Source: a virus
DNA: 61,015 nt
IMG/VR virus record: IMGVR_UViG_3300023184_000131
Location: 1 to 61,015 of that record
Reading direction: 5' to 3' (one strand)
Within the stretch, counting starts at the first letter, position 1. Each line of letters starts with the position of its first letter. The notes under the pieces were generated by a model. It had not been told where the DNA came from. It did no database searches and worked only from the letters and a program-made list of their open reading frames with translations. Position numbers and translations under genes: made by a program. Positions 1 to 61,015 of this stretch are shown here, piece after piece.

Positions 1-2
1 CA

Positions 3-530
3 TGTGCTGGATGGGGTGGTAGAATGCTAGGTACGGTAGCAGCAGGTAAAAAATATATTGCATTTGAACCAAACGTTGAGACCTATAATAAATTAAATGA
101 GTTGGCTGAATTTTTAAATATTAAAGACCAAATAGAAATTTACAACGTTGGTTCAGAACACATGAACAGTTATCTTACAAAAAAAGTAGATATAATTCTT
201 ACTTCGCCTCCTTATTTTAATCTTGAGATTTATGCCGACGGGAAAGCCCAATCAGAAAACCAATACAGCTCCTACGAATCTTGGCGTGACGGATGGATGG
301 AAACAGTGATAACGAACGCCATATCTAATTTAAACGATTCTGGTGTATCATGTTGGAACGTTCACAACGTAGGTAAAATGAAGATGATAGAAGATGTTAG
401 AAACATTCACACAAAGAATGGTTTTGTTGAAGAAAATAAATTTTGTATTGGATCTTCAAAACGCCAGGCCCATCAAGGAAATGTTAAAAACGAAAAAAAC
501 ATTGATGTTACAATTTGTTACAAAAAGTAA
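3..530 (+). CDS. DNA methyltransferase, 5'-truncated by the window edge
   Basis: The reading frame is open from the left edge, so the first ATG at 24 is internal and the true start lies outside. The visible 175 residues begin with an AdoMet-binding motif I (CAGWGGRMLG), followed by an acidic 'FEPN' motif II and a catalytic motif IV, TSPPYFNLE. The motif I before motif IV order and the (D/N/S)PPY signature belong to amino-methylating DNA methyltransferases (N6-adenine or N4-cytosine). The product would methylate phage or host DNA, for instance to evade restriction. No paired endonuclease is visible downstream; the gene is followed by a promoter and a tRNA cluster. Specificity cannot be read from the sequence. 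Confidence 0.85.
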   Translation, partial: CAGWGGRMLGTVAAGKKYIAFEPNVETYNKLNELAEFLNIKDQIEIYNVGSEHMNSYLTKKVDIILTSPPYFNLEIYADGKAQSENQYSSYESWRDGWMETVITNAISNLNDSGVSCWNVHNVGKMKMIEDVRNIHTKNGFVEENKFCIGSSKRQAHQGNVKNEKNIDVTICYKK

Positions 531-549
531 ATTTTTTGCAGCCCAGCCC

Positions 550-578
550 TTGACAGCAGCGTAGATCGCTGCTATGAT
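550..578 (+). promoter_or_regulatory. Strong sigma70-type promoter ahead of the tRNA cluster
   Basis: TTGACA (550-555), a 17-base spacer and TATGAT (573-578) are seen directly. The start would fall near 585, just upstream of the first tRNA at 591. The spacer is filled by a perfect inverted repeat, AGCAGCG-tagat-CGCTGCT (555-573), with 7-base arms and a 5-base loop, which could be an operator. The stretch is GC-rich compared with its surroundings. Confidence 0.75.
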
Positions 579-590
579 GGGGGTGTGGAC

Positions 591-667
591 GGACCTCGGG
601 TGTTTGGTTATCACAAGGGATCTTATAAGTCTCTATGAATTGGGTTCAATTCCCAAGGGGTCTACCA
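591..667 (+). tRNA. tRNA-Ile (anticodon UAU)
   Basis: The acceptor arms GGACCTC (591-597) and GGGGTCT (657-663) pair with two G-U wobbles and are followed by ACCA. The T arm is TTGGG-TTCAATT-CCCAA (640-656). The anticodon arm is GGGAT-CTTATAA-GTCTC with anticodon TAT at 624-626 preceded by T33, reading AUA (Ile). The D arm is weak (three pairs, GTG/CAC) with an extra base before the anticodon stem, and the near-universal U8 is G. The amino acid rests on the anticodon; a degenerate tRNA is possible. Confidence 0.7.
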
Positions 668-677
668 AAAAACAGTT

Positions 678-702
678 TGTCAGTTCTGTATAAAAACTGA
701 CA
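678..702. other. Inverted repeat between two tRNA genes
   Basis: TGTCAGTT (678-685) and AACTGACA (695-702) are perfect 8-base arms around a 9-base AT-rich loop. They lie between tRNA-Ile and tRNA-Asn. No T-tract follows, so this is more likely a processing hairpin or protein-binding site than a terminator. Function is inferred only from position. Confidence 0.45.
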
Positions 703-707
703 CTTAT

Positions 708-783
708 TGCTTGTTAGCACAGTTGGTAGTGCGTTTGACTGTTAATCAAAAGGTCGTTGGTTCGAACCCAACACAAGCAGCCA
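708..783 (+). tRNA. tRNA-Asn (anticodon GUU)
   Basis: This is a 76-base cloverleaf. The acceptor TGCTTGT (708-714) pairs perfectly with ACAAGCA (773-779), followed by GCCA with the CCA encoded. The anticodon arm is TTTGA-CTGTTAA-TCAAA with GTT at 741-743, and the T loop TTCGAAC is canonical. It reads AAC and AAU. It follows tRNA-Ile by 40 bases and is probably in the same transcript. Confidence 0.95.
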
Positions 784-800
784 TTTAAGAAAAAAAACAT

Positions 801-956
801 ATGACTGAACAAAAAATTGAAATCATTGATACGTGGGCAGGTGCCGCAAAAGAATTTTTTAGACAGTTTGGAGCTGTTTCTACTTTATTGATAATCGTGA
901 TGTCTATTGGTCAGTGTAGCGGATGTATTGATATTTATCGTTTATTAGGAAAATGA
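801..956 (+). CDS. Small single-pass membrane protein, unknown function
   Basis: A 51-residue open frame sits between two tRNA genes. After a soluble, mixed-charge N-terminus of about 24 residues comes one hydrophobic segment (about residues 25-38, GAVSTLLIIVMSIG), then a short tail with two cysteines (QCSGC) and a basic end. This is the pattern of a small inner-membrane protein. The ribosome-binding site is poor, an A-rich leader with AAGAAA. It is flanked 17 bases upstream by tRNA-Asn and 7 bases downstream by tRNA-Arg, so it would be translated from the tRNA precursor transcript. I do not recognise a family. Its length and position make it plausible but unproven. Confidence 0.5.
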   Translation: MTEQKIEIIDTWAGAAKEFFRQFGAVSTLLIIVMSIGQCSGCIDIYRLLGK

Positions 957-963
957 TGTATGT

Positions 964-1040
964 GCCCCGTTAGCTCAGTGGATCAGAGCAAACCGTTTCT
1001 ACCGGTCAGGTCGGGGGTTCGAATCCCTCACAGGGCGCCA
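964..1040 (+). tRNA. tRNA-Arg (anticodon UCU)
   Basis: The acceptor GCCCCGT (964-970) pairs with ACAGGGC (1030-1036) with one C-A mismatch at the fifth pair, followed by GCCA. The D arm is GCTC/GAGC. The anticodon loop TTTCTAC carries TCT at 998-1000, reading AGA. The T loop TTCGAAT is canonical. AGA is heavily used in the phage genes here. Confidence 0.92.
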
Positions 1041-1067
1041 TTTACAAACAATCATTAGGTTATATAT

Positions 1068-1256
1068 ATGTTAAAAAAAACAAAACAGAATACTGACGAA
1101 GATGATAAAGTGATTGTTAAAGTTTTAAGAAAGTTAATCAATCCACATAAAATATGTGATTGTTGCTTAAACGATTGGTCTAATTTTACTCTTCAAGAAG
1201 AAAAGCTTTGTGATGAGTGCTATGGAGAAAAGTATGGCAAGACCAAAGTGGGATGA
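1068..1256 (+). CDS. Small protein with two CxxC motifs
   Basis: A 62-residue protein with a charged N-terminal half and, in the C-terminal half, CDCC (about residues 31-34) and CDEC (about 49-52). The four-cysteine arrangement suggests a single zinc-ribbon or treble-clef knuckle that could bind nucleic acid or a protein partner. It begins 27 bases after tRNA-Arg, with AGG in the leader, and its last 23 bases overlap the start of the dCMP deaminase gene in another frame, implying translational coupling. I cannot assign a family; the zinc-binding role is inferred from the cysteine spacing alone. Confidence 0.65.
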   Translation: MLKKTKQNTDEDDKVIVKVLRKLINPHKICDCCLNDWSNFTLQEEKLCDECYGEKYGKTKVG

Positions 1257-1644
1257 AATATGGATGACGTTAACGCTGATTATAGCAGAGCGTTCGCGAG
1301 ATCCAAGATTGAAAGTTGGCAGTGTTATTGTCACCGAAGACAACACTTCTGTTCTTGCTGTTGGATATAACGGAGATGAAGTAAGTGGAACTAATAAACC
1401 TGATAGCTTGGAGCCGGGTAAAAGTGGGTTCATCCACGCAGAAGCAAATGCGCTGATAAAAATGAATTTTAGCGATCACAGAAATAAAAAAATGTATCTT
1501 ACACACTCACCATGTGCTGTCTGTGCTCGTATGATTGTAAATGCTGGTATTAAAAAAGTAATATATTCTAATCAATATCGTGACACAAAAGGTTTAGAAA
1601 TATTGACTAAGTGCGGCGTCCAAGTTGAACAATTTGAGAATTGA
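1234..1644 (+). CDS. dCMP deaminase-like zinc cytidine/deoxycytidylate deaminase
   Basis: A 136-residue member of the CDA fold. It has the zinc site H68-A-E70 with the catalytic glutamate, and P93-C94-A-V-C97, both as in dCMP deaminases, as well as the family's early 'DPRLKVGSVIV' and 'GYNGD' segments. It would convert dCMP to dUMP to feed thymidylate synthesis for AT-rich phage DNA. I chose the ATG at 1234 because GGAG sits six bases upstream; a GTG at 1210 and ATGs at 1213 and 1222 are in frame but lack a good site. It overlaps the preceding zinc-knuckle gene. No thymidylate synthase is visible nearby. T4 carries a functional counterpart (cd). Confidence 0.92.
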   Translation: MARPKWDEIWMTLTLIIAERSRDPRLKVGSVIVTEDNTSVLAVGYNGDEVSGTNKPDSLEPGKSGFIHAEANALIKMNFSDHRNKKMYLTHSPCAVCARMIVNAGIKKVIYSNQYRDTKGLEILTKCGVQVEQFEN

Positions 1645-1657
1645 TATTGGTAATAAT

Positions 1658-1921
1658 ATGTTTGAAATAACCAAAGAACAACAAAAGAAAATTGATTTAT
1701 GGCTTAAGCAACAAGATAAAATTGCTCTTGAAAGTCAAAAGCTGTTAATGTCTGAGGAAGACTTTGAAGACCTGACTTCTGGAGGAAAATATCCATATTG
1801 TGGCGCTATTAACGGCGGTGTACAATACATATTTATTCCAACTTCAGTTGGAACAATCTGCAAAATAAAACATTCTTTGACTAATAAAGAATTAGATGTA
1901 ACTGATTACGATAACTGGTGA
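1658..1921 (+). CDS. Hypothetical protein
   Basis: An 87-residue protein beginning MFEITKEQQKKIDLWLKQQ. The first half is a charged, helix-forming stretch; the second half is short and beta-rich with several glycines (GAINGGVQYIFI). It has no signal peptide, membrane segment or recognised motif. I take the ATG at 1658, 13 bases after the deaminase stop; the leader has only GGTAA. The same frame extends upstream to a TTG at 1625 inside the deaminase gene, which I consider unlikely. It sits in the accessory nucleotide/RNA gene group; function unknown. Confidence 0.65.
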   Translation: MFEITKEQQKKIDLWLKQQDKIALESQKLLMSEEDFEDLTSGGKYPYCGAINGGVQYIFIPTSVGTICKIKHSLTNKELDVTDYDNW

Positions 1922-1962
1922 TATTTTACAATCACTTAACTTGAAAATAAAAGGAGAACGAT

Positions 1963-2277
1963 ATGTCTGATAAATACAAAGTAGAACTAAACATTGAACT
2001 TGAACTTCGTTCACGCGATCAAAATGATATGGTTAAATTTAGTAAAGATATTGAAACTAATTTTATTCCACAACATGGCATGGTCGTCATGATTGATGAG
2101 ATTCCTTTCCGTGTAAAGACAATTGCTTTGGCAAATTTGAGTGGGCTAAAACACGTTGCCTATCCAGTAACTACCAAGGGAATTAAATTTGTTTCTCGTA
2201 GTGACAACTCAAAAGGCAAAGATTGGTTCAGTTCACGAACTGAACACTTCAAGAAACTTGGTTGGAAATCAAATTGA
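1963..2277 (+). CDS. Hypothetical protein with strong ribosome-binding site
   Basis: A 104-residue protein preceded by an excellent AAGGAG at the right distance. It is mixed alpha/beta with a basic C-terminus (SSRTEHFKKLGWKSN). It contains no cysteine pair, no membrane segment and no motif I recognise. It is the last gene before a clear intrinsic terminator at 2291, so it closes the transcript that starts with the tRNA cluster. The strong initiation site suggests appreciable expression. Function unknown. Confidence 0.75.
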   Translation: MSDKYKVELNIELELRSRDQNDMVKFSKDIETNFIPQHGMVVMIDEIPFRVKTIALANLSGLKHVAYPVTTKGIKFVSRSDNSKGKDWFSSRTEHFKKLGWKSN

Positions 2278-2290
2278 GATAAAGTTCTTA

Positions 2291-2313
2291 ACTGCCCTTT
2301 GAAGGGCAGTTTT
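2291..2313 (+). terminator. Rho-independent terminator
   Basis: ACTGCCCTT and AAGGGCAGT form a perfect 9-base stem around a TG turn, followed by TTTT. It directly follows the gene ending at 2277 and precedes the next gene at 2340. Confidence 0.85.
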
Positions 2314-2339
2314 GCTAAATACCGAAAGGCTTGCTATTC

Positions 2340-2828
2340 ATGGAACTAAAAATCAAATCACTACACGACGGCAATGAAGTATCACTGACCGAAGTGCTAA
2401 AAGTTAGGACAAACGCAAAATACAGAGTTGGTTGCGATAGCATCAACACAAAAGATACTACAATCTTTATCACTACTCTTATTGGCATTCACCCAAACCG
2501 TTCTGGTGCTTTTATTCTTTATCAAAAAGAAAAAATACCTAAAATACGAGAAACGCAAATTCGTCTTTGGCAAGAAGTAGAAAAAGCAATTGCCTTTGCG
2601 ACACTGCTAAAAAAACAATATTTAGTAGATATTGAGTGTATAGATTTTGATTTGAATCCAAATCTAACGTATGAATCCAGTCGTCTTGTATCAAGTGCTG
2701 TTGGATATGCAGAATCAATGGGTTTCAAGGCAGTTTGTAAGCCTCACTCAATTTATGCCATTCATGCAGCAGATTTTATTGCTCATAAAAGCAGTGAACA
2801 CTTCAAGCGAAAAGGTATTATTACATGA
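2340..2828 (+). CDS. YkuK-like (DUF458) RNase H-fold protein
   Basis: A 162-residue protein resembling the YkuK/DUF458 family, which has a ribonuclease H-like fold. Visible features are an early 'YRVGCDS' strand with an aspartate after a basic segment, a strand 'TTIFITTLIG', and a later 'VDIECIDFDLNP' acidic strand, with 'AIHAADFIAHK' near the C-terminus supplying another possible acidic ligand. The family's substrate is not firmly known; nuclease action on RNA or structured nucleic acid is inferred from the fold. I chose the ATG at 2340 with GAAAGG ten bases upstream over a TTG at 2331. Its stop overlaps the start of the SpoU gene (ATGA), so the two are coupled. Confidence 0.65.
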   Translation: MELKIKSLHDGNEVSLTEVLKVRTNAKYRVGCDSINTKDTTIFITTLIGIHPNRSGAFILYQKEKIPKIRETQIRLWQEVEKAIAFATLLKKQYLVDIECIDFDLNPNLTYESSRLVSSAVGYAESMGFKAVCKPHSIYAIHAADFIAHKSSEHFKRKGIIT

Positions 2829-3352
2829 GTTCTGAAATGCGAACTGAAACAAGGAAAGAAAGATATAATAAAAAAGTCAACTCTTCTTTTAAATATCCAG
2901 TAGAGATTGCTTGTGTAAATTTCAAACACGAACCAAACATTGGATATGTCATTCGCGCAGCTGCTTGTTTTGGATCTCCAGTAGTGAATATTATTGGAGA
3001 TTGTCCGTCGGATAAAGTTCTAAAAATGCTTTCAGGAACCACAAGCGATTTCATCAAGCTTCAAAAGTTTTCAAATCCACATATGTTTTTAGAATATTGT
3101 CGCACGAATGATATCAAGGTTGTATCCGCAGAACTAACTGAAAATTCAAGGAGTTTATATGATTACACTTTTCCTAAAAACAATAAAATATGCATTGTCG
3201 TTGGTAACGAACAAACAGGTGTACCAGTCGACATACTTCAACACAGTGATATTGTCCAGATTCCAATGCCAGGAGTAGGATATTGTTTGAATACAGCTAT
3301 GAGTGCAAATATTATGTTGTTCGAATACACAAAACAGCAAGCAATGACTTGA
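2825..3352 (+). CDS. SpoU/TrmH-family RNA 2'-O-methyltransferase
   Basis: A 175-residue SPOUT enzyme. The three SpoU motifs are present: motif 1 NIGYVIRAA (N38, R44), motif 2 IVVGNEQTGVP (around 124-134, with the glutamate), and motif 3 IPMPG...LNTAMSAN (146-162, with N156), which build the knotted AdoMet site. Family members methylate the 2'-OH of tRNA or rRNA ribose. With four phage tRNAs and a SPOUT enzyme together, tRNA protection or tuning is plausible, but the target is unproven. It lacks the N-terminal substrate domain of larger rRNA enzymes. It overlaps the YkuK-like gene by four bases. A phage promoter begins at its 3' end (3349). Confidence 0.92.
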   Translation: MSSEMRTETRKERYNKKVNSSFKYPVEIACVNFKHEPNIGYVIRAAACFGSPVVNIIGDCPSDKVLKMLSGTTSDFIKLQKFSNPHMFLEYCRTNDIKVVSAELTENSRSLYDYTFPKNNKICIVVGNEQTGVPVDILQHSDIVQIPMPGVGYCLNTAMSANIMLFEYTKQQAMT

Positions 3353-3377
3353 CAAAAACATAGATCAGTGTTATACT
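3349..3377 (+). promoter_or_regulatory. Strong sigma70-type promoter ahead of tRNA-Leu
   Basis: TTGACA (3349-3354), a 17-base spacer and TATACT (3372-3377) are seen directly. The start would be near 3384, four bases before tRNA-Leu. A perfect inverted repeat GATCAGT-gttat-ACTGATC (3363-3381) covers the -10 box, with the same 7-5-7 geometry as the repeat in the promoter at 550. An operator is inferred. Confidence 0.78.
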
Positions 3378-3387
3378 GATCTTGTTT

Positions 3388-3472
3388 GGCTCCTTGGCGG
3401 AATTGGTAGACGCATTCGACTTAAAATCGAACACTTTCGGGTATGCCGGTTCGATTCCGGCAGGAGCTACCA
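3388..3472 (+). tRNA. tRNA-Leu (anticodon UAA)
   Basis: An 85-base class II tRNA with a long variable arm. The acceptor GGCTCCT (3388-3394) pairs with AGGAGCT (3462-3468) with one G-U pair, followed by ACCA. The anticodon arm is TTCGA-CTTAAAA-TCGAA with TAA at 3422-3424, reading UUA. The T arm is GCCGG-TTCGATT-CCGGC. Confidence 0.96.
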
Positions 3473-3515
3473 AAATGGAAGACACTACTATATATCAATA
3501 CGAGGTGTGTTCCAT

Positions 3516-3968
3516 ATGTCTGATAAAGAAAAGTTACAAGAAGCAGTAAAGAATTCGTTTTCTTTTGCACAAGTACTGAAAAAGATTGGTCTTGCGCCAA
3601 AAGGCGGAAATTATAGAATCTTACAGAGAAAAATAAAAGAATTTGATTTAGATATTAAACACTTTACTGGAAAAGGTCATCTAAAAGGAAAAACACATAG
3701 TTGGAATAAACAGTTCCCATTAGAAACTATATTAGTAGAAAATTCTAATTATCAAAGCTATAAATTAAAGAATCGCTTATTAAAAGAAGGATTAATTGTT
3801 AATAAATGTTCTGAATGTTCTTTAGAAGATATTTGGAATGGTAAAAAAATCAATCTACATCTTGACCACGTTAATGGCAACAATACTGATAATAGATTAG
3901 AAAATTTAAGAATGCTTTGTCCGAACTGTCATAGTCAGACTGATACGTATGCTGGTAAGAATAAATAG
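3516..3968 (+). CDS. HNH homing-type endonuclease
   Basis: A 150-residue HNH protein. The C-terminal nuclease has CSEC (98-101), the catalytic HLDHVNGNN with H115/H118, the 'NRLENLRMLCPNCHSQT' block and a second CPNC (135-138). The two cysteine pairs bind a structural zinc. The N-terminal 60 residues are basic and helical and may bind DNA. Free-standing genes of this type spread through phages by cutting intron-less alleles. The start at 3516 has GAGG ten bases upstream; a GTG at 3507 is in frame. Its TAG stop overlaps the 3' remnant of a tRNA (3967-3985), suggesting it invaded or replaced a tRNA gene next to tRNA-Leu. Confidence 0.93.
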   Translation: MSDKEKLQEAVKNSFSFAQVLKKIGLAPKGGNYRILQRKIKEFDLDIKHFTGKGHLKGKTHSWNKQFPLETILVENSNYQSYKLKNRLLKEGLIVNKCSECSLEDIWNGKKINLHLDHVNGNNTDNRLENLRMLCPNCHSQTDTYAGKNK

Positions 3969-3985
3969 TCCGACTCGGGGCACCA
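3967..3985 (+). pseudogene. tRNA 3'-end remnant next to the HNH gene
   Basis: AGTCCGACTCGGGGCACCA has the exact layout of a tRNA end: the last T-loop bases (AGT), a T-stem strand CCGAC, an acceptor strand TCGGGGC, a discriminator A and CCA. The matching 5' half (GCCCCGA at the acceptor and GTCGG in the T stem) is absent from the 450 bases upstream, which are HNH coding sequence. It begins inside the HNH stop codon. It could instead be an attachment-like tRNA-end sequence. Confidence 0.55.
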
Positions 3986-4004
3986 TAAAATATAAATTAT
4001 ACTG

Positions 4005-4042
4005 GCACACTCCTACGGTAAAATGTAGGAGTGTGCTTTTTT
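4005..4042 (+). terminator. Rho-independent terminator
   Basis: GCACACTCCTAC (4005-4016) and GTAGGAGTGTGC (4025-4036) form a perfect 12-base stem with an 8-base loop, followed by six T. It ends the promoter-tRNA-Leu-HNH unit. Confidence 0.93.
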
Positions 4043-4089
4043 ATTATAATCCAATTAAACAATTAATTGTTTTAAACCTAATTACTTAT

Positions 4090-4269
4090 ATGAAATTAAG
4101 GGTAACTTTTGATTTTGAATTTGAAGACAGTCTAACTCAAGATGAAGTTGATAGTTTAATATACATTGTTGAAGGTTGGTCTGAACATGACGGTTCGGCA
4201 TTTTTAGAAATACCTGGTGGCTTTAAAGATGTTGGTATAGGCTACGAATTCATAAAAAAAGATAAATAA
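4090..4269 (+). CDS. Small acidic hypothetical protein
   Basis: A 59-residue frame starting MKLRVTFDFEFED. It is acidic, with alternating strand-like residues at the start, a helix-like centre (TQDEVDSLIYIVEGW) and a 'GSAFLEIPGGFKDVGIGYEF' segment. There is no clear ribosome-binding site, and the same frame continues upstream through the terminator without a convincing start. It converges on the minus-strand protease gene with only four bases between the stops. The composition looks coding, but initiation evidence is weak and the function is unknown. Confidence 0.45.
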   Translation: MKLRVTFDFEFEDSLTQDEVDSLIYIVEGWSEHDGSAFLEIPGGFKDVGIGYEFIKKDK

Positions 4270-4273
4270 ATTA

Positions 4274-4984
4274 TTATTTAGTTCTAGTTTCTATCACTGT
4301 ATTTTTGAAACTAGAACCAAAAGAATAATCATAAAATAACTTGACTCTTTCTTGAGTCACGCTTATCATCACACTTTGAAATTCTGGTACACCACGCGAT
4401 ATAATGCCTACAATCTCCCAATTAGAATTTAATATTGGAGACCCAGAGCTTCCACCTACTCCAACTAAATTATAAATATCAGAATTGTATTTTTCTTCTG
4501 ATATTTTTACGTGTCCTTCATAATATCCATCAAACATTAAAGTCAAATCAGGACCATGTATCCCCAATGGTGCTGCTAGGTTATAAATGTGATCACCTAT
4601 TTCAAGATTGTTTTCAGCAATTCTTAATGGTTTTGCAGAAATAATAGTTTCTGTTATCAGTAAACACAGATCATCTTCTATTGCAGTAACAAAACCGATA
4701 ATAGGATATTTGTTGTCTTTTAGATCTATAACTCTCATTGCCACTGTGTTAGTGTGACAAACATGACCAGCAGTAAGAATAATAGTGTTTGAATTATCAA
4801 TGTGGTTAATAATTACACCGGAGCCAGTAGAAGCATATTCGTTGGTTAAAATTTCAACTTTAACAAATGATTCTCGCGGAGCGTTTTTGAAATTAAATGA
4901 ATTTGATAACGTCAAACACCCACAACTAGTAGAACCTATTACTAGGAATAAAATGCCAAATAGCTGTTTAAAAAACTGCGGCAT
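4274..4984 (-). CDS. Exported trypsin-like serine protease
   Basis: A 236-residue protein and the only minus-strand gene in the window. The N-terminus has one basic residue and a hydrophobic stretch ending in GSTSC-GC (C21, C23), which looks like a signal peptide and perhaps a non-canonical lipoprotein site. The chymotrypsin-fold triad is complete: H74 in LTAGHVC, D105 in DDLCLL and S180 in GGSSGSP. It also has the 'TGSGVII' start typical of HtrA/V8-type peptidases. There is no PDZ domain. It would act in the periplasm or at the cell surface. Opposite orientation and autonomous structure suggest a moron gene expressed from its own promoter in 4985-5047. Host-protein cleavage or superinfection exclusion is inference. 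Confidence 0.87.
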   Translation of the reverse strand: MPQFFKQLFGILFLVIGSTSCGCLTLSNSFNFKNAPRESFVKVEILTNEYASTGSGVIINHIDNSNTIILTAGHVCHTNTVAMRVIDLKDNKYPIIGFVTAIEDDLCLLITETIISAKPLRIAENNLEIGDHIYNLAAPLGIHGPDLTLMFDGYYEGHVKISEEKYNSDIYNLVGVGGSSGSPILNSNWEIVGIISRGVPEFQSVMISVTQERVKLFYDYSFGSSFKNTVIETRTK

Positions 4985-5047
4985 ATATGTAACTATATTG
5001 TCTTAGGCTAAAATACATAATTATTATAAAGAAAAGTTGGTAACAAA

Positions 5048-6364
5048 ATGAAAAAAATATTCGTGTTAGATACAAGTGTTTGTTTGGCAAATGCCAATGC
5101 TGTTTACAGCTTTGGAAAAGAGGATGTTTACATCCCATTGAAAGTCCTTGAAGAAGTAGATAAACACAAAAATCGCCAAGACGGCGTCGGTCAGAATGCT
5201 CGCAGTTTTATCAAGATTCTTGATGAATTACGCGAAAGAGGCTCGTTACAAGAGGGGGTAAGACTCCAGAAAGGCAAAGGTCTACTAAGATCAGTTGCAT
5301 TAACCCCATCAGCGTTCCCGGTAGATTTAGATCTAAGTGTTCCAGACCATGTCATAATCGCTACTGCTTTTGGTGTAGCAAAATTAAATGAAGATAAAAA
5401 AATAGTTGTAGTTTCACGCGATATTAATATGCGTGTAATCTGCGATTCAATCGGTCTAGGTTCTGAAGGATACGACGCCAACCAAGTAATCTCCAGCAGC
5501 TCAGAACTTTATTCTGGTTTCGCAGACATAGTTGTTGATGATGAGTTCATTGAACGCTTGTATAAAGGTGAGTTGATGCAACTTGATGATAAACAAGCCA
5601 ACAACTTATTCCCACATCAGTTTCTAACGCTTATCTCAAATAAGAATGCAAACAAAACAGCATTGGCAAGGTTTATAAACAAAGAATCGCCATTGCGTCG
5701 TCTTCCTGAATTCAAGGGTCGTAATCAGATTCAAGGTATAGAAGCAAGAAATAGAGAACAAAGCTTTGCTATGGACCTTTTGATGGACCCAGCAATTCCA
5801 ATTGTAACTCTTGTAGGTAAAGCTGGTTCCGGCAAAACACTTACAGCAATTGCTGCCGGTATGGAACAGATGTTAAAGAAAAGTGTATACACTCGTCTAA
5901 TAGTGTCACGTCCGGTTCAACCAATGGGAAGAGATATTGGTTTCTTACCAGGAACGATGGAAGAAAAAATGTTACCATGGTTAAGCCCAATTCAAGACAA
6001 TCTTCAGTTTTTGCTTGGTAACGATAAGGCAATGCTTGCAGAATATATGGCTCGCGGTCAAATTGAAATTGAAGCTCTAACGTATATTCGCGGTCGCTCT
6101 ATCGCCAAAGCTTTTATGGTTATAGACGAAGCACAAAACCTTTCAGCGCACGAACTTAAAACGATTGTTACTCGCGTTGGCGAAAATACCAAAATCGTTT
6201 TAACGGGCGATATAGAACAGATTGATAATGTTTATGTCAATGATACAAGCAATGGTCTTGCCTATGCTGTTGAAAAGTTTAAAGAAACTCAATTAGCAGG
6301 TCATGTAAGCTTGGTTAAGGGTGAACGTTCTGCTGTCGCAACTCTCGCAGCTAAAATTCTTTGA
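5048..6364 (+). CDS. phoH: PhoH-family ATPase fused to a PIN domain
   Basis: A 438-residue two-domain protein. The N-terminal PIN nuclease domain (about 1-150) opens with FVLDTSV (D8) and has further acidic strands near D100 and D125. The C-terminal PhoH ATPase has Walker A GKAGSGKT (257-264), a 'VSRPVQPMGRDIGFLPGT' segment typical of PhoH, Walker B VIDEAQN (358-364) and 'LTGDIEQID'. This is the PhoH2 architecture, linked in bacteria to RNA unwinding and cleavage. PhoH proteins are common in marine and T4-like phages, where their role is unsettled. The leader is A-rich with weak GTTGG. It opens a forward operon running to the glycan genes. Confidence 0.95.
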   Translation: MKKIFVLDTSVCLANANAVYSFGKEDVYIPLKVLEEVDKHKNRQDGVGQNARSFIKILDELRERGSLQEGVRLQKGKGLLRSVALTPSAFPVDLDLSVPDHVIIATAFGVAKLNEDKKIVVVSRDINMRVICDSIGLGSEGYDANQVISSSSELYSGFADIVVDDEFIERLYKGELMQLDDKQANNLFPHQFLTLISNKNANKTALARFINKESPLRRLPEFKGRNQIQGIEARNREQSFAMDLLMDPAIPIVTLVGKAGSGKTLTAIAAGMEQMLKKSVYTRLIVSRPVQPMGRDIGFLPGTMEEKMLPWLSPIQDNLQFLLGNDKAMLAEYMARGQIEIEALTYIRGRSIAKAFMVIDEAQNLSAHELKTIVTRVGENTKIVLTGDIEQIDNVYVNDTSNGLAYAVEKFKETQLAGHVSLVKGERSAVATLAAKIL

Positions 6365-6372
6365 GGTGAAAT

Positions 6373-6621
6373 ATGGACGATAGAGAATTAGAAGAAAAAA
6401 TTGTGGAAAAAGAAAATCCACTAAAAGAATTGTTTATAAGATATATTGGTGAAAAACTAAAACCAGAAAACGGAGAAATAACCGTTGAGATGTGTGTTGA
6501 GGTTTTGGCAGAAGAATTCCCAGACTTCTTATTGCTTGTAGCACAAGAGAATTTTCTTAGAGGGTACAGACAGTGTCTTGCTGATACGGAGCACGTAGAA
6601 AATGAACAAAAATCACAATAG
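6373..6621 (+). CDS. Small acidic hypothetical protein
   Basis: An 82-residue, strongly acidic, mostly helical protein beginning MDDRELEEKIVEKENPL. A GAGGTGA site sits across the phoH stop just ahead of the ATG, so it is coupled to phoH. The C-terminal half (VLAEEFPDFLLLVAQENFLRGYRQ) could form an amphipathic helix pair. Its last 20 bases overlap the start of the zincin gene. It has no recognised motif; it may be a partner of one of its two neighbours, but nothing in the sequence proves this. Confidence 0.75.
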   Translation: MDDRELEEKIVEKENPLKELFIRYIGEKLKPENGEITVEMCVEVLAEEFPDFLLLVAQENFLRGYRQCLADTEHVENEQKSQ

Positions 6622-7282
6622 ATTTTTTAAATCTTCACAACAAGTAAGGCTAAAGGAACAAACTATATTCGGGAATATCAATGTTATTGAACAGCAAGAG
6701 CTACCAGATAATATCAGTTTGAATAATATTTTAAAAAAATTACAAATTGTAATTCCCGAACATTTTGTTCAAAATTTAGATGGTATATACATCGGTGATT
6801 ATGACTTTCTTTCAAAAAGAGACTTAAACGCTCTTTATAAAGATGGAGTTATTTATGTTGCTCCTGAGCAAGATGATGAACAAGATGTATATGAAGATAT
6901 AGTACATGAAATAGCGCATTGCGTTGAAGAAACTTATGGAATGGATATCTATGAAGACGGAAAGATCGAAGATGAATTTTTACGCAAAAGACGAGGTCTG
7001 CTTGACATCTTGAAGGCATACGGCTATAATCAGGCGTCGGATGCATCTTACGGGAATACAGAATACAACAAAAAGTTTGATGAATTTTTATATTTAAGTG
7101 TTGGATATCCAATTCTTACTCAATTGACTGCGAGTTTATTTGTATCTCCGTATGGTGCGACTTCCTTAAGAGAATATTTTGCCAACTGCTTTGAGGAATA
7201 TTTTGCACGTCGTCAATATGGCCATGTTAAAAATATTTCTCCTGCTGTCTATGAAAAAATAGAACTTTTATTAGGAATCTAA
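6602..7282 (+). CDS. Putative zinc metallopeptidase (HExxH gluzincin-like)
   Basis: A 226-residue protein with the zinc-binding helix IVHEIAHCVEE (H102, E103, H106) and a downstream helix SLREYFANCFEEYF (E191) positioned like the third, glutamate ligand of gluzincins. The arrangement, with little between the ligands but a helical insert (residues 120-180), resembles minimal gluzincins of the anthrax-lethal-factor type. There is no signal peptide, so it should act in the cytoplasm or be packaged in the virion. The N-terminal 50 residues are basic and unassigned. It overlaps the preceding small gene by 20 bases and is 13 bases upstream of the nuclease. Substrate unknown; peptidase activity is inferred from the motif. 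Confidence 0.75.
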   Translation: MNKNHNRFFKSSQQVRLKEQTIFGNINVIEQQELPDNISLNNILKKLQIVIPEHFVQNLDGIYIGDYDFLSKRDLNALYKDGVIYVAPEQDDEQDVYEDIVHEIAHCVEETYGMDIYEDGKIEDEFLRKRRGLLDILKAYGYNQASDASYGNTEYNKKFDEFLYLSVGYPILTQLTASLFVSPYGATSLREYFANCFEEYFARRQYGHVKNISPAVYEKIELLLGI

Positions 7283-7295
7283 CCAGAGGTGTCTT

Positions 7296-8105
7296 TTGTT
7301 TGAAACAGAAAAGAAAAAACCAGATTATGTTAGCTATTCTTCAATCAAAGATTGGAAATTTTGTCCACAGTATTATAAAATTACTCGTATTGATGGTATC
7401 CCTTCAGGTGGGGATTCAATCCATACGGCTTTCGGAAAAGCTGTTCATTCAACAAGCGAAAAAATCTTCAAACAGGAAAAGGAAGGAACCTTTGACTATG
7501 CAAAAGACTTTTCTCTTAACTTCCAGAAAGAAATCTCTGCTTTATCAAAGCAAACACGTGAAGTCTTATCTGAAAAAGATTTAAAAGATTTTGATGTTCA
7601 AGGTCGTGAACTGGTTGAACTCGTTTATCCAGCCGCACAGCAATATTTTGGCGAATTTGAATACGTCTCTGCAGAAGAAGATCTCATGGAAGAGATTGAA
7701 GAATACAAAATTGATGATTATAAATACAAAGGGTATATTGACCTTGTCTTGAAGACAAAAGATGGTAAGTACAATATTATTGACTGGAAAACTTGCAGTT
7801 GGGGATGGGAAGCACAAAAGAAAAATGATGCAATGGTAAATTATCAATTAACTTACTACAAGCATTTCTTTGCAAGAAAGCATGGCATCCCAGCCGACAA
7901 GATTGAAACGCATTTTGGTCTGTTAAAGAGAACTGCAAAGAAAGATAAAGTTGAGTTATTTCGTGTCACCAGTGGCGAAAAAAAGGTAAACAATGCGCTT
8001 AAACTTTTACAAGAATGTGTGCATAATGTTGACCACGAAAGGTTTATAAAAAATAAACTATCATGCTCTAAGTGTTCTTTTCATAGAACACCACACTGTC
8101 CTTGA
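7296..8105 (+). CDS. PD-(D/E)XK nuclease of the Cas4/AddB (RecB-like) type
   Basis: A 269-residue nuclease. Motifs in order are: the N-terminal SYSSIKDWKFCPQYY block with C23; GKAVH with H51; YIDLVLK with D149; IIDWKT with D163 and K165; and YQLTYY with Q184. The C-terminus has CSKC (C257, C260) and C268. These four cysteines match the iron-sulfur staple of Cas4 and AddB nucleases. It would degrade or trim DNA ends. The start is TTG at 7296 with AGAGG six bases upstream; no ATG lies before the conserved N-terminus. It is 9 bases ahead of the first glycosyltransferase. Cas4 in a CRISPR sense is unlikely, as no array or cas1 is visible. Confidence 0.88.
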   Translation: MFETEKKKPDYVSYSSIKDWKFCPQYYKITRIDGIPSGGDSIHTAFGKAVHSTSEKIFKQEKEGTFDYAKDFSLNFQKEISALSKQTREVLSEKDLKDFDVQGRELVELVYPAAQQYFGEFEYVSAEEDLMEEIEEYKIDDYKYKGYIDLVLKTKDGKYNIIDWKTCSWGWEAQKKNDAMVNYQLTYYKHFFARKHGIPADKIETHFGLLKRTAKKDKVELFRVTSGEKKVNNALKLLQECVHNVDHERFIKNKLSCSKCSFHRTPHCP

Positions 8106-8114
8106 GGAATCTTA

Positions 8115-9380
8115 ATGAATAAAAAAATCAAAATACTAACCATAAGCGATCATCCATTATCGCCATCTGGTGTTGGCACGCAGACAAAATATATGATTGA
8201 AGCCATGTTAAAAACTGGAAAATATCAATTTATTTGTCTGGGCGGCGCTGTAAAACATAACGATTATCGCGTTCAAAAGACCCAAGAATGGGGTGATGAC
8301 TTCGTTATCATTCCAGTGGATGGTTATGGAACGCAAGATCTAATTCGTCAATTATTGAAGCAGCAAAAACCAGATATTCTTTGGTTTATGACTGACCCAC
8401 GTTTTTATAGTTGGCTTTGGGAGATAGAAGACGAAGTACGTTGTAATGTACCAATGGTGTATTACCATGTTTGGGATAACAAGCCTTATCCAAAATTTAA
8501 TAAACCATATTACATGTCTAATGATGTTATTGCTACTATTTCCAAGGTAACTGATGATATTATACGTAATGTTTCTCCTGAAGTAGAATGTCATTATATT
8601 CCACACGCTGTTGATATGGAAGTATTCAAGAAATACCCAGCAGAACAAGTTGAAGCGTTCCGTAGAAAAGTATTTCCAAGAGAACAAAACAGTAAGTTCA
8701 CAGTATTTTGGAACAGCAGAAATGCACGTCGCAAAAATCCTGGTAGCGTTATTTGGTGGTTTAATGACTTCCTAAATATTGTAGGAAAAGATAAAGCAAA
8801 GTTATTGATGCATACAGATCCAAAAGATGTTCATGGTCCGGATCTTGAAGCTATACTTAATGAGCTTGGATTAATTAACGGCGAAGTAATGTTTTCTCCG
8901 AGTAGAATTAATCCACAAGAGCTTGCTGCCATGTATAACATGTCTGACGTAACTGTTAGTTTGAGTGACGCTGAAGGGTTTGGTCTTTCTACGCTAGAAA
9001 GTCTTGCTTGCGAAACTCCTATAATTGTTCCAAAAACAGGTGGATTGCAGGAACAGGTAAAAGACGATGATGGTAATTTCTTTGGAGTTGAATTGCCTGT
9101 ACCTTCTCAGATGATTGTTGGTTCTCAAGAAGTTCCATATATCTACGAAGACAGAGTGGCAAAAGAAGATTTTGTCAATGCTCTGTTGAAGCTATTCAAC
9201 ATGCCTGCAGAAGAAAGAGCTGCATTAGGTACTGCAGGTAGAAATCACTTGCAAGTTAACTATAATATGTCAATTCTAATGAATAAATGGGATGAACTCT
9301 TTACGAAAATTCACAACGAAAGAGGCTCTTGGGAAAATAGAAAAATGTATGATCGCTGGGTACTAAAGGAGATTGCATGA
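8115..9380 (+). CDS. GT-B glycosyltransferase (family 4-like)
   Basis: A 421-residue GT-B enzyme. The N-terminal Rossmann domain starts KIKILTISDHPLSPSGVGTQ with the glycine-rich acceptor loop. The C-terminal donor domain contains VFWNSRNARRKNP, a basic donor-phosphate site, and the E287-GFGLSTL-E295 (EX7E) signature of retaining GT4 enzymes. It would transfer a sugar from a nucleotide-sugar donor, retaining the anomeric configuration. A strong GAGGA precedes the ATG. It overlaps the next GT-B gene by four bases (ATGA). The donor and acceptor cannot be read from the sequence. It heads the phage glycan operon. Confidence 0.93.
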   Translation: MNKKIKILTISDHPLSPSGVGTQTKYMIEAMLKTGKYQFICLGGAVKHNDYRVQKTQEWGDDFVIIPVDGYGTQDLIRQLLKQQKPDILWFMTDPRFYSWLWEIEDEVRCNVPMVYYHVWDNKPYPKFNKPYYMSNDVIATISKVTDDIIRNVSPEVECHYIPHAVDMEVFKKYPAEQVEAFRRKVFPREQNSKFTVFWNSRNARRKNPGSVIWWFNDFLNIVGKDKAKLLMHTDPKDVHGPDLEAILNELGLINGEVMFSPSRINPQELAAMYNMSDVTVSLSDAEGFGLSTLESLACETPIIVPKTGGLQEQVKDDDGNFFGVELPVPSQMIVGSQEVPYIYEDRVAKEDFVNALLKLFNMPAEERAALGTAGRNHLQVNYNMSILMNKWDELFTKIHNERGSWENRKMYDRWVLKEIA

Positions 9381-10615
9381 AAAAGAAAGTATTAGTCAAA
9401 GGACCGGCATTATCACTTTCAGGGTATGGCGAGCAGGCAAGATTTGCTCTACGCTCTTTAAGAGGTCAAGAAGATAAATTTGACATATTTCTGGTCAATA
9501 CTCCTTGGGGAAAAACTGGCTGGGTAACTGAAGAATCAGAAGAAACACAATGGATGAGTCATCTGATGGCAAAAACCCAAGAACACATCCAACAAAAAGG
9601 TGTGTTTGATATTAGTATACAGGTGACAATTCCAAACGAATTTGAAAAAATTGCACCCGTAAACATTGGTTATACGGCAGGTATAGAAACAACAAAAGTA
9701 TCTCCACAATGGATTGATAAAGCAAAATTGATGGATAAAATTATTGTTGTTTCAAATCATTCAAAGCAAGTGTTTGATTTAACTGAATATAAATTACAAA
9801 ATCCACAAAATGGACAAGTAATAGACTTCAGAAACACAACTCAAATTGAAGTTGTTCACTTTCCTGTTAAAAAAATAGAGCCAAGAGAACTCAATCTGGA
9901 ATTGCAAACTGATTTTAATTTCCTATCAGTTGTTCAGTGGGGACCAAGAAAGAATGCTGAAGCAACAATCGTTTCTTTCTATGAAGAATTCAAAAACGAT
10001 GAAAATGTTGGTCTTGTTATGAAAGTTAACCAGGCAAAGAATTGCATCACGGACAGAATGCTTTGTGAACGACGCCTAGAAGCAATTAAAAAGAATTACA
10101 GCGATGCAAAGTGCAAAGTCTATCTTCTCCATGGTAATATGACTGAAGAGGAAATGGCTGGATTATACCGTCATCCAAAAATAAAAGCTATTATCTCTAC
10201 TACGCATGGTGAAGGTTTTGGTCTTCCACTATTTGAAGCTGCATGTGCTGGTCTTCCTGTTCTCGCTCCCAAGTGGAGTGGTCACGTTGATTTTCTCATG
10301 GCTCCAATAAAAGAAGATGGCAAAGTAAAAATGAGAAATCATTTCACCGCAATTGATTTTGAACTTGGTGCTGTAAATAAAGAAGCAGTATGGGAAGGCG
10401 TAATTCAAGCCGACTCTCAGTGGTGTCATGTCAAGAATGCAAGTGTTAAAGATGCAATGAGAAGTGTATTTAAAAATCTTCCAACACCAATTGCAAGGGC
10501 TAAAAAACTCCAAGAATATGTATTAGAAGAATTTTCAGAACAAAAGCAAAAAAACAAATTTATTGAAGTATTGAATGGAAAACAAAATGAATCAGAAAAC
10601 ATCATCCTACTTTAA
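9377..10615 (+). CDS. GT-B glycosyltransferase, second copy
   Basis: A 412-residue GT-B enzyme. It shares the layout of the preceding gene: an N-terminal KGPALSLSGYGEQARFALRSL acceptor-side loop and a C-terminal donor site with VVQWGPRKN followed by E279-GFGLPLF-E287 (EX7E). Sequence outside the motifs differs strongly, so the two are old paralogs or separate acquisitions and could add successive sugars. It overlaps the upstream gene by four bases, and its end overlaps the next glycosyltransferase start by 29 bases. Base composition is like the PhoH region; the AT-rich shift begins with the next gene. Confidence 0.93.
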   Translation: MKKKVLVKGPALSLSGYGEQARFALRSLRGQEDKFDIFLVNTPWGKTGWVTEESEETQWMSHLMAKTQEHIQQKGVFDISIQVTIPNEFEKIAPVNIGYTAGIETTKVSPQWIDKAKLMDKIIVVSNHSKQVFDLTEYKLQNPQNGQVIDFRNTTQIEVVHFPVKKIEPRELNLELQTDFNFLSVVQWGPRKNAEATIVSFYEEFKNDENVGLVMKVNQAKNCITDRMLCERRLEAIKKNYSDAKCKVYLLHGNMTEEEMAGLYRHPKIKAIISTTHGEGFGLPLFEAACAGLPVLAPKWSGHVDFLMAPIKEDGKVKMRNHFTAIDFELGAVNKEAVWEGVIQADSQWCHVKNASVKDAMRSVFKNLPTPIARAKKLQEYVLEEFSEQKQKNKFIEVLNGKQNESENIILL

Positions 10616-11633
10616 TTGTAATTTGTTCGAACAAAATATATCTGATTATTCTAATTTTTCTTTTGAACAAGATGAGGTAAAATTAGTAGATAGAATAGAT
10701 ACAAGTAAATTTAAGATTGAAAAAATAAAATATACTTGTTCATTTTATTTTAATTCTAATTTAGATATTTCTAAACCTCTCATTCTTATTCCAACGAAAG
10801 ATAACCTAGAATTAATTGAATTTACTTTAAATAATTTAAAAGCTTTTAAAATAGATGAAATTGCAAATATTTTAGTTATAGATGATAGATCACAAGTTAA
10901 TCATTCTGAAATTTGTAAAAAACATTCTGTAAATTGTTTAAGAGTAGATAATGAAAAAGGTTTTAATTTTTCTATGCTGATTAATATTGGTATTAAATTA
11001 GCTATAGATAAAAATATAGAACATGTTGTTCTTTGGAACAATGATCTCTGGGCAAATTCAGAATCAACGTTACCGATTCTATTAGAAAAACACAGAAAAA
11101 GTAGATCAACAATAACTGGAACCAAATTAATCTATCCACCATTTAAATGGGATGGAAAAGACGAAAGAAAAGACGTTCAAGAGATGTTTGGTTTAACTAA
11201 AACTCACAGAGGAACAATTCAGTTTGGTGGTTCTAATATGATTTTTAATAATCAATTAAACAACTATATGATAGGTCACAGATGTAGATTTTTTGAACCA
11301 TCCGATCCTAGATGCGATATGGATAAGAACGAGATATTCCTAACAGGAGCATTTCAAATAATCAATACATCTTGGTTAAAAGAAACTGGAGGCTTAAATC
11401 CAAGTCTCGCCAAGGCATATCAAGATGTTGATATTTGTTTTAAAGCAGTGAAAGATAAAAAGAAATTGATGTATTTTGGAGAAAATTTAAGCTTTTATCA
11501 CGATGAATCCTTATCACAAACAGATACCAAAGCAAAATTTGATCTTCAGTTTTTATCAGATCAAGTTTTAATGTATAAAATTTGGAATAGAACAGAATTT
11601 GAATTGCACCTTTTAGGAATGTCGCATGAATAA
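10587..11633 (+). CDS. GT-A glycosyltransferase (family 2-like)
   Basis: A 348-residue protein. About 55 N-terminal residues without assignment are followed by a GT-A fold: LILIPTKDN, then the nucleotide-binding ILVIDDRS, then VVLWNNDLWA, where NND stands at the DxD metal-site position. A C-terminal block 'LTGAFQIINTSWLKETGGLNPSLAKAYQDVDICFKA' is typical of GT2 enzymes, with the acceptor-side ED/QD pair. I chose the ATG at 10587 with GGA upstream; the frame also opens at 10575. It begins inside the preceding gene, and its codons are markedly AT-richer than those before it. Confidence 0.88.
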   Translation: MNQKTSSYFNCNLFEQNISDYSNFSFEQDEVKLVDRIDTSKFKIEKIKYTCSFYFNSNLDISKPLILIPTKDNLELIEFTLNNLKAFKIDEIANILVIDDRSQVNHSEICKKHSVNCLRVDNEKGFNFSMLINIGIKLAIDKNIEHVVLWNNDLWANSESTLPILLEKHRKSRSTITGTKLIYPPFKWDGKDERKDVQEMFGLTKTHRGTIQFGGSNMIFNNQLNNYMIGHRCRFFEPSDPRCDMDKNEIFLTGAFQIINTSWLKETGGLNPSLAKAYQDVDICFKAVKDKKKLMYFGENLSFYHDESLSQTDTKAKFDLQFLSDQVLMYKIWNRTEFELHLLGMSHE

Positions 11634-12318
11634 ACTGTGTTTATTCATTCATTATGACGAGAATCACTGCTACACAGAAGATGATATAAAATATATTAAT
11701 AATCTTTCTAAAAATTTTAAAACTGTAACAATTTTAACAAGTAATTCTAATAAGATAGAAAACTATTCTTTTGATTGTGAAATTGAATATATTTTAAATA
11801 TACCAAATTTTGGATATGATTTTGGAAAGATTCAATATTTCTTGAGAGAAAAAGATATTACAAACATTGAATGTTGTTATATTTTTAATAATTCTTGTTT
11901 ACTTGTAAGAGATCTTGAACCTTCTATCTCTTATATGGATTCCAAAAATTTAGATTTTTGGTCATACACAACTTCACTAGCAAGAGCTTTTCATACTCAA
12001 TCTTATTTTATGTATTTTTCAAATCCTGCATTAAAAGAATTTATTTCTTTATTACGAGAAAAAGATCCACATGGAAATAAATATGGTTTTGAAGAAGTTG
12101 TAAATAATTTAGAAATACAAATATTGAGACACATGAATTTAAAAAAATTTAAATGTGGAAGTTATTTGCATACACACAAAATTTTTGGTGATAAAGACTC
12201 TACAGTATTTCATGCTGACAAATTATTGGTTTTAAATCAATATTTTCCTTTTATAAAAAAGAAAGTCTTTACAAATTTTAAAACTTTTGATAGAAAGTAT
12301 CTTGAAAGTTTAATATAG
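11626..12318 (+). CDS. RgpF-like (rhamnan synthesis F) sugar-transfer protein
   Basis: A 230-residue protein matching the rhamnan synthesis F pattern. It has an N-terminal LCLFIHYDE strand, then NFGYDFGKIQYFL, IFNNSCLLV, LDFWSYTTS and QSYFMYFSNPALKEF in the family's order. RgpF proteins build rhamnose-glucose and related surface polysaccharides, probably as glycosyltransferases. Here the protein is shorter than bacterial RgpF and lacks extra domains. AGGA lies seven bases ahead of its ATG, which overlaps the upstream gene by eight bases. It is very AT-rich. In a phage it may extend a short glycan on a virion or host surface target. Confidence 0.75.
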   Translation: MNKLCLFIHYDENHCYTEDDIKYINNLSKNFKTVTILTSNSNKIENYSFDCEIEYILNIPNFGYDFGKIQYFLREKDITNIECCYIFNNSCLLVRDLEPSISYMDSKNLDFWSYTTSLARAFHTQSYFMYFSNPALKEFISLLREKDPHGNKYGFEEVVNNLEIQILRHMNLKKFKCGSYLHTHKIFGDKDSTVFHADKLLVLNQYFPFIKKKVFTNFKTFDRKYLESLI

Positions 12319-12327
12319 AAATATTTT

Positions 12328-12927
12328 ATGAATTCACATATTATTACTTTTATTATACCAAGTATAGGTAGAAAAACTTTATTAAATTCTCTTAATTCTT
12401 TACTCTTACAGACCAATAAAAATTGGGAATGTATTGTTGGTTTTGATGGATTGAATAAAGATCAATTAAATCTTGACCTACCAGAAGATTATAGAATTAA
12501 ATATATATATCTACCTAAAAAAACAGGAATCCTTAAAGAAAATGGTGGTCATAGTAAAGCAGGTAGCGTAAGAAATCAATTATTTAATATGGTTAATACA
12601 GAATGGATTGCATTCTTAGACGATGATGATTCTTTAACTGAAAATTATGTTGATGTTTTTTTAAAAGAAATAGAAAATAATCTTTTAGATTGTTGTATTT
12701 TTAAAATGATATATAAAGATGGTCTTGTTATACCTAGACAACAAACAAATACTCTAGAAGTAGGAAATGTTGGTATATCGTTTTGTTGTAAAAATAGTTT
12801 TATAAAAAACAATAATATATTATTCGAATCATCTGAAGTAGAAGATTTTAATTTTATAAAAAAAATTATTTTCTTTGGTGGGACAATTTATTTTTCAAAT
12901 CATATAACATATAAAGTAAACCATTGA
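12328..12927 (+). CDS. GT-A glycosyltransferase (family 2), short
   Basis: A 199-residue GT2 enzyme. It opens with TFIIPSIGRKTLLNSLNSLL, has the uridine-binding region CIVGFDG, a GSVRNQLF helix, and the metal site AFLDDDDSLTENY (DDD). At 199 residues it is at the short end for GT2 and keeps little beyond the nucleotide-sugar-binding half, so it may need a partner. The leader has no obvious Shine-Dalgarno sequence, only AT. It lies in the most AT-rich part of the window (8 G/C in the 60 bases 12661-12720). Substrate unknown. Confidence 0.88.
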   Translation: MNSHIITFIIPSIGRKTLLNSLNSLLLQTNKNWECIVGFDGLNKDQLNLDLPEDYRIKYIYLPKKTGILKENGGHSKAGSVRNQLFNMVNTEWIAFLDDDDSLTENYVDVFLKEIENNLLDCCIFKMIYKDGLVIPRQQTNTLEVGNVGISFCCKNSFIKNNNILFESSEVEDFNFIKKIIFFGGTIYFSNHITYKVNH

Positions 12928-12961
12928 TATTATATAGATATACAATTTTAAAGGAAATAAA

Positions 12962-13600
12962 ATGAAAAGTTATATAGAACCATTATGTGATATAGCAAAA
13001 TCATATAAAATAAAAAATATATATGATATAGGAAGTAGAGATGGAGATGATGCAAATTATATTAGTACAACGTTGGGAGTACAAGAAGTACATATTTTTG
13101 AACCAAATCCCATTTTGTCTAAAAAAATAAAAGAAAAATATAATAAATTTTTTATTAATGAAATTGCTTTATCAAATTATGATGGATATTCTCAATTTTA
13201 TCAAGTTTCAGATACATGTTCACTGGATCACCAAGGTGTTAGTTCTTTAAAGAATAGAACAGATGATTTTTATATAAATAAAACAAATAAAATTGATGTA
13301 AAAGTTTGTAAAATGTCAACATTTTTAAAAAACAATAATTTAAATTTTATAGATTTAGTAAAAATAGATGTTGAAGGATTAACATACGAAGTCCTACAAG
13401 GATTTGAAGAGTATTTAGATAAAATAAAAATACTTCACTTAGAAGCGGAACATTATAAATATTGGGAAAACCAATATTTATATGAAGATATAGAAAATTT
13501 ATTAAAAAATAAATTTGAAAATAAATTTATGCATTATTATTATAATAATACTCAATCTGATAGTGTTTGGATAAATAAATCAATAAATATTGGAGAATAA
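12962..13600 (+). CDS. FkbM-family AdoMet methyltransferase
   Basis: A 212-residue FkbM methyltransferase. It has motif I IYDIGSRDGDDA, motif II VHIFEPNP, the 'FINEIALSNYDG' strand and the family's strongest marker LVKIDVEGLTYEVLQGF. FkbM enzymes O-methylate sugars and polyketides; beside glycosyltransferases the usual role is capping or decorating a glycan. AAGGA precedes the ATG. Of the genes here it is among the most AT-rich, with runs of AAA, AAT and TTA codons. It is followed at once by the cupin gene. Confidence 0.92.
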   Translation: MKSYIEPLCDIAKSYKIKNIYDIGSRDGDDANYISTTLGVQEVHIFEPNPILSKKIKEKYNKFFINEIALSNYDGYSQFYQVSDTCSLDHQGVSSLKNRTDDFYINKTNKIDVKVCKMSTFLKNNNLNFIDLVKIDVEGLTYEVLQGFEEYLDKIKILHLEAEHYKYWENQYLYEDIENLLKNKFENKFMHYYYNNTQSDSVWINKSINIGE

Positions 13601-13601
13601 T

Positions 13602-13940
13602 ATGACTGAAACAAGACCATGGGGAACTTTTCAAGTTCTTCACGAAGAAGAAAAATGTAAAGTAAAGAAACTGATTGTAAAACCAGGACAAAAATTTAGC
13701 CTACAAACTCACGAAAATAGAAGTGAGCTTTGGACTGTTCTTCAAGGAATAGGAGAAGTAACATTAGACGATGATATTTCTCCAACACAATCTGGAATGA
13801 TTTATTTCATTCCAGCCGGCGTGAAACACAGATTAGAAAATATGGGCACAGAAGATCTTGTTGTGATAGAAGTTCAAACAGGCTCTTCGTTTGCAGAAGA
13901 AGATATAGTAAGATACGAAGATTCTTACGGAAGGGTATGA
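13602..13940 (+). CDS. Cupin, mannose-6-phosphate isomerase type II-like
   Basis: A 112-residue single-domain cupin. It starts TRPWGTFQVL, then KKLIVKPGQKFSLQTHENRSELWTV (cupin motif 1 with His and Glu metal ligands), a GMIYFIPAGVKHRLEN segment (motif 2 with His) and an 'EVQTG' end. This is the profile of the C-terminal isomerase domain of GDP-mannose pyrophosphorylase/phosphomannose isomerase. It could interconvert mannose-6-P and fructose-6-P to feed the adjacent glycosyltransferases. Start at 13602 with GGAG seven bases upstream; the frame is open to 13590. Composition returns toward the phage average here. Confidence 0.85.
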   Translation: MTETRPWGTFQVLHEEEKCKVKKLIVKPGQKFSLQTHENRSELWTVLQGIGEVTLDDDISPTQSGMIYFIPAGVKHRLENMGTEDLVVIEVQTGSSFAEEDIVRYEDSYGRV

Positions 13941-14161
13941 AAATGAACAATTTAAAATTATCAAATCAAGCACTCGGTGCAGTAATGTTGGCGCTTCAAA
14001 ACAGTCTATTAACACAAACAGATATTGTTCCAATGTTAAAAAGTTTTGAATTATTTGCAGGACCAGATGGAGAATTAGTTGTCTCAAATCCCCCTTCAAT
14101 AAGGGTATCTCCACCAGAAGAAGATGAAGAAGAAGCTTCACCAGTATTTGTAGGCGGTTGA
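13937..14161 (+). CDS. Small hypothetical protein with acidic tail
   Basis: A 74-residue protein. A helical N-terminal half (LSNQALGAVMLALQNSLLTQ) is followed by a proline-rich linker and an acidic tail PPEEDEEEASPVFVGG. GGAAGGG precedes the ATG, which overlaps the cupin stop. No family is recognised. The short helix plus acidic tail resembles small phage accessory or chaperone-like subunits, but that is speculation. It starts the run of small genes that leads to the late sigma factor. Confidence 0.75.
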   Translation: MKMNNLKLSNQALGAVMLALQNSLLTQTDIVPMLKSFELFAGPDGELVVSNPPSIRVSPPEEDEEEASPVFVGG

Positions 14162-14162
14162 T

Positions 14163-14417
14163 ATGCCTAGATATGTGTATCACTGTGAGAAGTGCGATAA
14201 TACATTTGAATATTATCATGGCATCAGAGAAAAAATGACAGAATGTGAAGATTGTAAACAACAAACCTTGTTAAAACTTCCGTATTTTAGTGGTACAGTC
14301 AAGAAAGAAATAAAACAAAAGCCTGGTTCTATTGTAGACAACTACATTGAAGAAGCGCGTGAAGAAATAAAGCGCGAAAAAGAAGAACTAAGCAAAATAG
14401 AGTATAAACCAGAATGA
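14163..14417 (+). CDS. FmdB-family zinc-ribbon protein
   Basis: An 84-residue protein beginning MPRYVYHCEKCDNTFEYYHGI, then CEDCKQ. The CxxC...CxxC ribbon with the YxYxCxxC start is the FmdB-type zinc ribbon (putative regulatory protein). The C-terminal half is a charged helix (EEAREEIKREKEELSK), likely a coiled coil. The family is common in phages near structural genes, where its role is unknown; regulation of late transcription or assembly is possible. Its stop overlaps the next start (ATGA). Confidence 0.85.
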   Translation: MPRYVYHCEKCDNTFEYYHGIREKMTECEDCKQQTLLKLPYFSGTVKKEIKQKPGSIVDNYIEEAREEIKREKEELSKIEYKPE

Positions 14418-14818
14418 CACTTTTAACGTTGGTAATATTATTAGCAATCTCAACCACTCTATTAGGGTGGTTTTGCTATAAATTGGTATTTAGATTAAAT
14501 TTTGTTTCTGATAACTTAATTGAACTATATGGAAGATTAGATGAATTTGATCAACATATAAATTTTATACACGAACTTGAAATGTATTATGGTGATGAGA
14601 CATTAAAAAATCTCATTCGTCATTCAAGAGATTTTCGTAATTATATGAAAAAGTATAAAGAAGTTATGGAATTATTAGAAGGCGAAGAGATTATTGAAGA
14701 GGATATAAATGACGAAGCAAATGACTCCGAAGATTCCGAAGACTCCGAACAAGATGAGGAGAGCAAAGAAAAATTCGCCTCAACAGCCGGAAAAGCTATA
14801 TTTTACCCAGGTTCATGA
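14414..14818 (+). CDS. Membrane-anchored acidic protein
   Basis: A 134-residue protein. One N-terminal membrane segment (about residues 2-25, LLTLVILLAISTTLLGWFCY) is followed by a helical charged middle (30-90) and an Asp/Ser/Glu-rich tail (EDSEDSEQDEES). Its last 110 bases overlap the late sigma factor gene in another frame, and the acidic tail lies wholly in the overlap. There is no recognised family. An i-spanin or membrane-anchored regulator is conceivable, but no lysis gene is next to it. Confidence 0.72.
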   Translation: MTLLTLVILLAISTTLLGWFCYKLVFRLNFVSDNLIELYGRLDEFDQHINFIHELEMYYGDETLKNLIRHSRDFRNYMKKYKEVMELLEGEEIIEEDINDEANDSEDSEDSEQDEESKEKFASTAGKAIFYPGS

Positions 14819-15461
14819 AGACGCCATAGTAACATATGCTCGTACAAAAGACGCGAAGCTAAGACAAGAATTATATAGAAAACTTATTGGACCAACGTTT
14901 AATGAGATGGTAAACAAAATAGTTTTTACCTATAAATTCAACAATCTTCCAAACATTGATGAGCTAAAAGAAGAATGTAAAATTTGGATCACTACAATTT
15001 TAGATAAATTTGATCCATCAAAAGGTTCAAAAGCGTTTTCTTATTTTAGCGTTATTACCAAAAATTGGTTTATTCACAAAGTCAAAAAAGTAAGCCGCCA
15101 GAATAAAAAAGAATTATTTCTTGATGATGCAGAAAATCAAAAAGAATTAGATTACGATAATCTAGTTGTGCACAACGAGACAGATGTCAAAAGAGAAAGT
15201 GAAGAATTCTGGAATCATCTTTGGGGAGAAATAGAAGGTTGGAAAAAACTTGATCTCAAAGTGAACGAGAGAAAAGTTCTTGATGCAGTCGTCATTCTAT
15301 TAAAAGAACCAGATTCAATTGAAATCTTTAATAAAAAAGCAATTTATTTATATGTGCGTGAGATAACAGATTTGAATACCAAACAAGTTGTAAACAATCT
15401 TAATAAGATTAGACAAAAATATAAAGAATTCAAAAAAACTTGGGATGATGGAGAAATTTAA
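14709..15461 (+). CDS. Late-transcription sigma factor (T4 gp55-like)
   Basis: A 250-residue protein resembling T4-type late sigma factors. The core region (about 60-125: 'INELKEE'-like helix, DKFDPSKGSKAFSYFSVITKNWF) matches sigma region 2, with the polymerase-binding and -10 recognition helices. It lacks a region 4, as gp55 does. It is longer than T4 gp55 (185 residues), with a basic, proline-containing N-terminal extension. Start at 14709 has AGAGG six bases upstream; an ATG at 14754 is in frame but lacks one. It lies directly upstream of the virion genes and probably redirects host polymerase to late promoters such as the CTATTTATA boxes noted here. Confidence 0.82.
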   Translation: MTKQMTPKIPKTPNKMRRAKKNSPQQPEKLYFTQVHEDAIVTYARTKDAKLRQELYRKLIGPTFNEMVNKIVFTYKFNNLPNIDELKEECKIWITTILDKFDPSKGSKAFSYFSVITKNWFIHKVKKVSRQNKKELFLDDAENQKELDYDNLVVHNETDVKRESEEFWNHLWGEIEGWKKLDLKVNERKVLDAVVILLKEPDSIEIFNKKAIYLYVREITDLNTKQVVNNLNKIRQKYKEFKKTWDDGEI

Positions 15462-15480
15462 TTAGATTGTAATTATTAGT

Positions 15481-15768
15481 ATGAAATCTAGAGATAACTT
15501 AATACAACAAGCTATAGAAAATATAAATAAAGATCGCGAAGCTGCAAAAGAATTGTTAGAAGATGTTTCTCAGTATATCGGCCAGCAGCAAGACCGATAT
15601 GCTACAACCGGTATGGTAGCAGCTAAATATCTAGAAACACTTCAACGTTCTAATGAACAACTTGTCAAATTAATTGGTTTGATGAAAAAAACAGATGAAG
15701 ACAAGTATGGCGATCTAAACAAAGAAGATAAAGAAAATCTTTACAATGAAATAGAGGAGACAGAATGA
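15481..15768 (+). CDS. Small helical hypothetical protein
   Basis: A 95-residue, almost wholly helical, charged protein beginning MKSRDNLIQQAIENINKDR. Heptad-like leucines in the centre (KYLETLQRSNEQLVKLIGLM) suggest a coiled coil or helical bundle. Small proteins of this type near late sigma factors and structural genes can be small-terminase-like or assembly proteins, but no HTH or other motif supports this. It ends one base before the ATG of the next gene, so the two are coupled. Confidence 0.7.
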   Translation: MKSRDNLIQQAIENINKDREAAKELLEDVSQYIGQQQDRYATTGMVAAKYLETLQRSNEQLVKLIGLMKKTDEDKYGDLNKEDKENLYNEIEETE

Positions 15769-15769
15769 A

Positions 15770-17293
15770 ATGTCCGAAATCATCAGAAATCCAGCAGGAA
15801 GACAACATAATTCTGTTCTACCAGCTTCTCCAGCATACCCAGCAACGCTAAATAGAAACCCTACTCCTGGGCTTCAAAGTTTAAATGAAGTAATAAAATT
15901 ACTATCACAAAATCCAACTTCAAGAATTGTTGAAAATGCCACAGTTCTTGAACTCACTCCTTTTGTTGGAGACCTAAAAACAAAATATACTCTCCCTCAC
16001 TTGAATATGAAAGCTGGAGCTGGAGGGATTTTAGAAGATTTTTTGTTGAAGATAAGAGACCCAATACACGATGAAGGATGCAGAAGAAACCCAGAAGAAT
16101 TATTGTTTGAATTAAAAAAATTAGATAAAAATTCTTCTTCTCATTTCCTACCTAAAAATAACAACAATCCTGACCAGAATAATATTCTCAAACAATATTA
16201 TCAATCTGTTTCTATGCATAATACTTTTGCACCAAAATATTCTTCTGGTATGGCTGCTCAAGCTCCTTCTCCTGGCATGAAAGTAAGAATTTATTATTTT
16301 CAAGAACCATATATTTCTTCTGGACATAAAATAGCTGGATTATATGAAAAAATGTATGATGATGACATATTTCAAGATAGTCTGAAAGAGTTAAAAGATT
16401 TTTTAGAAAAATATAGACAAAGATTCCTTGATACACTTCAAACAATAGCGGAGACAATTAGTGCTAATTTACCTGCGATTGCTCCACCATATCCTACTGG
16501 CGACTCTGTACCGCCTAGCACAGATGAATCTGTGGCAATAAACAAAGGCGTAATCCGGCAGATCATTCTCGCGAAAAGTGAAACGCAGAAATATGATTAT
16601 TTTTCAACTTTTATTCCTGAAAATGGCGGTTCTTTTAGATCAGGTTTAACTGAAAAAAATATTGTCGGATTTCGAGTTTCTACAGAAACAAAAGCGAATT
16701 CTGGCAAGGGCGTGTATGATGATTTGTTCTTTTTGGTTTGGAAAGATTCTAAGGGCAACAAAAGAGTAAATGAATATTTGGGAAATACCGAACCAATATC
16801 TTATTATCTTGATCCAAATGTTACAAAGGGCGGCCCTCTTGAAAACCTTAAACAGTTATCACGCATACGTCCGGGTTTTATGATTTATCAAACAGTGTAT
16901 TCGCCAGGTGGAAAATTTGGCGATAGATATTTAAGAATGAAATTACAAACAAAAGTTGAAACTGATATTGACGGAAATGGACTTTTTGATGATGGCGTAA
17001 TTAAAGACGGCGGATTATCAATGCTATTTCATCCTGGCGGAAAAACTACACCATTTAGCGCAGGCTGTCAAACTATGCCTCCTGCGACATTTAAACGATT
17101 TTTAAACGATGTTTATAGCGACGGCGACCCCGTAGAACTCGGATATACTCTGGTTGATGAATCTAAAATTCCAATCCCTAAGTTAGACTCAGAAACATCC
17201 AGAGTAGAAGAACAGCAACAGAACCCAGAAGAAACTTCTTTTGAACAATCTTTGGAGCAAACTTCTTTTGAACAATCTCAAACACAATCTTGA
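15770..17293 (+). CDS. Virion protein with possible peptidoglycan-active domain
   Basis: A 507-residue protein. The N-terminal part is Pro/Asn-rich with KAGAGGILEDFLLKIRDP and a PGMKVRIYYFQ strand. The C-terminal domain (about 270-455) has H421-PGGK and then S430-AGC433-QT. The H...SxGC pattern resembles the active site of YkuD/L,D-transpeptidase-like cysteine enzymes, and similar sites occur in phage tail proteins. The last 30 residues are a Gln/Glu tail with a repeated SFEQS. Placed at the head of the baseplate genes, it may be a tail-tip cell-wall enzyme replacing gp5 lysozyme. The enzyme role is inferred; a purely structural hub is the alternative. Confidence 0.6.
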   Translation: MSEIIRNPAGRQHNSVLPASPAYPATLNRNPTPGLQSLNEVIKLLSQNPTSRIVENATVLELTPFVGDLKTKYTLPHLNMKAGAGGILEDFLLKIRDPIHDEGCRRNPEELLFELKKLDKNSSSHFLPKNNNNPDQNNILKQYYQSVSMHNTFAPKYSSGMAAQAPSPGMKVRIYYFQEPYISSGHKIAGLYEKMYDDDIFQDSLKELKDFLEKYRQRFLDTLQTIAETISANLPAIAPPYPTGDSVPPSTDESVAINKGVIRQIILAKSETQKYDYFSTFIPENGGSFRSGLTEKNIVGFRVSTETKANSGKGVYDDLFFLVWKDSKGNKRVNEYLGNTEPISYYLDPNVTKGGPLENLKQLSRIRPGFMIYQTVYSPGGKFGDRYLRMKLQTKVETDIDGNGLFDDGVIKDGGLSMLFHPGGKTTPFSAGCQTMPPATFKRFLNDVYSDGDPVELGYTLVDESKIPIPKLDSETSRVEEQQQNPEETSFEQSLEQTSFEQSQTQS

Positions 17294-17325
17294 TAGAAAT
17301 AGTAATTAAATTAAAAAGGTAATGT

Positions 17326-18246
17326 ATGCCAAAATCAGAAATTCAATTAGAGATAGAAAATAAAAGTAAATTACAGCCTGCGTTATATGTAAATGTCAAG
17401 AAACCAGCAGATTACGATAATACTTCAAATGAAAATGTAATAACTTCCGATCTTAATACTCATATAATATTGGGTGGTAAGGTACAAAATAATCCTGATA
17501 TAGCAAAAGCGGCTTATAATTCAACCATCACACTTGTATCTGGAATGGCTACAGCTATAAAAAACAATCCTCCGAAGTTAGGTGAGGCTGGCAAATTGAT
17601 ATTGAGTCCACAATATTATTATGACTCAGCTGTCATTCAGATTTGCGAGCAAACAAACGTTGATTCTAATTTTGGTGCAAAGATAAAAGACAACAATACA
17701 ACTAATTGTTCTGCAATTGCTTTAAAGGCTGATGAAATTAGATTATTTTCTCGTGGCACAGTTAAAATAATAAGCGGAATGGATCAAAGAGATACACCGC
17801 TGCCACCGAATACAAACACTCCACCACCATCACATCCGAAGAGAGATTATAGTGGAATACATTTGATAGGCAACAACACTGCTGAAGTAGTTGATGAATT
17901 ACATCCTCTTGTTCTTGGAAGAAATTTAGAAGAATTTTTAAACAAAATTTTAAATGAAATAACTAATATATACAGCGTTATTCAACAGTTTTCTGATAAG
18001 CAAACCTCAATAAACGACGCGGTAAGAGAACACACTCATTTATCTGATTTCACTGCCAAGGAACTTTTGCGCGGCACAGACCCACTACTGGTGGGAAATA
18101 TGATGCTAAATAATAGTGATATAAAACAATTATTAAATATTAATAATTCAACTTTAAGAATTCCAAACGTGGAAAATTTAAGAAAAACCTACTTAGTAAA
18201 GAATGAGAATGCTTACATAAATAGCCCACACAATAAGACAAACTGA
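17326..18246 (+). CDS. Putative baseplate hub or spike-associated protein
   Basis: A 306-residue protein. The middle has 'CSAIALKADEIRLFSRGTVKIISG' (about 127-150), a repetitive beta pattern seen in phage baseplate and spike proteins, where such strands build a trimeric beta-prism. Before it is a conserved-looking SPQYYYDSAVIQI block. The C-terminal third is helical ('NLEEFLNKILNEI') and ends in an Asn-rich tail. AAGG precedes the ATG at 17326. It lies between the putative cell-wall enzyme and the giant 2154-residue protein, 2 bases ahead of the latter. Assignment rests on pattern and position. Confidence 0.6.
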   Translation: MPKSEIQLEIENKSKLQPALYVNVKKPADYDNTSNENVITSDLNTHIILGGKVQNNPDIAKAAYNSTITLVSGMATAIKNNPPKLGEAGKLILSPQYYYDSAVIQICEQTNVDSNFGAKIKDNNTTNCSAIALKADEIRLFSRGTVKIISGMDQRDTPLPPNTNTPPPSHPKRDYSGIHLIGNNTAEVVDELHPLVLGRNLEEFLNKILNEITNIYSVIQQFSDKQTSINDAVREHTHLSDFTAKELLRGTDPLLVGNMMLNNSDIKQLLNINNSTLRIPNVENLRKTYLVKNENAYINSPHNKTN

Positions 18247-18247
18247 T

Positions 18248-21200
18248 ATGAGAAATCCAGAACAAAAAAACATACTTGCGACGAGTTTTAGCGTTGATTT
18301 ATCTACTGTAGACAAAAAAGTAGATAAATTAGTTAAATATTTAAAAAATTGCGATATAGATTTAAAAGATCTTGGTAGAGATTTTTTAAACTTTGACCCC
18401 ACTTACAAAACAATCATAAATTCATTAGACAAGAGAAAGTATAAAGAAAGTTTATCAACTCTTGTAAGTAATATATATTTAAAAAGATTTCAAGAAACAA
18501 AATCTAAATTAATAAGTCAAAGGATGATGTCTTATCAAGACCTTCCTTTTCCTGAACCAATGGATGATTTCGGCTCAAGATTTGATGCCTTTGCAGCAAC
18601 CAATACAGACCCAAATAATACTATTTTATCTTTGCTTGGAGTGAAACCATATAAAGATTTAAAGGTTGATATTTTTGAAGAAATAGAAATAAAAACATAT
18701 TTGGATAATGTTGCAAGTGCATCTTACGATTATAATAATTTAAATTTTTTATTAACAAAATTAGACTCTATAACAAATTCACAAATAAGCTCAGATTCTT
18801 CATTTTTCGGAAGTTCTGAAGTATCATCTATAAATTATTCAAAAGAAATAAGAGAAAAAATATTATTTGTTAAAAGCTCTATTTCATCCTCCAATCCAGA
18901 AGAACAAAATATAATATATAATTTACTTGAAAAAATTCCCATTCTAAGAACAGCTGACAATCTCACTGATCAATATATAAACAGCAACGCAACAGACAAA
19001 ATATTTCCTGCAGGTGCAGAAATAGATGTTTTCCGCTATTACTCTAGAGAAGATATAGCTAACGTTGTTGGAGAAAAATTATTTATTGATCAAACAGAAA
19101 GCAACGATGTTGAATATGAACCAAAAATAATAGAAAAAGCAAGAATAAGATTGGTTGATTTTTTAATCAGAACTGAAATTAAAAAATCATTGCAAGAGAA
19201 GTTATGTTCTTTTGAATTTTTAAAAGATTTTCGTTCAAAATATGATTATTATAACTTTGTTGAACAAAAACTTTTTTCTTCTTCTGAATCTAAAAATGTA
19301 AAAAAAGAAAATTTATTTTTTAGAATAACATTTTTGAGACAAACCGAAGAAGTTATTCTTGAACAAAAACAAGAGCTTACTTCAAATTTAAACGTTGAAT
19401 TTGTTAATAAACAATTTTTAAAATTTGAAAGTCCATTTGGCTCTATTGATAGAAGCAATAAATTTGTTGCCATAATTGGCGGTTCAGATTTAATACAAGA
19501 TAAATCATCTTTTCATTTTTTTAATCCAACTATATTAACAATTCTATCTGATATAAATTACATAGATTCAAATATTTTTGATATTGATCCATTTTATTGC
19601 CCAACTCCACAATCATTAGACGAAAAAACAATAATTGAAAGAGAGAAATACCAAAATGATCAAGTCATACAGGATGCATCCCCGTTATCAAAGAATAAAA
19701 ACCTTGTAGAATCAAATGCACAAGCGTTTAATTATATTAATTTTCCAAGTTTATATTTTATACCAAATAATTTTCCGGACGCTATTTCTTTCTATAAATC
19801 AATAGAAATAAAATTAAGTCGCAATATGACAGAGAACCTGATACTAGAAAATAGTAAATATTACTATGAGTCTAGTTCAGACACACCATCCGCAGCACTA
19901 ATAAGAGATCCAAATTCTAATAAAATGTTCAAAGAAGCATTGCTGAATAATGGATTTTACGGTCTTTATGAGGCTAGAAAAGATTCATTTTCCGATCCAA
20001 CCTCTATCCAGAAAATTATAGATAAACTCGGCGGTATAAGTGTTCAACAAGGTATTGAAAGTTTAAGTCAAGTACAAGATGTTATCTTTGCTAGAACAAA
20101 TTTATCTTGTTTATTAAAAGAGTTTCAAACATGTTTTCTCCCAAAAGTTGCAAATTGTAGAGATATCCTTAGAGGATTCAGATTTTCAGAATTAGAAAAT
20201 ATATTCAATAAAGCATTTCCTGAAAGTCTTTATGTGGAATTATATAAAGATATTAATCAATTTAAAATTGATAACTTAAAAGACGAAAGAGAAAAAAAAC
20301 TTCTTGAGGAAATCAGAGATTTAGAAAGAGCAATTCAAAATAATGAAAGAAAAAGAATTGTTTTTAGCCAACTAGACAAAAGAAAAGACCCAGGCGAAGC
20401 ATTAGATTTCGCAGATGATAGGGTTCTTAATACCGGAGATGATATTAATTCTACGTTGCAGGAAGCGTATGAATCAAAATTAAAACAATATAAAGATTTA
20501 AAATTAAATCAACAATCTTCTTCGTTAACCGATTTGGATAAAATAAGAGCACGAAAAGATATGCAGCTAGAAGAACTAAAAATGATTGATGATTTTTTAG
20601 ATTTGCTAGAAGTAAACTATGGAATAAATACAGATATTTTATGCAACATAGTAGATTTGTTCAATATTAGTCCTATGCTATTTTCAATACAGCTGCCACA
20701 ATTACCAGAAATTGATATATTTTTAGATTTAAAAATTAGTTTAGATCTAGCAATAGTTCAAATTATTTTTGACAGTATTGTTGCTTTTATAATAAAAATA
20801 TTACAAGAATTGTTAACTTGTGGTGGCATAAAAAACTTAATAGCTGCAGCTTTAACCGGTGAAGCAAACGGTAGTGTCACAGGTACTTCTCTTGCAGCAT
20901 TGAATCAATTAGCAAGAGGTAATTTTGTATTAGATGATTTCATTAGCAGTAATCCGCAAATAGATCCTGTTGCCTATACAAAATCATTTGTAAATATTGC
21001 TAAAACATTAAATCCTCCGATTGCAATAGAGCAAAACTCACAACTTCAAATCAACGTAGATTTGGGAGCAGCAGGAAGTGCAAGTTCGTTATCAAAATCA
21101 AAAACTTTACAAGTTTTAAATACAGCAAGAAGCTCTGCTACCACTGAAGTTGAGATACAACAATCTCTTACAGGATTAGTCGCAGAATTATCGAGAATAA

Positions 21201-24200
21201 TGTCTGCTGATGCTTTTATGAGATTGTTTTATAGCCCTATGGATAAAGATCTGCAACAAGTAGAACAATATATAATAAACAATAGAAGTGAATTATCTTA
21301 TTTATTAACACCGGGGACTTTATATGGAATTTTTACTTATTTGGGAAATACAACAGGACTAGATGCAGTTAGACAAGAATTAGTAGCTATGTCAAGTTTT
21401 TATACTTCAAACTCTTTAAACACTAGAAATGTGGTTTGTCTTGATCCTGTTTCTCCTACTTTAGATACAGACAGAGATATAAGCGATGAGCCACAGAACA
21501 TCTCTGAAGTTGTACCATCACCGGATGATTTATATAGAAATTTATTACAAGATTTACTTAGTTCATCACCGCAAACACTAAAAAATAAAATAGAAGATTC
21601 CATATTTAAGCCTCTGCTTATAGGCAAATTACCAAATGGTAAAAGAATTCAAGCAGTTGAAAAAGCAAAATCAGATATTATAAATTATAATTTAAAAAAT
21701 ATTTCTAGCAAATTTAAAGCTGGTTGTAATGATTTTTATTCAAATTTAATGGTTAAAAAGCCATTCAAAAGAGAAGTTCCAAAACTCATATCAGGATCAG
21801 GAGGCAATTTTGAAAATTCTGAATATAAAGACTTGGTTAACAAAGGTGGTTACCAGGATAAACCTAAAGATCCATTAGAAATTGAAGAAACAAAATTTGT
21901 ATATGGTGCTTTGTTTACGGATAGTTTTTACGGTTCTTCAAAAAGCCTATCTATCGATAGCACGCCGCAACAATTAAAAATAACTTTAACAGGTTCAAAA
22001 GGCTTTTCAAGTACAAGAGAAAAAGAAATGAACATGTCTTTAAGTGGCAGCAGTTGGAAAATCCAAAATATTATAACGAATAATATAAATAATATAACTG
22101 TTTATCAGGGAAATTCTAAGGCACAAGAAGAAGTTAAATTTAATTTTAAAATTAACGATCAAAATATAGACACAAATTCTGCACATGAAGGTGTTTTAGA
22201 CTTAAGACAAGAATTCAATAATGCATTATCAAGATCAGTATATTCGAATCTAGACTTCACTAATTCTAACTTAATCAGCTTTTCTTATTTCAATAAAAAG
22301 CTTAAACAATATTCTTCTAAATCCTATGATCAATTTTTATCACTTATTTATGAAAAAATAACTAAAGCAATATCACAAGATGGCTTACTGAAGCCAATAA
22401 ATCTAGATTCTCTGCAAAAAGAAAAATATATCACAGGAATAAAAGGAGGATTAGACACGATATTTCCAGGATTGTCTCTAGCCATGCAAGGTAATTCTTT
22501 ACCAGCTATGGTTAGTCCAAATATTGATACTCCTTTAAAATATATTAATTTTTGCCCTAAACCAACAAAACAGCAGAAAGATTTAAAAGTAGATCCAGGA
22601 CTATTTGGAACTGCAGAATTAAAGCAATTTATATCCGAGATAATGGAAGAAAGATCAAATGAATTAACCAACTTAAGTGATTTACAAGAAATACTTAAAG
22701 ATAAAGATAATTTATTAAACTTTTCTTTGATAGATGGTCTGTATCTATCTCTTATAAGAACTGCGTGCACGGAAATGTCATTTAGAGCATTGTTTCCTTT
22801 AAGAGTGTTTAATTATAATAAAAAAATAATTGACGATTTGTTATTACCAACTTATATAGCAGAAATGGTATATAAAGAGATAGCTTATGTATCTAATTTA
22901 CTAAACAAAGCAAGTCTTATTGAATTAACTCAAAAACATGTAAGTTATATACATGATTTTATGTTTTCTAAAGAATTAGAAAAACCAGAAAACATAAAGC
23001 TCTTTAGAAAAATAAAAGAACTTAAAAGACAAATTTTATCTCTTGAAGAAGATAGAAGTATCATTAATTCTTATTTAGGAAAATTATATACAGAAAATTT
23101 AATTAATTCTAATCAAGAATATAAGAAAAAAATTGAAAATTATATTGCATGTTTGAATTCTGAAATAAAAAATAAATATAATGAAATTTTATTATTACAA
23201 ACAAGAAATATTGCATATAACGAACTTATAATAATATTTGATAAATTATCTTATATAACTTCAACAAATGAAAAAGTCAAAGAAAACTTAACTAATGAAT
23301 GTGCTGATATAGATCAGAATTCACAAGAAAAAGACTTTTTATCAATATTAATACCAGAACTTTTAATGAAATCTGATTTAAAAGAAATAACTACTGATAA
23401 TGTTTCAACAGAAGAATTTATAAAACAACAGGAAAATAAATATGTTGCTGGTCCAAATCTGCTAATAGAGCATTACATAAACGTTCCTGATGTTAAAGAA
23501 GAGTTTGAAGATATTCATCTTAGACAATATGAATTAAATTGTTATGGTGCACAGACTTTTAATCAATTTTCTAAATTATTAAAAGACATTCCAAGCAACA
23601 CTTCATTAAATTCTTATTTTTCACAAGAAATTACATACGAAATGAGAGTGGTATATATACCAGACACAGAATTAAAAGAAGAAACATCAATAAATTTTAA
23701 TCCTGGTTTAAATGTAACACAATATAAATATCCAATAACTGAAAATCTGGGTGTTCTAGACTCTGCGAATAAAAATAAATTCTGGCTAGATGGCTTGTTA
23801 TTTGATACTATTAATAGTTTGTCTGAAAAAACTTATGTCATTCCGTTCATGGGACCACAATCCAATAAAGATGGCAAAAGAAAATTTGGTGTTATTAATG
23901 CTTTCCCGATTATAAAAGAAACACAAAACATTAGAGAAAGAGGAATAATTACTGTTTCTCATATGAAGCAGTTAATACCAATATTACAAAAAGGCGAATC
24001 AAATCCACTAACTAACTTATTGAAAACAAAGATTTCTTGCAATAAAGAATTAAAAGAATTTTATTCAATACTTACAAACGATAATTTACTTACCAATTTG
24101 ACAATATTGTCAAGCACACAAATTTTATCAGATGACAAAATTGTAGCTCCGTTTAGGAGCGTTAGAAAAGAAATAATAAATAACATTTTTGCAAAGATGC

Positions 24201-24712
24201 TGTCAATCTATAACAAAGATGATTTGGATGATTTCTTTGAAAAAATGTCATCTATTGAGGCTTTCAAAGATTTTAATTCTTCTGCAATACCAAAAATATT
24301 ATTAAAAGCATCCATATATGTTTTACAATACTATTGTCAGATGACTGACCCAAATATAAGTTTAGCACTTATTATAAGAGAAGCTGTCAAGTTATCGTTA
24401 GCTGCGGCATCTCAATTACCAAATCCTTTTGGTGGTCCAACAGTGCCGGCTGAGTTGCCATTGGCATTAAGCCCGCTGGCAATATACTCAATGGCACAAT
24501 TACCAATAACAGTTTTTGGAGTTGCGCCTGCAGGTATAGGCGTTGGACCGCCATTAACTATACCTGGTATGGTTTTATTGGGTGCTGAATTGTTGCTTTT
24601 ATCTTTAGAGTTTTCTGATAATTTAGATTTAAATATAGAAAATGATAAAATAAAAGAAGAATTAAGAAAATATTGTTTTGACTTATCTGGTTATAAAAAA
24701 TACGGTATGTGA
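18248..24712 (+). CDS. Giant virion protein (2154 residues), unknown function
   Basis: A single frame of 2154 residues. It is Ser/Asn/Lys-rich with many short helices. Visible segments are: a long charged coiled coil (about 675-790, KDEREKKLLEEIRDLERAI); a hydrophobic helical stretch (about 817-870, LAIVQIIFDSIVAFIIKIL) that could insert in a membrane; a second coil (about 1590-1660); and a C-terminal hydrophobic, Pro/Gly-rich region (about 2030-2120, PLALSPLAIYSMAQLPI). It lacks the long regular helix expected of a tape-measure protein, though one cannot exclude that role. It lies directly upstream of gp25 and gp6 genes, so a baseplate or tail-lumen component is most likely. No family recognised. 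Confidence 0.8.
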   Translation: MRNPEQKNILATSFSVDLSTVDKKVDKLVKYLKNCDIDLKDLGRDFLNFDPTYKTIINSLDKRKYKESLSTLVSNIYLKRFQETKSKLISQRMMSYQDLPFPEPMDDFGSRFDAFAATNTDPNNTILSLLGVKPYKDLKVDIFEEIEIKTYLDNVASASYDYNNLNFLLTKLDSITNSQISSDSSFFGSSEVSSINYSKEIREKILFVKSSISSSNPEEQNIIYNLLEKIPILRTADNLTDQYINSNATDKIFPAGAEIDVFRYYSREDIANVVGEKLFIDQTESNDVEYEPKIIEKARIRLVDFLIRTEIKKSLQEKLCSFEFLKDFRSKYDYYNFVEQKLFSSSESKNVKKENLFFRITFLRQTEEVILEQKQELTSNLNVEFVNKQFLKFESPFGSIDRSNKFVAIIGGSDLIQDKSSFHFFNPTILTILSDINYIDSNIFDIDPFYCPTPQSLDEKTIIEREKYQNDQVIQDASPLSKNKNLVESNAQAFNYINFPSLYFIPNNFPDAISFYKSIEIKLSRNMTENLILENSKYYYESSSDTPSAALIRDPNSNKMFKEALLNNGFYGLYEARKDSFSDPTSIQKIIDKLGGISVQQGIESLSQVQDVIFARTNLSCLLKEFQTCFLPKVANCRDILRGFRFSELENIFNKAFPESLYVELYKDINQFKIDNLKDEREKKLLEEIRDLERAIQNNERKRIVFSQLDKRKDPGEALDFADDRVLNTGDDINSTLQEAYESKLKQYKDLKLNQQSSSLTDLDKIRARKDMQLEELKMIDDFLDLLEVNYGINTDILCNIVDLFNISPMLFSIQLPQLPEIDIFLDLKISLDLAIVQIIFDSIVAFIIKILQELLTCGGIKNLIAAALTGEANGSVTGTSLAALNQLARGNFVLDDFISSNPQIDPVAYTKSFVNIAKTLNPPIAIEQNSQLQINVDLGAAGSASSLSKSKTLQVLNTARSSATTEVEIQQSLTGLVAELSRIMSADAFMRLFYSPMDKDLQQVEQYIINNRSELSYLLTPGTLYGIFTYLGNTTGLDAVRQELVAMSSFYTSNSLNTRNVVCLDPVSPTLDTDRDISDEPQNISEVVPSPDDLYRNLLQDLLSSSPQTLKNKIEDSIFKPLLIGKLPNGKRIQAVEKAKSDIINYNLKNISSKFKAGCNDFYSNLMVKKPFKREVPKLISGSGGNFENSEYKDLVNKGGYQDKPKDPLEIEETKFVYGALFTDSFYGSSKSLSIDSTPQQLKITLTGSKGFSSTREKEMNMSLSGSSWKIQNIITNNINNITVYQGNSKAQEEVKFNFKINDQNIDTNSAHEGVLDLRQEFNNALSRSVYSNLDFTNSNLISFSYFNKKLKQYSSKSYDQFLSLIYEKITKAISQDGLLKPINLDSLQKEKYITGIKGGLDTIFPGLSLAMQGNSLPAMVSPNIDTPLKYINFCPKPTKQQKDLKVDPGLFGTAELKQFISEIMEERSNELTNLSDLQEILKDKDNLLNFSLIDGLYLSLIRTACTEMSFRALFPLRVFNYNKKIIDDLLLPTYIAEMVYKEIAYVSNLLNKASLIELTQKHVSYIHDFMFSKELEKPENIKLFRKIKELKRQILSLEEDRSIINSYLGKLYTENLINSNQEYKKKIENYIACLNSEIKNKYNEILLLQTRNIAYNELIIIFDKLSYITSTNEKVKENLTNECADIDQNSQEKDFLSILIPELLMKSDLKEITTDNVSTEEFIKQQENKYVAGPNLLIEHYINVPDVKEEFEDIHLRQYELNCYGAQTFNQFSKLLKDIPSNTSLNSYFSQEITYEMRVVYIPDTELKEETSINFNPGLNVTQYKYPITENLGVLDSANKNKFWLDGLLFDTINSLSEKTYVIPFMGPQSNKDGKRKFGVINAFPIIKETQNIRERGIITVSHMKQLIPILQKGESNPLTNLLKTKISCNKELKEFYSILTNDNLLTNLTILSSTQILSDDKIVAPFRSVRKEIINNIFAKMLSIYNKDDLDDFFEKMSSIEAFKDFNSSAIPKILLKASIYVLQYYCQMTDPNISLALIIREAVKLSLAAASQLPNPFGGPTVPAELPLALSPLAIYSMAQLPITVFGVAPAGIGVGPPLTIPGMVLLGAELLLLSLEFSDNLDLNIENDKIKEELRKYCFDLSGYKKYGM

Positions 24713-24735
24713 TAATTATTGTAGGAAAATAATAT

Positions 24736-25125
24736 ATGGCTGGATACGCACCAAAGCTACCCTTAAAACTTGCAACCGAACAAGGTTACAATTTAATTCC
24801 TGACTTGAAAACACTGAGTAATCAGAATTTTCTAATGTTGCTCCTGACAAATCCAGGTGAAAGAATAATGGATAGTAATTTTGGCGTAGGCATAAGAAGA
24901 TTATTATTTGAAAACTATAGTTCATTTTTAAAATTAAATTTTGAAGAAAGATTAAAAAATCAAATACAAGTTTATGCTCCATATATATCGATTAAAGATA
25001 TTAATTATGGGAATACAGATATTGATGGTTCATTACTTAGTATTTCTATAACATATTTTATTATTCCACTTGGAACCAATGTAAATTTAACCATAGAATC
25101 AAATGGTACCATTATAACTTCGTGA
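24736..25125 (+). CDS. gp25: Baseplate wedge protein, gpW/gp25 family
   Basis: A 129-residue protein, close to T4 gp25 (132 residues). It has the family signature LLTNPGERIMDSNFGVGIRRLLFE (about 37-60) containing the GER and FGxGI elements, and a beta-rich C-terminus (SISITYFIIPLGT). gp25 ties the baseplate wedge to the sheath initiation point. AGGA lies nine bases before the ATG. It is followed by the gp6/J-type gene, the order expected in contractile-tail modules. Confidence 0.95.
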   Translation: MAGYAPKLPLKLATEQGYNLIPDLKTLSNQNFLMLLLTNPGERIMDSNFGVGIRRLLFENYSSFLKLNFEERLKNQIQVYAPYISIKDINYGNTDIDGSLLSISITYFIIPLGTNVNLTIESNGTIITS

Positions 25126-25129
25126 AGTT

Positions 25130-25138
25130 CTATTTATA
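25130..25138 (+). promoter_or_regulatory. Candidate late promoter box CTATTTATA
   Basis: CTATTTATA lies 15 bases upstream of the gp6-like start codon. The same nine bases occur at 46398 and 56845, again just before structural genes. This is a proposed -10-like box for the gp55-type sigma factor; not proven. Confidence 0.4.
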
Positions 25139-25153
25139 CTAGAGGATTTTTTA

Positions 25154-26956
25154 ATGCCGAAAAAAAACATACCAATTGACTATTTGGCTAGAGATTTTCA
25201 ATCCATAAAAGATGCTCTTGTAGAGCACGCAAAAAAATATTATCCTGATACGTACAAAGACTTTAGCGAAGTTGGATTTGGAAGCTTGATGCTTGATACG
25301 GTTGCGTATGTTGGAGATAATTTATCTTTTTATCTTGATTATACTGCTAACGAGACATTTCTAGACACAGCCTCAGAATTTGATAATATTCTTAAATTAT
25401 CAAAACCATTTGGATTTAAATATACAGAAAACCCATCTTCTCACGGAGTGGGCACATTTTTTGCTCTTATTCCGGCGAATTCTCTTGGCAATGCACCAGA
25501 CGAAAATTATATGCCAATTTTGAAAAAAAACAGCACATTGAAAAACAGGACCGGGACTTCATTTTCATTAATAGAAGATGTTTATTTTAACAGAGAAGAC
25601 AATGAAGTTGTTGTCGGCACTGTCAATGAAACTACCGGGCTTCCTTTAACTTACGCTGTCAAGGCACATGGAAGAATTCAATCTGGATATCTAACTCAAA
25701 CATTCTATGATGTTACTGATTACCAAAGATTTTTGAAAATACCAGTAAATATTGATTATTTAACTGAAATAATTTCCGTTACAGACTTAGATGGAAATGA
25801 ATATTATGAAGTTGATTATTTAAGTCAAGATGTTGTTTATCGTGCAATTTTGAATAGAGATAACAACGACAGTAATACAGAAGTTAAAAGTATTTTAAAA
25901 CCTTTTTCTGTTCCAAGAAGATTTGTTGTTATAAGAGAAAAAAATAAAACTTACTTGCAATTTGGAACTGGCGATGTGACTAGTGACACTTATAATTCTG
26001 AACTCATCGATCCTTCTGCTGTTACCCTGGAAATATATGGAAAAAACTATATTTCAGATAAAGATTTTGATCCTAATAATTTAATAAAATCAGATAAATT
26101 AGGTGTAGTTCCTTCAAACACTACTTTAAGAATTATTGTTCGTGCTAATAATTCTGATAATGTTAATACTGGTGCCGGAACTTTAACTTCTGTTGGAAGT
26201 GCATTGTTTGATTTTGGAGATACCAGAAATTTAGATACAACAAAAATAAACTCTGTTCGTTCTTCTTTAGAAGTTAATAATGAAGAGCCGATAGTCGGTG
26301 ATACCCCTCTCATAAACTCAGAAGAATTAAAATTTAGAGTATATAATACTTTTGGTTCTCAGAATAGAGCTGTAACTGAAAAAGACTATGAAGCACTGCT
26401 TTACAACATGCCACCGGAGTTTGGAAGCGTAAAAAGAGCATCTATATCTAGAGATTATGACCCTTATAAAAGAAATATAAATATCTATGTGGTATCAGAA
26501 GATTCTGTAGGTGCATTAGTAAATACGAATCAATCTATCAAGGAAAATGTAAAAGTTTGGTTAAATAAAAACAAAATGATAAACGATACTATAGATATCT
26601 TAGATGCAAAAATAGTTAATTTATCAATTAAATTTAGTGTTGTTTCTGACTTGGAAGCGGATAGCTCACAAGTTTTAAGAGATTGTATATCGGCTCTTGA
26701 AAGAGAATATTCTAAAACTAAATTTATTGGAGAGGCATTTTTTATAAGTGACATTTACACATTACTTAAAAATGTCAAAGGCGTCAATGATGTAAAGAAT
26801 GTCAAGGTAGAACAGAAAAATGGAATAGATTATTCTGATATACTTTTTGACATAAATCGATTTATGTCTAGAGACGGAAGATATATTGAAGCGCCAAAAA
26901 ATATTATTTTTGAAATACGCTTTCCAAGATCTGATATATATGGAGAAATTAGTTAA
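25154..26956 (+). CDS. gp6: Baseplate wedge protein, gp6/Baseplate_J-like
   Basis: A 600-residue protein (T4 gp6 is 660). It starts IDYLARDFQSIKDALVEHAKKYYPD and continues SLMLDTVAYVGDNLSFYLDYTANE, the signature N-terminal block of gp6-like wedge proteins. The mid-to-C-terminal part has the Baseplate_J features 'FRVYNTFGSQNRAVTEKDYEALLYNMP' and 'NVYVVSEDS'-like strands. gp6 forms the inner ring of the baseplate and joins wedges. GAGG precedes the ATG. Its stop overlaps the next start (TAATG), as is common in this module. Confidence 0.95.
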   Translation: MPKKNIPIDYLARDFQSIKDALVEHAKKYYPDTYKDFSEVGFGSLMLDTVAYVGDNLSFYLDYTANETFLDTASEFDNILKLSKPFGFKYTENPSSHGVGTFFALIPANSLGNAPDENYMPILKKNSTLKNRTGTSFSLIEDVYFNREDNEVVVGTVNETTGLPLTYAVKAHGRIQSGYLTQTFYDVTDYQRFLKIPVNIDYLTEIISVTDLDGNEYYEVDYLSQDVVYRAILNRDNNDSNTEVKSILKPFSVPRRFVVIREKNKTYLQFGTGDVTSDTYNSELIDPSAVTLEIYGKNYISDKDFDPNNLIKSDKLGVVPSNTTLRIIVRANNSDNVNTGAGTLTSVGSALFDFGDTRNLDTTKINSVRSSLEVNNEEPIVGDTPLINSEELKFRVYNTFGSQNRAVTEKDYEALLYNMPPEFGSVKRASISRDYDPYKRNINIYVVSEDSVGALVNTNQSIKENVKVWLNKNKMINDTIDILDAKIVNLSIKFSVVSDLEADSSQVLRDCISALEREYSKTKFIGEAFFISDIYTLLKNVKGVNDVKNVKVEQKNGIDYSDILFDINRFMSRDGRYIEAPKNIIFEIRFPRSDIYGEIS

Positions 26957-28380
26957 TGTCTATTAAGAGATATATAGCAGAAAAAGACACGACCATAACT
27001 GATGCTTATAAGCAAAATCAAACCAGTCGCGGAATATATTCAAATATGGGTGCATCAGATACACTTGAAATATTTTCTATATATGGTCAGGTAACAACAA
27101 GCTCGTATGAAAAATCAAGAGTTCTAATCCAATTTCCCGTCTCAGAAATAATCTCTGATAGAAATAATAAAATAATTGCACAAAGCGGAAGCTGCCAATT
27201 TATATTGAAACTGAGTAATGCTTCAAACAGCGATTCAACTCCGGATAATATAACTGTTGCTATTGCTCCGGTATCCGGAACATGGCTTGAAGGTGTTGGA
27301 TTGGACATGGAAGGCTACACTAACACCGGTGTAGCTAACTGGATCAGTGCATCTTCTACATCTGCTTGGATTAACGAAGGCGGTGATACGTATTCTTCTT
27401 CTGTGGAACATTTAATTGAGGGTGCTGTTGACGATTTAGAAGTTGATATAACCAATTTTGTAGAAGACTGGATATCTGGTTCTATTCCAAATAACGGTTT
27501 TCTGATCTCGTTATCTTCACTCTTAGAAGGAGATACTGAGTCCTATTATGTTAAAAAATTCTTCGCCAGAAGAAGTCAGTATTTTTATAAAAAACCATGG
27601 ATAGAAGTTAGAAGTAACTCATCAATTAAAGATAGAAGAAATTCATTTTATTTGAGCGATGATTTAGTCGCACCAGAAGATAATTTAAATACTTTATTTA
27701 TGATAAATAGTGTCAGAGGACAGCTTAAAAATATACCAGCTGTTGGAACCGGTTCTTTATTGGTCAGTTTATACAGTGGCACAATAGCGAGTGGTCCAAT
27801 AGGCGTTCCATTAGCATTATTAAACGGCTCTATAACCTCTGTGACAGGCGGATTCTACTCTACCGGTGTGTATACTGCCTCTGTGGGACTAAGCGGCTCA
27901 TATGAGTACCTATATGATGTTTGGTCAACACTTAGTGGCACACAACTATATACTGGTTCTGTAATCTACGCTAGTACATATGATGCTGCAGATGATAACC
28001 AAATTCCTGAATATATTTTAACCATGCCGCAATTAAGACAAACTTATAGAAATTCTGAATTTGCAAAAATGACAGTTGAAATAAAAAATAAAATGTGGGA
28101 TTCAAACATTTATCATATCGCCGCATATGAACCAGAAAAAAGTATTATAGAAAATCTATATTATAGAGTTGTTAGATTGGCAGATAATTACGAAGTTGTT
28201 TCTTATGGCACAGGAACTTATAAACACACCTTAACTTCATATGATAGTGAAGGAAATTATTTTGATCTTGATATGAAATTATTTGAACCAGGATACGCAT
28301 ATAAGCTATTGTTTGGATTTGATTATAACAATTCCTTTTATGAAATGAAGGAAACTTTTAAATTTAGGGTTGATAAGTGA
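26956..28380 (+). CDS. Tail structural protein with DNRLRE-like beta domain
   Basis: A 474-residue protein. Residues about 45-225 follow the DNRLRE-type pattern of secreted surface proteins: 'SRVLIQFPVSEI', 'GSCQFILKLSN', 'VAIAPVSGTWLEG', then VDITNFVEDWISGSIPNNGFLISL. The remaining part is beta-rich with a 'GFYSTGVYTASVGLSGSYEYLYDVW' segment like an Ig or carbohydrate-binding sandwich. It probably decorates the baseplate or tail tip, and by analogy may bind sugars or other surface material. It overlaps gp6 and the next gene by one base each. Confidence 0.7.
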   Translation: MSIKRYIAEKDTTITDAYKQNQTSRGIYSNMGASDTLEIFSIYGQVTTSSYEKSRVLIQFPVSEIISDRNNKIIAQSGSCQFILKLSNASNSDSTPDNITVAIAPVSGTWLEGVGLDMEGYTNTGVANWISASSTSAWINEGGDTYSSSVEHLIEGAVDDLEVDITNFVEDWISGSIPNNGFLISLSSLLEGDTESYYVKKFFARRSQYFYKKPWIEVRSNSSIKDRRNSFYLSDDLVAPEDNLNTLFMINSVRGQLKNIPAVGTGSLLVSLYSGTIASGPIGVPLALLNGSITSVTGGFYSTGVYTASVGLSGSYEYLYDVWSTLSGTQLYTGSVIYASTYDAADDNQIPEYILTMPQLRQTYRNSEFAKMTVEIKNKMWDSNIYHIAAYEPEKSIIENLYYRVVRLADNYEVVSYGTGTYKHTLTSYDSEGNYFDLDMKLFEPGYAYKLLFGFDYNNSFYEMKETFKFRVDK

Positions 28381-31300
28381 TGTCTTTAAAAGATTTATTT
28401 GGTAAAAAATCAACAAAAATTTTAACTTCTACTAATTTTGAAGATTTGTCAAAAGATGTAGAGTCAAGCGAATATATCGTTCAAGAGCTTGAAGAGCGAA
28501 AATTAATAAAGCCAGACATTGATTACACAGATCCTAAAAATTTTGCATTTTTCGGTTCGGCAAACAAATACTATACAGATTCTATTGAATCAATAACAAA
28601 AAAATATCCATACGACGGAAGTTCAGCCGAAAAATTAAAATGGACTAAAACTTCTTCTGATTTGCAAAATTATATTTTTGAGAATGAGTATCCAAGAAAT
28701 AATGGTTATGTAAGTCTTGGTCTTGTTTATGGTTCAACCTCTTCTATTTCAACTGACGATTATTCAAATCCAATAAATAAAGAATATATCTCCATAAAAG
28801 GTGGTCCAAATACGGCACCAAATATGGATACGTTCAAGGTTTCCAATCTATTTGGAACCTCAAATATTCTAGAACCTCTTGAAAACAGAGAAAGTAATCT
28901 ACTCTTAGATGGTAATACAGGAGCCACAATTGAATTTTGGTTGAAGAAAAACGATCTTAATGGAAGTAGTAAACAGGTAATTTTTGATCTTTGGAATAGC
29001 AGCAGTTTTGGTACTGATTATGGAAGATTTAGAGTTGAAATACATCCTGGATTAGTTGGAGAAGAAAACAAATTCTTTGTTGAGTTATCTTCTGGTTCAA
29101 GTGGTATCTCAAATTTTTCAATTGGGCAAAATCTAAGCATCAGTAGTGGAAGTTGGCAGCATTATTCCTTGTCAGCAATTAACAGCGGCAGTAATATAGA
29201 ATTTAAACTTTTTCTAAATGGTACATTAAATGAAAAAGTAATAACCGGTAGCACAATATCAAGAGTTTATGGTCCTATGCTCGGTTGGATTGGTAGTCTT
29301 GGAACCCAAGTTAGTGGCGGAAATGCAGATTTGGGATACGGAAAATTATCTGGCTCTTTAGATGAATTTAGATATTGGAAGTGTAAAAGAGCAGAAAGAG
29401 AAATTTCTCGTTTTTGGTTTACCGATGTTAACGGTGGAACAAACACAGATACTGCGAATACCAATCTTGGTGTATATTATAAATTTAATGAAGGCATCTA
29501 TAGCTTAACATCTACAGATACAAAATATGATAATAAGATTTTAGATTATTCTGGTAGATTTTCTAATGGATATTGGACTGGATATGTATCTGGTAGTCGC
29601 TCCACGAATTCAGCAATAGTTGAATCTAACGCCGCCAACACCGAGGTCAAAGATCCAGTAATATACTTAACTCATCCGGATGTTCAATCTTTGTTGATAG
29701 AAAAGCAGGAAATCGGAACGCTTCACGATAATAATAACAGTTCTATGATTTACTATACTATTCCCGCTTGGATAATAGAAGGTGATCAAGAAAATGATAG
29801 CAATAAATTATATGAACTTACACAGATAATTGGCTCTTATTTTGATGAATTGTTTATCAAGATAAAGTATCTTCCTTCAATAAAAGAAGTGTCATATAAG
29901 AATGGAAGAGCATTTCCTTATGCTATGAAGCTTCTTGAATCTATGGGATTCATGACTCAAGATTTGTTTACTAATTCAAGCATATTAGAAAATTTAGGCA
30001 ATAGAAATGAAAATGTTTTATATGAAGAACGATTATTTAATATAAAAAATCACATATATCAAAACATTTATAATAACTTATCATATATTCAAAAATCAAA
30101 GGGAACAGAAAAATCAATAAGAAATCTACTAAGATGCTTTGGTGTTGATGAAGAGTTAATAAAACTTAACATATATTCAAACGATTCTGTTTATACTTTT
30201 GATGACAGATTTTTAAACACATATTATAAGAAAAAACTTATAAACTTTAACGATCAAGACAGAGTTCAAGGCACAATTTATCAAATGACTTCAAGTCTAG
30301 ATTCAAATTCTAGATCTTTTATAGCAGGAGACCCAGAACTTGCTTATCACGGTTCTACATTAGAAGCTGAAATTGTTATACCATTAACCTTTTCTCAATC
30401 TGAGAAGTTTTACTTTCCAAAAAACTTCTTAACTTGTTCTGTTTTAGGAATTCACTCCGCAAATACACTCGCTCCAGGTGATACAACTTGGTTTGGTTCA
30501 GACCTGTCAAATTTAGAAGTCTATATCGTCAAGCCAGATAAAGATTCAAGTGATGGATATTTTCAAGTAACTTCATCTTATCTTGGAATAAATCTAACAT
30601 CTTCGTTCACAAGAGATTTGTACACAAATCAAAAATGGAATATAGCAATTAAGTTAAGACATGAAAAATATCCAAATAGCTTAAAAGTTATTGGTGCAGA
30701 TGTTGGAGATTATCTTTTTGAATTTTATGCGATAAATACAGTTCAAGATTTCATACAAGATGAAATATATTTAACCGCTTCTATTCCTCAAGCAACAGCA
30801 GAAAATTATTTTGCAGATTCCAAGAGAATATATGCTGGTTCACACAGACAAAACTTTACAGGATCATTAATACACAATAGCGATATAAAACTTTCAAGTG
30901 TTAGATATTGGCTTTCTTATCTTGATAATAGCCTTATACAACAACATGCAAAAGACCCAACAATATTTGGTCAAAACTCTCCTATATCAAATATTGAAAC
31001 TTTGTATAGTGGAGGTCTCAACGAGTTGCCACAACAGAAAACTCTTGCTTTACATTGGGACTTTAATCTAGTAACAGGTTCCGATAATGGTTCCGGAGTT
31101 GGCCCTACAAATTCATTTGATGCAAAATTCACAGTTTTAGATATAACCAGTGGTTCTCTGACGAATGAATATGGAACAATAGGACAGATAACAAATAAAA
31201 CATATAATGCTGTTGGTGATTTCTTTTTTCGCAATAATAGTGACATGGTTGAAAATGGCTATGTCAGTATTGCAAAACACAGACTACCAGAAAATATGAT

Positions 31301-32066
31301 GGATTCTGATTTGATTAGTATCTTAAATCAAGATAACGAAATATTCACAAGAGACTCAAGGCCAGTAAATTATCATTTTGCTCTAGAAAAAAGTATGTAT
31401 CAAACAATTTCCGAAGAAATGATAAGATTCTTTGGAACAATAACAGAATTTAATAATATAATTGGTAAACCGCAATACAGATATGAAAGAGAATATCGCG
31501 AATTAGTAAAACTAAGAGAAATGTTCTTCCAGGGAGTTTCAAATTCTCCTGATTTAGAAAAATATGTTGATTATTTTAAATGGATAGACAGTGCCGTCAC
31601 AAAAATGACGTATCAACTGATTCCAGCAAGTGCGGATTTCTCGCCAGATATTTCTGACGTCGTTGAAAGTCACATTTTTGAAAGAAACAAATATGCTTGG
31701 AAATTACCCTCAATAGAACTTGGCGCAGAACCACCAATAAGTTCTGTCAAGACAATTGGCGAATTAAAATATAATTGGAAATATGGACATGCGCCAATTC
31801 CATTAGTTGAAAATACAAATTGTATTTGGTGGAAAGAAAGAAAAGAAAGAGAAAGTAGCCTAAATGGAATCTTTCAAGTATTATCAACAGAGTATAAAAA
31901 GAAGTTTACAAGAATGGCAGACTTTGGTACAGATATACAGATATATGTAAATAAAAACCCAAGTAACATAGAAGTTATAAAACCTATAACAAAAATTGGT
32001 TCGGGCGGATATTTAGAGATTGATGTACTCAAAGTTATTGAGAAAAAAGACTGTTCAGACAAATAG
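28380..32066 (+). CDS. Large tail protein with LamG-like domain
   Basis: A 1228-residue protein. A concanavalin/LamG-type domain lies at about 182-347 (TIEFWLKKNDLNG, 'SGSWQHYSLSA', GSLDEFRYWKCKRAE). A conserved-looking helical block follows (about 475-590, 'IIGSYFDELFIKIKYLPSI...MKLLESMGF' and KGTEKSIRNLLRCFGV), and more beta-rich domains follow that. LamG modules bind carbohydrate or protein. The helical block resembles the tail-attachment part of baseplate wedge proteins, so the LamG domain may be displayed outward. Start is the ATG at 28380, overlapping the previous stop; a GTG at 28377 is in frame. Confidence 0.75.
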   Translation: MSLKDLFGKKSTKILTSTNFEDLSKDVESSEYIVQELEERKLIKPDIDYTDPKNFAFFGSANKYYTDSIESITKKYPYDGSSAEKLKWTKTSSDLQNYIFENEYPRNNGYVSLGLVYGSTSSISTDDYSNPINKEYISIKGGPNTAPNMDTFKVSNLFGTSNILEPLENRESNLLLDGNTGATIEFWLKKNDLNGSSKQVIFDLWNSSSFGTDYGRFRVEIHPGLVGEENKFFVELSSGSSGISNFSIGQNLSISSGSWQHYSLSAINSGSNIEFKLFLNGTLNEKVITGSTISRVYGPMLGWIGSLGTQVSGGNADLGYGKLSGSLDEFRYWKCKRAEREISRFWFTDVNGGTNTDTANTNLGVYYKFNEGIYSLTSTDTKYDNKILDYSGRFSNGYWTGYVSGSRSTNSAIVESNAANTEVKDPVIYLTHPDVQSLLIEKQEIGTLHDNNNSSMIYYTIPAWIIEGDQENDSNKLYELTQIIGSYFDELFIKIKYLPSIKEVSYKNGRAFPYAMKLLESMGFMTQDLFTNSSILENLGNRNENVLYEERLFNIKNHIYQNIYNNLSYIQKSKGTEKSIRNLLRCFGVDEELIKLNIYSNDSVYTFDDRFLNTYYKKKLINFNDQDRVQGTIYQMTSSLDSNSRSFIAGDPELAYHGSTLEAEIVIPLTFSQSEKFYFPKNFLTCSVLGIHSANTLAPGDTTWFGSDLSNLEVYIVKPDKDSSDGYFQVTSSYLGINLTSSFTRDLYTNQKWNIAIKLRHEKYPNSLKVIGADVGDYLFEFYAINTVQDFIQDEIYLTASIPQATAENYFADSKRIYAGSHRQNFTGSLIHNSDIKLSSVRYWLSYLDNSLIQQHAKDPTIFGQNSPISNIETLYSGGLNELPQQKTLALHWDFNLVTGSDNGSGVGPTNSFDAKFTVLDITSGSLTNEYGTIGQITNKTYNAVGDFFFRNNSDMVENGYVSIAKHRLPENMMDSDLISILNQDNEIFTRDSRPVNYHFALEKSMYQTISEEMIRFFGTITEFNNIIGKPQYRYEREYRELVKLREMFFQGVSNSPDLEKYVDYFKWIDSAVTKMTYQLIPASADFSPDISDVVESHIFERNKYAWKLPSIELGAEPPISSVKTIGELKYNWKYGHAPIPLVENTNCIWWKERKERESSLNGIFQVLSTEYKKKFTRMADFGTDIQIYVNKNPSNIEVIKPITKIGSGGYLEIDVLKVIEKKDCSDK

Positions 32067-32079
32067 GCTAGGGAAAACA

Positions 32080-35000
32080 ATGACAGATATTAACACAAGA
32101 GGTAAACTACCGTTTACTATTGTAAGTTCTTCAGTGAATACTGGATACGCCACACAATTAACTTCTAGTGTTGGATATAACATTGATATAGTGAATCACC
32201 ATAAAGATGAATATGGTGGCATAGAAAATTCTCCATTACAAGGTCCGTTTACCGCACAACACGTCGGTGGCAACCAGAATCGCCATGTTAAACTAAACGA
32301 AGGTTCTGATGATTCTGACAGCAGACCAGAGGCATATATTATATCTGCTTCAGCTGGCTCAGTTAAAGTGTATGGACCAGATGTTAACGGCATACATAAG
32401 CCAAGAAGTCTTTTAACAAGAGATACCACCGCAAAATCTCCTGTAAATATAAAAAATATACAAACAAGCGGAAATATCGCTGGTAATTTTGAACACAATT
32501 ATCAAGTTGTTCAAACATCCGGTAGAAATATAAACCAAAGTTTAATACAAAACAATTTAACTGCTTCTGGCGTTTTGACAAGTAAATTTGTTACAATACC
32601 TGCGTATTACTCTTCTAGTTTAAAGGCTTACATCACCTCAAGTGGTGACGGTAATCCGGCTGGCGATGCTTTTGGTTCTGTAATTAATATTAGCGGTGAT
32701 TCAAATACATTATTGGCGTCATCACCAAACTCAGATATTCCGAGTAGTAGTGCAGGTGCCATTTCTGTTTTTAGAAAAAATATTAATTCTGAATGGGTTC
32801 AAGAAGCATTTCTAACATCAAGCGGTGATGGTAATCCAACATCAGATAATCTGGGAAGAGCTATTGCAATAAATTACGATGGAACAATAATTGCTGCATC
32901 GTATAATGGCGATACTCCAGTAGTCTCTGCCGGTGCAATTGCTGTATACAGAAGTAGTTCACTTGGTTGGACACAAGAAGCAACTCTGTTATCTGGTATA
33001 GCAGCTAATATTGGATTCGGTGGTAGATTAGATATAAATGAAAATGGAGATGTAATAGCCGTCGGAGCTACGACACATAACGTTCCTTCTACTTCTGCTG
33101 GTGGAGTTTTTATTTACAATAGTTCTTCTGTTGGAGGATGGGCATTACAGCAAATTCTTACATCCAGTACCGGTATTCTTGCTAGACAACTTGGTGCAGA
33201 TGTAAAAATTAACTTTGATGGCACTAAAATAGCTGCCGGTGGCAGATTTCAAAATTGTGTTATAATGTTTGAAAGTGGCTCTTTTGGTTGGCAAGAAACA
33301 GCATATATTACAGGAAGCTCAAGCGATCTTCAATTTATGGGATTACAGATCTCATTGAATAAGGCATTCAATACAATGATAGCCGGTGCTTATATTTCTG
33401 CTATTAATGGAAATTTTGATGGTCAAGGAAGTGCTGTAATATTTGCTAGTTCTTCGATAGACGGATGGAAAGAAGAAAAAATTCTGTTACCGCCAGAACC
33501 AGGAACAGATTTTAACTTTGGTTCTTCTGTTGCCATAGATCAGCAAGGAAATTCAATTTTTGTAGCCTCACAAGGTTATATCAATTCTGTTTCACAGACT
33601 ACTGGCGCTGTTTATATATATGATAATTTGTATGGTGAGTGGTTAAATAAATCAACAATAACTTCTGATACTAATTTTTTTGCTAACGGTCTTGTTTCTT
33701 CAATAAAAGTATCAGAAAATGGAAGTAAATTTTATATAAACTGTGTTAGTAGCTCGGTTGTAGAGTTCGACAGATTTTTTATCGAACAAAACATTCCGTA
33801 CACTCTTCCGGAACAACCAAATAATAAAACAGTATTTGTACAAAGATTTAACGCCCCGGGCGGCAAAGAAGTCAGCTCAAGAGGGGCGCTTGACCGAGAA
33901 GGTGAAGAATGTGCACCAAACAATTCTCTTATAACAAGAAATATTGGAGTTAGACAGCCATATTATAATAAACTAACTCAACATGCAGCACAGTTTAATT
34001 CTGGTAGTACTTATAAATTATTACCAGACACCGGATCCGTTAATGCTGTAACGATTCATGGTATCAATAGAAATACACTACAAAAAGTTTTTATAACTGG
34101 TACTTCTTATTTTACTGGCTCCAAGCACGATAACTTTTGGGTTCAACATGCAATTCCAAGAACAGATTTAAGATATAAATGGATTGCAGATTCTGTAAGT
34201 TCAAGTCAGCAACCTATAGAATATCAGAGTTATAATCTTCCATATTCCATCTCTAACTCTTATAATTCTAACGGTGCTTTTACTGATTTAGAATTTCAAC
34301 AAAAGGGTCCATTTGGGGATCATTTAGGTATAAGTGGCGCTATAGATAAAGACGAAATGCACGTTAGCACCTATACAAATACGATGTATAGGGATAGAAA
34401 ATATTTATTTTTTACATCAAGTAATGATTGTTATGTAGACGCTTCAAGTATATCATCTGAAATATCTGAAAGAGATTTTTCTATTTCATTTTGGGTAAAT
34501 TTTCCAAATAGTGCAAGCAACGGAGAAAAAACATTATTAGTTTATTCTGGTTCTTCAACACAAAATGAACTTGTAATGAATGTTAGTTCTTCTTTGTGTG
34601 GTCTGACTATTTCCGGCTCTCAATTAACAACAGAATATCAGCTTAGTTCAAGTTTGCTAGATAGCTCTTGGCACTTAGTGACCTTAACAAGTGATGTTAC
34701 AACAACAAGAAGAAGAATAACAACATTTGTGGGAGACGTCATCCAGACGACAACATACCCAACAGTTACAAAAGTTTATTTGGACGGTGGATTGGTTAGT
34801 AAAGCCACCCAGCAAAACAAGATATTCAATCTTTCTCGTATAACACTTTCAGTTGGCCGAGGCTCTGAATTGCAAGGCGGAAGATTGGATGAAGTATATT
34901 TCTGGAACCGGGCTCTAACAGAACAAGAAATAGTAGAAATATATAGGACAACAAAGACTGATTACAATAAACAGCCAAAGAAATATGTTCAGCATAAGCT

Positions 35001-38000
35001 GGATAATAGCAATATACCGGTCCCAACACATGTATATTCATCTGATGTAGAAAAAAACACTCTATTGGATCTTGCTGGAAGTAGAAATCTACCACTTGTA
35101 AACTTTACTTCTTCTGTAAATATCCGTCCACAAGACACAGGAATAATAAGCTATTCTACGTATTTTAACGGCCCATACCAAGGAGCAAGCTGGAAGAGTA
35201 TAAGAAATGCTGAACATCCTGTAACAAGAAAATTAACAACAGAAAACACAAATATAATCTCTACTCTTATTGAACCAAATAATTCAGGTTATACAGGTTC
35301 AATATCACAACTAGTTGTAACAGGAATGGGAGTAGTTGAAAGAATTGTTGTTAATTCAAGAAAAAATGGCACAATTTTAAATGTTAAAGAAAGTCCTGTT
35401 TATACAAACAACAAGCCATTAAAACATAAATTTATATTAAAAGATTCTCAAAATATAAATGCTGGTTTTGAATTAACTCATACATATGCAAATAATTTAC
35501 AGTATTTTGCAAGTAACCAATTAAATCTAACACTGGGATTAGATAAAAAAGAACGACAAATATACGATAGCTTGTTAGAATATTACAATGGTTCTGTAGA
35601 AGAAAATGAAAATCCAATAGATAAGCTTGTTGGATACACTTATAGTGAAACAATATTTCCAAAACCAGGTCAGGCATTACTAAAAGATGTTCGTCAAAGA
35701 ACAGATTATATAACCGATCAACCTGGCTATAGTGTTGATGGTTATGATCGTCAACTTGGAACTCAACGATCTTTTTGGAGAGATAGCCAAGAAGATCGCA
35801 TGAGAACAAGAAGAACTTATATTACTTCTCTTGGTGATCAAGTTGAATCTGTTTATGATTTGCCATTTCAAACACCAAGTATTGCTGCTCTTGAATATAT
35901 CAGTGAAGGTAATAGTTTAGAATATATTAAGTTTGCAACTTTCCCGACGATGGAGTCGTACATAGATTTATCTTATAAAAAATCTGCAGAGCTAAATAAC
36001 CAGATGATTTTTATTTATTCTTTCTTCGACCTCGGAATTGGCGGGTCTTATACGAACATAATTCAACCGGTAAATCAGTTAACTGAACTATATTTTTTTA
36101 AAAATATTTCTACTACTACAAGAGATGATTACAACGTTATTTTAAGTTCTGGACTTTATCCACTACAGAAAACATCAGATCCTTCGTCTCTCAGATTGTC
36201 TCCAAACCTGATTTATCAACACGCATGTATTATATTTACGTCTGCAGAACTGGACTCCAGTACAGTATATAACAACATGACACATGATCTTGGTTTAAAT
36301 AGATTTACAGAAAAAATATCTGGTAAAAATCCGTGGTATAATTCATATGAAGATTATTATGTTGATATAAAGACATTATCAAATGATAACTTGATAAGTT
36401 ATTCTAAAATACCGGAGTTTAAGATATCAGATCAAATATCTCAATTTGTCACAGAATACAGTGGAGATGCAACAAAAATAACGTTACAAGAATATCTTAA
36501 CGATCTCCGATTTAATTATAAAACCAATATTGATAGAGATAATAATGAATTTTGTGAGGAAGATACAATCAAGATAGTTGTTGATGGAGTAAAGAAACTT
36601 CTTCCTTATAATGGCTTTTATCCACAAGATCGCAGTTTGCAGCTTGTAAATTACTTAAAACAATCTTATTTAGACACCAATGCAATTGGCGGCGGTATAT
36701 TTTTATCGTCCTCTCTCTCTCCGGGTGAACTTATATTGAGAGAAGAAAGCGACAAACTAGTCCAGTATATGAAAGAAAGTGCGTTTTTAGAGCCACTATA
36801 CTCTCCTGGCATATTTTATAATTTAATAAAATCTGGTATCGCAGTTGACTGGGGCATATATACTGGGAGTATACCAGCGGGTAGTTTACTTATACCTCTT
36901 TTAGAAAAGCCTCAATTTAAAATAACATTTGAATCTCTTTTAAATCTACAAAATATACCTTTATCATCTTCTTTGGAAACAAAAGATAATAGAATGATGA
37001 AGCATAAAGAACTAAATCAACAATTCAATGCCTCCGAATACGGAGTGGGCACGGACACCACATTTCAGGGATTTTTTGAAAAACTTAGTGAAGGCTCCCC
37101 GGTTTACACGCTCAGTATAAATAATTTCCTAGCAGAAACTATAAACTTTTTTCTAAAAGATTCAACTCTAAATACGTTCATATCAAAACCAGATTCCGAC
37201 TTTCTTTCTTTTGATAGCAATAAAACATATTATATGGATGTTGTTTTAAGAAAAAATAATATTGTTATGTGCGAAGCGCACTCTTCATCACTTGCTGATA
37301 ATTTTGGTCGAATGAGTGGAAGATACTTTGGTCCTTCATTTTGGACCGGTTCTGTAGCAGACGCAGAAAGAATAGAAAACTCAATAATACTCGCCGAGAC
37401 CCTAAGAGATCCAGGATATTGTGCATATACTCCTCCATATTTTTATGGCGATTCAATAGCAAGAATGTCATTTAAGCCAACAATATCTGGCAAATATACT
37501 CTTGGTGAAATATTTCAAGAGATGGAAACTGAATTTATCAATACAGGGTTCCTAGACGACAGCACATACACCTCAGGTAGTTTATATTCTTCATTCGTAA
37601 TGCCTCTTAATTCATCCATAAAATTAGATGGACGGATAGAAGAGAGACAGCAATCTGTTCAACTTGAAACATTATCTAGAAACTTTTCTAATCTTGTGAC
37701 AAATAATCTTACAAACCTTGCTGGCACAGCGACAAATACAACAGATATATATAGATGGGTTATTTCTCCAAAAATGGAAACACCTATTATTGATTTTTCA
37801 AATCAAGAGTTTGTAACTTCTACAACTATTTTGACGCAATCAAATGTTGATATAGAGTTGTCAAATAATTCTCCGTCTCTTGGTGGTTACGTTCACACTC
37901 CTCCTACTGCTAGCGGATTTGGAAGAGGTATGTGGAGTGGTTATGGCGAAATACCAGAAGGAGATAAAGGTATATTTCTTGAACTAAAAGAAAGTTATCC

Positions 38001-38859
38001 AAGACAACTTTCGCAAGTATATAATTCAATAACACAATTGTTTGAGACGACAACCAACACTGCTTCTTTATTGCAAGCATGTGGTTTCCAGCAAAACAAC
38101 AGTGAACTCTCAAAAAAAATTGGAGAAATTGCTGATTCAAGAGATATTTCAGAAGCATTAATTATAATCCCCTATTTAACAGGGAAATCAAATGGTAAAA
38201 CCATATCATTTGGTGGAGAATTTTCTACCCTAATCGTAAATGATACGGTTCAAGTAGAAGGTCATAGTTTTATAAAAATTAATCAACAGATATTCAACCA
38301 TCAAAAGACAAATTTATTTGCCAATAAACCAGCAGTAAGTTTGCAAGATTTTTCACTAGGTGTCGGTAACATACAAGAAACAAGTATCAGTAGAATGACT
38401 GCTTTGATGTCCAAGTATGTACTTCCGCCAAACTTTGATTTTTTGATAAACGAAAGTATCTCTCCATTCGTTATGTATATTGCTGAGTTTACAAGTAATC
38501 TTGACAAGCAAGATCTTGCTGATGTGTGGCAAGGTGTAATGCCAAAAATAGCAATGCGCGCAGAGAGAGAAAAACAAATTATTTCTCACAAGAATACACA
38601 GTTTGATTTTTTCCATGGCCAAGGATTACCAAAAGATGTGAAATTCATGATCTTTAAAGCCAAGAAGAGAGCAGAAATAAATTACTATAAGATGACCTCT
38701 GATGCAAGTGATGACGGATTGTTTCCATCCATTCAAACTGGTAGACCACCATCACCATATAGTTTCAATTGGCCTTATGATTATTGTTCTCTTGTTGAGA
38801 CAGCAACAGTTAATGTTGAAATTGAATACATGAACAATTCAGGGAGCAATACTCAATGA
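32080..38859 (+). CDS. Giant tail protein with beta-propeller and LamG domain
   Basis: A 2259-residue protein. Residues about 187-573 are seven repeats of roughly 55-60 residues, each with a 'FGssv.i..dG..i.a......aGai.vy......W' pattern like integrin FG-GAP blades. Residues about 787-957 are a LamG-like domain (RDFSISFWVNFPN, GRLDEVYFWNRALTEQEI). The C-terminal 1100 residues are unassigned, with long mixed regions. Start is the ATG at 32080 with AGGG upstream; the frame also runs back to 32020 inside the previous gene. It is probably a baseplate-associated adhesin or scaffold on the tail exterior. Confidence 0.75.
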   Translation: MTDINTRGKLPFTIVSSSVNTGYATQLTSSVGYNIDIVNHHKDEYGGIENSPLQGPFTAQHVGGNQNRHVKLNEGSDDSDSRPEAYIISASAGSVKVYGPDVNGIHKPRSLLTRDTTAKSPVNIKNIQTSGNIAGNFEHNYQVVQTSGRNINQSLIQNNLTASGVLTSKFVTIPAYYSSSLKAYITSSGDGNPAGDAFGSVINISGDSNTLLASSPNSDIPSSSAGAISVFRKNINSEWVQEAFLTSSGDGNPTSDNLGRAIAINYDGTIIAASYNGDTPVVSAGAIAVYRSSSLGWTQEATLLSGIAANIGFGGRLDINENGDVIAVGATTHNVPSTSAGGVFIYNSSSVGGWALQQILTSSTGILARQLGADVKINFDGTKIAAGGRFQNCVIMFESGSFGWQETAYITGSSSDLQFMGLQISLNKAFNTMIAGAYISAINGNFDGQGSAVIFASSSIDGWKEEKILLPPEPGTDFNFGSSVAIDQQGNSIFVASQGYINSVSQTTGAVYIYDNLYGEWLNKSTITSDTNFFANGLVSSIKVSENGSKFYINCVSSSVVEFDRFFIEQNIPYTLPEQPNNKTVFVQRFNAPGGKEVSSRGALDREGEECAPNNSLITRNIGVRQPYYNKLTQHAAQFNSGSTYKLLPDTGSVNAVTIHGINRNTLQKVFITGTSYFTGSKHDNFWVQHAIPRTDLRYKWIADSVSSSQQPIEYQSYNLPYSISNSYNSNGAFTDLEFQQKGPFGDHLGISGAIDKDEMHVSTYTNTMYRDRKYLFFTSSNDCYVDASSISSEISERDFSISFWVNFPNSASNGEKTLLVYSGSSTQNELVMNVSSSLCGLTISGSQLTTEYQLSSSLLDSSWHLVTLTSDVTTTRRRITTFVGDVIQTTTYPTVTKVYLDGGLVSKATQQNKIFNLSRITLSVGRGSELQGGRLDEVYFWNRALTEQEIVEIYRTTKTDYNKQPKKYVQHKLDNSNIPVPTHVYSSDVEKNTLLDLAGSRNLPLVNFTSSVNIRPQDTGIISYSTYFNGPYQGASWKSIRNAEHPVTRKLTTENTNIISTLIEPNNSGYTGSISQLVVTGMGVVERIVVNSRKNGTILNVKESPVYTNNKPLKHKFILKDSQNINAGFELTHTYANNLQYFASNQLNLTLGLDKKERQIYDSLLEYYNGSVEENENPIDKLVGYTYSETIFPKPGQALLKDVRQRTDYITDQPGYSVDGYDRQLGTQRSFWRDSQEDRMRTRRTYITSLGDQVESVYDLPFQTPSIAALEYISEGNSLEYIKFATFPTMESYIDLSYKKSAELNNQMIFIYSFFDLGIGGSYTNIIQPVNQLTELYFFKNISTTTRDDYNVILSSGLYPLQKTSDPSSLRLSPNLIYQHACIIFTSAELDSSTVYNNMTHDLGLNRFTEKISGKNPWYNSYEDYYVDIKTLSNDNLISYSKIPEFKISDQISQFVTEYSGDATKITLQEYLNDLRFNYKTNIDRDNNEFCEEDTIKIVVDGVKKLLPYNGFYPQDRSLQLVNYLKQSYLDTNAIGGGIFLSSSLSPGELILREESDKLVQYMKESAFLEPLYSPGIFYNLIKSGIAVDWGIYTGSIPAGSLLIPLLEKPQFKITFESLLNLQNIPLSSSLETKDNRMMKHKELNQQFNASEYGVGTDTTFQGFFEKLSEGSPVYTLSINNFLAETINFFLKDSTLNTFISKPDSDFLSFDSNKTYYMDVVLRKNNIVMCEAHSSSLADNFGRMSGRYFGPSFWTGSVADAERIENSIILAETLRDPGYCAYTPPYFYGDSIARMSFKPTISGKYTLGEIFQEMETEFINTGFLDDSTYTSGSLYSSFVMPLNSSIKLDGRIEERQQSVQLETLSRNFSNLVTNNLTNLAGTATNTTDIYRWVISPKMETPIIDFSNQEFVTSTTILTQSNVDIELSNNSPSLGGYVHTPPTASGFGRGMWSGYGEIPEGDKGIFLELKESYPRQLSQVYNSITQLFETTTNTASLLQACGFQQNNSELSKKIGEIADSRDISEALIIIPYLTGKSNGKTISFGGEFSTLIVNDTVQVEGHSFIKINQQIFNHQKTNLFANKPAVSLQDFSLGVGNIQETSISRMTALMSKYVLPPNFDFLINESISPFVMYIAEFTSNLDKQDLADVWQGVMPKIAMRAEREKQIISHKNTQFDFFHGQGLPKDVKFMIFKAKKRAEINYYKMTSDASDDGLFPSIQTGRPPSPYSFNWPYDYCSLVETATVNVEIEYMNNSGSNTQ
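32638..33800 (+). repeat. Seven FG-GAP-like blades within the 2259-residue protein
   Basis: The seven coding repeats are degenerate at the DNA level but clear in protein. The first two are closest, both beginning SSGDGNP and ending W.QEA. Blades 3, 5 and 6 keep 'GWA', 'GWK' or 'GEW' near their ends. Seven units fit a closed beta-propeller. Confidence 0.65.
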
Positions 38860-39899
38860 CCTTTTTTAATCAGAAAGAAGAAGTTATACAAATTGAATTA
38901 ACTCAATTCGGCAAGCACTTGCTTTCAATGGGAAAATTAAAGCCAGCATACTATGCATTTTTTGATGACGACGTAATATATGATGCAAGATATGCCGGTG
39001 TAGATGAAAACAATGGAACTGCAGTTGAAAGAATAAAATCAATTCCAAGACCAAAAGTTCAATACGTTTTCACAGGTATTGAAGAGCAGGTAAAGAAAAA
39101 TTTAGAATTAATCAAATCAGGCAAACAAACATTAGATTCACTTAATCTACTTCCAACAGCTGATAAACATTATGTTTTAAATAATAGAATTGGAACTTCT
39201 TTTCTTGGAGATAACAAAATAGCATCTTTGAGTGTTACTATGTTAAATGGTGAGATCCAATCAACTACTTTATTACAAACAGGTTCATTAGATACAAAAC
39301 CCTTAATAAAAACTCCTCTGCTGCAATTAAAAGACGCAGACTACATTCTGTCTAGTAAAAGAGTGGGAAGCAATTCTGAGTCACCTGAAGGCGTTGTATA
39401 CCTATCAACATACCACGATGGAACAGCTGTTGCTTTGGAAGAAGATTATTTTTTAATTGAAATTACAGAAAAAAATGTTGAAAATGAAATGAAAAATTTT
39501 GACATAGAAATGTTTATATGTGAACAAAATGAATCTACTGGAGAAGAAAGTTATATTCCATTACATTTTGATCAAAAGTTTGAAGATTACAAGAATGGAA
39601 TCTTACTAGATCCACAGTCAACAGATATAGAGTCTGATTCTTTTGTATTGCAGCAAAAGAATAGTGATCAATTTAGAGCTGAAAATTTCTTTAATATATT
39701 AATTGATAATGAAATAGAAAAAAATCTTATTTGCCAATTAATTAGTAATATGAAAGATGGCAACACATTATACGATCCAATGTATGATTGTGCAGAATAT
39801 GATGAGCAATTAGCAGAACAACAACGTCGTATGAATCAAGTGTCTTCTGCTGACTTATATTTATCATCTTATAATGAAGACGATGTTAAAAAGTGTTAA
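38856..39899 (+). CDS. Conserved-type phage structural protein
   Basis: A 347-residue protein starting MTFFNQKEEVIQIELTQFGK, then HLLSMGKLKPAYYAFFDDDVIYD. This N-terminal block, 'LTxFGKxLLxxGKxKPxYYxFFDDDxxYD', is one I associate with virion genes of large phages, without a defined function. The rest is acidic and mixed alpha/beta, ending in a Glu/Gln-rich helix. The ATG overlaps the previous stop. It sits between two giant tail proteins and is probably a small baseplate or tail subunit. Confidence 0.7.
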   Translation: MTFFNQKEEVIQIELTQFGKHLLSMGKLKPAYYAFFDDDVIYDARYAGVDENNGTAVERIKSIPRPKVQYVFTGIEEQVKKNLELIKSGKQTLDSLNLLPTADKHYVLNNRIGTSFLGDNKIASLSVTMLNGEIQSTTLLQTGSLDTKPLIKTPLLQLKDADYILSSKRVGSNSESPEGVVYLSTYHDGTAVALEEDYFLIEITEKNVENEMKNFDIEMFICEQNESTGEESYIPLHFDQKFEDYKNGILLDPQSTDIESDSFVLQQKNSDQFRAENFFNILIDNEIEKNLICQLISNMKDGNTLYDPMYDCAEYDEQLAEQQRRMNQVSSADLYLSSYNEDDVKKC

Positions 39900-39911
39900 T
39901 GAGGTATAAAA

Positions 39912-42900
39912 GTGGCTGTTACAACGCAAGAAGAGATTTTATCTGGCATACTACCAAGAGTATCGTTTGAAAAGATTAGCTTATCAAATACTCCTACAGG
40001 CTTAGAAGTCAATATTGAATTAAATATAAAAGAAGTATTAGATAATAATTTCTTTGGTAGCTGGTTTGATGACATAAAAATTAAAAGATATATTTTAATA
40101 GACGTCATACAGTCAACAGATAAAGGAATGACAGAAGCTCTATCTTTTTCAAACGATATGATACAACTTTGTAATCTTTCAAGATCTAATAGAAATAATA
40201 CAAATGATATAAGAGTTAGAGCACTTTCATATCTAACTGGAAAAAAAAGACTTAGTGAATTACTAGGTTTATTAGAAACTAAAACTACAAGAAATACCAT
40301 TTCTCTTAATGGAGATGATCGGAATAATATTGATATTAAAAATTATCCTTCATATACTAACAGTGATGGAGAAAAAGTATATCAAATTTCTTATAAAACA
40401 AGATTTACAATAGCTGATAATATAGAACCAAAACACTTGGCTTATTTTGCGGTATGTTCTATAGACATTCAATCATTATGCTCTGAATTAGAAATTGATT
40501 ATGACGTAGCAGAATCGTTTGAAGAAAACGGAAAAGTAGTATCAGAAATAGTAATAGAAGATTCTAAAATTGCTGGATATAGCTATCTTTACGTTGATGA
40601 AAACGGTGTAGCTTGGTCCGGTCCAATTCATCAAAATGATGCTGGAGTATGGAGAAGTGGTGATGATGAAAGTCCCCAATCGATAACACTTTCAAAGATT
40701 ACAGTATCTAATACAAAAATACAAGACTTTAGAAATTTTGATGAAATAGAGAGAATGATATTAGATTTTAATCAGCAAACAAGTGGTGTCAATGGACTGA
40801 TAGCAAATTCTTTTAATCGATTAAAACAATTTACCAAAATACAATCAGTTGACTATAAACCAGATAGACGTCTTTCACAGTTTACTGATATTTTTTCTTC
40901 AATTGATTCAAATGGAGACGTGAAATTTTTATTCGGTATTGATTTTATGAATGTTCTGAAGAATTATTCTAAGTTTTCAAAACTTTATGATTCAAACAAT
41001 CAAACATTTAAATCAGAATCAATACGTAATACAAAAATATTAGATTTAAAATTATACAGAAGAAGAATAAAAAATAATATTTCATCAAATAACTCTGTTG
41101 CTAAATTAGATTTAGAAAAATTTAACGAAGAAGAATCTGATGAATTGATTTTCCAAACAAAAGACGAGTCTTGGAGAAATATTATTGATTCAAATACTCA
41201 AGAAGCGAGTATTAGAGAAACCGAACTTCTTGTTTCTAGTGATACTGAATTTATGAGATATTTTACCGGTGTAGATAAAACCTTTAAACAACTCACAGAT
41301 GGAGTTTATCAATATTATATTGAATTTGAACTAGAAGATGGTGCTATACAACTTATAAAAGACCAATTAGAAAATCTTAGTTTAGCAAAAAATCAGCTTA
41401 CTGAATATTATAATACAGTCAGTAAACCAACTATGAGGAAGTTCCTACTAGAATCACAAAATCCACATATAGATTCACCAAGAGAAACTTCGCACAACTC
41501 AGTTATAACTGATTATGGTTATGATATAGTTTTAAACAAGTTATCACCACAATTAGCAAATCGTTTAATAAATCAATATGGTGGCATCGATGCTGCTCTC
41601 TCTCCATGGGTAAGTTCTGCGACTATTTTTGAAGTGGCCTTAGATGTATTCAGTGAGAGTATTCAAACAAACGAGGATAGACTAAGTAAAATTAATTTTT
41701 TATCTACCATTTTAATGCCCAGATCCACAAATCCTAGTATTATATCAAAAATTATTGAGTTGATAAACTATATCACATCTTCTATATCAAAAACATTTGA
41801 CATAAATTTAGAAAATATAAATAGTTCTTCTCCGGTATCTCCTTTAAGCACCAGAACAAGTAAAAGCTTTAAAGTCATTAAATTCTTTAATGATATCTTT
41901 GATTCTAATACACTAAAATCTTATAACATTGATTATTTATCGGCTTCTCCAAGTGATCCCAATAGTGACGACGGTCTAAGGATTATAAATAAAAATAAAT
42001 TAAATCAAAGAGTTTCTAATGAAATGTTAAAGTTTTTTTCTGGGGAAGATTTGACTATTAATTTTCAAGGTGAACAAGAAAATGTTTCAGAGAATATAAA
42101 ATATTCTTTTTTAACTCCAACACGTTTAGATTTTAAAAATAGAGCCATACTTTTTTCTGGTATTGAAAGCGACGATGCTGAACAGATTAGAGTGATAGAA
42201 AATTTTTATAATACAGAAAATCAATATGAAAAAGCTATTTCAATATATGCAGATATACTGAATTTTAAATTAGATGTAAGTGGCAAGAACAGGCAAAGAT
42301 TGTCTGTGGCAAAACAAGAGACAAGAAATTTATCTCCAAATGAAGCAATAAATGAAGCAATAAACGAACCTGTGAAAACATCAGAAAAAATAAATGATTT
42401 ATTTTCTGACTTTGCTAATTTAACAATCAGTAGATTTAAAGTATCAACTGATGCAACACTAAACGCTAACTCTAATATAAAATCATTAAATAATTTAATG
42501 AGTTCACTTTCTTCTGGTGCGATAAGAAGTCGTCAATCAAACAATCCATCTTGTGCTTCAAATTCTTCTCATGGCATGAGCAAGATTATTTCTAATACAG
42601 AATTTGATTATGTCAAAAATTTTGCCAATAAGAGACCCAATGCCATTAGAATTGTCGAAGATAGCAGTGGCAGAAGTCACGTTCTAGGCTTCAACAGACT
42701 CAGGCCCTTTAGTGCTTCAAAATTAAATAAAATTCCGAATCAAATTAGAGCATTAATATTAAAACCAACACAACTTTCAGATAATATAAAAAATAATATA
42801 AATTATACAGGCGATTTCCAGACCTGCATAAGAAATAAAACAATAAATTATTTTAATTTTGAAATGATTGCTGAAGTTCAATTTTTGGATGGATTTGAAC

Positions 42901-43514
42901 CAATACAAGATACTGATAACTTAAACTTAAATAGTCCAATATGGAGAACGCTAGATAAGCAATATCTTGACAGTATCGTCGACGAAAAAGAAATATTATG
43001 TCGTCTAAAATCATTCCAGAACCTAGATATTAACATTAATCCATCAAACGATCTAGAAAAAAGATATTATGATAAATATTTTATCATAAAAACAGCACGA
43101 TTAACACGACAAATACCAACAGTAACTGCGATACCTGCTGTAAATCCTATAATTCGAAATTTTGAAGATGCAATAAGAAGAAATCTGCCAGGAGTAAATA
43201 TAACGCAATCTTCAAGTACACAAGCAGTACAAACAATGATTCCGGATATTATTGAAATAATAAGAACAGATAGTGCGGGTAACAAACAAACAACAATTAT
43301 TAAAGACATTAAAGATATAGCAACAAAAGATATAAATAAAAGTATAAATGCTAAAACAGGAAAATCAACAGCACCTGCCACTGCTTTTGCTGCTACTCAC
43401 GCTTTATCTTTAAGCGTTCAACAATCAAATGTAGATAACAAATTTATAAGTAGTAATCATGTTCCAAATATAAATATTGGAAAAGAGATAAGCTCGGATA
43501 TTACAAGAAACTAG
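39912..43514 (+). CDS. Large tail structural protein, unknown function
   Basis: A 1200-residue protein. It starts with GTG, with GAGG ahead at good spacing. The first 250 residues are beta-rich with 'YKTRFTIADNIEPKHLAYFAVCSID' and 'YSYLYVDENGVAWSGPIHQ...GVWRSGDDES', a block I associate with virion proteins of large phages. The centre has a helical region (about 475-560, 'KDQLENLSLAKNQLTEYYN'). The C-terminal part is Asn/Ser-rich. No enzyme motif is visible. It is probably a baseplate or tail-fibre network component. Neighbouring genes are spaced by 12-24 bases. Confidence 0.7.
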   Translation: MAVTTQEEILSGILPRVSFEKISLSNTPTGLEVNIELNIKEVLDNNFFGSWFDDIKIKRYILIDVIQSTDKGMTEALSFSNDMIQLCNLSRSNRNNTNDIRVRALSYLTGKKRLSELLGLLETKTTRNTISLNGDDRNNIDIKNYPSYTNSDGEKVYQISYKTRFTIADNIEPKHLAYFAVCSIDIQSLCSELEIDYDVAESFEENGKVVSEIVIEDSKIAGYSYLYVDENGVAWSGPIHQNDAGVWRSGDDESPQSITLSKITVSNTKIQDFRNFDEIERMILDFNQQTSGVNGLIANSFNRLKQFTKIQSVDYKPDRRLSQFTDIFSSIDSNGDVKFLFGIDFMNVLKNYSKFSKLYDSNNQTFKSESIRNTKILDLKLYRRRIKNNISSNNSVAKLDLEKFNEEESDELIFQTKDESWRNIIDSNTQEASIRETELLVSSDTEFMRYFTGVDKTFKQLTDGVYQYYIEFELEDGAIQLIKDQLENLSLAKNQLTEYYNTVSKPTMRKFLLESQNPHIDSPRETSHNSVITDYGYDIVLNKLSPQLANRLINQYGGIDAALSPWVSSATIFEVALDVFSESIQTNEDRLSKINFLSTILMPRSTNPSIISKIIELINYITSSISKTFDINLENINSSSPVSPLSTRTSKSFKVIKFFNDIFDSNTLKSYNIDYLSASPSDPNSDDGLRIINKNKLNQRVSNEMLKFFSGEDLTINFQGEQENVSENIKYSFLTPTRLDFKNRAILFSGIESDDAEQIRVIENFYNTENQYEKAISIYADILNFKLDVSGKNRQRLSVAKQETRNLSPNEAINEAINEPVKTSEKINDLFSDFANLTISRFKVSTDATLNANSNIKSLNNLMSSLSSGAIRSRQSNNPSCASNSSHGMSKIISNTEFDYVKNFANKRPNAIRIVEDSSGRSHVLGFNRLRPFSASKLNKIPNQIRALILKPTQLSDNIKNNINYTGDFQTCIRNKTINYFNFEMIAEVQFLDGFEPIQDTDNLNLNSPIWRTLDKQYLDSIVDEKEILCRLKSFQNLDININPSNDLEKRYYDKYFIIKTARLTRQIPTVTAIPAVNPIIRNFEDAIRRNLPGVNITQSSSTQAVQTMIPDIIEIIRTDSAGNKQTTIIKDIKDIATKDINKSINAKTGKSTAPATAFAATHALSLSVQQSNVDNKFISSNHVPNINIGKEISSDITRN

Positions 43515-43537
43515 TATAATTATTTGGAGATATATAT

Positions 43538-46384
43538 ATGGCTAATGAAAATGAACGCCGAGAAGCTGATCGATTAGCGCAAGAAGCACAACAACGAGCC
43601 AGTGGTCAAACTGGTGGTGTTGAATTTACAGGTGGTAAACGAGACTTCTTAGACGCAAGAGATTGGAGAGCTGAATTAGGATTTAGAAGTAGTTGTAGAG
43701 AACTGGAAAATATTTTATCAAAAATTAAAGATCAAAAGATTGAAGACGATACCTCGCAACAGCCCACATCGTCTCAATTTCCTGATTTTCCTTTGAGTAC
43801 AGCTGTAAGCGCATCGATTGCGCCAAGCGTTCCTTTTTTTGATCCTATCACAGGAAACATAATAAGCTCACAACAACCACCAGATCCTTCTGAAGATGCA
43901 ATAAATGCTTTAGATTCTCTATCTCAACAATCTATAATCCCAAATCTACTAGATTTCAAAGATTCTCCTTTTCTTGGTTTAGGCAGAACTGCAACAATAA
44001 TTGATAGAGTAGATTATGCCGTACCGATAGGTAACATTGAAAGAGATTATGGTATAGAAAAGAGTTTGATTATAGATCATATAAAGAATTTTAATGGTTC
44101 TTTTTACGTCCTTGATACAAATTCAAATTTAAAATTTTATAAAGATTTATCAATTCCACAAAAACATTATATATCAAGATTAAACGAGTCTAATCAAATT
44201 GGCAATAAAGCAACCTTATACAGTGCTTCTATGGAAACTCACTCTTTTATATTTGAAGAAGGTCTGAGAGTTACAAGAAGCGCAGATAGTTCTAGATTTA
44301 AAGATAAATTTATCTCAGGAAAATCTTTTACCGGTTCAATAGCAAATCAAAACAAAGATAACTTTAAATTTGAAAAGTTGGTAAATGAAAATATTGTCTT
44401 ACGTGATAATACATTTTCTTTACAAATGCCTTTTGAAAATTCAGAAATGTTAAATACTCTTAATTTAATTGGTACGTCTGTTGTTGACATAAAAGAAAAT
44501 TATAATTTTTATATTAAAGAATATGAAAAAATTGCGACAAAATCATATTCTAATTCACAAGAAAATATTTTACCAAATTTATATATTTTAAATGCGATAT
44601 TGGAAGAAAAAACACAAGAAAAAGATTTCTTGTCATCGTTAGCAAGATTAGATGGTCGACTAGAATCCGGAAACCGATTTCTATTAAACAACTCTGAAAA
44701 AATTATCTTTGGTATAAAAGACAGTATTGGTGAATATTTTGATTTATTTGGATTAAATTATGAAGATTTGTTGGAAAACAATAAAACACTACATAATTCT
44801 TACAAAGAAAAGCTCAGTAATATTATAATATTGTCAGATGAGACAAGCAAACTAAACGAAATAAATAAGAAAAAATACATGTTTCCAATGTCTGTGGAAT
44901 TATCTATACCAACAGATAAAACAACAACCATAACAAGAACTCTTATGGATTCTGACTTAATGGATAGCTTCATTTTAAAGCTATACGATTTATATATAAA
45001 TAACAGGTTTGTTGCCAAAGAATCCGTGATAACAGAACAATTATTTACTCAAGAAATCAATCCTAGCAATCAACAGTCAGAAATAGTACAAACATTTAGT
45101 TCTAAAATAAAAAGTATAAATAGTGTAAATATTTCTGATTTATTAGAAGAAATTAAACAGAATCCAATAAACTTAAATACATCAAGATATACAGTTATAG
45201 GTGATACAACAAAATACATGAGAACAAATATGGACTCTATGACTTTTGTGAATGGTCTAAGAAATATTATTTTTAATTCAAAATTAAATACATTTGTAAA
45301 AAATAACTATAGAACTTATAAAGATGTTTTAGATGGTAAGAAGTGTTATAATGAAACTGTGGCTTATAGAGTTTCTAAATATGAAAAAGATAGCAATATT
45401 CCAATACAAAATTATTGGTTTGCAAACAATCCCGATTTAGATTTCTTGAACATTGTCGACACACAGGTTAAGTACGAAAAAGAATATACATATAAAATAT
45501 TTGCCTATCAGTTTATCTTAGGAAACAAGATAAAGCAAAAAATCAATACTTCCGGAACATCAGACCAAAATTTTAAAATTGATGTAGAAAATCTACCAGA
45601 AGCAAATTTAATAGAAGTTGAATTAATTTCAACAATAAAAAGAGTCGCTGACACTCCTCCGTTGTCCCCAGAAATATTGTTTGTTCCTTATCAAGGAGTT
45701 GATAACAAAATTGGGCTATTTTTGAATGGTAGAACTGGAGAAGAAAAATTAGAGCCAATTAATATCCTAGAAAAAGACCGAGCTGTAACTTCTTTATATA
45801 GAAAAAATCTAAACAACACTGTTTTATATAAATCAGATGATATAGCAAAAAGATTTGAAATTATGAGATTAGATAACAAACCAAATTATTATCAAGATTT
45901 TTCAAAAGGTTATATAAAGACGGCCAATACAGATATAGATCCGGCAACCACGCAAGATGCAAGTGCTGCAGCTTTTATGGATACCATTCAACCAAATAAA
46001 AAATACTATTATTGTTTTAGAGCTATTGATACTCATGAAAAAATATCTAATCCAACTCAAATATTCGAAGTTGAAATGATAAATGAAAAAGGAATGGTTT
46101 TTCCCGTAATTAAAAACTACGAGTTTGAAAAACCAGCTTATACTAACGCAAAAGAGATTCGTAGATTTATAAAAATAAAACCAGCGTCTCAACACACTTT
46201 CTTGAATAGAGAAGTCTCACAAATAGAAAACGACATAACAGCGGAACAATCATTAGGAAAAATAAATATTGGATTGTCAGACGTCGCTGTACCTTGGGGA
46301 AAAACATTTAAAATGGTTTTAACTTCAAAACAAACCGGTAAAAAATGTGAATTTAAGTTTAAATTTAAATACAAAACAGAATAA
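43538..46384 (+). CDS. Large tail structural protein with Fn3-like C-terminal part
   Basis: A 948-residue protein. It has a charged, Gln-rich start (ADRLAQEAQQRASGQ), a Ser/Pro/Asp-rich linker to about 130, a long mixed domain, and from about 640 on beta segments of fibronectin-III-like character ('YEKEYTYKIFAYQFI' and 'KKYYYCFRAIDTHEKISNPTQIFEVEMI'). Strong GGAG precedes the ATG. The final 60 residues are basic and beta-rich. No catalytic residues are visible. The position after the 1200-residue protein and before the fibre genes suggests a connector between baseplate and fibres. Confidence 0.68.
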   Translation: MANENERREADRLAQEAQQRASGQTGGVEFTGGKRDFLDARDWRAELGFRSSCRELENILSKIKDQKIEDDTSQQPTSSQFPDFPLSTAVSASIAPSVPFFDPITGNIISSQQPPDPSEDAINALDSLSQQSIIPNLLDFKDSPFLGLGRTATIIDRVDYAVPIGNIERDYGIEKSLIIDHIKNFNGSFYVLDTNSNLKFYKDLSIPQKHYISRLNESNQIGNKATLYSASMETHSFIFEEGLRVTRSADSSRFKDKFISGKSFTGSIANQNKDNFKFEKLVNENIVLRDNTFSLQMPFENSEMLNTLNLIGTSVVDIKENYNFYIKEYEKIATKSYSNSQENILPNLYILNAILEEKTQEKDFLSSLARLDGRLESGNRFLLNNSEKIIFGIKDSIGEYFDLFGLNYEDLLENNKTLHNSYKEKLSNIIILSDETSKLNEINKKKYMFPMSVELSIPTDKTTTITRTLMDSDLMDSFILKLYDLYINNRFVAKESVITEQLFTQEINPSNQQSEIVQTFSSKIKSINSVNISDLLEEIKQNPINLNTSRYTVIGDTTKYMRTNMDSMTFVNGLRNIIFNSKLNTFVKNNYRTYKDVLDGKKCYNETVAYRVSKYEKDSNIPIQNYWFANNPDLDFLNIVDTQVKYEKEYTYKIFAYQFILGNKIKQKINTSGTSDQNFKIDVENLPEANLIEVELISTIKRVADTPPLSPEILFVPYQGVDNKIGLFLNGRTGEEKLEPINILEKDRAVTSLYRKNLNNTVLYKSDDIAKRFEIMRLDNKPNYYQDFSKGYIKTANTDIDPATTQDASAAAFMDTIQPNKKYYYCFRAIDTHEKISNPTQIFEVEMINEKGMVFPVIKNYEFEKPAYTNAKEIRRFIKIKPASQHTFLNREVSQIENDITAEQSLGKINIGLSDVAVPWGKTFKMVLTSKQTGKKCEFKFKFKYKTE

Positions 46385-46397
46385 TATCCATAAAACA

Positions 46398-46406
46398 CTA
46401 TTTATA
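46398..46406 (+). promoter_or_regulatory. Candidate late promoter box CTATTTATA
   Basis: The exact nine bases also found at 25130 and 56845 lie 17 bases before the ATG of the next structural gene, followed by a strong AGGAG site. Confidence 0.4.
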
Positions 46407-46423
46407 CCGTAGGAGAACATATA

Positions 46424-47356
46424 ATGGCATTTCTTGATAACTCAGGTGATATAATATTAGACGCTGTACTAACAGATACAGGAAGATACAGGCTGGCAAA
46501 AGGTGACGGAAGTTTTAGAATTGCCAAGTTTGCTCTTGGAGATGATGAAATAAATTATCGTCTTTACGATAAAAATAATGCATCTGGTTCTGCTTATTAT
46601 GATTTAAGCATCCTGCAAACGCCTATTCTAGAAGCATTTACAGACAATGCTGCTAGTCTTAAATCAAAATTGATGACAATATCAAGAAACAACTTATTGT
46701 ATTTACCAGTTTTAAAATTAAATGAAAAAAATCCCGGCAACCAAAGACATAGTACTAATTCATTTTTAGTTGCTGTTGATGTAGATACGGAAAATAAAAT
46801 GGTAACCAACGTAGGCACTGTTACTGGGGTAATAAAAGGTTTAAATACAAGAACCTCACCAAATTTTATAAGAGTAGACCAAGGTTTAGATACAAACTAT
46901 GCAATATCTGCCGAGTTTCCTATTGATCCGGATTTGCTTGAAACTCAATATATAATAGAAATAGATAATCGTCTTGGTAGTATAATTTCACAAGCTTCCG
47001 ACACACCTGCAAGAGCATCGTATATAGATGATGATAACATGGCTAGTTATTTTTTCTCATTTGGAACTGATTCTTTATTTGTTGTAGGAAATGATGATAC
47101 ATCAAACGAAGCAAGCAATGGTCAAATAATAACCGGCCCAAGAGGAACAACATTAAAATTTTCTATAAAATCGTCAATTGATTTACAGACAACAACTTTT
47201 TTGTTTGATCAATTAGGTAGCACCACTGTTATAACAGACGCAACAGGCACTCCGCCAGTTAAATACATTGATACCAATGTTAGAGTAATTGGCGCTACAA
47301 CAGGTTATAGAATTGATATTCCTGTAAGATTTATAAAATATGTGACGATAGTTTAG
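46424..47356 (+). CDS. Phage structural protein, possible fibre-base subunit
   Basis: A 310-residue protein starting MAFLDNSGDIILDAVLTDTG, then RYRLAKGDGSFRIAKFALGDDEINYRLY. This N-terminal motif resembles blocks I know from large-phage virion proteins of unknown function. The rest is beta-rich with 'RVIGATTGYRIDIPVRFIKYV' at the end, like a capping sandwich. AGGAG is well placed. With the next two genes it forms a set of mid-sized proteins ahead of the fibre genes, probably the attachment base. Confidence 0.72.
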   Translation: MAFLDNSGDIILDAVLTDTGRYRLAKGDGSFRIAKFALGDDEINYRLYDKNNASGSAYYDLSILQTPILEAFTDNAASLKSKLMTISRNNLLYLPVLKLNEKNPGNQRHSTNSFLVAVDVDTENKMVTNVGTVTGVIKGLNTRTSPNFIRVDQGLDTNYAISAEFPIDPDLLETQYIIEIDNRLGSIISQASDTPARASYIDDDNMASYFFSFGTDSLFVVGNDDTSNEASNGQIITGPRGTTLKFSIKSSIDLQTTTFLFDQLGSTTVITDATGTPPVKYIDTNVRVIGATTGYRIDIPVRFIKYVTIV

Positions 47357-47365
47357 GAGATTAAG

Positions 47366-48385
47366 ATGGCAACAATATATAAGACATTTTTGAATAACGA
47401 CGTTGTTTCAACGAGAACATTATTGCACGAATCAATCCCAGTTACAGGAACAATAGTTTCGGGGACATATTCTGATAATAATATTAAAAATTATGCTCAC
47501 GGCATGTTTCAATCGGTATATGATTATCCTTATTTAAGTTCTTCAGCAAATCATATATTTGATATTACTGTTGGTTTAAGTACGAAATCAGGATTATCAA
47601 GTTCGTTAAATCAACAAAATAACAAAAAAATAAACATTTACAATCAAATGGCACAAGTTCTTGTAGGTAATGATATTACCGGTAGTATTCTTGAATTTGA
47701 TAGAGATGGAAACATACTAGAAACTAATGACAAACTAAGCGAAGTTTTCTTTGTAAACTTTTCAAGACTTCTTGTCAAAGATGAAGTTAAAAAAGATACT
47801 TTTAGGTTAAGTCTCGGAACCGGTTCGTTTGGAACTCCTTTTGCCGGAACAGTAAAAGTTGTTGGCGATTATGGTGCACAAAATGAATATCGCGTAAATT
47901 CACCAGCTGGTGAATACGGTATATTATATACCGGTTCTGCGGCAGTTGAAGGAACTGGTGTTGGGCTATTGTTTTATCAAGCGGGTATTGCAGTACTTAC
48001 TGCTTCATTATTTAGTGGAGCAACAATGACTGGTTCAACTGGTGATGTAAGTAATCTTTTCCAAACAAGTTCAATGCAAGCTGCAGCAGACTGTTTGAGA
48101 TCAAGAATTTACAATATTGATTTTAACAATACAACTGAACTTAATTCAACGATTTATTTCTGCAGATTAAATCATAATGAATTTAACTACAGTTCAAATC
48201 CAACTTATTTAAGTTCAAGCAAGATTATTGTCAAGAACAATTCTATTGACAATCCAGTTAGTTATCTAACTTCTGTTGGTCTTTATTCTTCAGACAATGA
48301 ATTGCTTGCTGTTGCTAAATTAAGTGAACCTCTCAAAAAAGATCCAACGAATGAGATGATTTTAAGAGTTAGACTTGATTACTGA
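47366..48385 (+). CDS. Structural protein, paralog of the gene at 48449
   Basis: A 339-residue beta-rich protein. Its C-terminal 90 residues ('HNEFNYSSNPTYL' ... 'SVGLYSSDNELLAVAKLSEPLKK' ... 'LRVRLDY') align by eye with the end of the next gene. AGGAG precedes the ATG. There is no enzymatic motif. It sits between the 310-residue protein and a terminator, and likely forms a ring or collar of the fibre attachment together with its paralog. Confidence 0.72.
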   Translation: MATIYKTFLNNDVVSTRTLLHESIPVTGTIVSGTYSDNNIKNYAHGMFQSVYDYPYLSSSANHIFDITVGLSTKSGLSSSLNQQNNKKINIYNQMAQVLVGNDITGSILEFDRDGNILETNDKLSEVFFVNFSRLLVKDEVKKDTFRLSLGTGSFGTPFAGTVKVVGDYGAQNEYRVNSPAGEYGILYTGSAAVEGTGVGLLFYQAGIAVLTASLFSGATMTGSTGDVSNLFQTSSMQAAADCLRSRIYNIDFNNTTELNSTIYFCRLNHNEFNYSSNPTYLSSSKIIVKNNSIDNPVSYLTSVGLYSSDNELLAVAKLSEPLKKDPTNEMILRVRLDY

Positions 48386-48415
48386 TTTTACACAGTAAAA
48401 ATCAACAAAACAAAG

Positions 48416-48444
48416 AAACTGCCTATTTATTTTAGGCAGTTTTT
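48416..48444 (+). terminator. Rho-independent terminator
   Basis: AAACTGCCTA and TAGGCAGTTT form a perfect 10-base stem with a 7-base loop and a run of five T. The next start codon comes only five bases after the T run. Confidence 0.85.
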
Positions 48445-48448
48445 ATTT

Positions 48449-49405
48449 ATGGCAAGACCAAAACAATTTATAACAAAAGACGGAAATCTTAATAATTTTA
48501 AGACAGTCTCGGCAAACGACTTCAGCCAATTTCAATATGGCGATGTTATTACCGGTTCTGAATATCCATATGTCGCAAATATCATTAGATATCATGTTTA
48601 TGATGCTCAAAATAGAAATTATATCAAAGCATTAAAAAATACACTAGATTATTATATACATGCAAGTCCTAACTTTGCTTATAGTTCTTCTGTTGGAAAC
48701 AAAGAAGTGCAAGAATTAAGTCTTGTGTCAATACCCTCTATTTTTTATGGTTCTTCAATTCGTAAAGGCAGTATAAATTGTAAGTGGTATTTAACCGGAA
48801 CTCTTATTGCAGAACTGGAAGATGTAAATAGAAATGGAGAATTAATCCAAGTTGGACCAAGTGGAAGTAACGGCTCAGGAAGTGTTGCTGGCGTTGTTTT
48901 ATATAAAGAAGGCTTTATACTATTAACTGGATCTTGGTCCTTGCATCCCACATATACAGATAGATTTGGACTTGATTCATCCTTTTACGAACCATCTTGG
49001 AAGTATTTTATGAATACTGGTTCTTCTGAAATAAACCTCACTCCTTCTTCTAGCTTTTTATTAGATTTTGAAGGAACAAATTATATACCAACCATAACAA
49101 TGTTGGCCCATGCTCAACAGGGTGAATTAAATCACTCAAATAATCCCACGTATATTGAATATGGTCAAAATCAACAAATAACTACGGGAAGTTATGGATA
49201 TATAGAAAACAGCAGTACACTAATAAAAAATATGGTTAGTTCATCATTTGTAGATGAAGAACCTGATTTTAAGAAAACAACTTATATTTCAAAAATAGCA
49301 ATATACGACGAGCAGAAAAATTTAATAGGGATTGCAAAACTAGCAAATCCAGTAAGAAAAAGAGAACTGGATAGTTACACCTTTAAATTAAAGATGGATT
49401 TATAA
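48449..49405 (+). CDS. Structural protein, paralog of the gene at 47366
   Basis: A 318-residue beta-rich protein. The C-terminal block ('ELNHSNNPTYIEYG' ... 'KIAIYDEQKNLIGIAKLANPVRK' ... 'FKLKMDL') mirrors that of the preceding gene, while N-termini differ (MARPKQFITKDGNLNNF here). The ATG is five bases after a terminator, and the only AGG is inside the terminator stem, so initiation depends on unfolding of the hairpin or on very short leaders. One base separates it from the next gene. Confidence 0.75.
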   Translation: MARPKQFITKDGNLNNFKTVSANDFSQFQYGDVITGSEYPYVANIIRYHVYDAQNRNYIKALKNTLDYYIHASPNFAYSSSVGNKEVQELSLVSIPSIFYGSSIRKGSINCKWYLTGTLIAELEDVNRNGELIQVGPSGSNGSGSVAGVVLYKEGFILLTGSWSLHPTYTDRFGLDSSFYEPSWKYFMNTGSSEINLTPSSSFLLDFEGTNYIPTITMLAHAQQGELNHSNNPTYIEYGQNQQITTGSYGYIENSSTLIKNMVSSSFVDEEPDFKKTTYISKIAIYDEQKNLIGIAKLANPVRKRELDSYTFKLKMDL

Positions 49406-49406
49406 G

Positions 49407-49658
49407 ATGTTAAAAAAGTTTGAAAGTAGCGACATATTTGTAAACCGTATAAAAGCTTATCCAAGAGTAAGAGTACTTACTTATTCCGGAAGTCTGTATT
49501 ACAATAATGACTCTTTTTCTCAAGACGGCGTTAAAATAAATGATTTTTTGATGGAACCGATTGCAGTTACGCCAAGCCCAATTCCATTAACAGTTTTAGC
49601 AACTGAAGACGGACAATATCTATTAACAGAAGATGGAACTTTTATAATAATAGAATAA
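49407..49658 (+). CDS. Small structural or connector protein
   Basis: An 83-residue protein. The first half is basic and hydrophobic (KKFESSDIFVNRIKAYPRVRVLTYSGSLYYNN). The C-terminus repeats a short unit, 'LATEDGQYLLTEDGTFIIIE', as in the beta-hairpin repeats that end fibre or capsid-decoration proteins. It is tied to the gene before it by a one-base gap and is followed by a candidate late box. Its small size and repeat suggest a fibre connector. No family recognised. Confidence 0.65.
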   Translation: MLKKFESSDIFVNRIKAYPRVRVLTYSGSLYYNNDSFSQDGVKINDFLMEPIAVTPSPIPLTVLATEDGQYLLTEDGTFIIIE

Positions 49659-49667
49659 CTAATTATA
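49659..49667 (+). promoter_or_regulatory. Candidate late promoter box CTAATTATA
   Basis: A one-base variant of the CTATTTATA box lies 19 bases before the first fibre gene. The identical nine bases recur at 59619. Confidence 0.35.
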
Positions 49668-49686
49668 CACATTAGAGGATTTATAG

Positions 49687-50490
49687 ATGTCAGTAAAAAT
49701 TTCAGAATTAACAGCTTCTTCTGCGGTAACTTCAAACGACTTTGTTCCTATTGTTGACTACGAAACAGTAACAACAAAAAGAGCTTCAGCTAGTCAAATC
49801 CTTGATTATATCACTGGATCATCGTTCAATTCTTTAACAGTTATAGAATTAACTGCATCAAACATAACCGGTTCTGTTGCTAAGTTTACTACCATATCTG
49901 GTTCAACAGTTACTGGTTCAACAGCTTTGTTTACCACTATATCTGGTTCAACAATTACTGGAAGTTTAGCCAAATTTACTACATTAAGTGCAAGTGCTGC
50001 TGAGTTTAGTGGCAGTGTCTTGATCTACGGTACAGCCAGCTTATCTTCAAATCCATCTGCTGCTTATATCATATATTCTAGTTCTTTAGACAAGCTAGTC
50101 GCATTTCCTGGCTTGTATGTGAGTGGTAATTTAACTGGCAGTGGACTTGGAGCATTCCAAACTGTTTCTGCTTCAAATTATTTAGGTTTACCACCTTCAT
50201 CTTTTGATTTAACAAAAATATCCGTCAGTTCTTCTGTTTCTCTGTCAATAACACAAAGAGCGGTATTTGCTAAAAATAATACAAGTTCATCAGTTTCTGT
50301 CACTCTACCAAGTGCTTCATTGGCTGATTCAAAAGAATATTATATAATAAAAGCTGATTCGCTTACCGGTTCTGTAATTATATCTGGTAGCTCTCCAAAT
50401 TTAATAAATGGTCAGGCTACCTATGAATTAAATGGTCCTTATCAATCGGTTACTTTAATTCATGATGGCGTAGACTGGTTTATATTCTAA
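49687..50490 (+). CDS. Short tail-fibre protein, TGS-repeat type
   Basis: A 267-residue fibre protein. It starts MSVKISELTASSAVTSNDFVP, a motif shared by many phage fibre N-termini. It is followed by tandem 'TGSxAxFTTISGST' units (about 55-100), the 'SASAAEFSGSVLIYGTASL' cassette shared with later fibre genes, and a C-terminal domain ending in YELNGPYQSVTLIHDG and a final WFIF. The C-terminal domain is shared with the next gene. GAGG precedes the ATG. It probably trimerises into a beta-structured shaft. Confidence 0.82.
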   Translation: MSVKISELTASSAVTSNDFVPIVDYETVTTKRASASQILDYITGSSFNSLTVIELTASNITGSVAKFTTISGSTVTGSTALFTTISGSTITGSLAKFTTLSASAAEFSGSVLIYGTASLSSNPSAAYIIYSSSLDKLVAFPGLYVSGNLTGSGLGAFQTVSASNYLGLPPSSFDLTKISVSSSVSLSITQRAVFAKNNTSSSVSVTLPSASLADSKEYYIIKADSLTGSVIISGSSPNLINGQATYELNGPYQSVTLIHDGVDWFIF

Positions 50491-50509
50491 ATTATAGGGG
50501 ATTTTTAAA

Positions 50510-51808
50510 ATGGCAAACATATCAAATGTTAGTGTAAAATCGGGAAATGTTCTTTCTCTAAGTGGCTCTTCTGTTGAAATTACTGGTTCACAAATAAGAA
50601 CAACCGGCGATTTGTTTGTAAACGGAACGGTTTCAGCAAGTATTCTTCATGTAAGCGAAACAATCGTTTCATCTTCAACAATTTATCATAGTGGTTCAAC
50701 AATCTTTGGAGACACCGGTTTCGGTGCTTTTATGGATACTCACCAATTCACAGGTTCAGTCAATATTTCAGGAACAGTTCATTCAATTACTGGTGCCTTA
50801 AATATAGTTGGTAATGTTAGTGGTACAACCTTTACTGGTTCGTTCTCTGGCGATGGTTCTGGATTAACCGGTATAAACTTAAGTGGTTCTGCTGTAACTT
50901 CATTAACAGCAGGAACAAATTTATCAGCTAGTGCATCAACTGGCGCAGTAACTGTTGCTCTTACAAGTTCAATTACTGGTGGATTAACAACACTAACTGG
51001 CGTCACAAATATTGGTGCTACAACCGGCTCATTTAGCGTATTAAGTGCTAGCGCAGCAGAATTTAACGGCAGTGTAGTAATCTATGGCACTGCCAGTTTA
51101 ACTGCAGTACCAGATGCCGCATATGTGCGCTATGAAGCTTCTTCTGGTTCAGTCGTTGATAAAATAGTTATATTCCCAGGTATTTATACAGTTGGTGGTG
51201 TAACTGGTTCTGTATTTAGTGGTAGTGGTGCTGGTATAACTGGCTTAACGGCATCCAACTTTAATAACTTCTCTTCCGATGTTAGAAATCAATTATCAGG
51301 TGGTGGTTCAGTAAGCTATAATCCTGCAACCGGTGTTATTTCTTCATCAGCATTGACCGCTGCTGTAACGCAGATAGATCCTGGCAGCAATATTGGTGTA
51401 TCCGGTGGTTCTGGTCCAATAGCAACCATTTCATTAAGTTCATCTGTTGAAGGTCTAAATAACTTAAGTTCATCGGCAATTACCGGTAGTGATGTATTAG
51501 CTAACAATAGTTTTAAAGCAGCTGGTTCTTTTACGATTGCTCAAATCACTACAACTGGCAGTTATGTTGTTACTGATTTAGATCAAGTTGTATTTGCAGA
51601 TGCTGCTAGTGCATCACTAACAGTGACTGTGCCAACAATTGATGCTGCAAATGCCGGAAGACAATTAGTTGTTAAGAAAATAGATGCAACGGTCAATGCG
51701 GTGACAATATCTGGCTCTATTGATGGTGCTGCTTTTTATCAATTAAATGGTCCATATCAATCCGTAACATTGGTATCTGATGGAAGTACAAATTGGTTTG
51801 TTCTTTGA
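50510..51808 (+). CDS. Tail-fibre protein, TGS-repeat type
   Basis: A 432-residue fibre. Repeated Gly/Ser/Thr beta units ('TFTGSFSGDGSGLTGINLSGSAV', 'SLTAGTNLSASASTGAVTVAL') are followed by the SASAAEFNGSVVIYGTASL cassette, a 'DKIVIFPGIYTVGG' element, and the same C-terminal fold as the previous gene (YQLNGPYQSVTLVSDG, ending WFVL). AGGGG lies upstream of the ATG. Paralogous ends with different shafts suggest recombination among fibre genes. Receptor unknown. Confidence 0.85.
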   Translation: MANISNVSVKSGNVLSLSGSSVEITGSQIRTTGDLFVNGTVSASILHVSETIVSSSTIYHSGSTIFGDTGFGAFMDTHQFTGSVNISGTVHSITGALNIVGNVSGTTFTGSFSGDGSGLTGINLSGSAVTSLTAGTNLSASASTGAVTVALTSSITGGLTTLTGVTNIGATTGSFSVLSASAAEFNGSVVIYGTASLTAVPDAAYVRYEASSGSVVDKIVIFPGIYTVGGVTGSVFSGSGAGITGLTASNFNNFSSDVRNQLSGGGSVSYNPATGVISSSALTAAVTQIDPGSNIGVSGGSGPIATISLSSSVEGLNNLSSSAITGSDVLANNSFKAAGSFTIAQITTTGSYVVTDLDQVVFADAASASLTVTVPTIDAANAGRQLVVKKIDATVNAVTISGSIDGAAFYQLNGPYQSVTLVSDGSTNWFVL

Positions 51809-51844
51809 TCGCTAATTAATATACAAACATAAATGAGGTGAATT

Positions 51845-54526
51845 GTGGCATATAACAAGAATTTAAACATAGGTCCAAATAACGTAGTCAATATAAGTGG
51901 CTCTCTGATCACACTTACTGGCTCATTGTATGGCTCAGAGGTTTCTGGTACTACGGCACAATTCACCTCATTTACTGCTTCTAATTTCAAAGTAGAAAAC
52001 GATTTATTTGTCAGTGGGGGTTTAACTGTTGGCAAATATATTCAAATGTTGCCGGTTGGAGCAGAAGTGCTTCCAGCAAATACAACGGCGAGTTATATTT
52101 ATACTTCTGGTTCAACAAATGATGTATATTTTACACAATATCAACCAGGAACTGGTTTTAAAAATACAAGTCGTTACCGTTGGTTAGAAGGCGGTTTAAG
52201 CACTGGTCTATTATATGGTGGTACGCTATCAACCGTTACTGGAACAACTACTTTTAATCTGTCCTCTGGTTCAGGATATATCGTCACATTTAATGCTACA
52301 ACCACTTTAGAGCCATATCCTACAATTAAATATGTCAATTGGACTAGTTCAGTTAGTCAATCAATTGGTGCAATTGCAACTTCTCAAATAACTTATATTG
52401 CGATCGATCAAGACGGACAAATATTACAAAATTCTGCTCCTCCTACGGCAGCTCAATTTAAAGATAGAATCTATCTTGGACGCATATTACACCAAACCGG
52501 TTCAATAACAAATGGTACGATTAATACGCCGGTCACTGCATATGCGGTAACAACAAATAATGCAGATTTTATTCGTGCAATTGGTCCTTTGAAGATTAAT
52601 GGACATTATCTCGCTCAGAGCGGCTCAAGTTTATCACTAATAAAGAGCGCCGGTGATTCTTATGTTGAAGGTAGAAATTATAATTCAAATCCAGATATAC
52701 CTAATCTTATAATAGCTGCAGAAGATCCGGCTGTAACCGTATCAAAAATATACCGTCAACATATGAGTGGTGGAAATCCCGTAATTAATACTGGTATTGC
52801 AAACGCCGGTTTTACAACAGTAGATCCAGCAAATTATCAAGATACAAATGGTCTTCTACTACCGGTTGATGGAAATAGTTATACTGTTCAGCGTGTTTAC
52901 TGGTTTCCAAAATCTGTAAATCGTGCTCTTTATGTTTACTATGGTCAAGCAAAATATGCCAGTATGGACGATGCAGTTACTGGTATAAATACAGAAAACT
53001 TCACAGAAGGCGATAATACAAAAGGTTCTTCTATATTGGTTGGCTTTCTTGTTATGAGAGGCACTGTAGCCAATTTTGACACACCAAGTACAGGCAGAAT
53101 ATACCAAGCAGGTGTTCTTAGAGGTGGTGCAGGTAGTGGAGGCGGCGGAGCTGCTGGAACAACATTACCAGCAGGTTTAAATACCCAAGTTCAATTTAAT
53201 GACGTTGGTTCATTTGGTGCTGATAGTGGATTTACTTTCAATAAAACAACTAAAAACTTAACTGTAACTGGAACCGGTAGTTTTGGTTCATTAACAACGA
53301 GCGATGGTATTGTTGCAACAGGCACAGGCAGTTTTGGATCTTTATCAACTAGTGGCAGTGTAACTGCAGCAGGTACCGGCAGTTTTGGCACTTTAACAAC
53401 AAGTGATGGCATAACTGTAACGGGCACAGGTAGCTTCGGCGCTTTAACAACAGCCGGACCATTAACTGCTTCTGCTATTTATGTGTCTGGCGATGTTGGA
53501 ATTGGCACTTTATTACCAAATGCCAAACTTGATGTAAATGGAAATACAATAATATCCGGGAACTTAACTGTTACAGGAATAATATCAGGTTCAAGTTATC
53601 TTGGCGTAAGTGGCAGCGGTGGTAGCACAACTCCCGGCGGAATTAATACGTCTATACAGTTCAATAGTGGAAGCACATTTAGTGGTTCAACAAATTTAAT
53701 TTACGATTATACAACAAATACATTAAGTGGAACAGCCGCACAATTTGTATCAGTAACTGCCTCTTTTAATGGAAACCTTAATGGAAATGTTAATGGAACT
53801 AGTTCATATGCATCAAACGCCGGTCTTTTAAATGGAACAAGTTCGGCTAACTTTGCGTTATTGGCATCCAATAACACATTTTCTGGTATTAACAGCTTTA
53901 CCAGTCAAATCACTGGCACGTCGGCTTATTTTAGCAACGACGTATATATAAATGGAACAGCAAGTATAGGATTTTTGAACACAATAAGTCAATCATCTTT
54001 ATTAATTGGCGACAAATATATCACTATTTTAAGTGGTGCAGCTGACCACGTTTCATTAGATGGTTCTGGTATTTTGTGGGGAAGTGGAAGCTCTGGCCCA
54101 ACAGTTAATGAATTAGGTGCCAATGCTCATCTAAGATATAGAAATAGTTTAGATAAATTAGAAATATTTCCTGGATTATATGTAAGTGGCTCTACTTCAA
54201 TTTCCGAAAATTTAATCGTAACCGGTTCAATCACTGAACTTTCAACGAGAAGAATCAAGACAAATATAAAAAGTTTGAATAACGAACTAATAACAATTTC
54301 TAAATTAAATCCTGTTTCATATACACGCTTAGACGACGGCAGAAAAGAATATGGATTTATTTCAGAAGAAGTCAAAGAAGTTTATCCAGAATTCGTTGTT
54401 GGTGAAGGTATAAGTTATCCAAAAATGGTAAGTATACTTGTTAGTGCTGTTAAAGAATTAACAGATAAAGTTGAAAAACAACAAAACGAAATAGAAATTC
54501 TTAAAAATACAAGAGGTAATCTATAA
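51845..54526 (+). CDS. Tail fibre with S74 intramolecular chaperone domain
   Basis: An 893-residue fibre starting with GTG, preceded by GAGGTGA. It has an N-terminal shaft cassette, a globular region (about 80-420) and a Gly-rich hinge, then four 17-residue repeats of the GTGSFG type (about 476-543). After these come a 'DVYINGTASIGFLNTISQSS' cassette shared with the gene at 57274 and a C-terminal peptidase S74/ICA domain. In the latter, S800-TRRIKTNI is the expected autocleavage motif, followed by LNPVSYTR, KEYGFISEEV and a final coiled coil. Such domains trimerise the fibre and then cut themselves off. Confidence 0.92.
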   Translation: MAYNKNLNIGPNNVVNISGSLITLTGSLYGSEVSGTTAQFTSFTASNFKVENDLFVSGGLTVGKYIQMLPVGAEVLPANTTASYIYTSGSTNDVYFTQYQPGTGFKNTSRYRWLEGGLSTGLLYGGTLSTVTGTTTFNLSSGSGYIVTFNATTTLEPYPTIKYVNWTSSVSQSIGAIATSQITYIAIDQDGQILQNSAPPTAAQFKDRIYLGRILHQTGSITNGTINTPVTAYAVTTNNADFIRAIGPLKINGHYLAQSGSSLSLIKSAGDSYVEGRNYNSNPDIPNLIIAAEDPAVTVSKIYRQHMSGGNPVINTGIANAGFTTVDPANYQDTNGLLLPVDGNSYTVQRVYWFPKSVNRALYVYYGQAKYASMDDAVTGINTENFTEGDNTKGSSILVGFLVMRGTVANFDTPSTGRIYQAGVLRGGAGSGGGGAAGTTLPAGLNTQVQFNDVGSFGADSGFTFNKTTKNLTVTGTGSFGSLTTSDGIVATGTGSFGSLSTSGSVTAAGTGSFGTLTTSDGITVTGTGSFGALTTAGPLTASAIYVSGDVGIGTLLPNAKLDVNGNTIISGNLTVTGIISGSSYLGVSGSGGSTTPGGINTSIQFNSGSTFSGSTNLIYDYTTNTLSGTAAQFVSVTASFNGNLNGNVNGTSSYASNAGLLNGTSSANFALLASNNTFSGINSFTSQITGTSAYFSNDVYINGTASIGFLNTISQSSLLIGDKYITILSGAADHVSLDGSGILWGSGSSGPTVNELGANAHLRYRNSLDKLEIFPGLYVSGSTSISENLIVTGSITELSTRRIKTNIKSLNNELITISKLNPVSYTRLDDGRKEYGFISEEVKEVYPEFVVGEGISYPKMVSILVSAVKELTDKVEKQQNEIEILKNTRGNL
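53270..53473 (+). repeat. Four tandem 51-base repeats in the fibre gene
   Basis: Units start at 53270, 53321, 53372 and 53423, each encoding GTGSFGxL plus nine further residues. The phase is exact at 51 bases, while the DNA has diverged at many third positions. They build a repetitive beta shaft whose length can change by unit gain or loss. Confidence 0.85.
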
Positions 54527-55650
54527 TGGCTCAACTACAAAACACCTCAATAACAGGAACATTGATAGCTACATCAATTACTTCATCTTTTAGTGGAAGT
54601 GGAGCAAACCTTACAAATGTAACTGCTAGCAGTATAATTAATTTCGTCATAGATGTTGTTGGCGCCAATGGAAATGCCTACGATATACAACAGTTTACGG
54701 CAACCGGTACTGGTTCTTGGCTTAAACCAACATCATTTGCTCCAAAAATGACAATGATTGTCTGTGTAGGTGCAGGTGGCGGCGGTGGTGGTGGTTGTGC
54801 TGGTGCCTCGGCTACAGCTAGATTTGGTGGCTGTGGTGGCGGCGCCGGTTCAATTAATAGTTTAATACTGCCTTCAAGTCAGCTATCTTCTACAGAATCA
54901 TTATATGTTGGAATTGGCGGTGCTGGTGGTGCCGGTGGTGTCTTACCTAGTCCTGCATCTGGTATCATTGGCGGAAATGGAGAATCTTCTTCTTTTAGTA
55001 CAATTCTTAAAGCCGGTGGCGGCGGCGGCGGTTCTTTTGGTTCTACCAGTTCTGCTGCCGGCGGTGGTGGCGCCGGTATATTTGGTAATGGAGGTGCAGG
55101 AACAGCAACAGTTGGCACTGCAGGTTCACCTGGTCCTATAGCTAGCTCAACAGCACTAGCAGGTAATGGTGGCTCAAGCACTACTTCAGCTACAGCTGGT
55201 TGTGCAGAATTTGGTGGCGGTGCAGGCGGTGGCCACAGTGCTACAGCTACACATGCTGGTGGTTCATCAATATATGGTGGCGGTGGTGGCGGAAATGGCG
55301 GCGGAACACCTTCAAATACAGTAATTCAACCATCAACCGGTGGTTCTTGTGGTTCTTATACTGCAGGCACCGGTGGCGCAGCAGGCTTAACTTCTGGTTC
55401 TCCAACTCCAGGAACCGCCGGTTCTTCAGGTAATAATAAAATTAAATCTCTGGGATTTTGTGGTTCTGGTGGCGGTGGTGGTGGCGGCTTTGTTAATCTT
55501 GCAGTTAATGGAGCAGGACAACCAGGTGGTGCTGGTGGTATACCAGGTGGTGCTGGTGGTGGTGGTGGTAATTCAACTGGAACTGGACCTATTGCTGGTG
55601 CCGGTGGAAATGGTGCCCGTGGAGAAATTTGGGTTATTAGCTGGGCATAA
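54526..55650 (+). CDS. Polyglycine-rich tail adhesin, copy 1
   Basis: A 374-residue protein. It has a short fibre-type N-terminus (ISSxSGSGANLTNVTAS pattern), a linker 'YDIQQFTATGTGSWLKPTSFAPKMTMIVCVGAGG', then a domain with more than ten Gly-rich segments separated by short variable loops, ending GARGEIWVISWA. This is the architecture of phage adhesins that form sandwiches of polyglycine-II helices whose loops bind receptors. Four or more cysteines lie in the Gly-rich part. It starts by overlap with the S74 gene (TAATG). The next gene is its tandem paralog. Confidence 0.85.
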   Translation: MAQLQNTSITGTLIATSITSSFSGSGANLTNVTASSIINFVIDVVGANGNAYDIQQFTATGTGSWLKPTSFAPKMTMIVCVGAGGGGGGGCAGASATARFGGCGGGAGSINSLILPSSQLSSTESLYVGIGGAGGAGGVLPSPASGIIGGNGESSSFSTILKAGGGGGGSFGSTSSAAGGGGAGIFGNGGAGTATVGTAGSPGPIASSTALAGNGGSSTTSATAGCAEFGGGAGGGHSATATHAGGSSIYGGGGGGNGGGTPSNTVIQPSTGGSCGSYTAGTGGAAGLTSGSPTPGTAGSSGNNKIKSLGFCGSGGGGGGGFVNLAVNGAGQPGGAGGIPGGAGGGGGNSTGTGPIAGAGGNGARGEIWVISWA

Positions 55651-55652
55651 AA

Positions 55653-55660
55653 TATTTATA
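55653..55660 (+). promoter_or_regulatory. TATTTATA box between the adhesin paralogs
   Basis: TATTTATA, the core of the candidate late box, lies 20 bases before the second adhesin gene. It lacks the leading C. Confidence 0.3.
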
Positions 55661-55680
55661 TTAATTCTTAAAGGTAAAAA

Positions 55681-56823
55681 ATGGCTCAATTAAAAGACAC
55701 ATCGGTAACCGGTTCAGTAATAGCATCATCTACAACTGCTTCTTTAAGTGGCAATGGTTCTAATTTAACCAACATAACCGCTAGTAATATAACAAATTTT
55801 CTATCAGATTCTATTGCTGCAAACGGTACGGCTTCTGATATACAACAGTTTACAGTAACCGGCTCTGGTATTTGGATTAAACCGACAACATTTACACCAA
55901 AATTTACTATGATAGTTTGTGTTGGCGGTGGAGGTGGTGGTGGATCAGGTCCTGCTCTACTAGTATCAGGCACAGGTAGATGGGGAGGTACCGGCGGCGG
56001 CGGCGGCGCCGTAAACAGTTTAATAATACCCTCTAGTCAATTAGCTGCCACTGAATCATTGTATGTTGGTAAAGGCGGTGCCGGCGGTGCCAGCCGAACA
56101 CCAAGTGCATTAAGTGGCTTTACAGGAAGTGCAGGAGAATCTTCTTCTTTTGGTTCATTAGTTCGTGCTGGTGCTGGTGGAGGAGGGAGAGAGGGTGTCA
56201 ACAGTCAAGCTGCTGGATCCGGTGGTGGTGGTGGAGGAGATTTTGGAAATGGCGCCCAAGGTTCAGCAGTTCTTGCTTCCGGTGGAACACCTGGCAATTC
56301 AAATACTTCAAATACTTCTGTTGGCGGCAATGGAGGTAATGGCCCGATTGCATCTACAATCAGTAGTGGATGTGCTGAATTTGGTGGTGGTAGTGGCGGT
56401 GGCCGCGATATTAATGTTATTAATTTCCCTGCCGGTTCATCAATATACGGTGGCGGTGGCGGTGGTACTAGTGGTCACTTTGTAGCAAATACCTATACTC
56501 AAGCAACTAATGGTGGGACTTGTGGTTCTTATACTGCCGGTGGTGGTGGTATTGCAGGCTCTGGAAGTGTGAACTCTTTCACAGCAGCTGCTAGCGGATC
56601 AAATGGTAATGGAAAAGTAAATTCTATGGGATTTTGTGGTTCTGGTGGAGGTGGTGGTGCCACGACTAGTAATAATGTTAATTTTATTGGTGGTGACGGC
56701 GGTAATGGTGGCACACCCGGCGGCGGCGGTGGAGGTGGTGCACCTTCTTTGGGTACAGGCAATGCATCTGGTGCTGGCGGAAATGGTGGCCGTGGAGAAA
56801 TTTGGGTTATTAGCTGGTCATAG
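55681..56823 (+). CDS. Polyglycine-rich tail adhesin, copy 2
   Basis: A 380-residue tandem paralog of the preceding protein. The N-terminus (AQLKDTSVTGSVIASS), linker (SDIQQFTVTGSGIWIKPTTF) and C-terminus (GRGEIWVISWS) are nearly the same. The Gly-rich domain between keeps the framework ('CAEFGGGSGGG', 'SSIYGGGGGG', 'GGTCGSYTAGGGG', 'MGFCGSGGGGG') but the loops differ. Divergence in loops with constant ends is what one expects of two receptor specificities. AAAGG lies 5 bases from the ATG. Confidence 0.85.
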   Translation: MAQLKDTSVTGSVIASSTTASLSGNGSNLTNITASNITNFLSDSIAANGTASDIQQFTVTGSGIWIKPTTFTPKFTMIVCVGGGGGGGSGPALLVSGTGRWGGTGGGGGAVNSLIIPSSQLAATESLYVGKGGAGGASRTPSALSGFTGSAGESSSFGSLVRAGAGGGGREGVNSQAAGSGGGGGGDFGNGAQGSAVLASGGTPGNSNTSNTSVGGNGGNGPIASTISSGCAEFGGGSGGGRDINVINFPAGSSIYGGGGGGTSGHFVANTYTQATNGGTCGSYTAGGGGIAGSGSVNSFTAAASGSNGNGKVNSMGFCGSGGGGGATTSNNVNFIGGDGGNGGTPGGGGGGGAPSLGTGNASGAGGNGGRGEIWVISWS

Positions 56824-56844
56824 AGAGATTTCACATATAACTTT

Positions 56845-56853
56845 CTATTTATA
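56845..56853 (+). promoter_or_regulatory. Candidate late promoter box CTATTTATA
   Basis: Third exact copy of the box, 17 bases before the ATG of the 133-residue gene, followed by an AGAGG site. Confidence 0.4.
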
Positions 56854-56870
56854 AACAGAGGATTTTAAAA

Positions 56871-57272
56871 ATGGTTGATACAATGCATCTACACAGGCCA
56901 GGAATTGGCAACGCAGCTTCTTACCAAGTATCTGGTATTCCATGGGTTTCAAGCTCATTGGCAGTTCCTACAAGTGGTTCAACCCCGCTAGAAATATCTT
57001 TTCCACAAATTTCAAAAAGTATAATTGTTAAAAATGTCAGCACCGGATCTGTATCTATGCGCGTTGGATTTAGTTCAAATGGCGTATCAAATACAAATAA
57101 CTTTTTCTTATTATCTGCCGGTGAAAGCTTCGCTGCAGATTTAAAAGTCACGCGAGTTTACCTGATGAGTAACAATGGCACTGCATTATCAGCAAGTATC
57201 ATAGCAGGCTTAACAAACATAGATGCCCTAGAACTAACAAATAATTGGTCTGGCTCTTTAGGAGTAGGTTGA
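56871..57272 (+). CDS. Small beta-sandwich fibre-associated protein
   Basis: A 133-residue protein. The main part is a beta-sandwich-like series: 'TPLEISFPQISKSIIVKNVSTGSVSMRVGFSSNGV', 'NNFFLLSAGESFAADLKVTRVYLMS', 'ALSASIIAGLTNI'. It resembles single-domain head-decoration or fibre-tip proteins with a jelly-roll pattern, but I cannot name a family. AGAGG precedes the ATG. It is separated by one base from the beta-helix fibre gene and may assemble on it. Confidence 0.7.
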   Translation: MVDTMHLHRPGIGNAASYQVSGIPWVSSSLAVPTSGSTPLEISFPQISKSIIVKNVSTGSVSMRVGFSSNGVSNTNNFFLLSAGESFAADLKVTRVYLMSNNGTALSASIIAGLTNIDALELTNNWSGSLGVG

Positions 57273-57273
57273 A

Positions 57274-59088
57274 ATGAGTTTTAATGACGGATTCTCCACA
57301 AAAAGTATTCCAGCTCCATCAACTGCTCCAGTTAGTGGAAATGTTCTTGTTTATGATGGTACAGCATGGGTTGCCGGCACCGGTGGTGGCGGTGGAACAG
57401 GAGATATAACTTCTGTAACAGCCGGAACCAATTTAACCGGCGGTGGAAGCAGTGGAGACGTAACCGTCTCATTAGATACAAATGTAACCGGTCTAACAAA
57501 TCTTCAAGCAACTTCTATAACCGGTTCATCTATTTATGTATCAAATGATCTCTATGTAAACGGAACAGCAAGTATTGCTTTTCTAAATACAATAAGTCAA
57601 TCTTCATTAAAAATTGGCGATAAATATATAACTATATTAAGTGGCGGCACAGACCACGTAAGTTTAGATGGCTCAGGTATATTGTGGGGAAGTGCAAGTT
57701 CTGGTCCGACAATAGACGAGTTGGGCGCGAATGCTCACGTAAGATTTATAAATTTATATGATAAACTTCAAGTATTTCCAGGCTTATATGTAAGTGGAGC
57801 ATTAACTGCTTCTGCTGAAATGTCTGGTACAACAGCTAATTTTAATTCTGTTACTGCTTCATTTAATGGCAATTTGTTTGGCACAGCAAGCTTCGCAACC
57901 AATTCAACATCAGCTAGTTTTGCTACAACATCGGAAACTGCTTCTTATGTGGCAACCGGTTCTGCTATAGTAACATTCACAAATGATGTAAGAGCGCAAT
58001 TTAATGCTGGTGCAAACATAACAATTGTCGGCGGTACAATCACTTCTTTGTCTGGTCCAACAGCTTCTTCAAATGTTTATACAAGAGAGTGGCACGTTTC
58101 AACCGGTAGTGGAAATGACACAACTGGCAACGGAACACTGCTAACACCTTATAGAACATTAACTAAAGCATCTTCTATGTTAACGCCAAGTGGCGGTGAG
58201 CAGATTGTTGTTCATCCTGGTACTTATATAGAAAATGTCACAATAAGCACCCCAAATACTTCTGTTGTTGCTTCAAATGGAACAAATGGTGGAGAAGTGT
58301 ATGTTTCTGGTACAATGTCTATCTCTCAATCATCATCACCAAATAGTTCTATTAGATTGTTTGGTTTGGGTATATACAATCTTTCTCATATCGGTACTAC
58401 TGGCATCGGTAGTTTATATGTTGATACTTGTGATATAAAAAATTCTTTCTCAAAAACAGTTGGTAATTATACTCAACTTACAAATACCGGATTAGCTACA
58501 TCGGTAACAATTACCGGTGGCAATATAACATTATTTAATGCTTGCGTTGTAGACACCAGCACTTTTTCTATAAATAAAAGCGGTGCTGGCCTTGCCGGCG
58601 CAATAGTAACCGTTAAAAATTCATCAAGAACAGTAGAACCAACAGTAGTAGCAGGAACTCTAGCGATATATGATTCAATAATATATTCTAAAACTGTGGG
58701 TGGCAATGCCGTATCTGGCTCGTCAGCTTCTTACGTTGCTATGGTGAATTCAAGTTTTATTGATCTTGCAGGAGCCGTAACAAAAATCACAGCTGCTGGT
58801 ACATATACATATAATAATTGTATCTTTAATAAGCCGACTTCAACACTAGCAACTTCACTAGTTTCAACATTAAACACTGTTGCTAATTTTGAAACAATAA
58901 ATGCAAATGTTATAACCGGATCGATTGTAACAGGCTCAACAGCTTTATTCACCACATTAACTGCTTCAAATATAAGCTATACTGCAGCAGCCCCGACTAA
59001 TTGGTCAGGTTCTGCACCAACAACTATAAAAGATGCTATTGATAGATTGGCAGCAAGATTGTTTGTTATATCTGGCTCAATTCCGTGA
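57274..59088 (+). CDS. Tail fibre/spike with right-handed beta-helix domain
   Basis: A 604-residue fibre. The N-terminus has a 'VLVYDGTAWVAGTGGGGG' element and a shaft repeat. Next comes the same 'DLYVNGTASIAFLNTISQSS' and 'GILWGSASSGPTIDELGANAH' cassette as in the S74 fibre, followed by Ala/Ser/Thr shaft repeats. From about 270 there is a pectate-lyase-like domain: 'VSTGSGNDTTGNGTLLTPYRTLTKA', 'IVVHPGTYIENVTI' and successive short rungs to about 540. Right-handed beta-helices in phage tailspikes often bind or degrade polysaccharide; no catalytic acids can be assigned by eye. GGAG precedes the ATG. Confidence 0.88.
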   Translation: MSFNDGFSTKSIPAPSTAPVSGNVLVYDGTAWVAGTGGGGGTGDITSVTAGTNLTGGGSSGDVTVSLDTNVTGLTNLQATSITGSSIYVSNDLYVNGTASIAFLNTISQSSLKIGDKYITILSGGTDHVSLDGSGILWGSASSGPTIDELGANAHVRFINLYDKLQVFPGLYVSGALTASAEMSGTTANFNSVTASFNGNLFGTASFATNSTSASFATTSETASYVATGSAIVTFTNDVRAQFNAGANITIVGGTITSLSGPTASSNVYTREWHVSTGSGNDTTGNGTLLTPYRTLTKASSMLTPSGGEQIVVHPGTYIENVTISTPNTSVVASNGTNGGEVYVSGTMSISQSSSPNSSIRLFGLGIYNLSHIGTTGIGSLYVDTCDIKNSFSKTVGNYTQLTNTGLATSVTITGGNITLFNACVVDTSTFSINKSGAGLAGAIVTVKNSSRTVEPTVVAGTLAIYDSIIYSKTVGGNAVSGSSASYVAMVNSSFIDLAGAVTKITAAGTYTYNNCIFNKPTSTLATSLVSTLNTVANFETINANVITGSIVTGSTALFTTLTASNISYTAAAPTNWSGSAPTTIKDAIDRLAARLFVISGSIP

Positions 59089-59100
59089 TATAACACCTAA

Positions 59101-59616
59101 ATGATCTTAGGACTTGACATATCAACTTCATGTACTGGTGTAACTATTTTAGATTACACCGGTCGTGTTGTTTTAAATGATTGCTGGAAATTCAAAGAAG
59201 ACGATGTTATTGATAAGCTTGAACGAGCCAAAAAAGAAATAAAAGAATTAAAAAAGAAATATCCAATAACAGAAGTGTTTGTTGAAGAAAGCTTGCAAGC
59301 ATTTCGTCCTGGATTTTCATCTGCAAAAACAATTCTTTCACTTGCCAAATTTAACGGTATTCTTTGTTGGATGGTTTGGGAAGAATTTGCAATAAAAGTA
59401 AAATATATCGGTTCAACAACCGCAAGAAAGAATTGCGGCATAAAAATAACCAAAGGAACACCAGCCAAACAGCAAGTAATGGAATGGATGTTACAAAATC
59501 AAACTTGGTTTAAAGTTGAATATAAAAAGAATAGCACCAATATAAAAGATCATTATTATGACATGTCTGACAGTTGGGTAATTGCACACGCTGGTTATTT
59601 GCAAACAAAAAATTGA
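59101..59616 (+). CDS. RuvC-like Holliday junction resolvase
   Basis: A 171-residue RNase H-fold nuclease of the RuvC type. It opens MILGLDISTSCTGV with D6, has VFVEES with E62 or E63, a helix 'SSAKTILSLAKFNGILCW' and ends with D154-MSD157-SWVIAHAG, giving the usual four acidic metal ligands. In phages such enzymes resolve branched DNA before packaging. Its size is near bacterial RuvC (about 170). It is oddly placed between tail-fibre genes; the leader has no clear Shine-Dalgarno (CACCTAA before ATG), and it follows the previous stop by 12 bases, so it may be read through from late transcripts. Confidence 0.88.
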   Translation: MILGLDISTSCTGVTILDYTGRVVLNDCWKFKEDDVIDKLERAKKEIKELKKKYPITEVFVEESLQAFRPGFSSAKTILSLAKFNGILCWMVWEEFAIKVKYIGSTTARKNCGIKITKGTPAKQQVMEWMLQNQTWFKVEYKKNSTNIKDHYYDMSDSWVIAHAGYLQTKN

Positions 59617-59628
59617 AACTAATTATAT

Positions 59629-59655
59629 GTGTCTTGTGAAAACAAGACACGATTT
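59629..59655 (+). terminator. Probable Rho-independent terminator
   Basis: GTGTCTTG and CAAGACAC form a perfect 8-base stem with a 6-base loop, followed by GATTTT. The T run is short and displaced by two bases. It lies between the RuvC-like gene and the last fibre gene. A CTAATTATA box (59619-59627) ends two bases before the stem, so it could also be a leader hairpin. Confidence 0.6.
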
Positions 59656-59682
59656 TCTTTATTTCCTCTGGAGGGATTTTAA

Positions 59683-60663
59683 ATGTTTTTTTATAAAGAG
59701 TTATCACCATTAGTGATAGCATCAAACGTAGGTTCTCTACAATTTAGTAATATTGCAGTAAATGCAAGTAGTTCAATGACTTTTACTGTATCAGCCGCTT
59801 CTGGCGAAAAAACTGAAACAGTTACTTTATCTGATAACACAAATCAGTTTGAATTTTCACCATCATCCTTCTCGTTAGGAGAAGCTGGAAGTCAAGTTGT
59901 AACGGTTACTTTTAAACCAACTGCATCTGCAACAAAAACTGGTAAAATAACAGTTAATTCATCAGGTGGCAGTACTGTTAATTTAAATCTAACTGGTTCT
60001 GCCACAAATTATAATTTTGTTGCAACAGGATCCGCTGCAGCTGTTAGTATGTATGCAGACCGCGCTCCGGGAAGAAAACCACCTATAGGCGTTGGTTCTT
60101 TCCCGACCGGCAGTACCGGTTGGCTATTCCAGAATACGGCCACGACAGGCGTTTCTTCTTCAATGAATTGGTATTTCTATTCTGATTCTTTGACCAATAG
60201 TGCTTCTCTTGGCTCACTAACCTGTGGATATGCAATTGTCACCATGAATACTCACTCAGCAGTTTCTGCTAGTAATCGTCCTTACTTTACCGTTTATACT
60301 TATCCACAATCAGCAGATTTGGCTGCAGGTAGATGGTATCAAAGTCGTTTGACCTATCAAATGACAGCTTCGGTAACTCCTGGCGTTAAATATTTGATGT
60401 ACTTTGGACAAAACCCAACAGACATCAGTCCAGAACTTCCAAGAATTAACTTGCCATTATACACCGGTACCGGTACAACAACATTTGGTCCAAGAGGCTC
60501 AAGCGAAGTTGTATATACTGCTGCTCTGTTTACCAGTGCAATAGTTAGTACACCAACAATAATGAATGCAAATCTTAATAAATGCGTTATCGTATCAGAA
60601 GGCATGGGTTATCGTACCAGTAATGGTACCGGTAGCTGGCAAGCAGTTACGCTACAGTCCTGA
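59683..60663 (+). CDS. Ig-like domain virion protein
   Basis: A 326-residue protein. Residues about 10-110 form an Ig-like domain of the 'choice-of-anchor D'/ASH type: 'GSLQFSNIAVNASSSMTFTV', 'FEFSPSSFSLGEAGSQVVTVTFKPTASATKTGKITVNSSGG', ending LNLTGSA. The C-terminal 200 residues are a second beta-rich domain with many aromatics (GSTGWLFQNTATTG, 'SMNWYFYSDSLT') that could be an adhesin head. GGAGGG precedes the ATG. It closes the fibre module ahead of a strong terminator. Confidence 0.78.
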   Translation: MFFYKELSPLVIASNVGSLQFSNIAVNASSSMTFTVSAASGEKTETVTLSDNTNQFEFSPSSFSLGEAGSQVVTVTFKPTASATKTGKITVNSSGGSTVNLNLTGSATNYNFVATGSAAAVSMYADRAPGRKPPIGVGSFPTGSTGWLFQNTATTGVSSSMNWYFYSDSLTNSASLGSLTCGYAIVTMNTHSAVSASNRPYFTVYTYPQSADLAAGRWYQSRLTYQMTASVTPGVKYLMYFGQNPTDISPELPRINLPLYTGTGTTTFGPRGSSEVVYTAALFTSAIVSTPTIMNANLNKCVIVSEGMGYRTSNGTGSWQAVTLQS

Positions 60664-60686
60664 TAGTTTAGTTAATGTTTAATTAG

Positions 60687-60715
60687 AAACGGCACCTTAA
60701 CTGGTGCCGTTTTTT
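60687..60715 (+). terminator. Rho-independent terminator
   Basis: AAACGGCACC and GGTGCCGTTT form a perfect 10-base stem with a 6-base loop followed by TTT (six T from 60710). It ends the late fibre transcript. Confidence 0.92.
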
Positions 60716-60733
60716 ATTCGGTACCAGCCAGCC

Positions 60734-60762
60734 TTGACGCTGCTGCCGTGCCGTGCTAAGTT
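60734..60762 (+). promoter_or_regulatory. Possible sigma70-like promoter before the primase-like gene
   Basis: TTGACG (60734-60739), 17 bases, and TAAGTT (60757-60762) with TG one base before it (extended -10). The -35 box is preceded by CAGCC, as in the promoter at 550. The -10 match is weak. The start would lie at about 60769, almost on the ATG at 60770. Confidence 0.4.
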
Positions 60763-60769
60763 GAGGGCA

Positions 60770-61015
60770 ATGTCAGATCAGAAAAAAGAACAGATCTTAA
60801 ATGAAATTCTTGGCACTCCCCATCATTCTGGCGGGGAGTTGCTTTTTTATTGCCCAAAATGTAAACATCATAAACCAAAGCTGTCCTGTAATCTCCGTAA
60901 AAACGTTTTTAAATGTTGGGTATGTAACTTTACGGGAACTTCTCTAACAAGGCTGGTGAAGCGTTATGGTTCGTTTAAACACAAACAAGAGTGGGCTATG
61001 TATGATGACAAAATT
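60770..61015 (+). CDS. Primase-like zinc-ribbon protein, truncated by the window edge
   Basis: The first 82 residues are visible and the frame continues past the edge. After a helix (KKEQILNEILG) comes a zinc ribbon FYCPKCKHHKPK...VFKCWVCNFTGTSLTRLVKRYG. This CxxC...CxxC knuckle with 'FKCWVCxxxG' is typical of the N-terminal domain of DnaG-type primases and phage primase-helicases, which recognises the priming site. The polymerase or Toprim domain is not visible. GAGGG is only two to three bases from the ATG. It begins a new early/replication unit after the terminator. Confidence 0.7.
   Translation, partial: MSDQKKEQILNEILGTPHHSGGELLFYCPKCKHHKPKLSCNLRKNVFKCWVCNFTGTSLTRLVKRYGSFKHKQEWAMYDDKI

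Follow-up and report, generated by a model that had tools for sequence, protein, structure and literature searches.

A conserved glycosyltransferase pair beside an exchangeable sugar-gene cassette in T4-like marine phages

In this computational analysis of a 61,015-nucleotide stretch of viral DNA (the window), we found that the genes between the glycosyltransferase GT4B and a downstream cupin are replaced as blocks among close relatives, and that GT4B and its upstream neighbour GT4A are backbone genes under purifying selection. The carriers, T4-like marine phages, form a large group; a gp23-family major capsid protein is present in 12 of 12 large related genomes (the window itself, a 61 kb fragment, has no known capsid gene). 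We propose, with moderate confidence, a serotype-type locus of a fixed glycosyltransferase pair plus exchangeable cassette, for which a virion protein is the likeliest acceptor. The initial annotation had read seven genes as one set for phage-encoded glycan assembly. The observation itself is confirmed, glycan assembly is supported, and the reading as a whole holds in part: two of the genes make up a fixed core, one (the cupin) marks a border, and the other four are one of many interchangeable cassettes.

Gene organisation of the window and conservation of the core pair

The features of the locus are as follows.

5048–6364, + strand: PhoH-like ATPase, left backbone anchor (phrog_2765, 1.5e-105; syntenic in relatives)
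6602–7282, + strand: backbone protein with an HExxH-like motif (HEIAH, by eye), putative metallopeptidase (syntenic in 163 loci)
7296–8105, + strand: PD-(D/E)XK-type exonuclease, backbone (phrog_1218, 2e-20; syntenic)
8115–9380, + strand: GT4A, core GT-B glycosyltransferase, constant in loci (PF00534, 3e-14)
9377–10615, + strand: GT4B, second core GT-B glycosyltransferase (PF20706, 1.6e-7)
10570–13590, + strand: exchange cassette, unaligned to sister phages (GC 0.21–0.27)
10575–11633, + strand: cassette gene 1, GT2a glycosyltransferase (PF00535, 4.3e-7)
11626–12318, + strand: cassette gene 2, RgpF-like putative glycosyltransferase (PF05045, 4.3e-6, marginal)
12328–12927, + strand: cassette gene 3, GT2b, short GT2 glycosyltransferase (PF00535, 6.4e-14)
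12962–13600, + strand: cassette gene 4, FkbM-family SAM methyltransferase, putative sugar capping (PF05050, 3.3e-20; TIGR01444, 3.7e-18)
13602–13940, + strand: type II phosphomannose-isomerase-like cupin (PF01050, 1.5e-30; TIGR01479, C-terminal part only)
14709–15461, + strand: late sigma (gp55-like) factor, right backbone anchor (phrog_234 late sigma transcription factor, 3.4e-7)

All seven genes from GT4A to the cupin are open, run in the same direction and are closely spaced, GT4A and GT4B overlapping by 4 bases and the GT2a start overlapping the 3' end of GT4B. Their annotated content was confirmed by Pfam matches and coordinates, with the RgpF-like protein marginal (26.1 bits against a cut-off of 25, covering model positions 18–199 of 503). 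The tract is, however, not a uniform operon, since GC drops from 0.36 in GT4A and GT4B to 0.21–0.27 in the four middle genes. Gene spacing would be compatible with a single tight transcript; no intrinsic-terminator-like site was found within the tract on the + strand, and a promoter scan was discarded because its count equalled the shuffled level. The tract proteins, scanned as a set from which the cupin was left out, contain no transmembrane-like segment. For the cupin, the NCBIfam match to the GMP_PMI model is limited to its isomerase end, with the guanylyltransferase domain absent, and comparison with relatives (the L003 sequence) suggests a start at ATG 13602 rather than TTG 13590. Family searches with the 6602–7282 protein gave no match. 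Chance arrangement is excluded, because the same backbone was found again in more than 100 independent contigs.

Conservation of the pair was assessed in 60 relatives chosen by the unrelated marker PhoH, each with at least 6 kb downstream. GT4A and GT4B are adjacent in 59 of these loci, and the 60th carries both in the other orientation; their dN/dS is about 0.10–0.11. Both proteins show the GT-B fold and the E-x7-E motif (EGFGLSTLE in GT4A) that characterise GT4. With structure models of pLDDT 88 (GT4A) and 91.5 (GT4B, best match 3oy2), the closest solved relative of each is the chlorovirus glycosyltransferase B736L, by sequence and by fold; the acceptor of B736L itself is unproven (PMC9614988). 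The next fold matches include MshA, BshA and trehalose synthases, and the fold matches, at 13–18% identity, reflect likeness to the GT4 family as a whole, whose folds act on lipids and small molecules too.

Flavobacterium, Microcystis and, more weakly, Rhodothermus phages also carry this pair. Flavobacterium phage immuto and Microcystis phage Mel-JY01 share the order exonuclease, GT4A, GT4B and sugar-gene cassette at about 32–33% identity; their cassette genes differ, and neither a cupin nor a late sigma border was seen within the stretch covered. The exonuclease adjoins the pair in immuto and lies near it in Mel-JY01, where one additional gene follows the exonuclease and GT4A is split. Two loci, L078 and L090, carry the pair with almost no cassette, from which we infer that the pair is able to act without one. 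Host assignment via genome bins pointed to five unrelated named taxa (Pelagibacter, Maricaulis, Flavobacteriales, Marinimicrobia and Halobacteriovorax), and no host is claimed; Shine-Dalgarno sites at 27 of 45 window genes, compared with 1 of 26 in immuto, argue against a Bacteroidota host.

Exchange and gene content of the cassette

Among close relatives the flanks are conserved, whereas the block they enclose is unrelated. DNA alignments to L003, L004, L005 and L016 end at window positions 10561–10570 and resume at 13584–13597; the flanks on either side align at 73–79% DNA identity and the interior scarcely aligns. The left border thereby falls in the final ~50 bp of GT4B, and the right border in the window's clade is the cupin, which is 57–79% identical in L003–L005; the late sigma factor lies downstream of the cassette in L003, L004, L007, L016, L023 and others. 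The exchange is sharpest between L004 and L005, which show 87–92% DNA identity up to base 11,182 in both, no similarity over the following 7.4 and 8.7 kb, and then 83.5% identity, with none of eight cassette genes in common and backbone proteins 92–94% identical. Between L003 and L005 the middle of the cassette differs (3 versus 5 genes), its first four genes and its last being common to both. Near-identical pairs (n = 34) share 96% of cassette genes, pairs at 80–90% backbone identity share 22%, and shared cassette genes have a dN/dS of 0.08–0.26. An assembly artefact was ruled out by the recurrence of the same borders in independent contigs.

The 796 cassette proteins from 125 distinct phages fall into 347 families, 226 of them confined to a single phage. 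The central block consists of glycosyltransferases together with nucleotide-sugar and capping enzymes, its functions across phages comprising epimerases, UDP-GlcNAc 2-epimerase, NeuB, aminotransferases, GT2, GT4, GT11, sulfotransferases, cytidylyltransferases, LicD, methyltransferases and radical SAM/B12 proteins. Among the window's own cassette genes, GT2a has relatives in L099, L100 and L023 at 40–45%, GT2b is the sole one common to the window and L016 (54%), and the RgpF-like protein has no relative in phage records or sister cassettes. The FkbM family is found in 4 of 12 large related genomes; tblastn with the FkbM and RgpF-like proteins against named phages found nothing, and neither the RgpF-like protein nor GT2a alone had a match among solved structures.

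The claim that polymerase, flippase and membrane protein are absent was borne out. None of the 796 cassette ORFs has two or more transmembrane segments, so that these and the tract provide soluble, membrane-independent glycosyltransferases. None of the 12 large related genomes carries Bac_transf, GtrA (PF04138) or Polysacc_synt (Wzx-type), and the controls for these searches worked (for GtrA, the control matched in 7). The locus thus has neither the flippase, polymerase and initiating transferase of a Wzx/Wzy or ABC export locus nor the GtrA membrane protein of a gtrABC serotype-conversion module.

Proposed function and alternative acceptors

We propose a model in which the fixed pair and the cassette would jointly assemble an oligosaccharide in the cytoplasm of the host and cap it. 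GT4A and GT4B would act first, placing a common core glycan on a phage-borne acceptor, for which a virion protein is the leading candidate; the cassette would then add phage-specific outer sugars onto that core. In the window, two GT2 enzymes and perhaps the RgpF-like protein would extend the chain, FkbM would methylate the outer sugars, and the cupin may help to supply a mannose-derived donor. That cassette and GT4 products belong to the same chain is suggested by gene adjacency. The acceptor is probably phage-borne, because the same pair occurs in phages of hosts whose polysaccharides should share no core. A hypervariable insertion richer in Ser/Thr/Gly in the gp23-like capsid protein of relatives is circumstantial evidence for virion glycosylation; N-glycan sequons in this insertion are too few for meaning. 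Exchange would keep particle surfaces diverse and could alter adsorption, decay, grazing or recognition by phage-binding factors. A more specific version, which we put forward only tentatively, is that of true virion serotypes in a widespread T4-like clade: the capsid, perhaps at its hypervariable insertion, would receive a core glycan from the pair, and recombination of cassettes would swap the outer glycan, in some lineages of nonulosonic-acid type or sulfated, in a manner resembling antigenic variation in free virions.

The main rival, which we regard as possible but rather doubtful, is remodelling of host surface polysaccharide from the cytoplasmic side, with sugars added onto lipid-linked O-units or lipid A-core, blocking other phages or avoiding re-adsorption to debris. 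Gene content resembles that of O-antigen loci (GT2, GT4, GT11, NeuB, UDP-GlcNAc 2-epimerase, aminotransferases), block exchange would track host serotype, and host LPS was the preferred target in papers describing similar cyanophage and pelagiphage islands (PMC7824862, PMC7029224). The missing initiating phosphotransferase, flippase, GtrA and multi-TM proteins speak against it, and host-specific acceptors would not readily explain a core pair that is kept in phages whose hosts are distantly related. A cytoplasmic, phage-supplied acceptor, as first suggested, is therefore the better guess given the absence of membrane assembly genes, although work at the cytoplasmic face on host lipid-linked glycans remains compatible.

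DNA, also named at first as an acceptor, has been weakened, and glycosylation of modified bases as in T4, RB69 or TET-linked systems now appears unlikely. The phages are T4-like, the pair is located among replication-type genes, and diverse DNA glycans are described (Pyle 2024, as cited in PMC12619734). However, the thymidylate-synthase/dCMP-hydroxymethylase family (PF00303) is missing in 11 of 12 related genomes, namely nine contigs of 124–204 kb, Mel-JY01 and RM378, with immuto alone positive and good controls, though the IMG contigs are possibly incomplete and the window is a 61 kb fragment. Exchange of entire blocks and the presence of as many as ten sugar genes also fit a surface structure better. 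A Tet_JBP search gave zero matches, with the control set likewise silent.

A cassette product unconnected with virion, DNA and envelope, whether a soluble or secreted glycan or a glycosylated small molecule, is improbable: the likeness to MshA, BshA and trehalose synthases is that of the whole GT4 family, and several sequential glycosyltransferases imply a chain, even if some cassettes include radical SAM/B12 and sulfotransferase genes. The reading that the tract passively collects passenger genes with no common pathway, through homing endonucleases (an HNH-like ORF between exonuclease and GT4A in L003, a same-size unmatched ORF there in L002, and a GIY-YIG/NUMOD3 gene at L003:16190–16816) or mis-assembly, is very improbable and largely refuted by conserved borders and content, as recognisable insert genes are almost all sugar enzymes, common cassette genes are constrained, whole cassettes are kept between near-identical phages, and independent contigs have identical borders.

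Relation to known systems and significance

Bacterial capsule and O-antigen loci (cap, galF-gnd type) have fixed flanks and a low-GC central block of glycosyltransferase and nucleotide-sugar genes swapped by flank recombination. The phage locus likewise has fixed flanks and an exchanged low-GC block, but it lies in a phage genome, lacks polymerase, flippase, initiating transferase and export gene, and includes both core transferases in its flanks. Hypervariable glycosyltransferase islands are known from T4-like marine pelagimyophages and cyanomyophages (PMC7029224; clusters, PMC7824862; S-SCSM1, with a monofunctional type II MPI, PMC9602691), which also have variable sugar genes. Their host-recognition islands lie among tail-fibre genes, from VrlC to gp14, whereas the present island lies between the fixed GT4 pair and the cupin and late sigma factor, with no tail genes inside. 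Mycobacteriophage glycosyltransferases glycosylate capsid and tail proteins, according to Freeman 2023 as cited in PMC12619734; this would be the same process in another phage group, the acceptor here being our proposal. Chlorovirus and Megavirinae glycosylate capsids or fibrils autonomously (PMC5408694, PMC9614988, PMC10117803), with virus-encoded machinery (cytoplasmic in chloroviruses), a conserved core, variable outer sugars and methylated sugars, but they are eukaryotic viruses with only the GT4 fold in common.

Polymorphic phage glycosyltransferase clusters are thus already published, and the present locus is a further variant of them. The cyanophage and pelagiphage papers left the target of glycosyltransferase islands open, and GT4A–GT4B offers a single constant genetic handle on whether it is particles, DNA or the host surface. 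If the virion is the acceptor, the sugar coats of abundant marine phages would be interchangeable, making them a phage counterpart of bacterial serotypes with a typable locus.

Cassette exchange beside a fixed glycosyltransferase pair

The window, an IMG/VR fragment of 61,015 bases, derives from a myovirus and has genes for a baseplate wedge protein and for long tail fibres. All seven genes listed by the initial annotation as a glycan assembly operon were found as stated:

8115–9380, + strand: GT4A, GT-B glycosyltransferase
9377–10615, + strand: GT4B, GT-B glycosyltransferase
about 10570–13590: the cassette, comprising GT2a, an RgpF-like protein (marginal family match), GT2b and an FkbM methyltransferase
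13602–13940, + strand: cupin, equivalent to the isomerase portion of type II GMP/PMI proteins

Gene ends overlap or almost touch, no terminator-like site was found on the + strand inside the tract, and GC falls from 0.36 across GT4A and GT4B to 0.21–0.27 across the four middle genes. Two features lie upstream: four tRNA genes at 591–3472 (Ile-TAT, Asn-GTT, Arg-TCT, Leu-TAA) and, inside the putative metallopeptidase gene ahead of the exonuclease and GT4A, a perfect TTGACA-17-TATAAT at 7002–7030 (+), the overall promoter count being at shuffle level.

Alignment with the nearest relatives (loci L003, L004, L005 and L016) holds at 73–79% DNA identity until window position 10,561–10,570, within 55 bp of the end of GT4B, and resumes at 13,584–13,597, where the cupin starts (69% in the right-hand stretch of L005), with only isolated gene matches in between, such as GT2b with L016 (54%). 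The cleanest case is L004 versus L005, whose DNA is 87–92% identical to position 11,182 in both, shows no similarity for 7.4 and 8.7 kb, and then returns to 83.5%; no cassette genes are in common at a backbone protein identity of 92–94%. Another pair of loci, L007 and L138, repeats this pattern at 90.7%, while the cassettes of L003 and L005 have their first four genes and their final gene in common around a wholly different middle. Near-identical phages share 96% of the cassette (34 pairs), pairs at 80–90% backbone identity 22%. In 125 representatives the 796 downstream genes, which may include some non-cassette genes since 9 kb was counted where the right border was unidentified, fall into 347 families, 226 of them seen in one locus and the commonest in 39. 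The genes between the fixed GT4 pair and the cupin, itself fixed in the window's clade, are thus replaced as a block, and we hold cassette exchange at this locus to be nearly certain. L003 also carries two genes that could help drive recombination here: an HNH-like ORF that separates the exonuclease gene from GT4A (4541–5185) and, close to the late sigma gene, one for a GIY-YIG/NUMOD3 homing endonuclease (16190–16816).

The conserved pair and the cassette repertoire

Related loci were gathered via GT4B, a GT4A alignment and the adjoining PhoH gene, and the order PhoH, putative metallopeptidase, PD-(D/E)XK exonuclease, GT4A, GT4B is kept almost everywhere. In the PhoH-selected set, which is independent of the glycosyltransferases, 60 loci extend at least 6 kb downstream; the pair is adjacent in 59 of them, and the remaining one has both genes in another orientation. 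Both are under purifying selection (dN/dS 0.10–0.11). Flavobacterium phage immuto and Microcystis phage Mel-JY01 also show the order exonuclease, GT4A, GT4B, sugar genes, and Rhodothermus phage RM378 has a GT4 pair without the exonuclease neighbour. In two loci, L078 and L090, less than 1 kb separates GT4A and GT4B from the conserved genes that follow, so these two enzymes have a role independent of any cassette.

Cassettes encode GT2, GT4 and GT11 transferases, UDP-GlcNAc 2-epimerase, UDP-Glc/GDP-Man dehydrogenase, SDR epimerases, DegT aminotransferases, NeuB and cytidylyltransferases, together with sulfotransferases, LicD, PIG-L, radical SAM proteins and SAM methyltransferases. The NeuB (sialic/nonulosonic acid synthase) family occurs at L036:13423–14133 and in relatives, its cluster in 14 of 125 representatives. 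At least two transmembrane segments were predicted in none of the 796 cassette ORFs and in 4 of 1,164 other ORFs of the same loci; this contrast is modest, yet the absence in cassettes is complete. No membrane segment was found in any product tested from the window's tract, and initiating phosphotransferase, GtrA and Wzx-type families were lacking in 12 large related genomes, with positive controls.

Known systems and the probable acceptor

By profile and by fold, the nearest solved relative of both GT4A and GT4B is the chlorovirus NY-2A transferase B736L. In chloroviruses, capsid glycosylation takes place in the cytoplasm and yields glycans whose core is conserved and whose outer sugars vary (PMC5408694, PMC9614988); the likeness to the present locus is an analogy. 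Hypervariable glycosyltransferase islands of pelagimyophages and cyanomyophages have been interpreted as host-surface modification (PMC7029224, PMC7824862), and cyanophage S-SCSM1 is known to encode a monofunctional type II MPI (PMC9602691). In these papers we did not find described a GT4 pair fixed in the backbone, the precise borders, block exchange between close relatives, or a population-wide lack of membrane genes.

We propose that GT4A and GT4B would build a reducing-end core, which cassette enzymes would extend and cap. We argue for a phage-supplied acceptor because Flavobacterium, Microcystis and Rhodothermus phages all keep the pair and because the locus encodes no membrane step. Of the possible phage acceptors we favour a virion protein over DNA, since PF00303 is absent in 11 of 12 related genomes and the replacement of entire multi-gene sugar blocks is expected of an exposed surface under selection; we give a virion protein about an even chance. 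A gp23-type capsid protein is present in 12/12 related genomes. In six IMG relatives (L188–L193), the insertion region of this gp23-like protein, 207–244 aa long, is richer in Ser/Thr and Gly and only 23–38% identical pairwise, versus 76–86% for the rest of the protein. This marks it as a candidate acceptor site but is in itself no sign of glycosylation; exposed loops vary in any case. Elsewhere in the window, giant structural-region ORFs of 1,200–2,279 aa (18248–24712, 28377–32066, 32020–38859, 39912–43514) have no PHROG match, and two tandem genes at 54526–56823 both match phrog_863 (tail fibre assembly), where GC reaches 0.48, well above the rest.

The initial reading as glycan assembly is upheld in part and extended: the locus is a serotype-like exchange locus.
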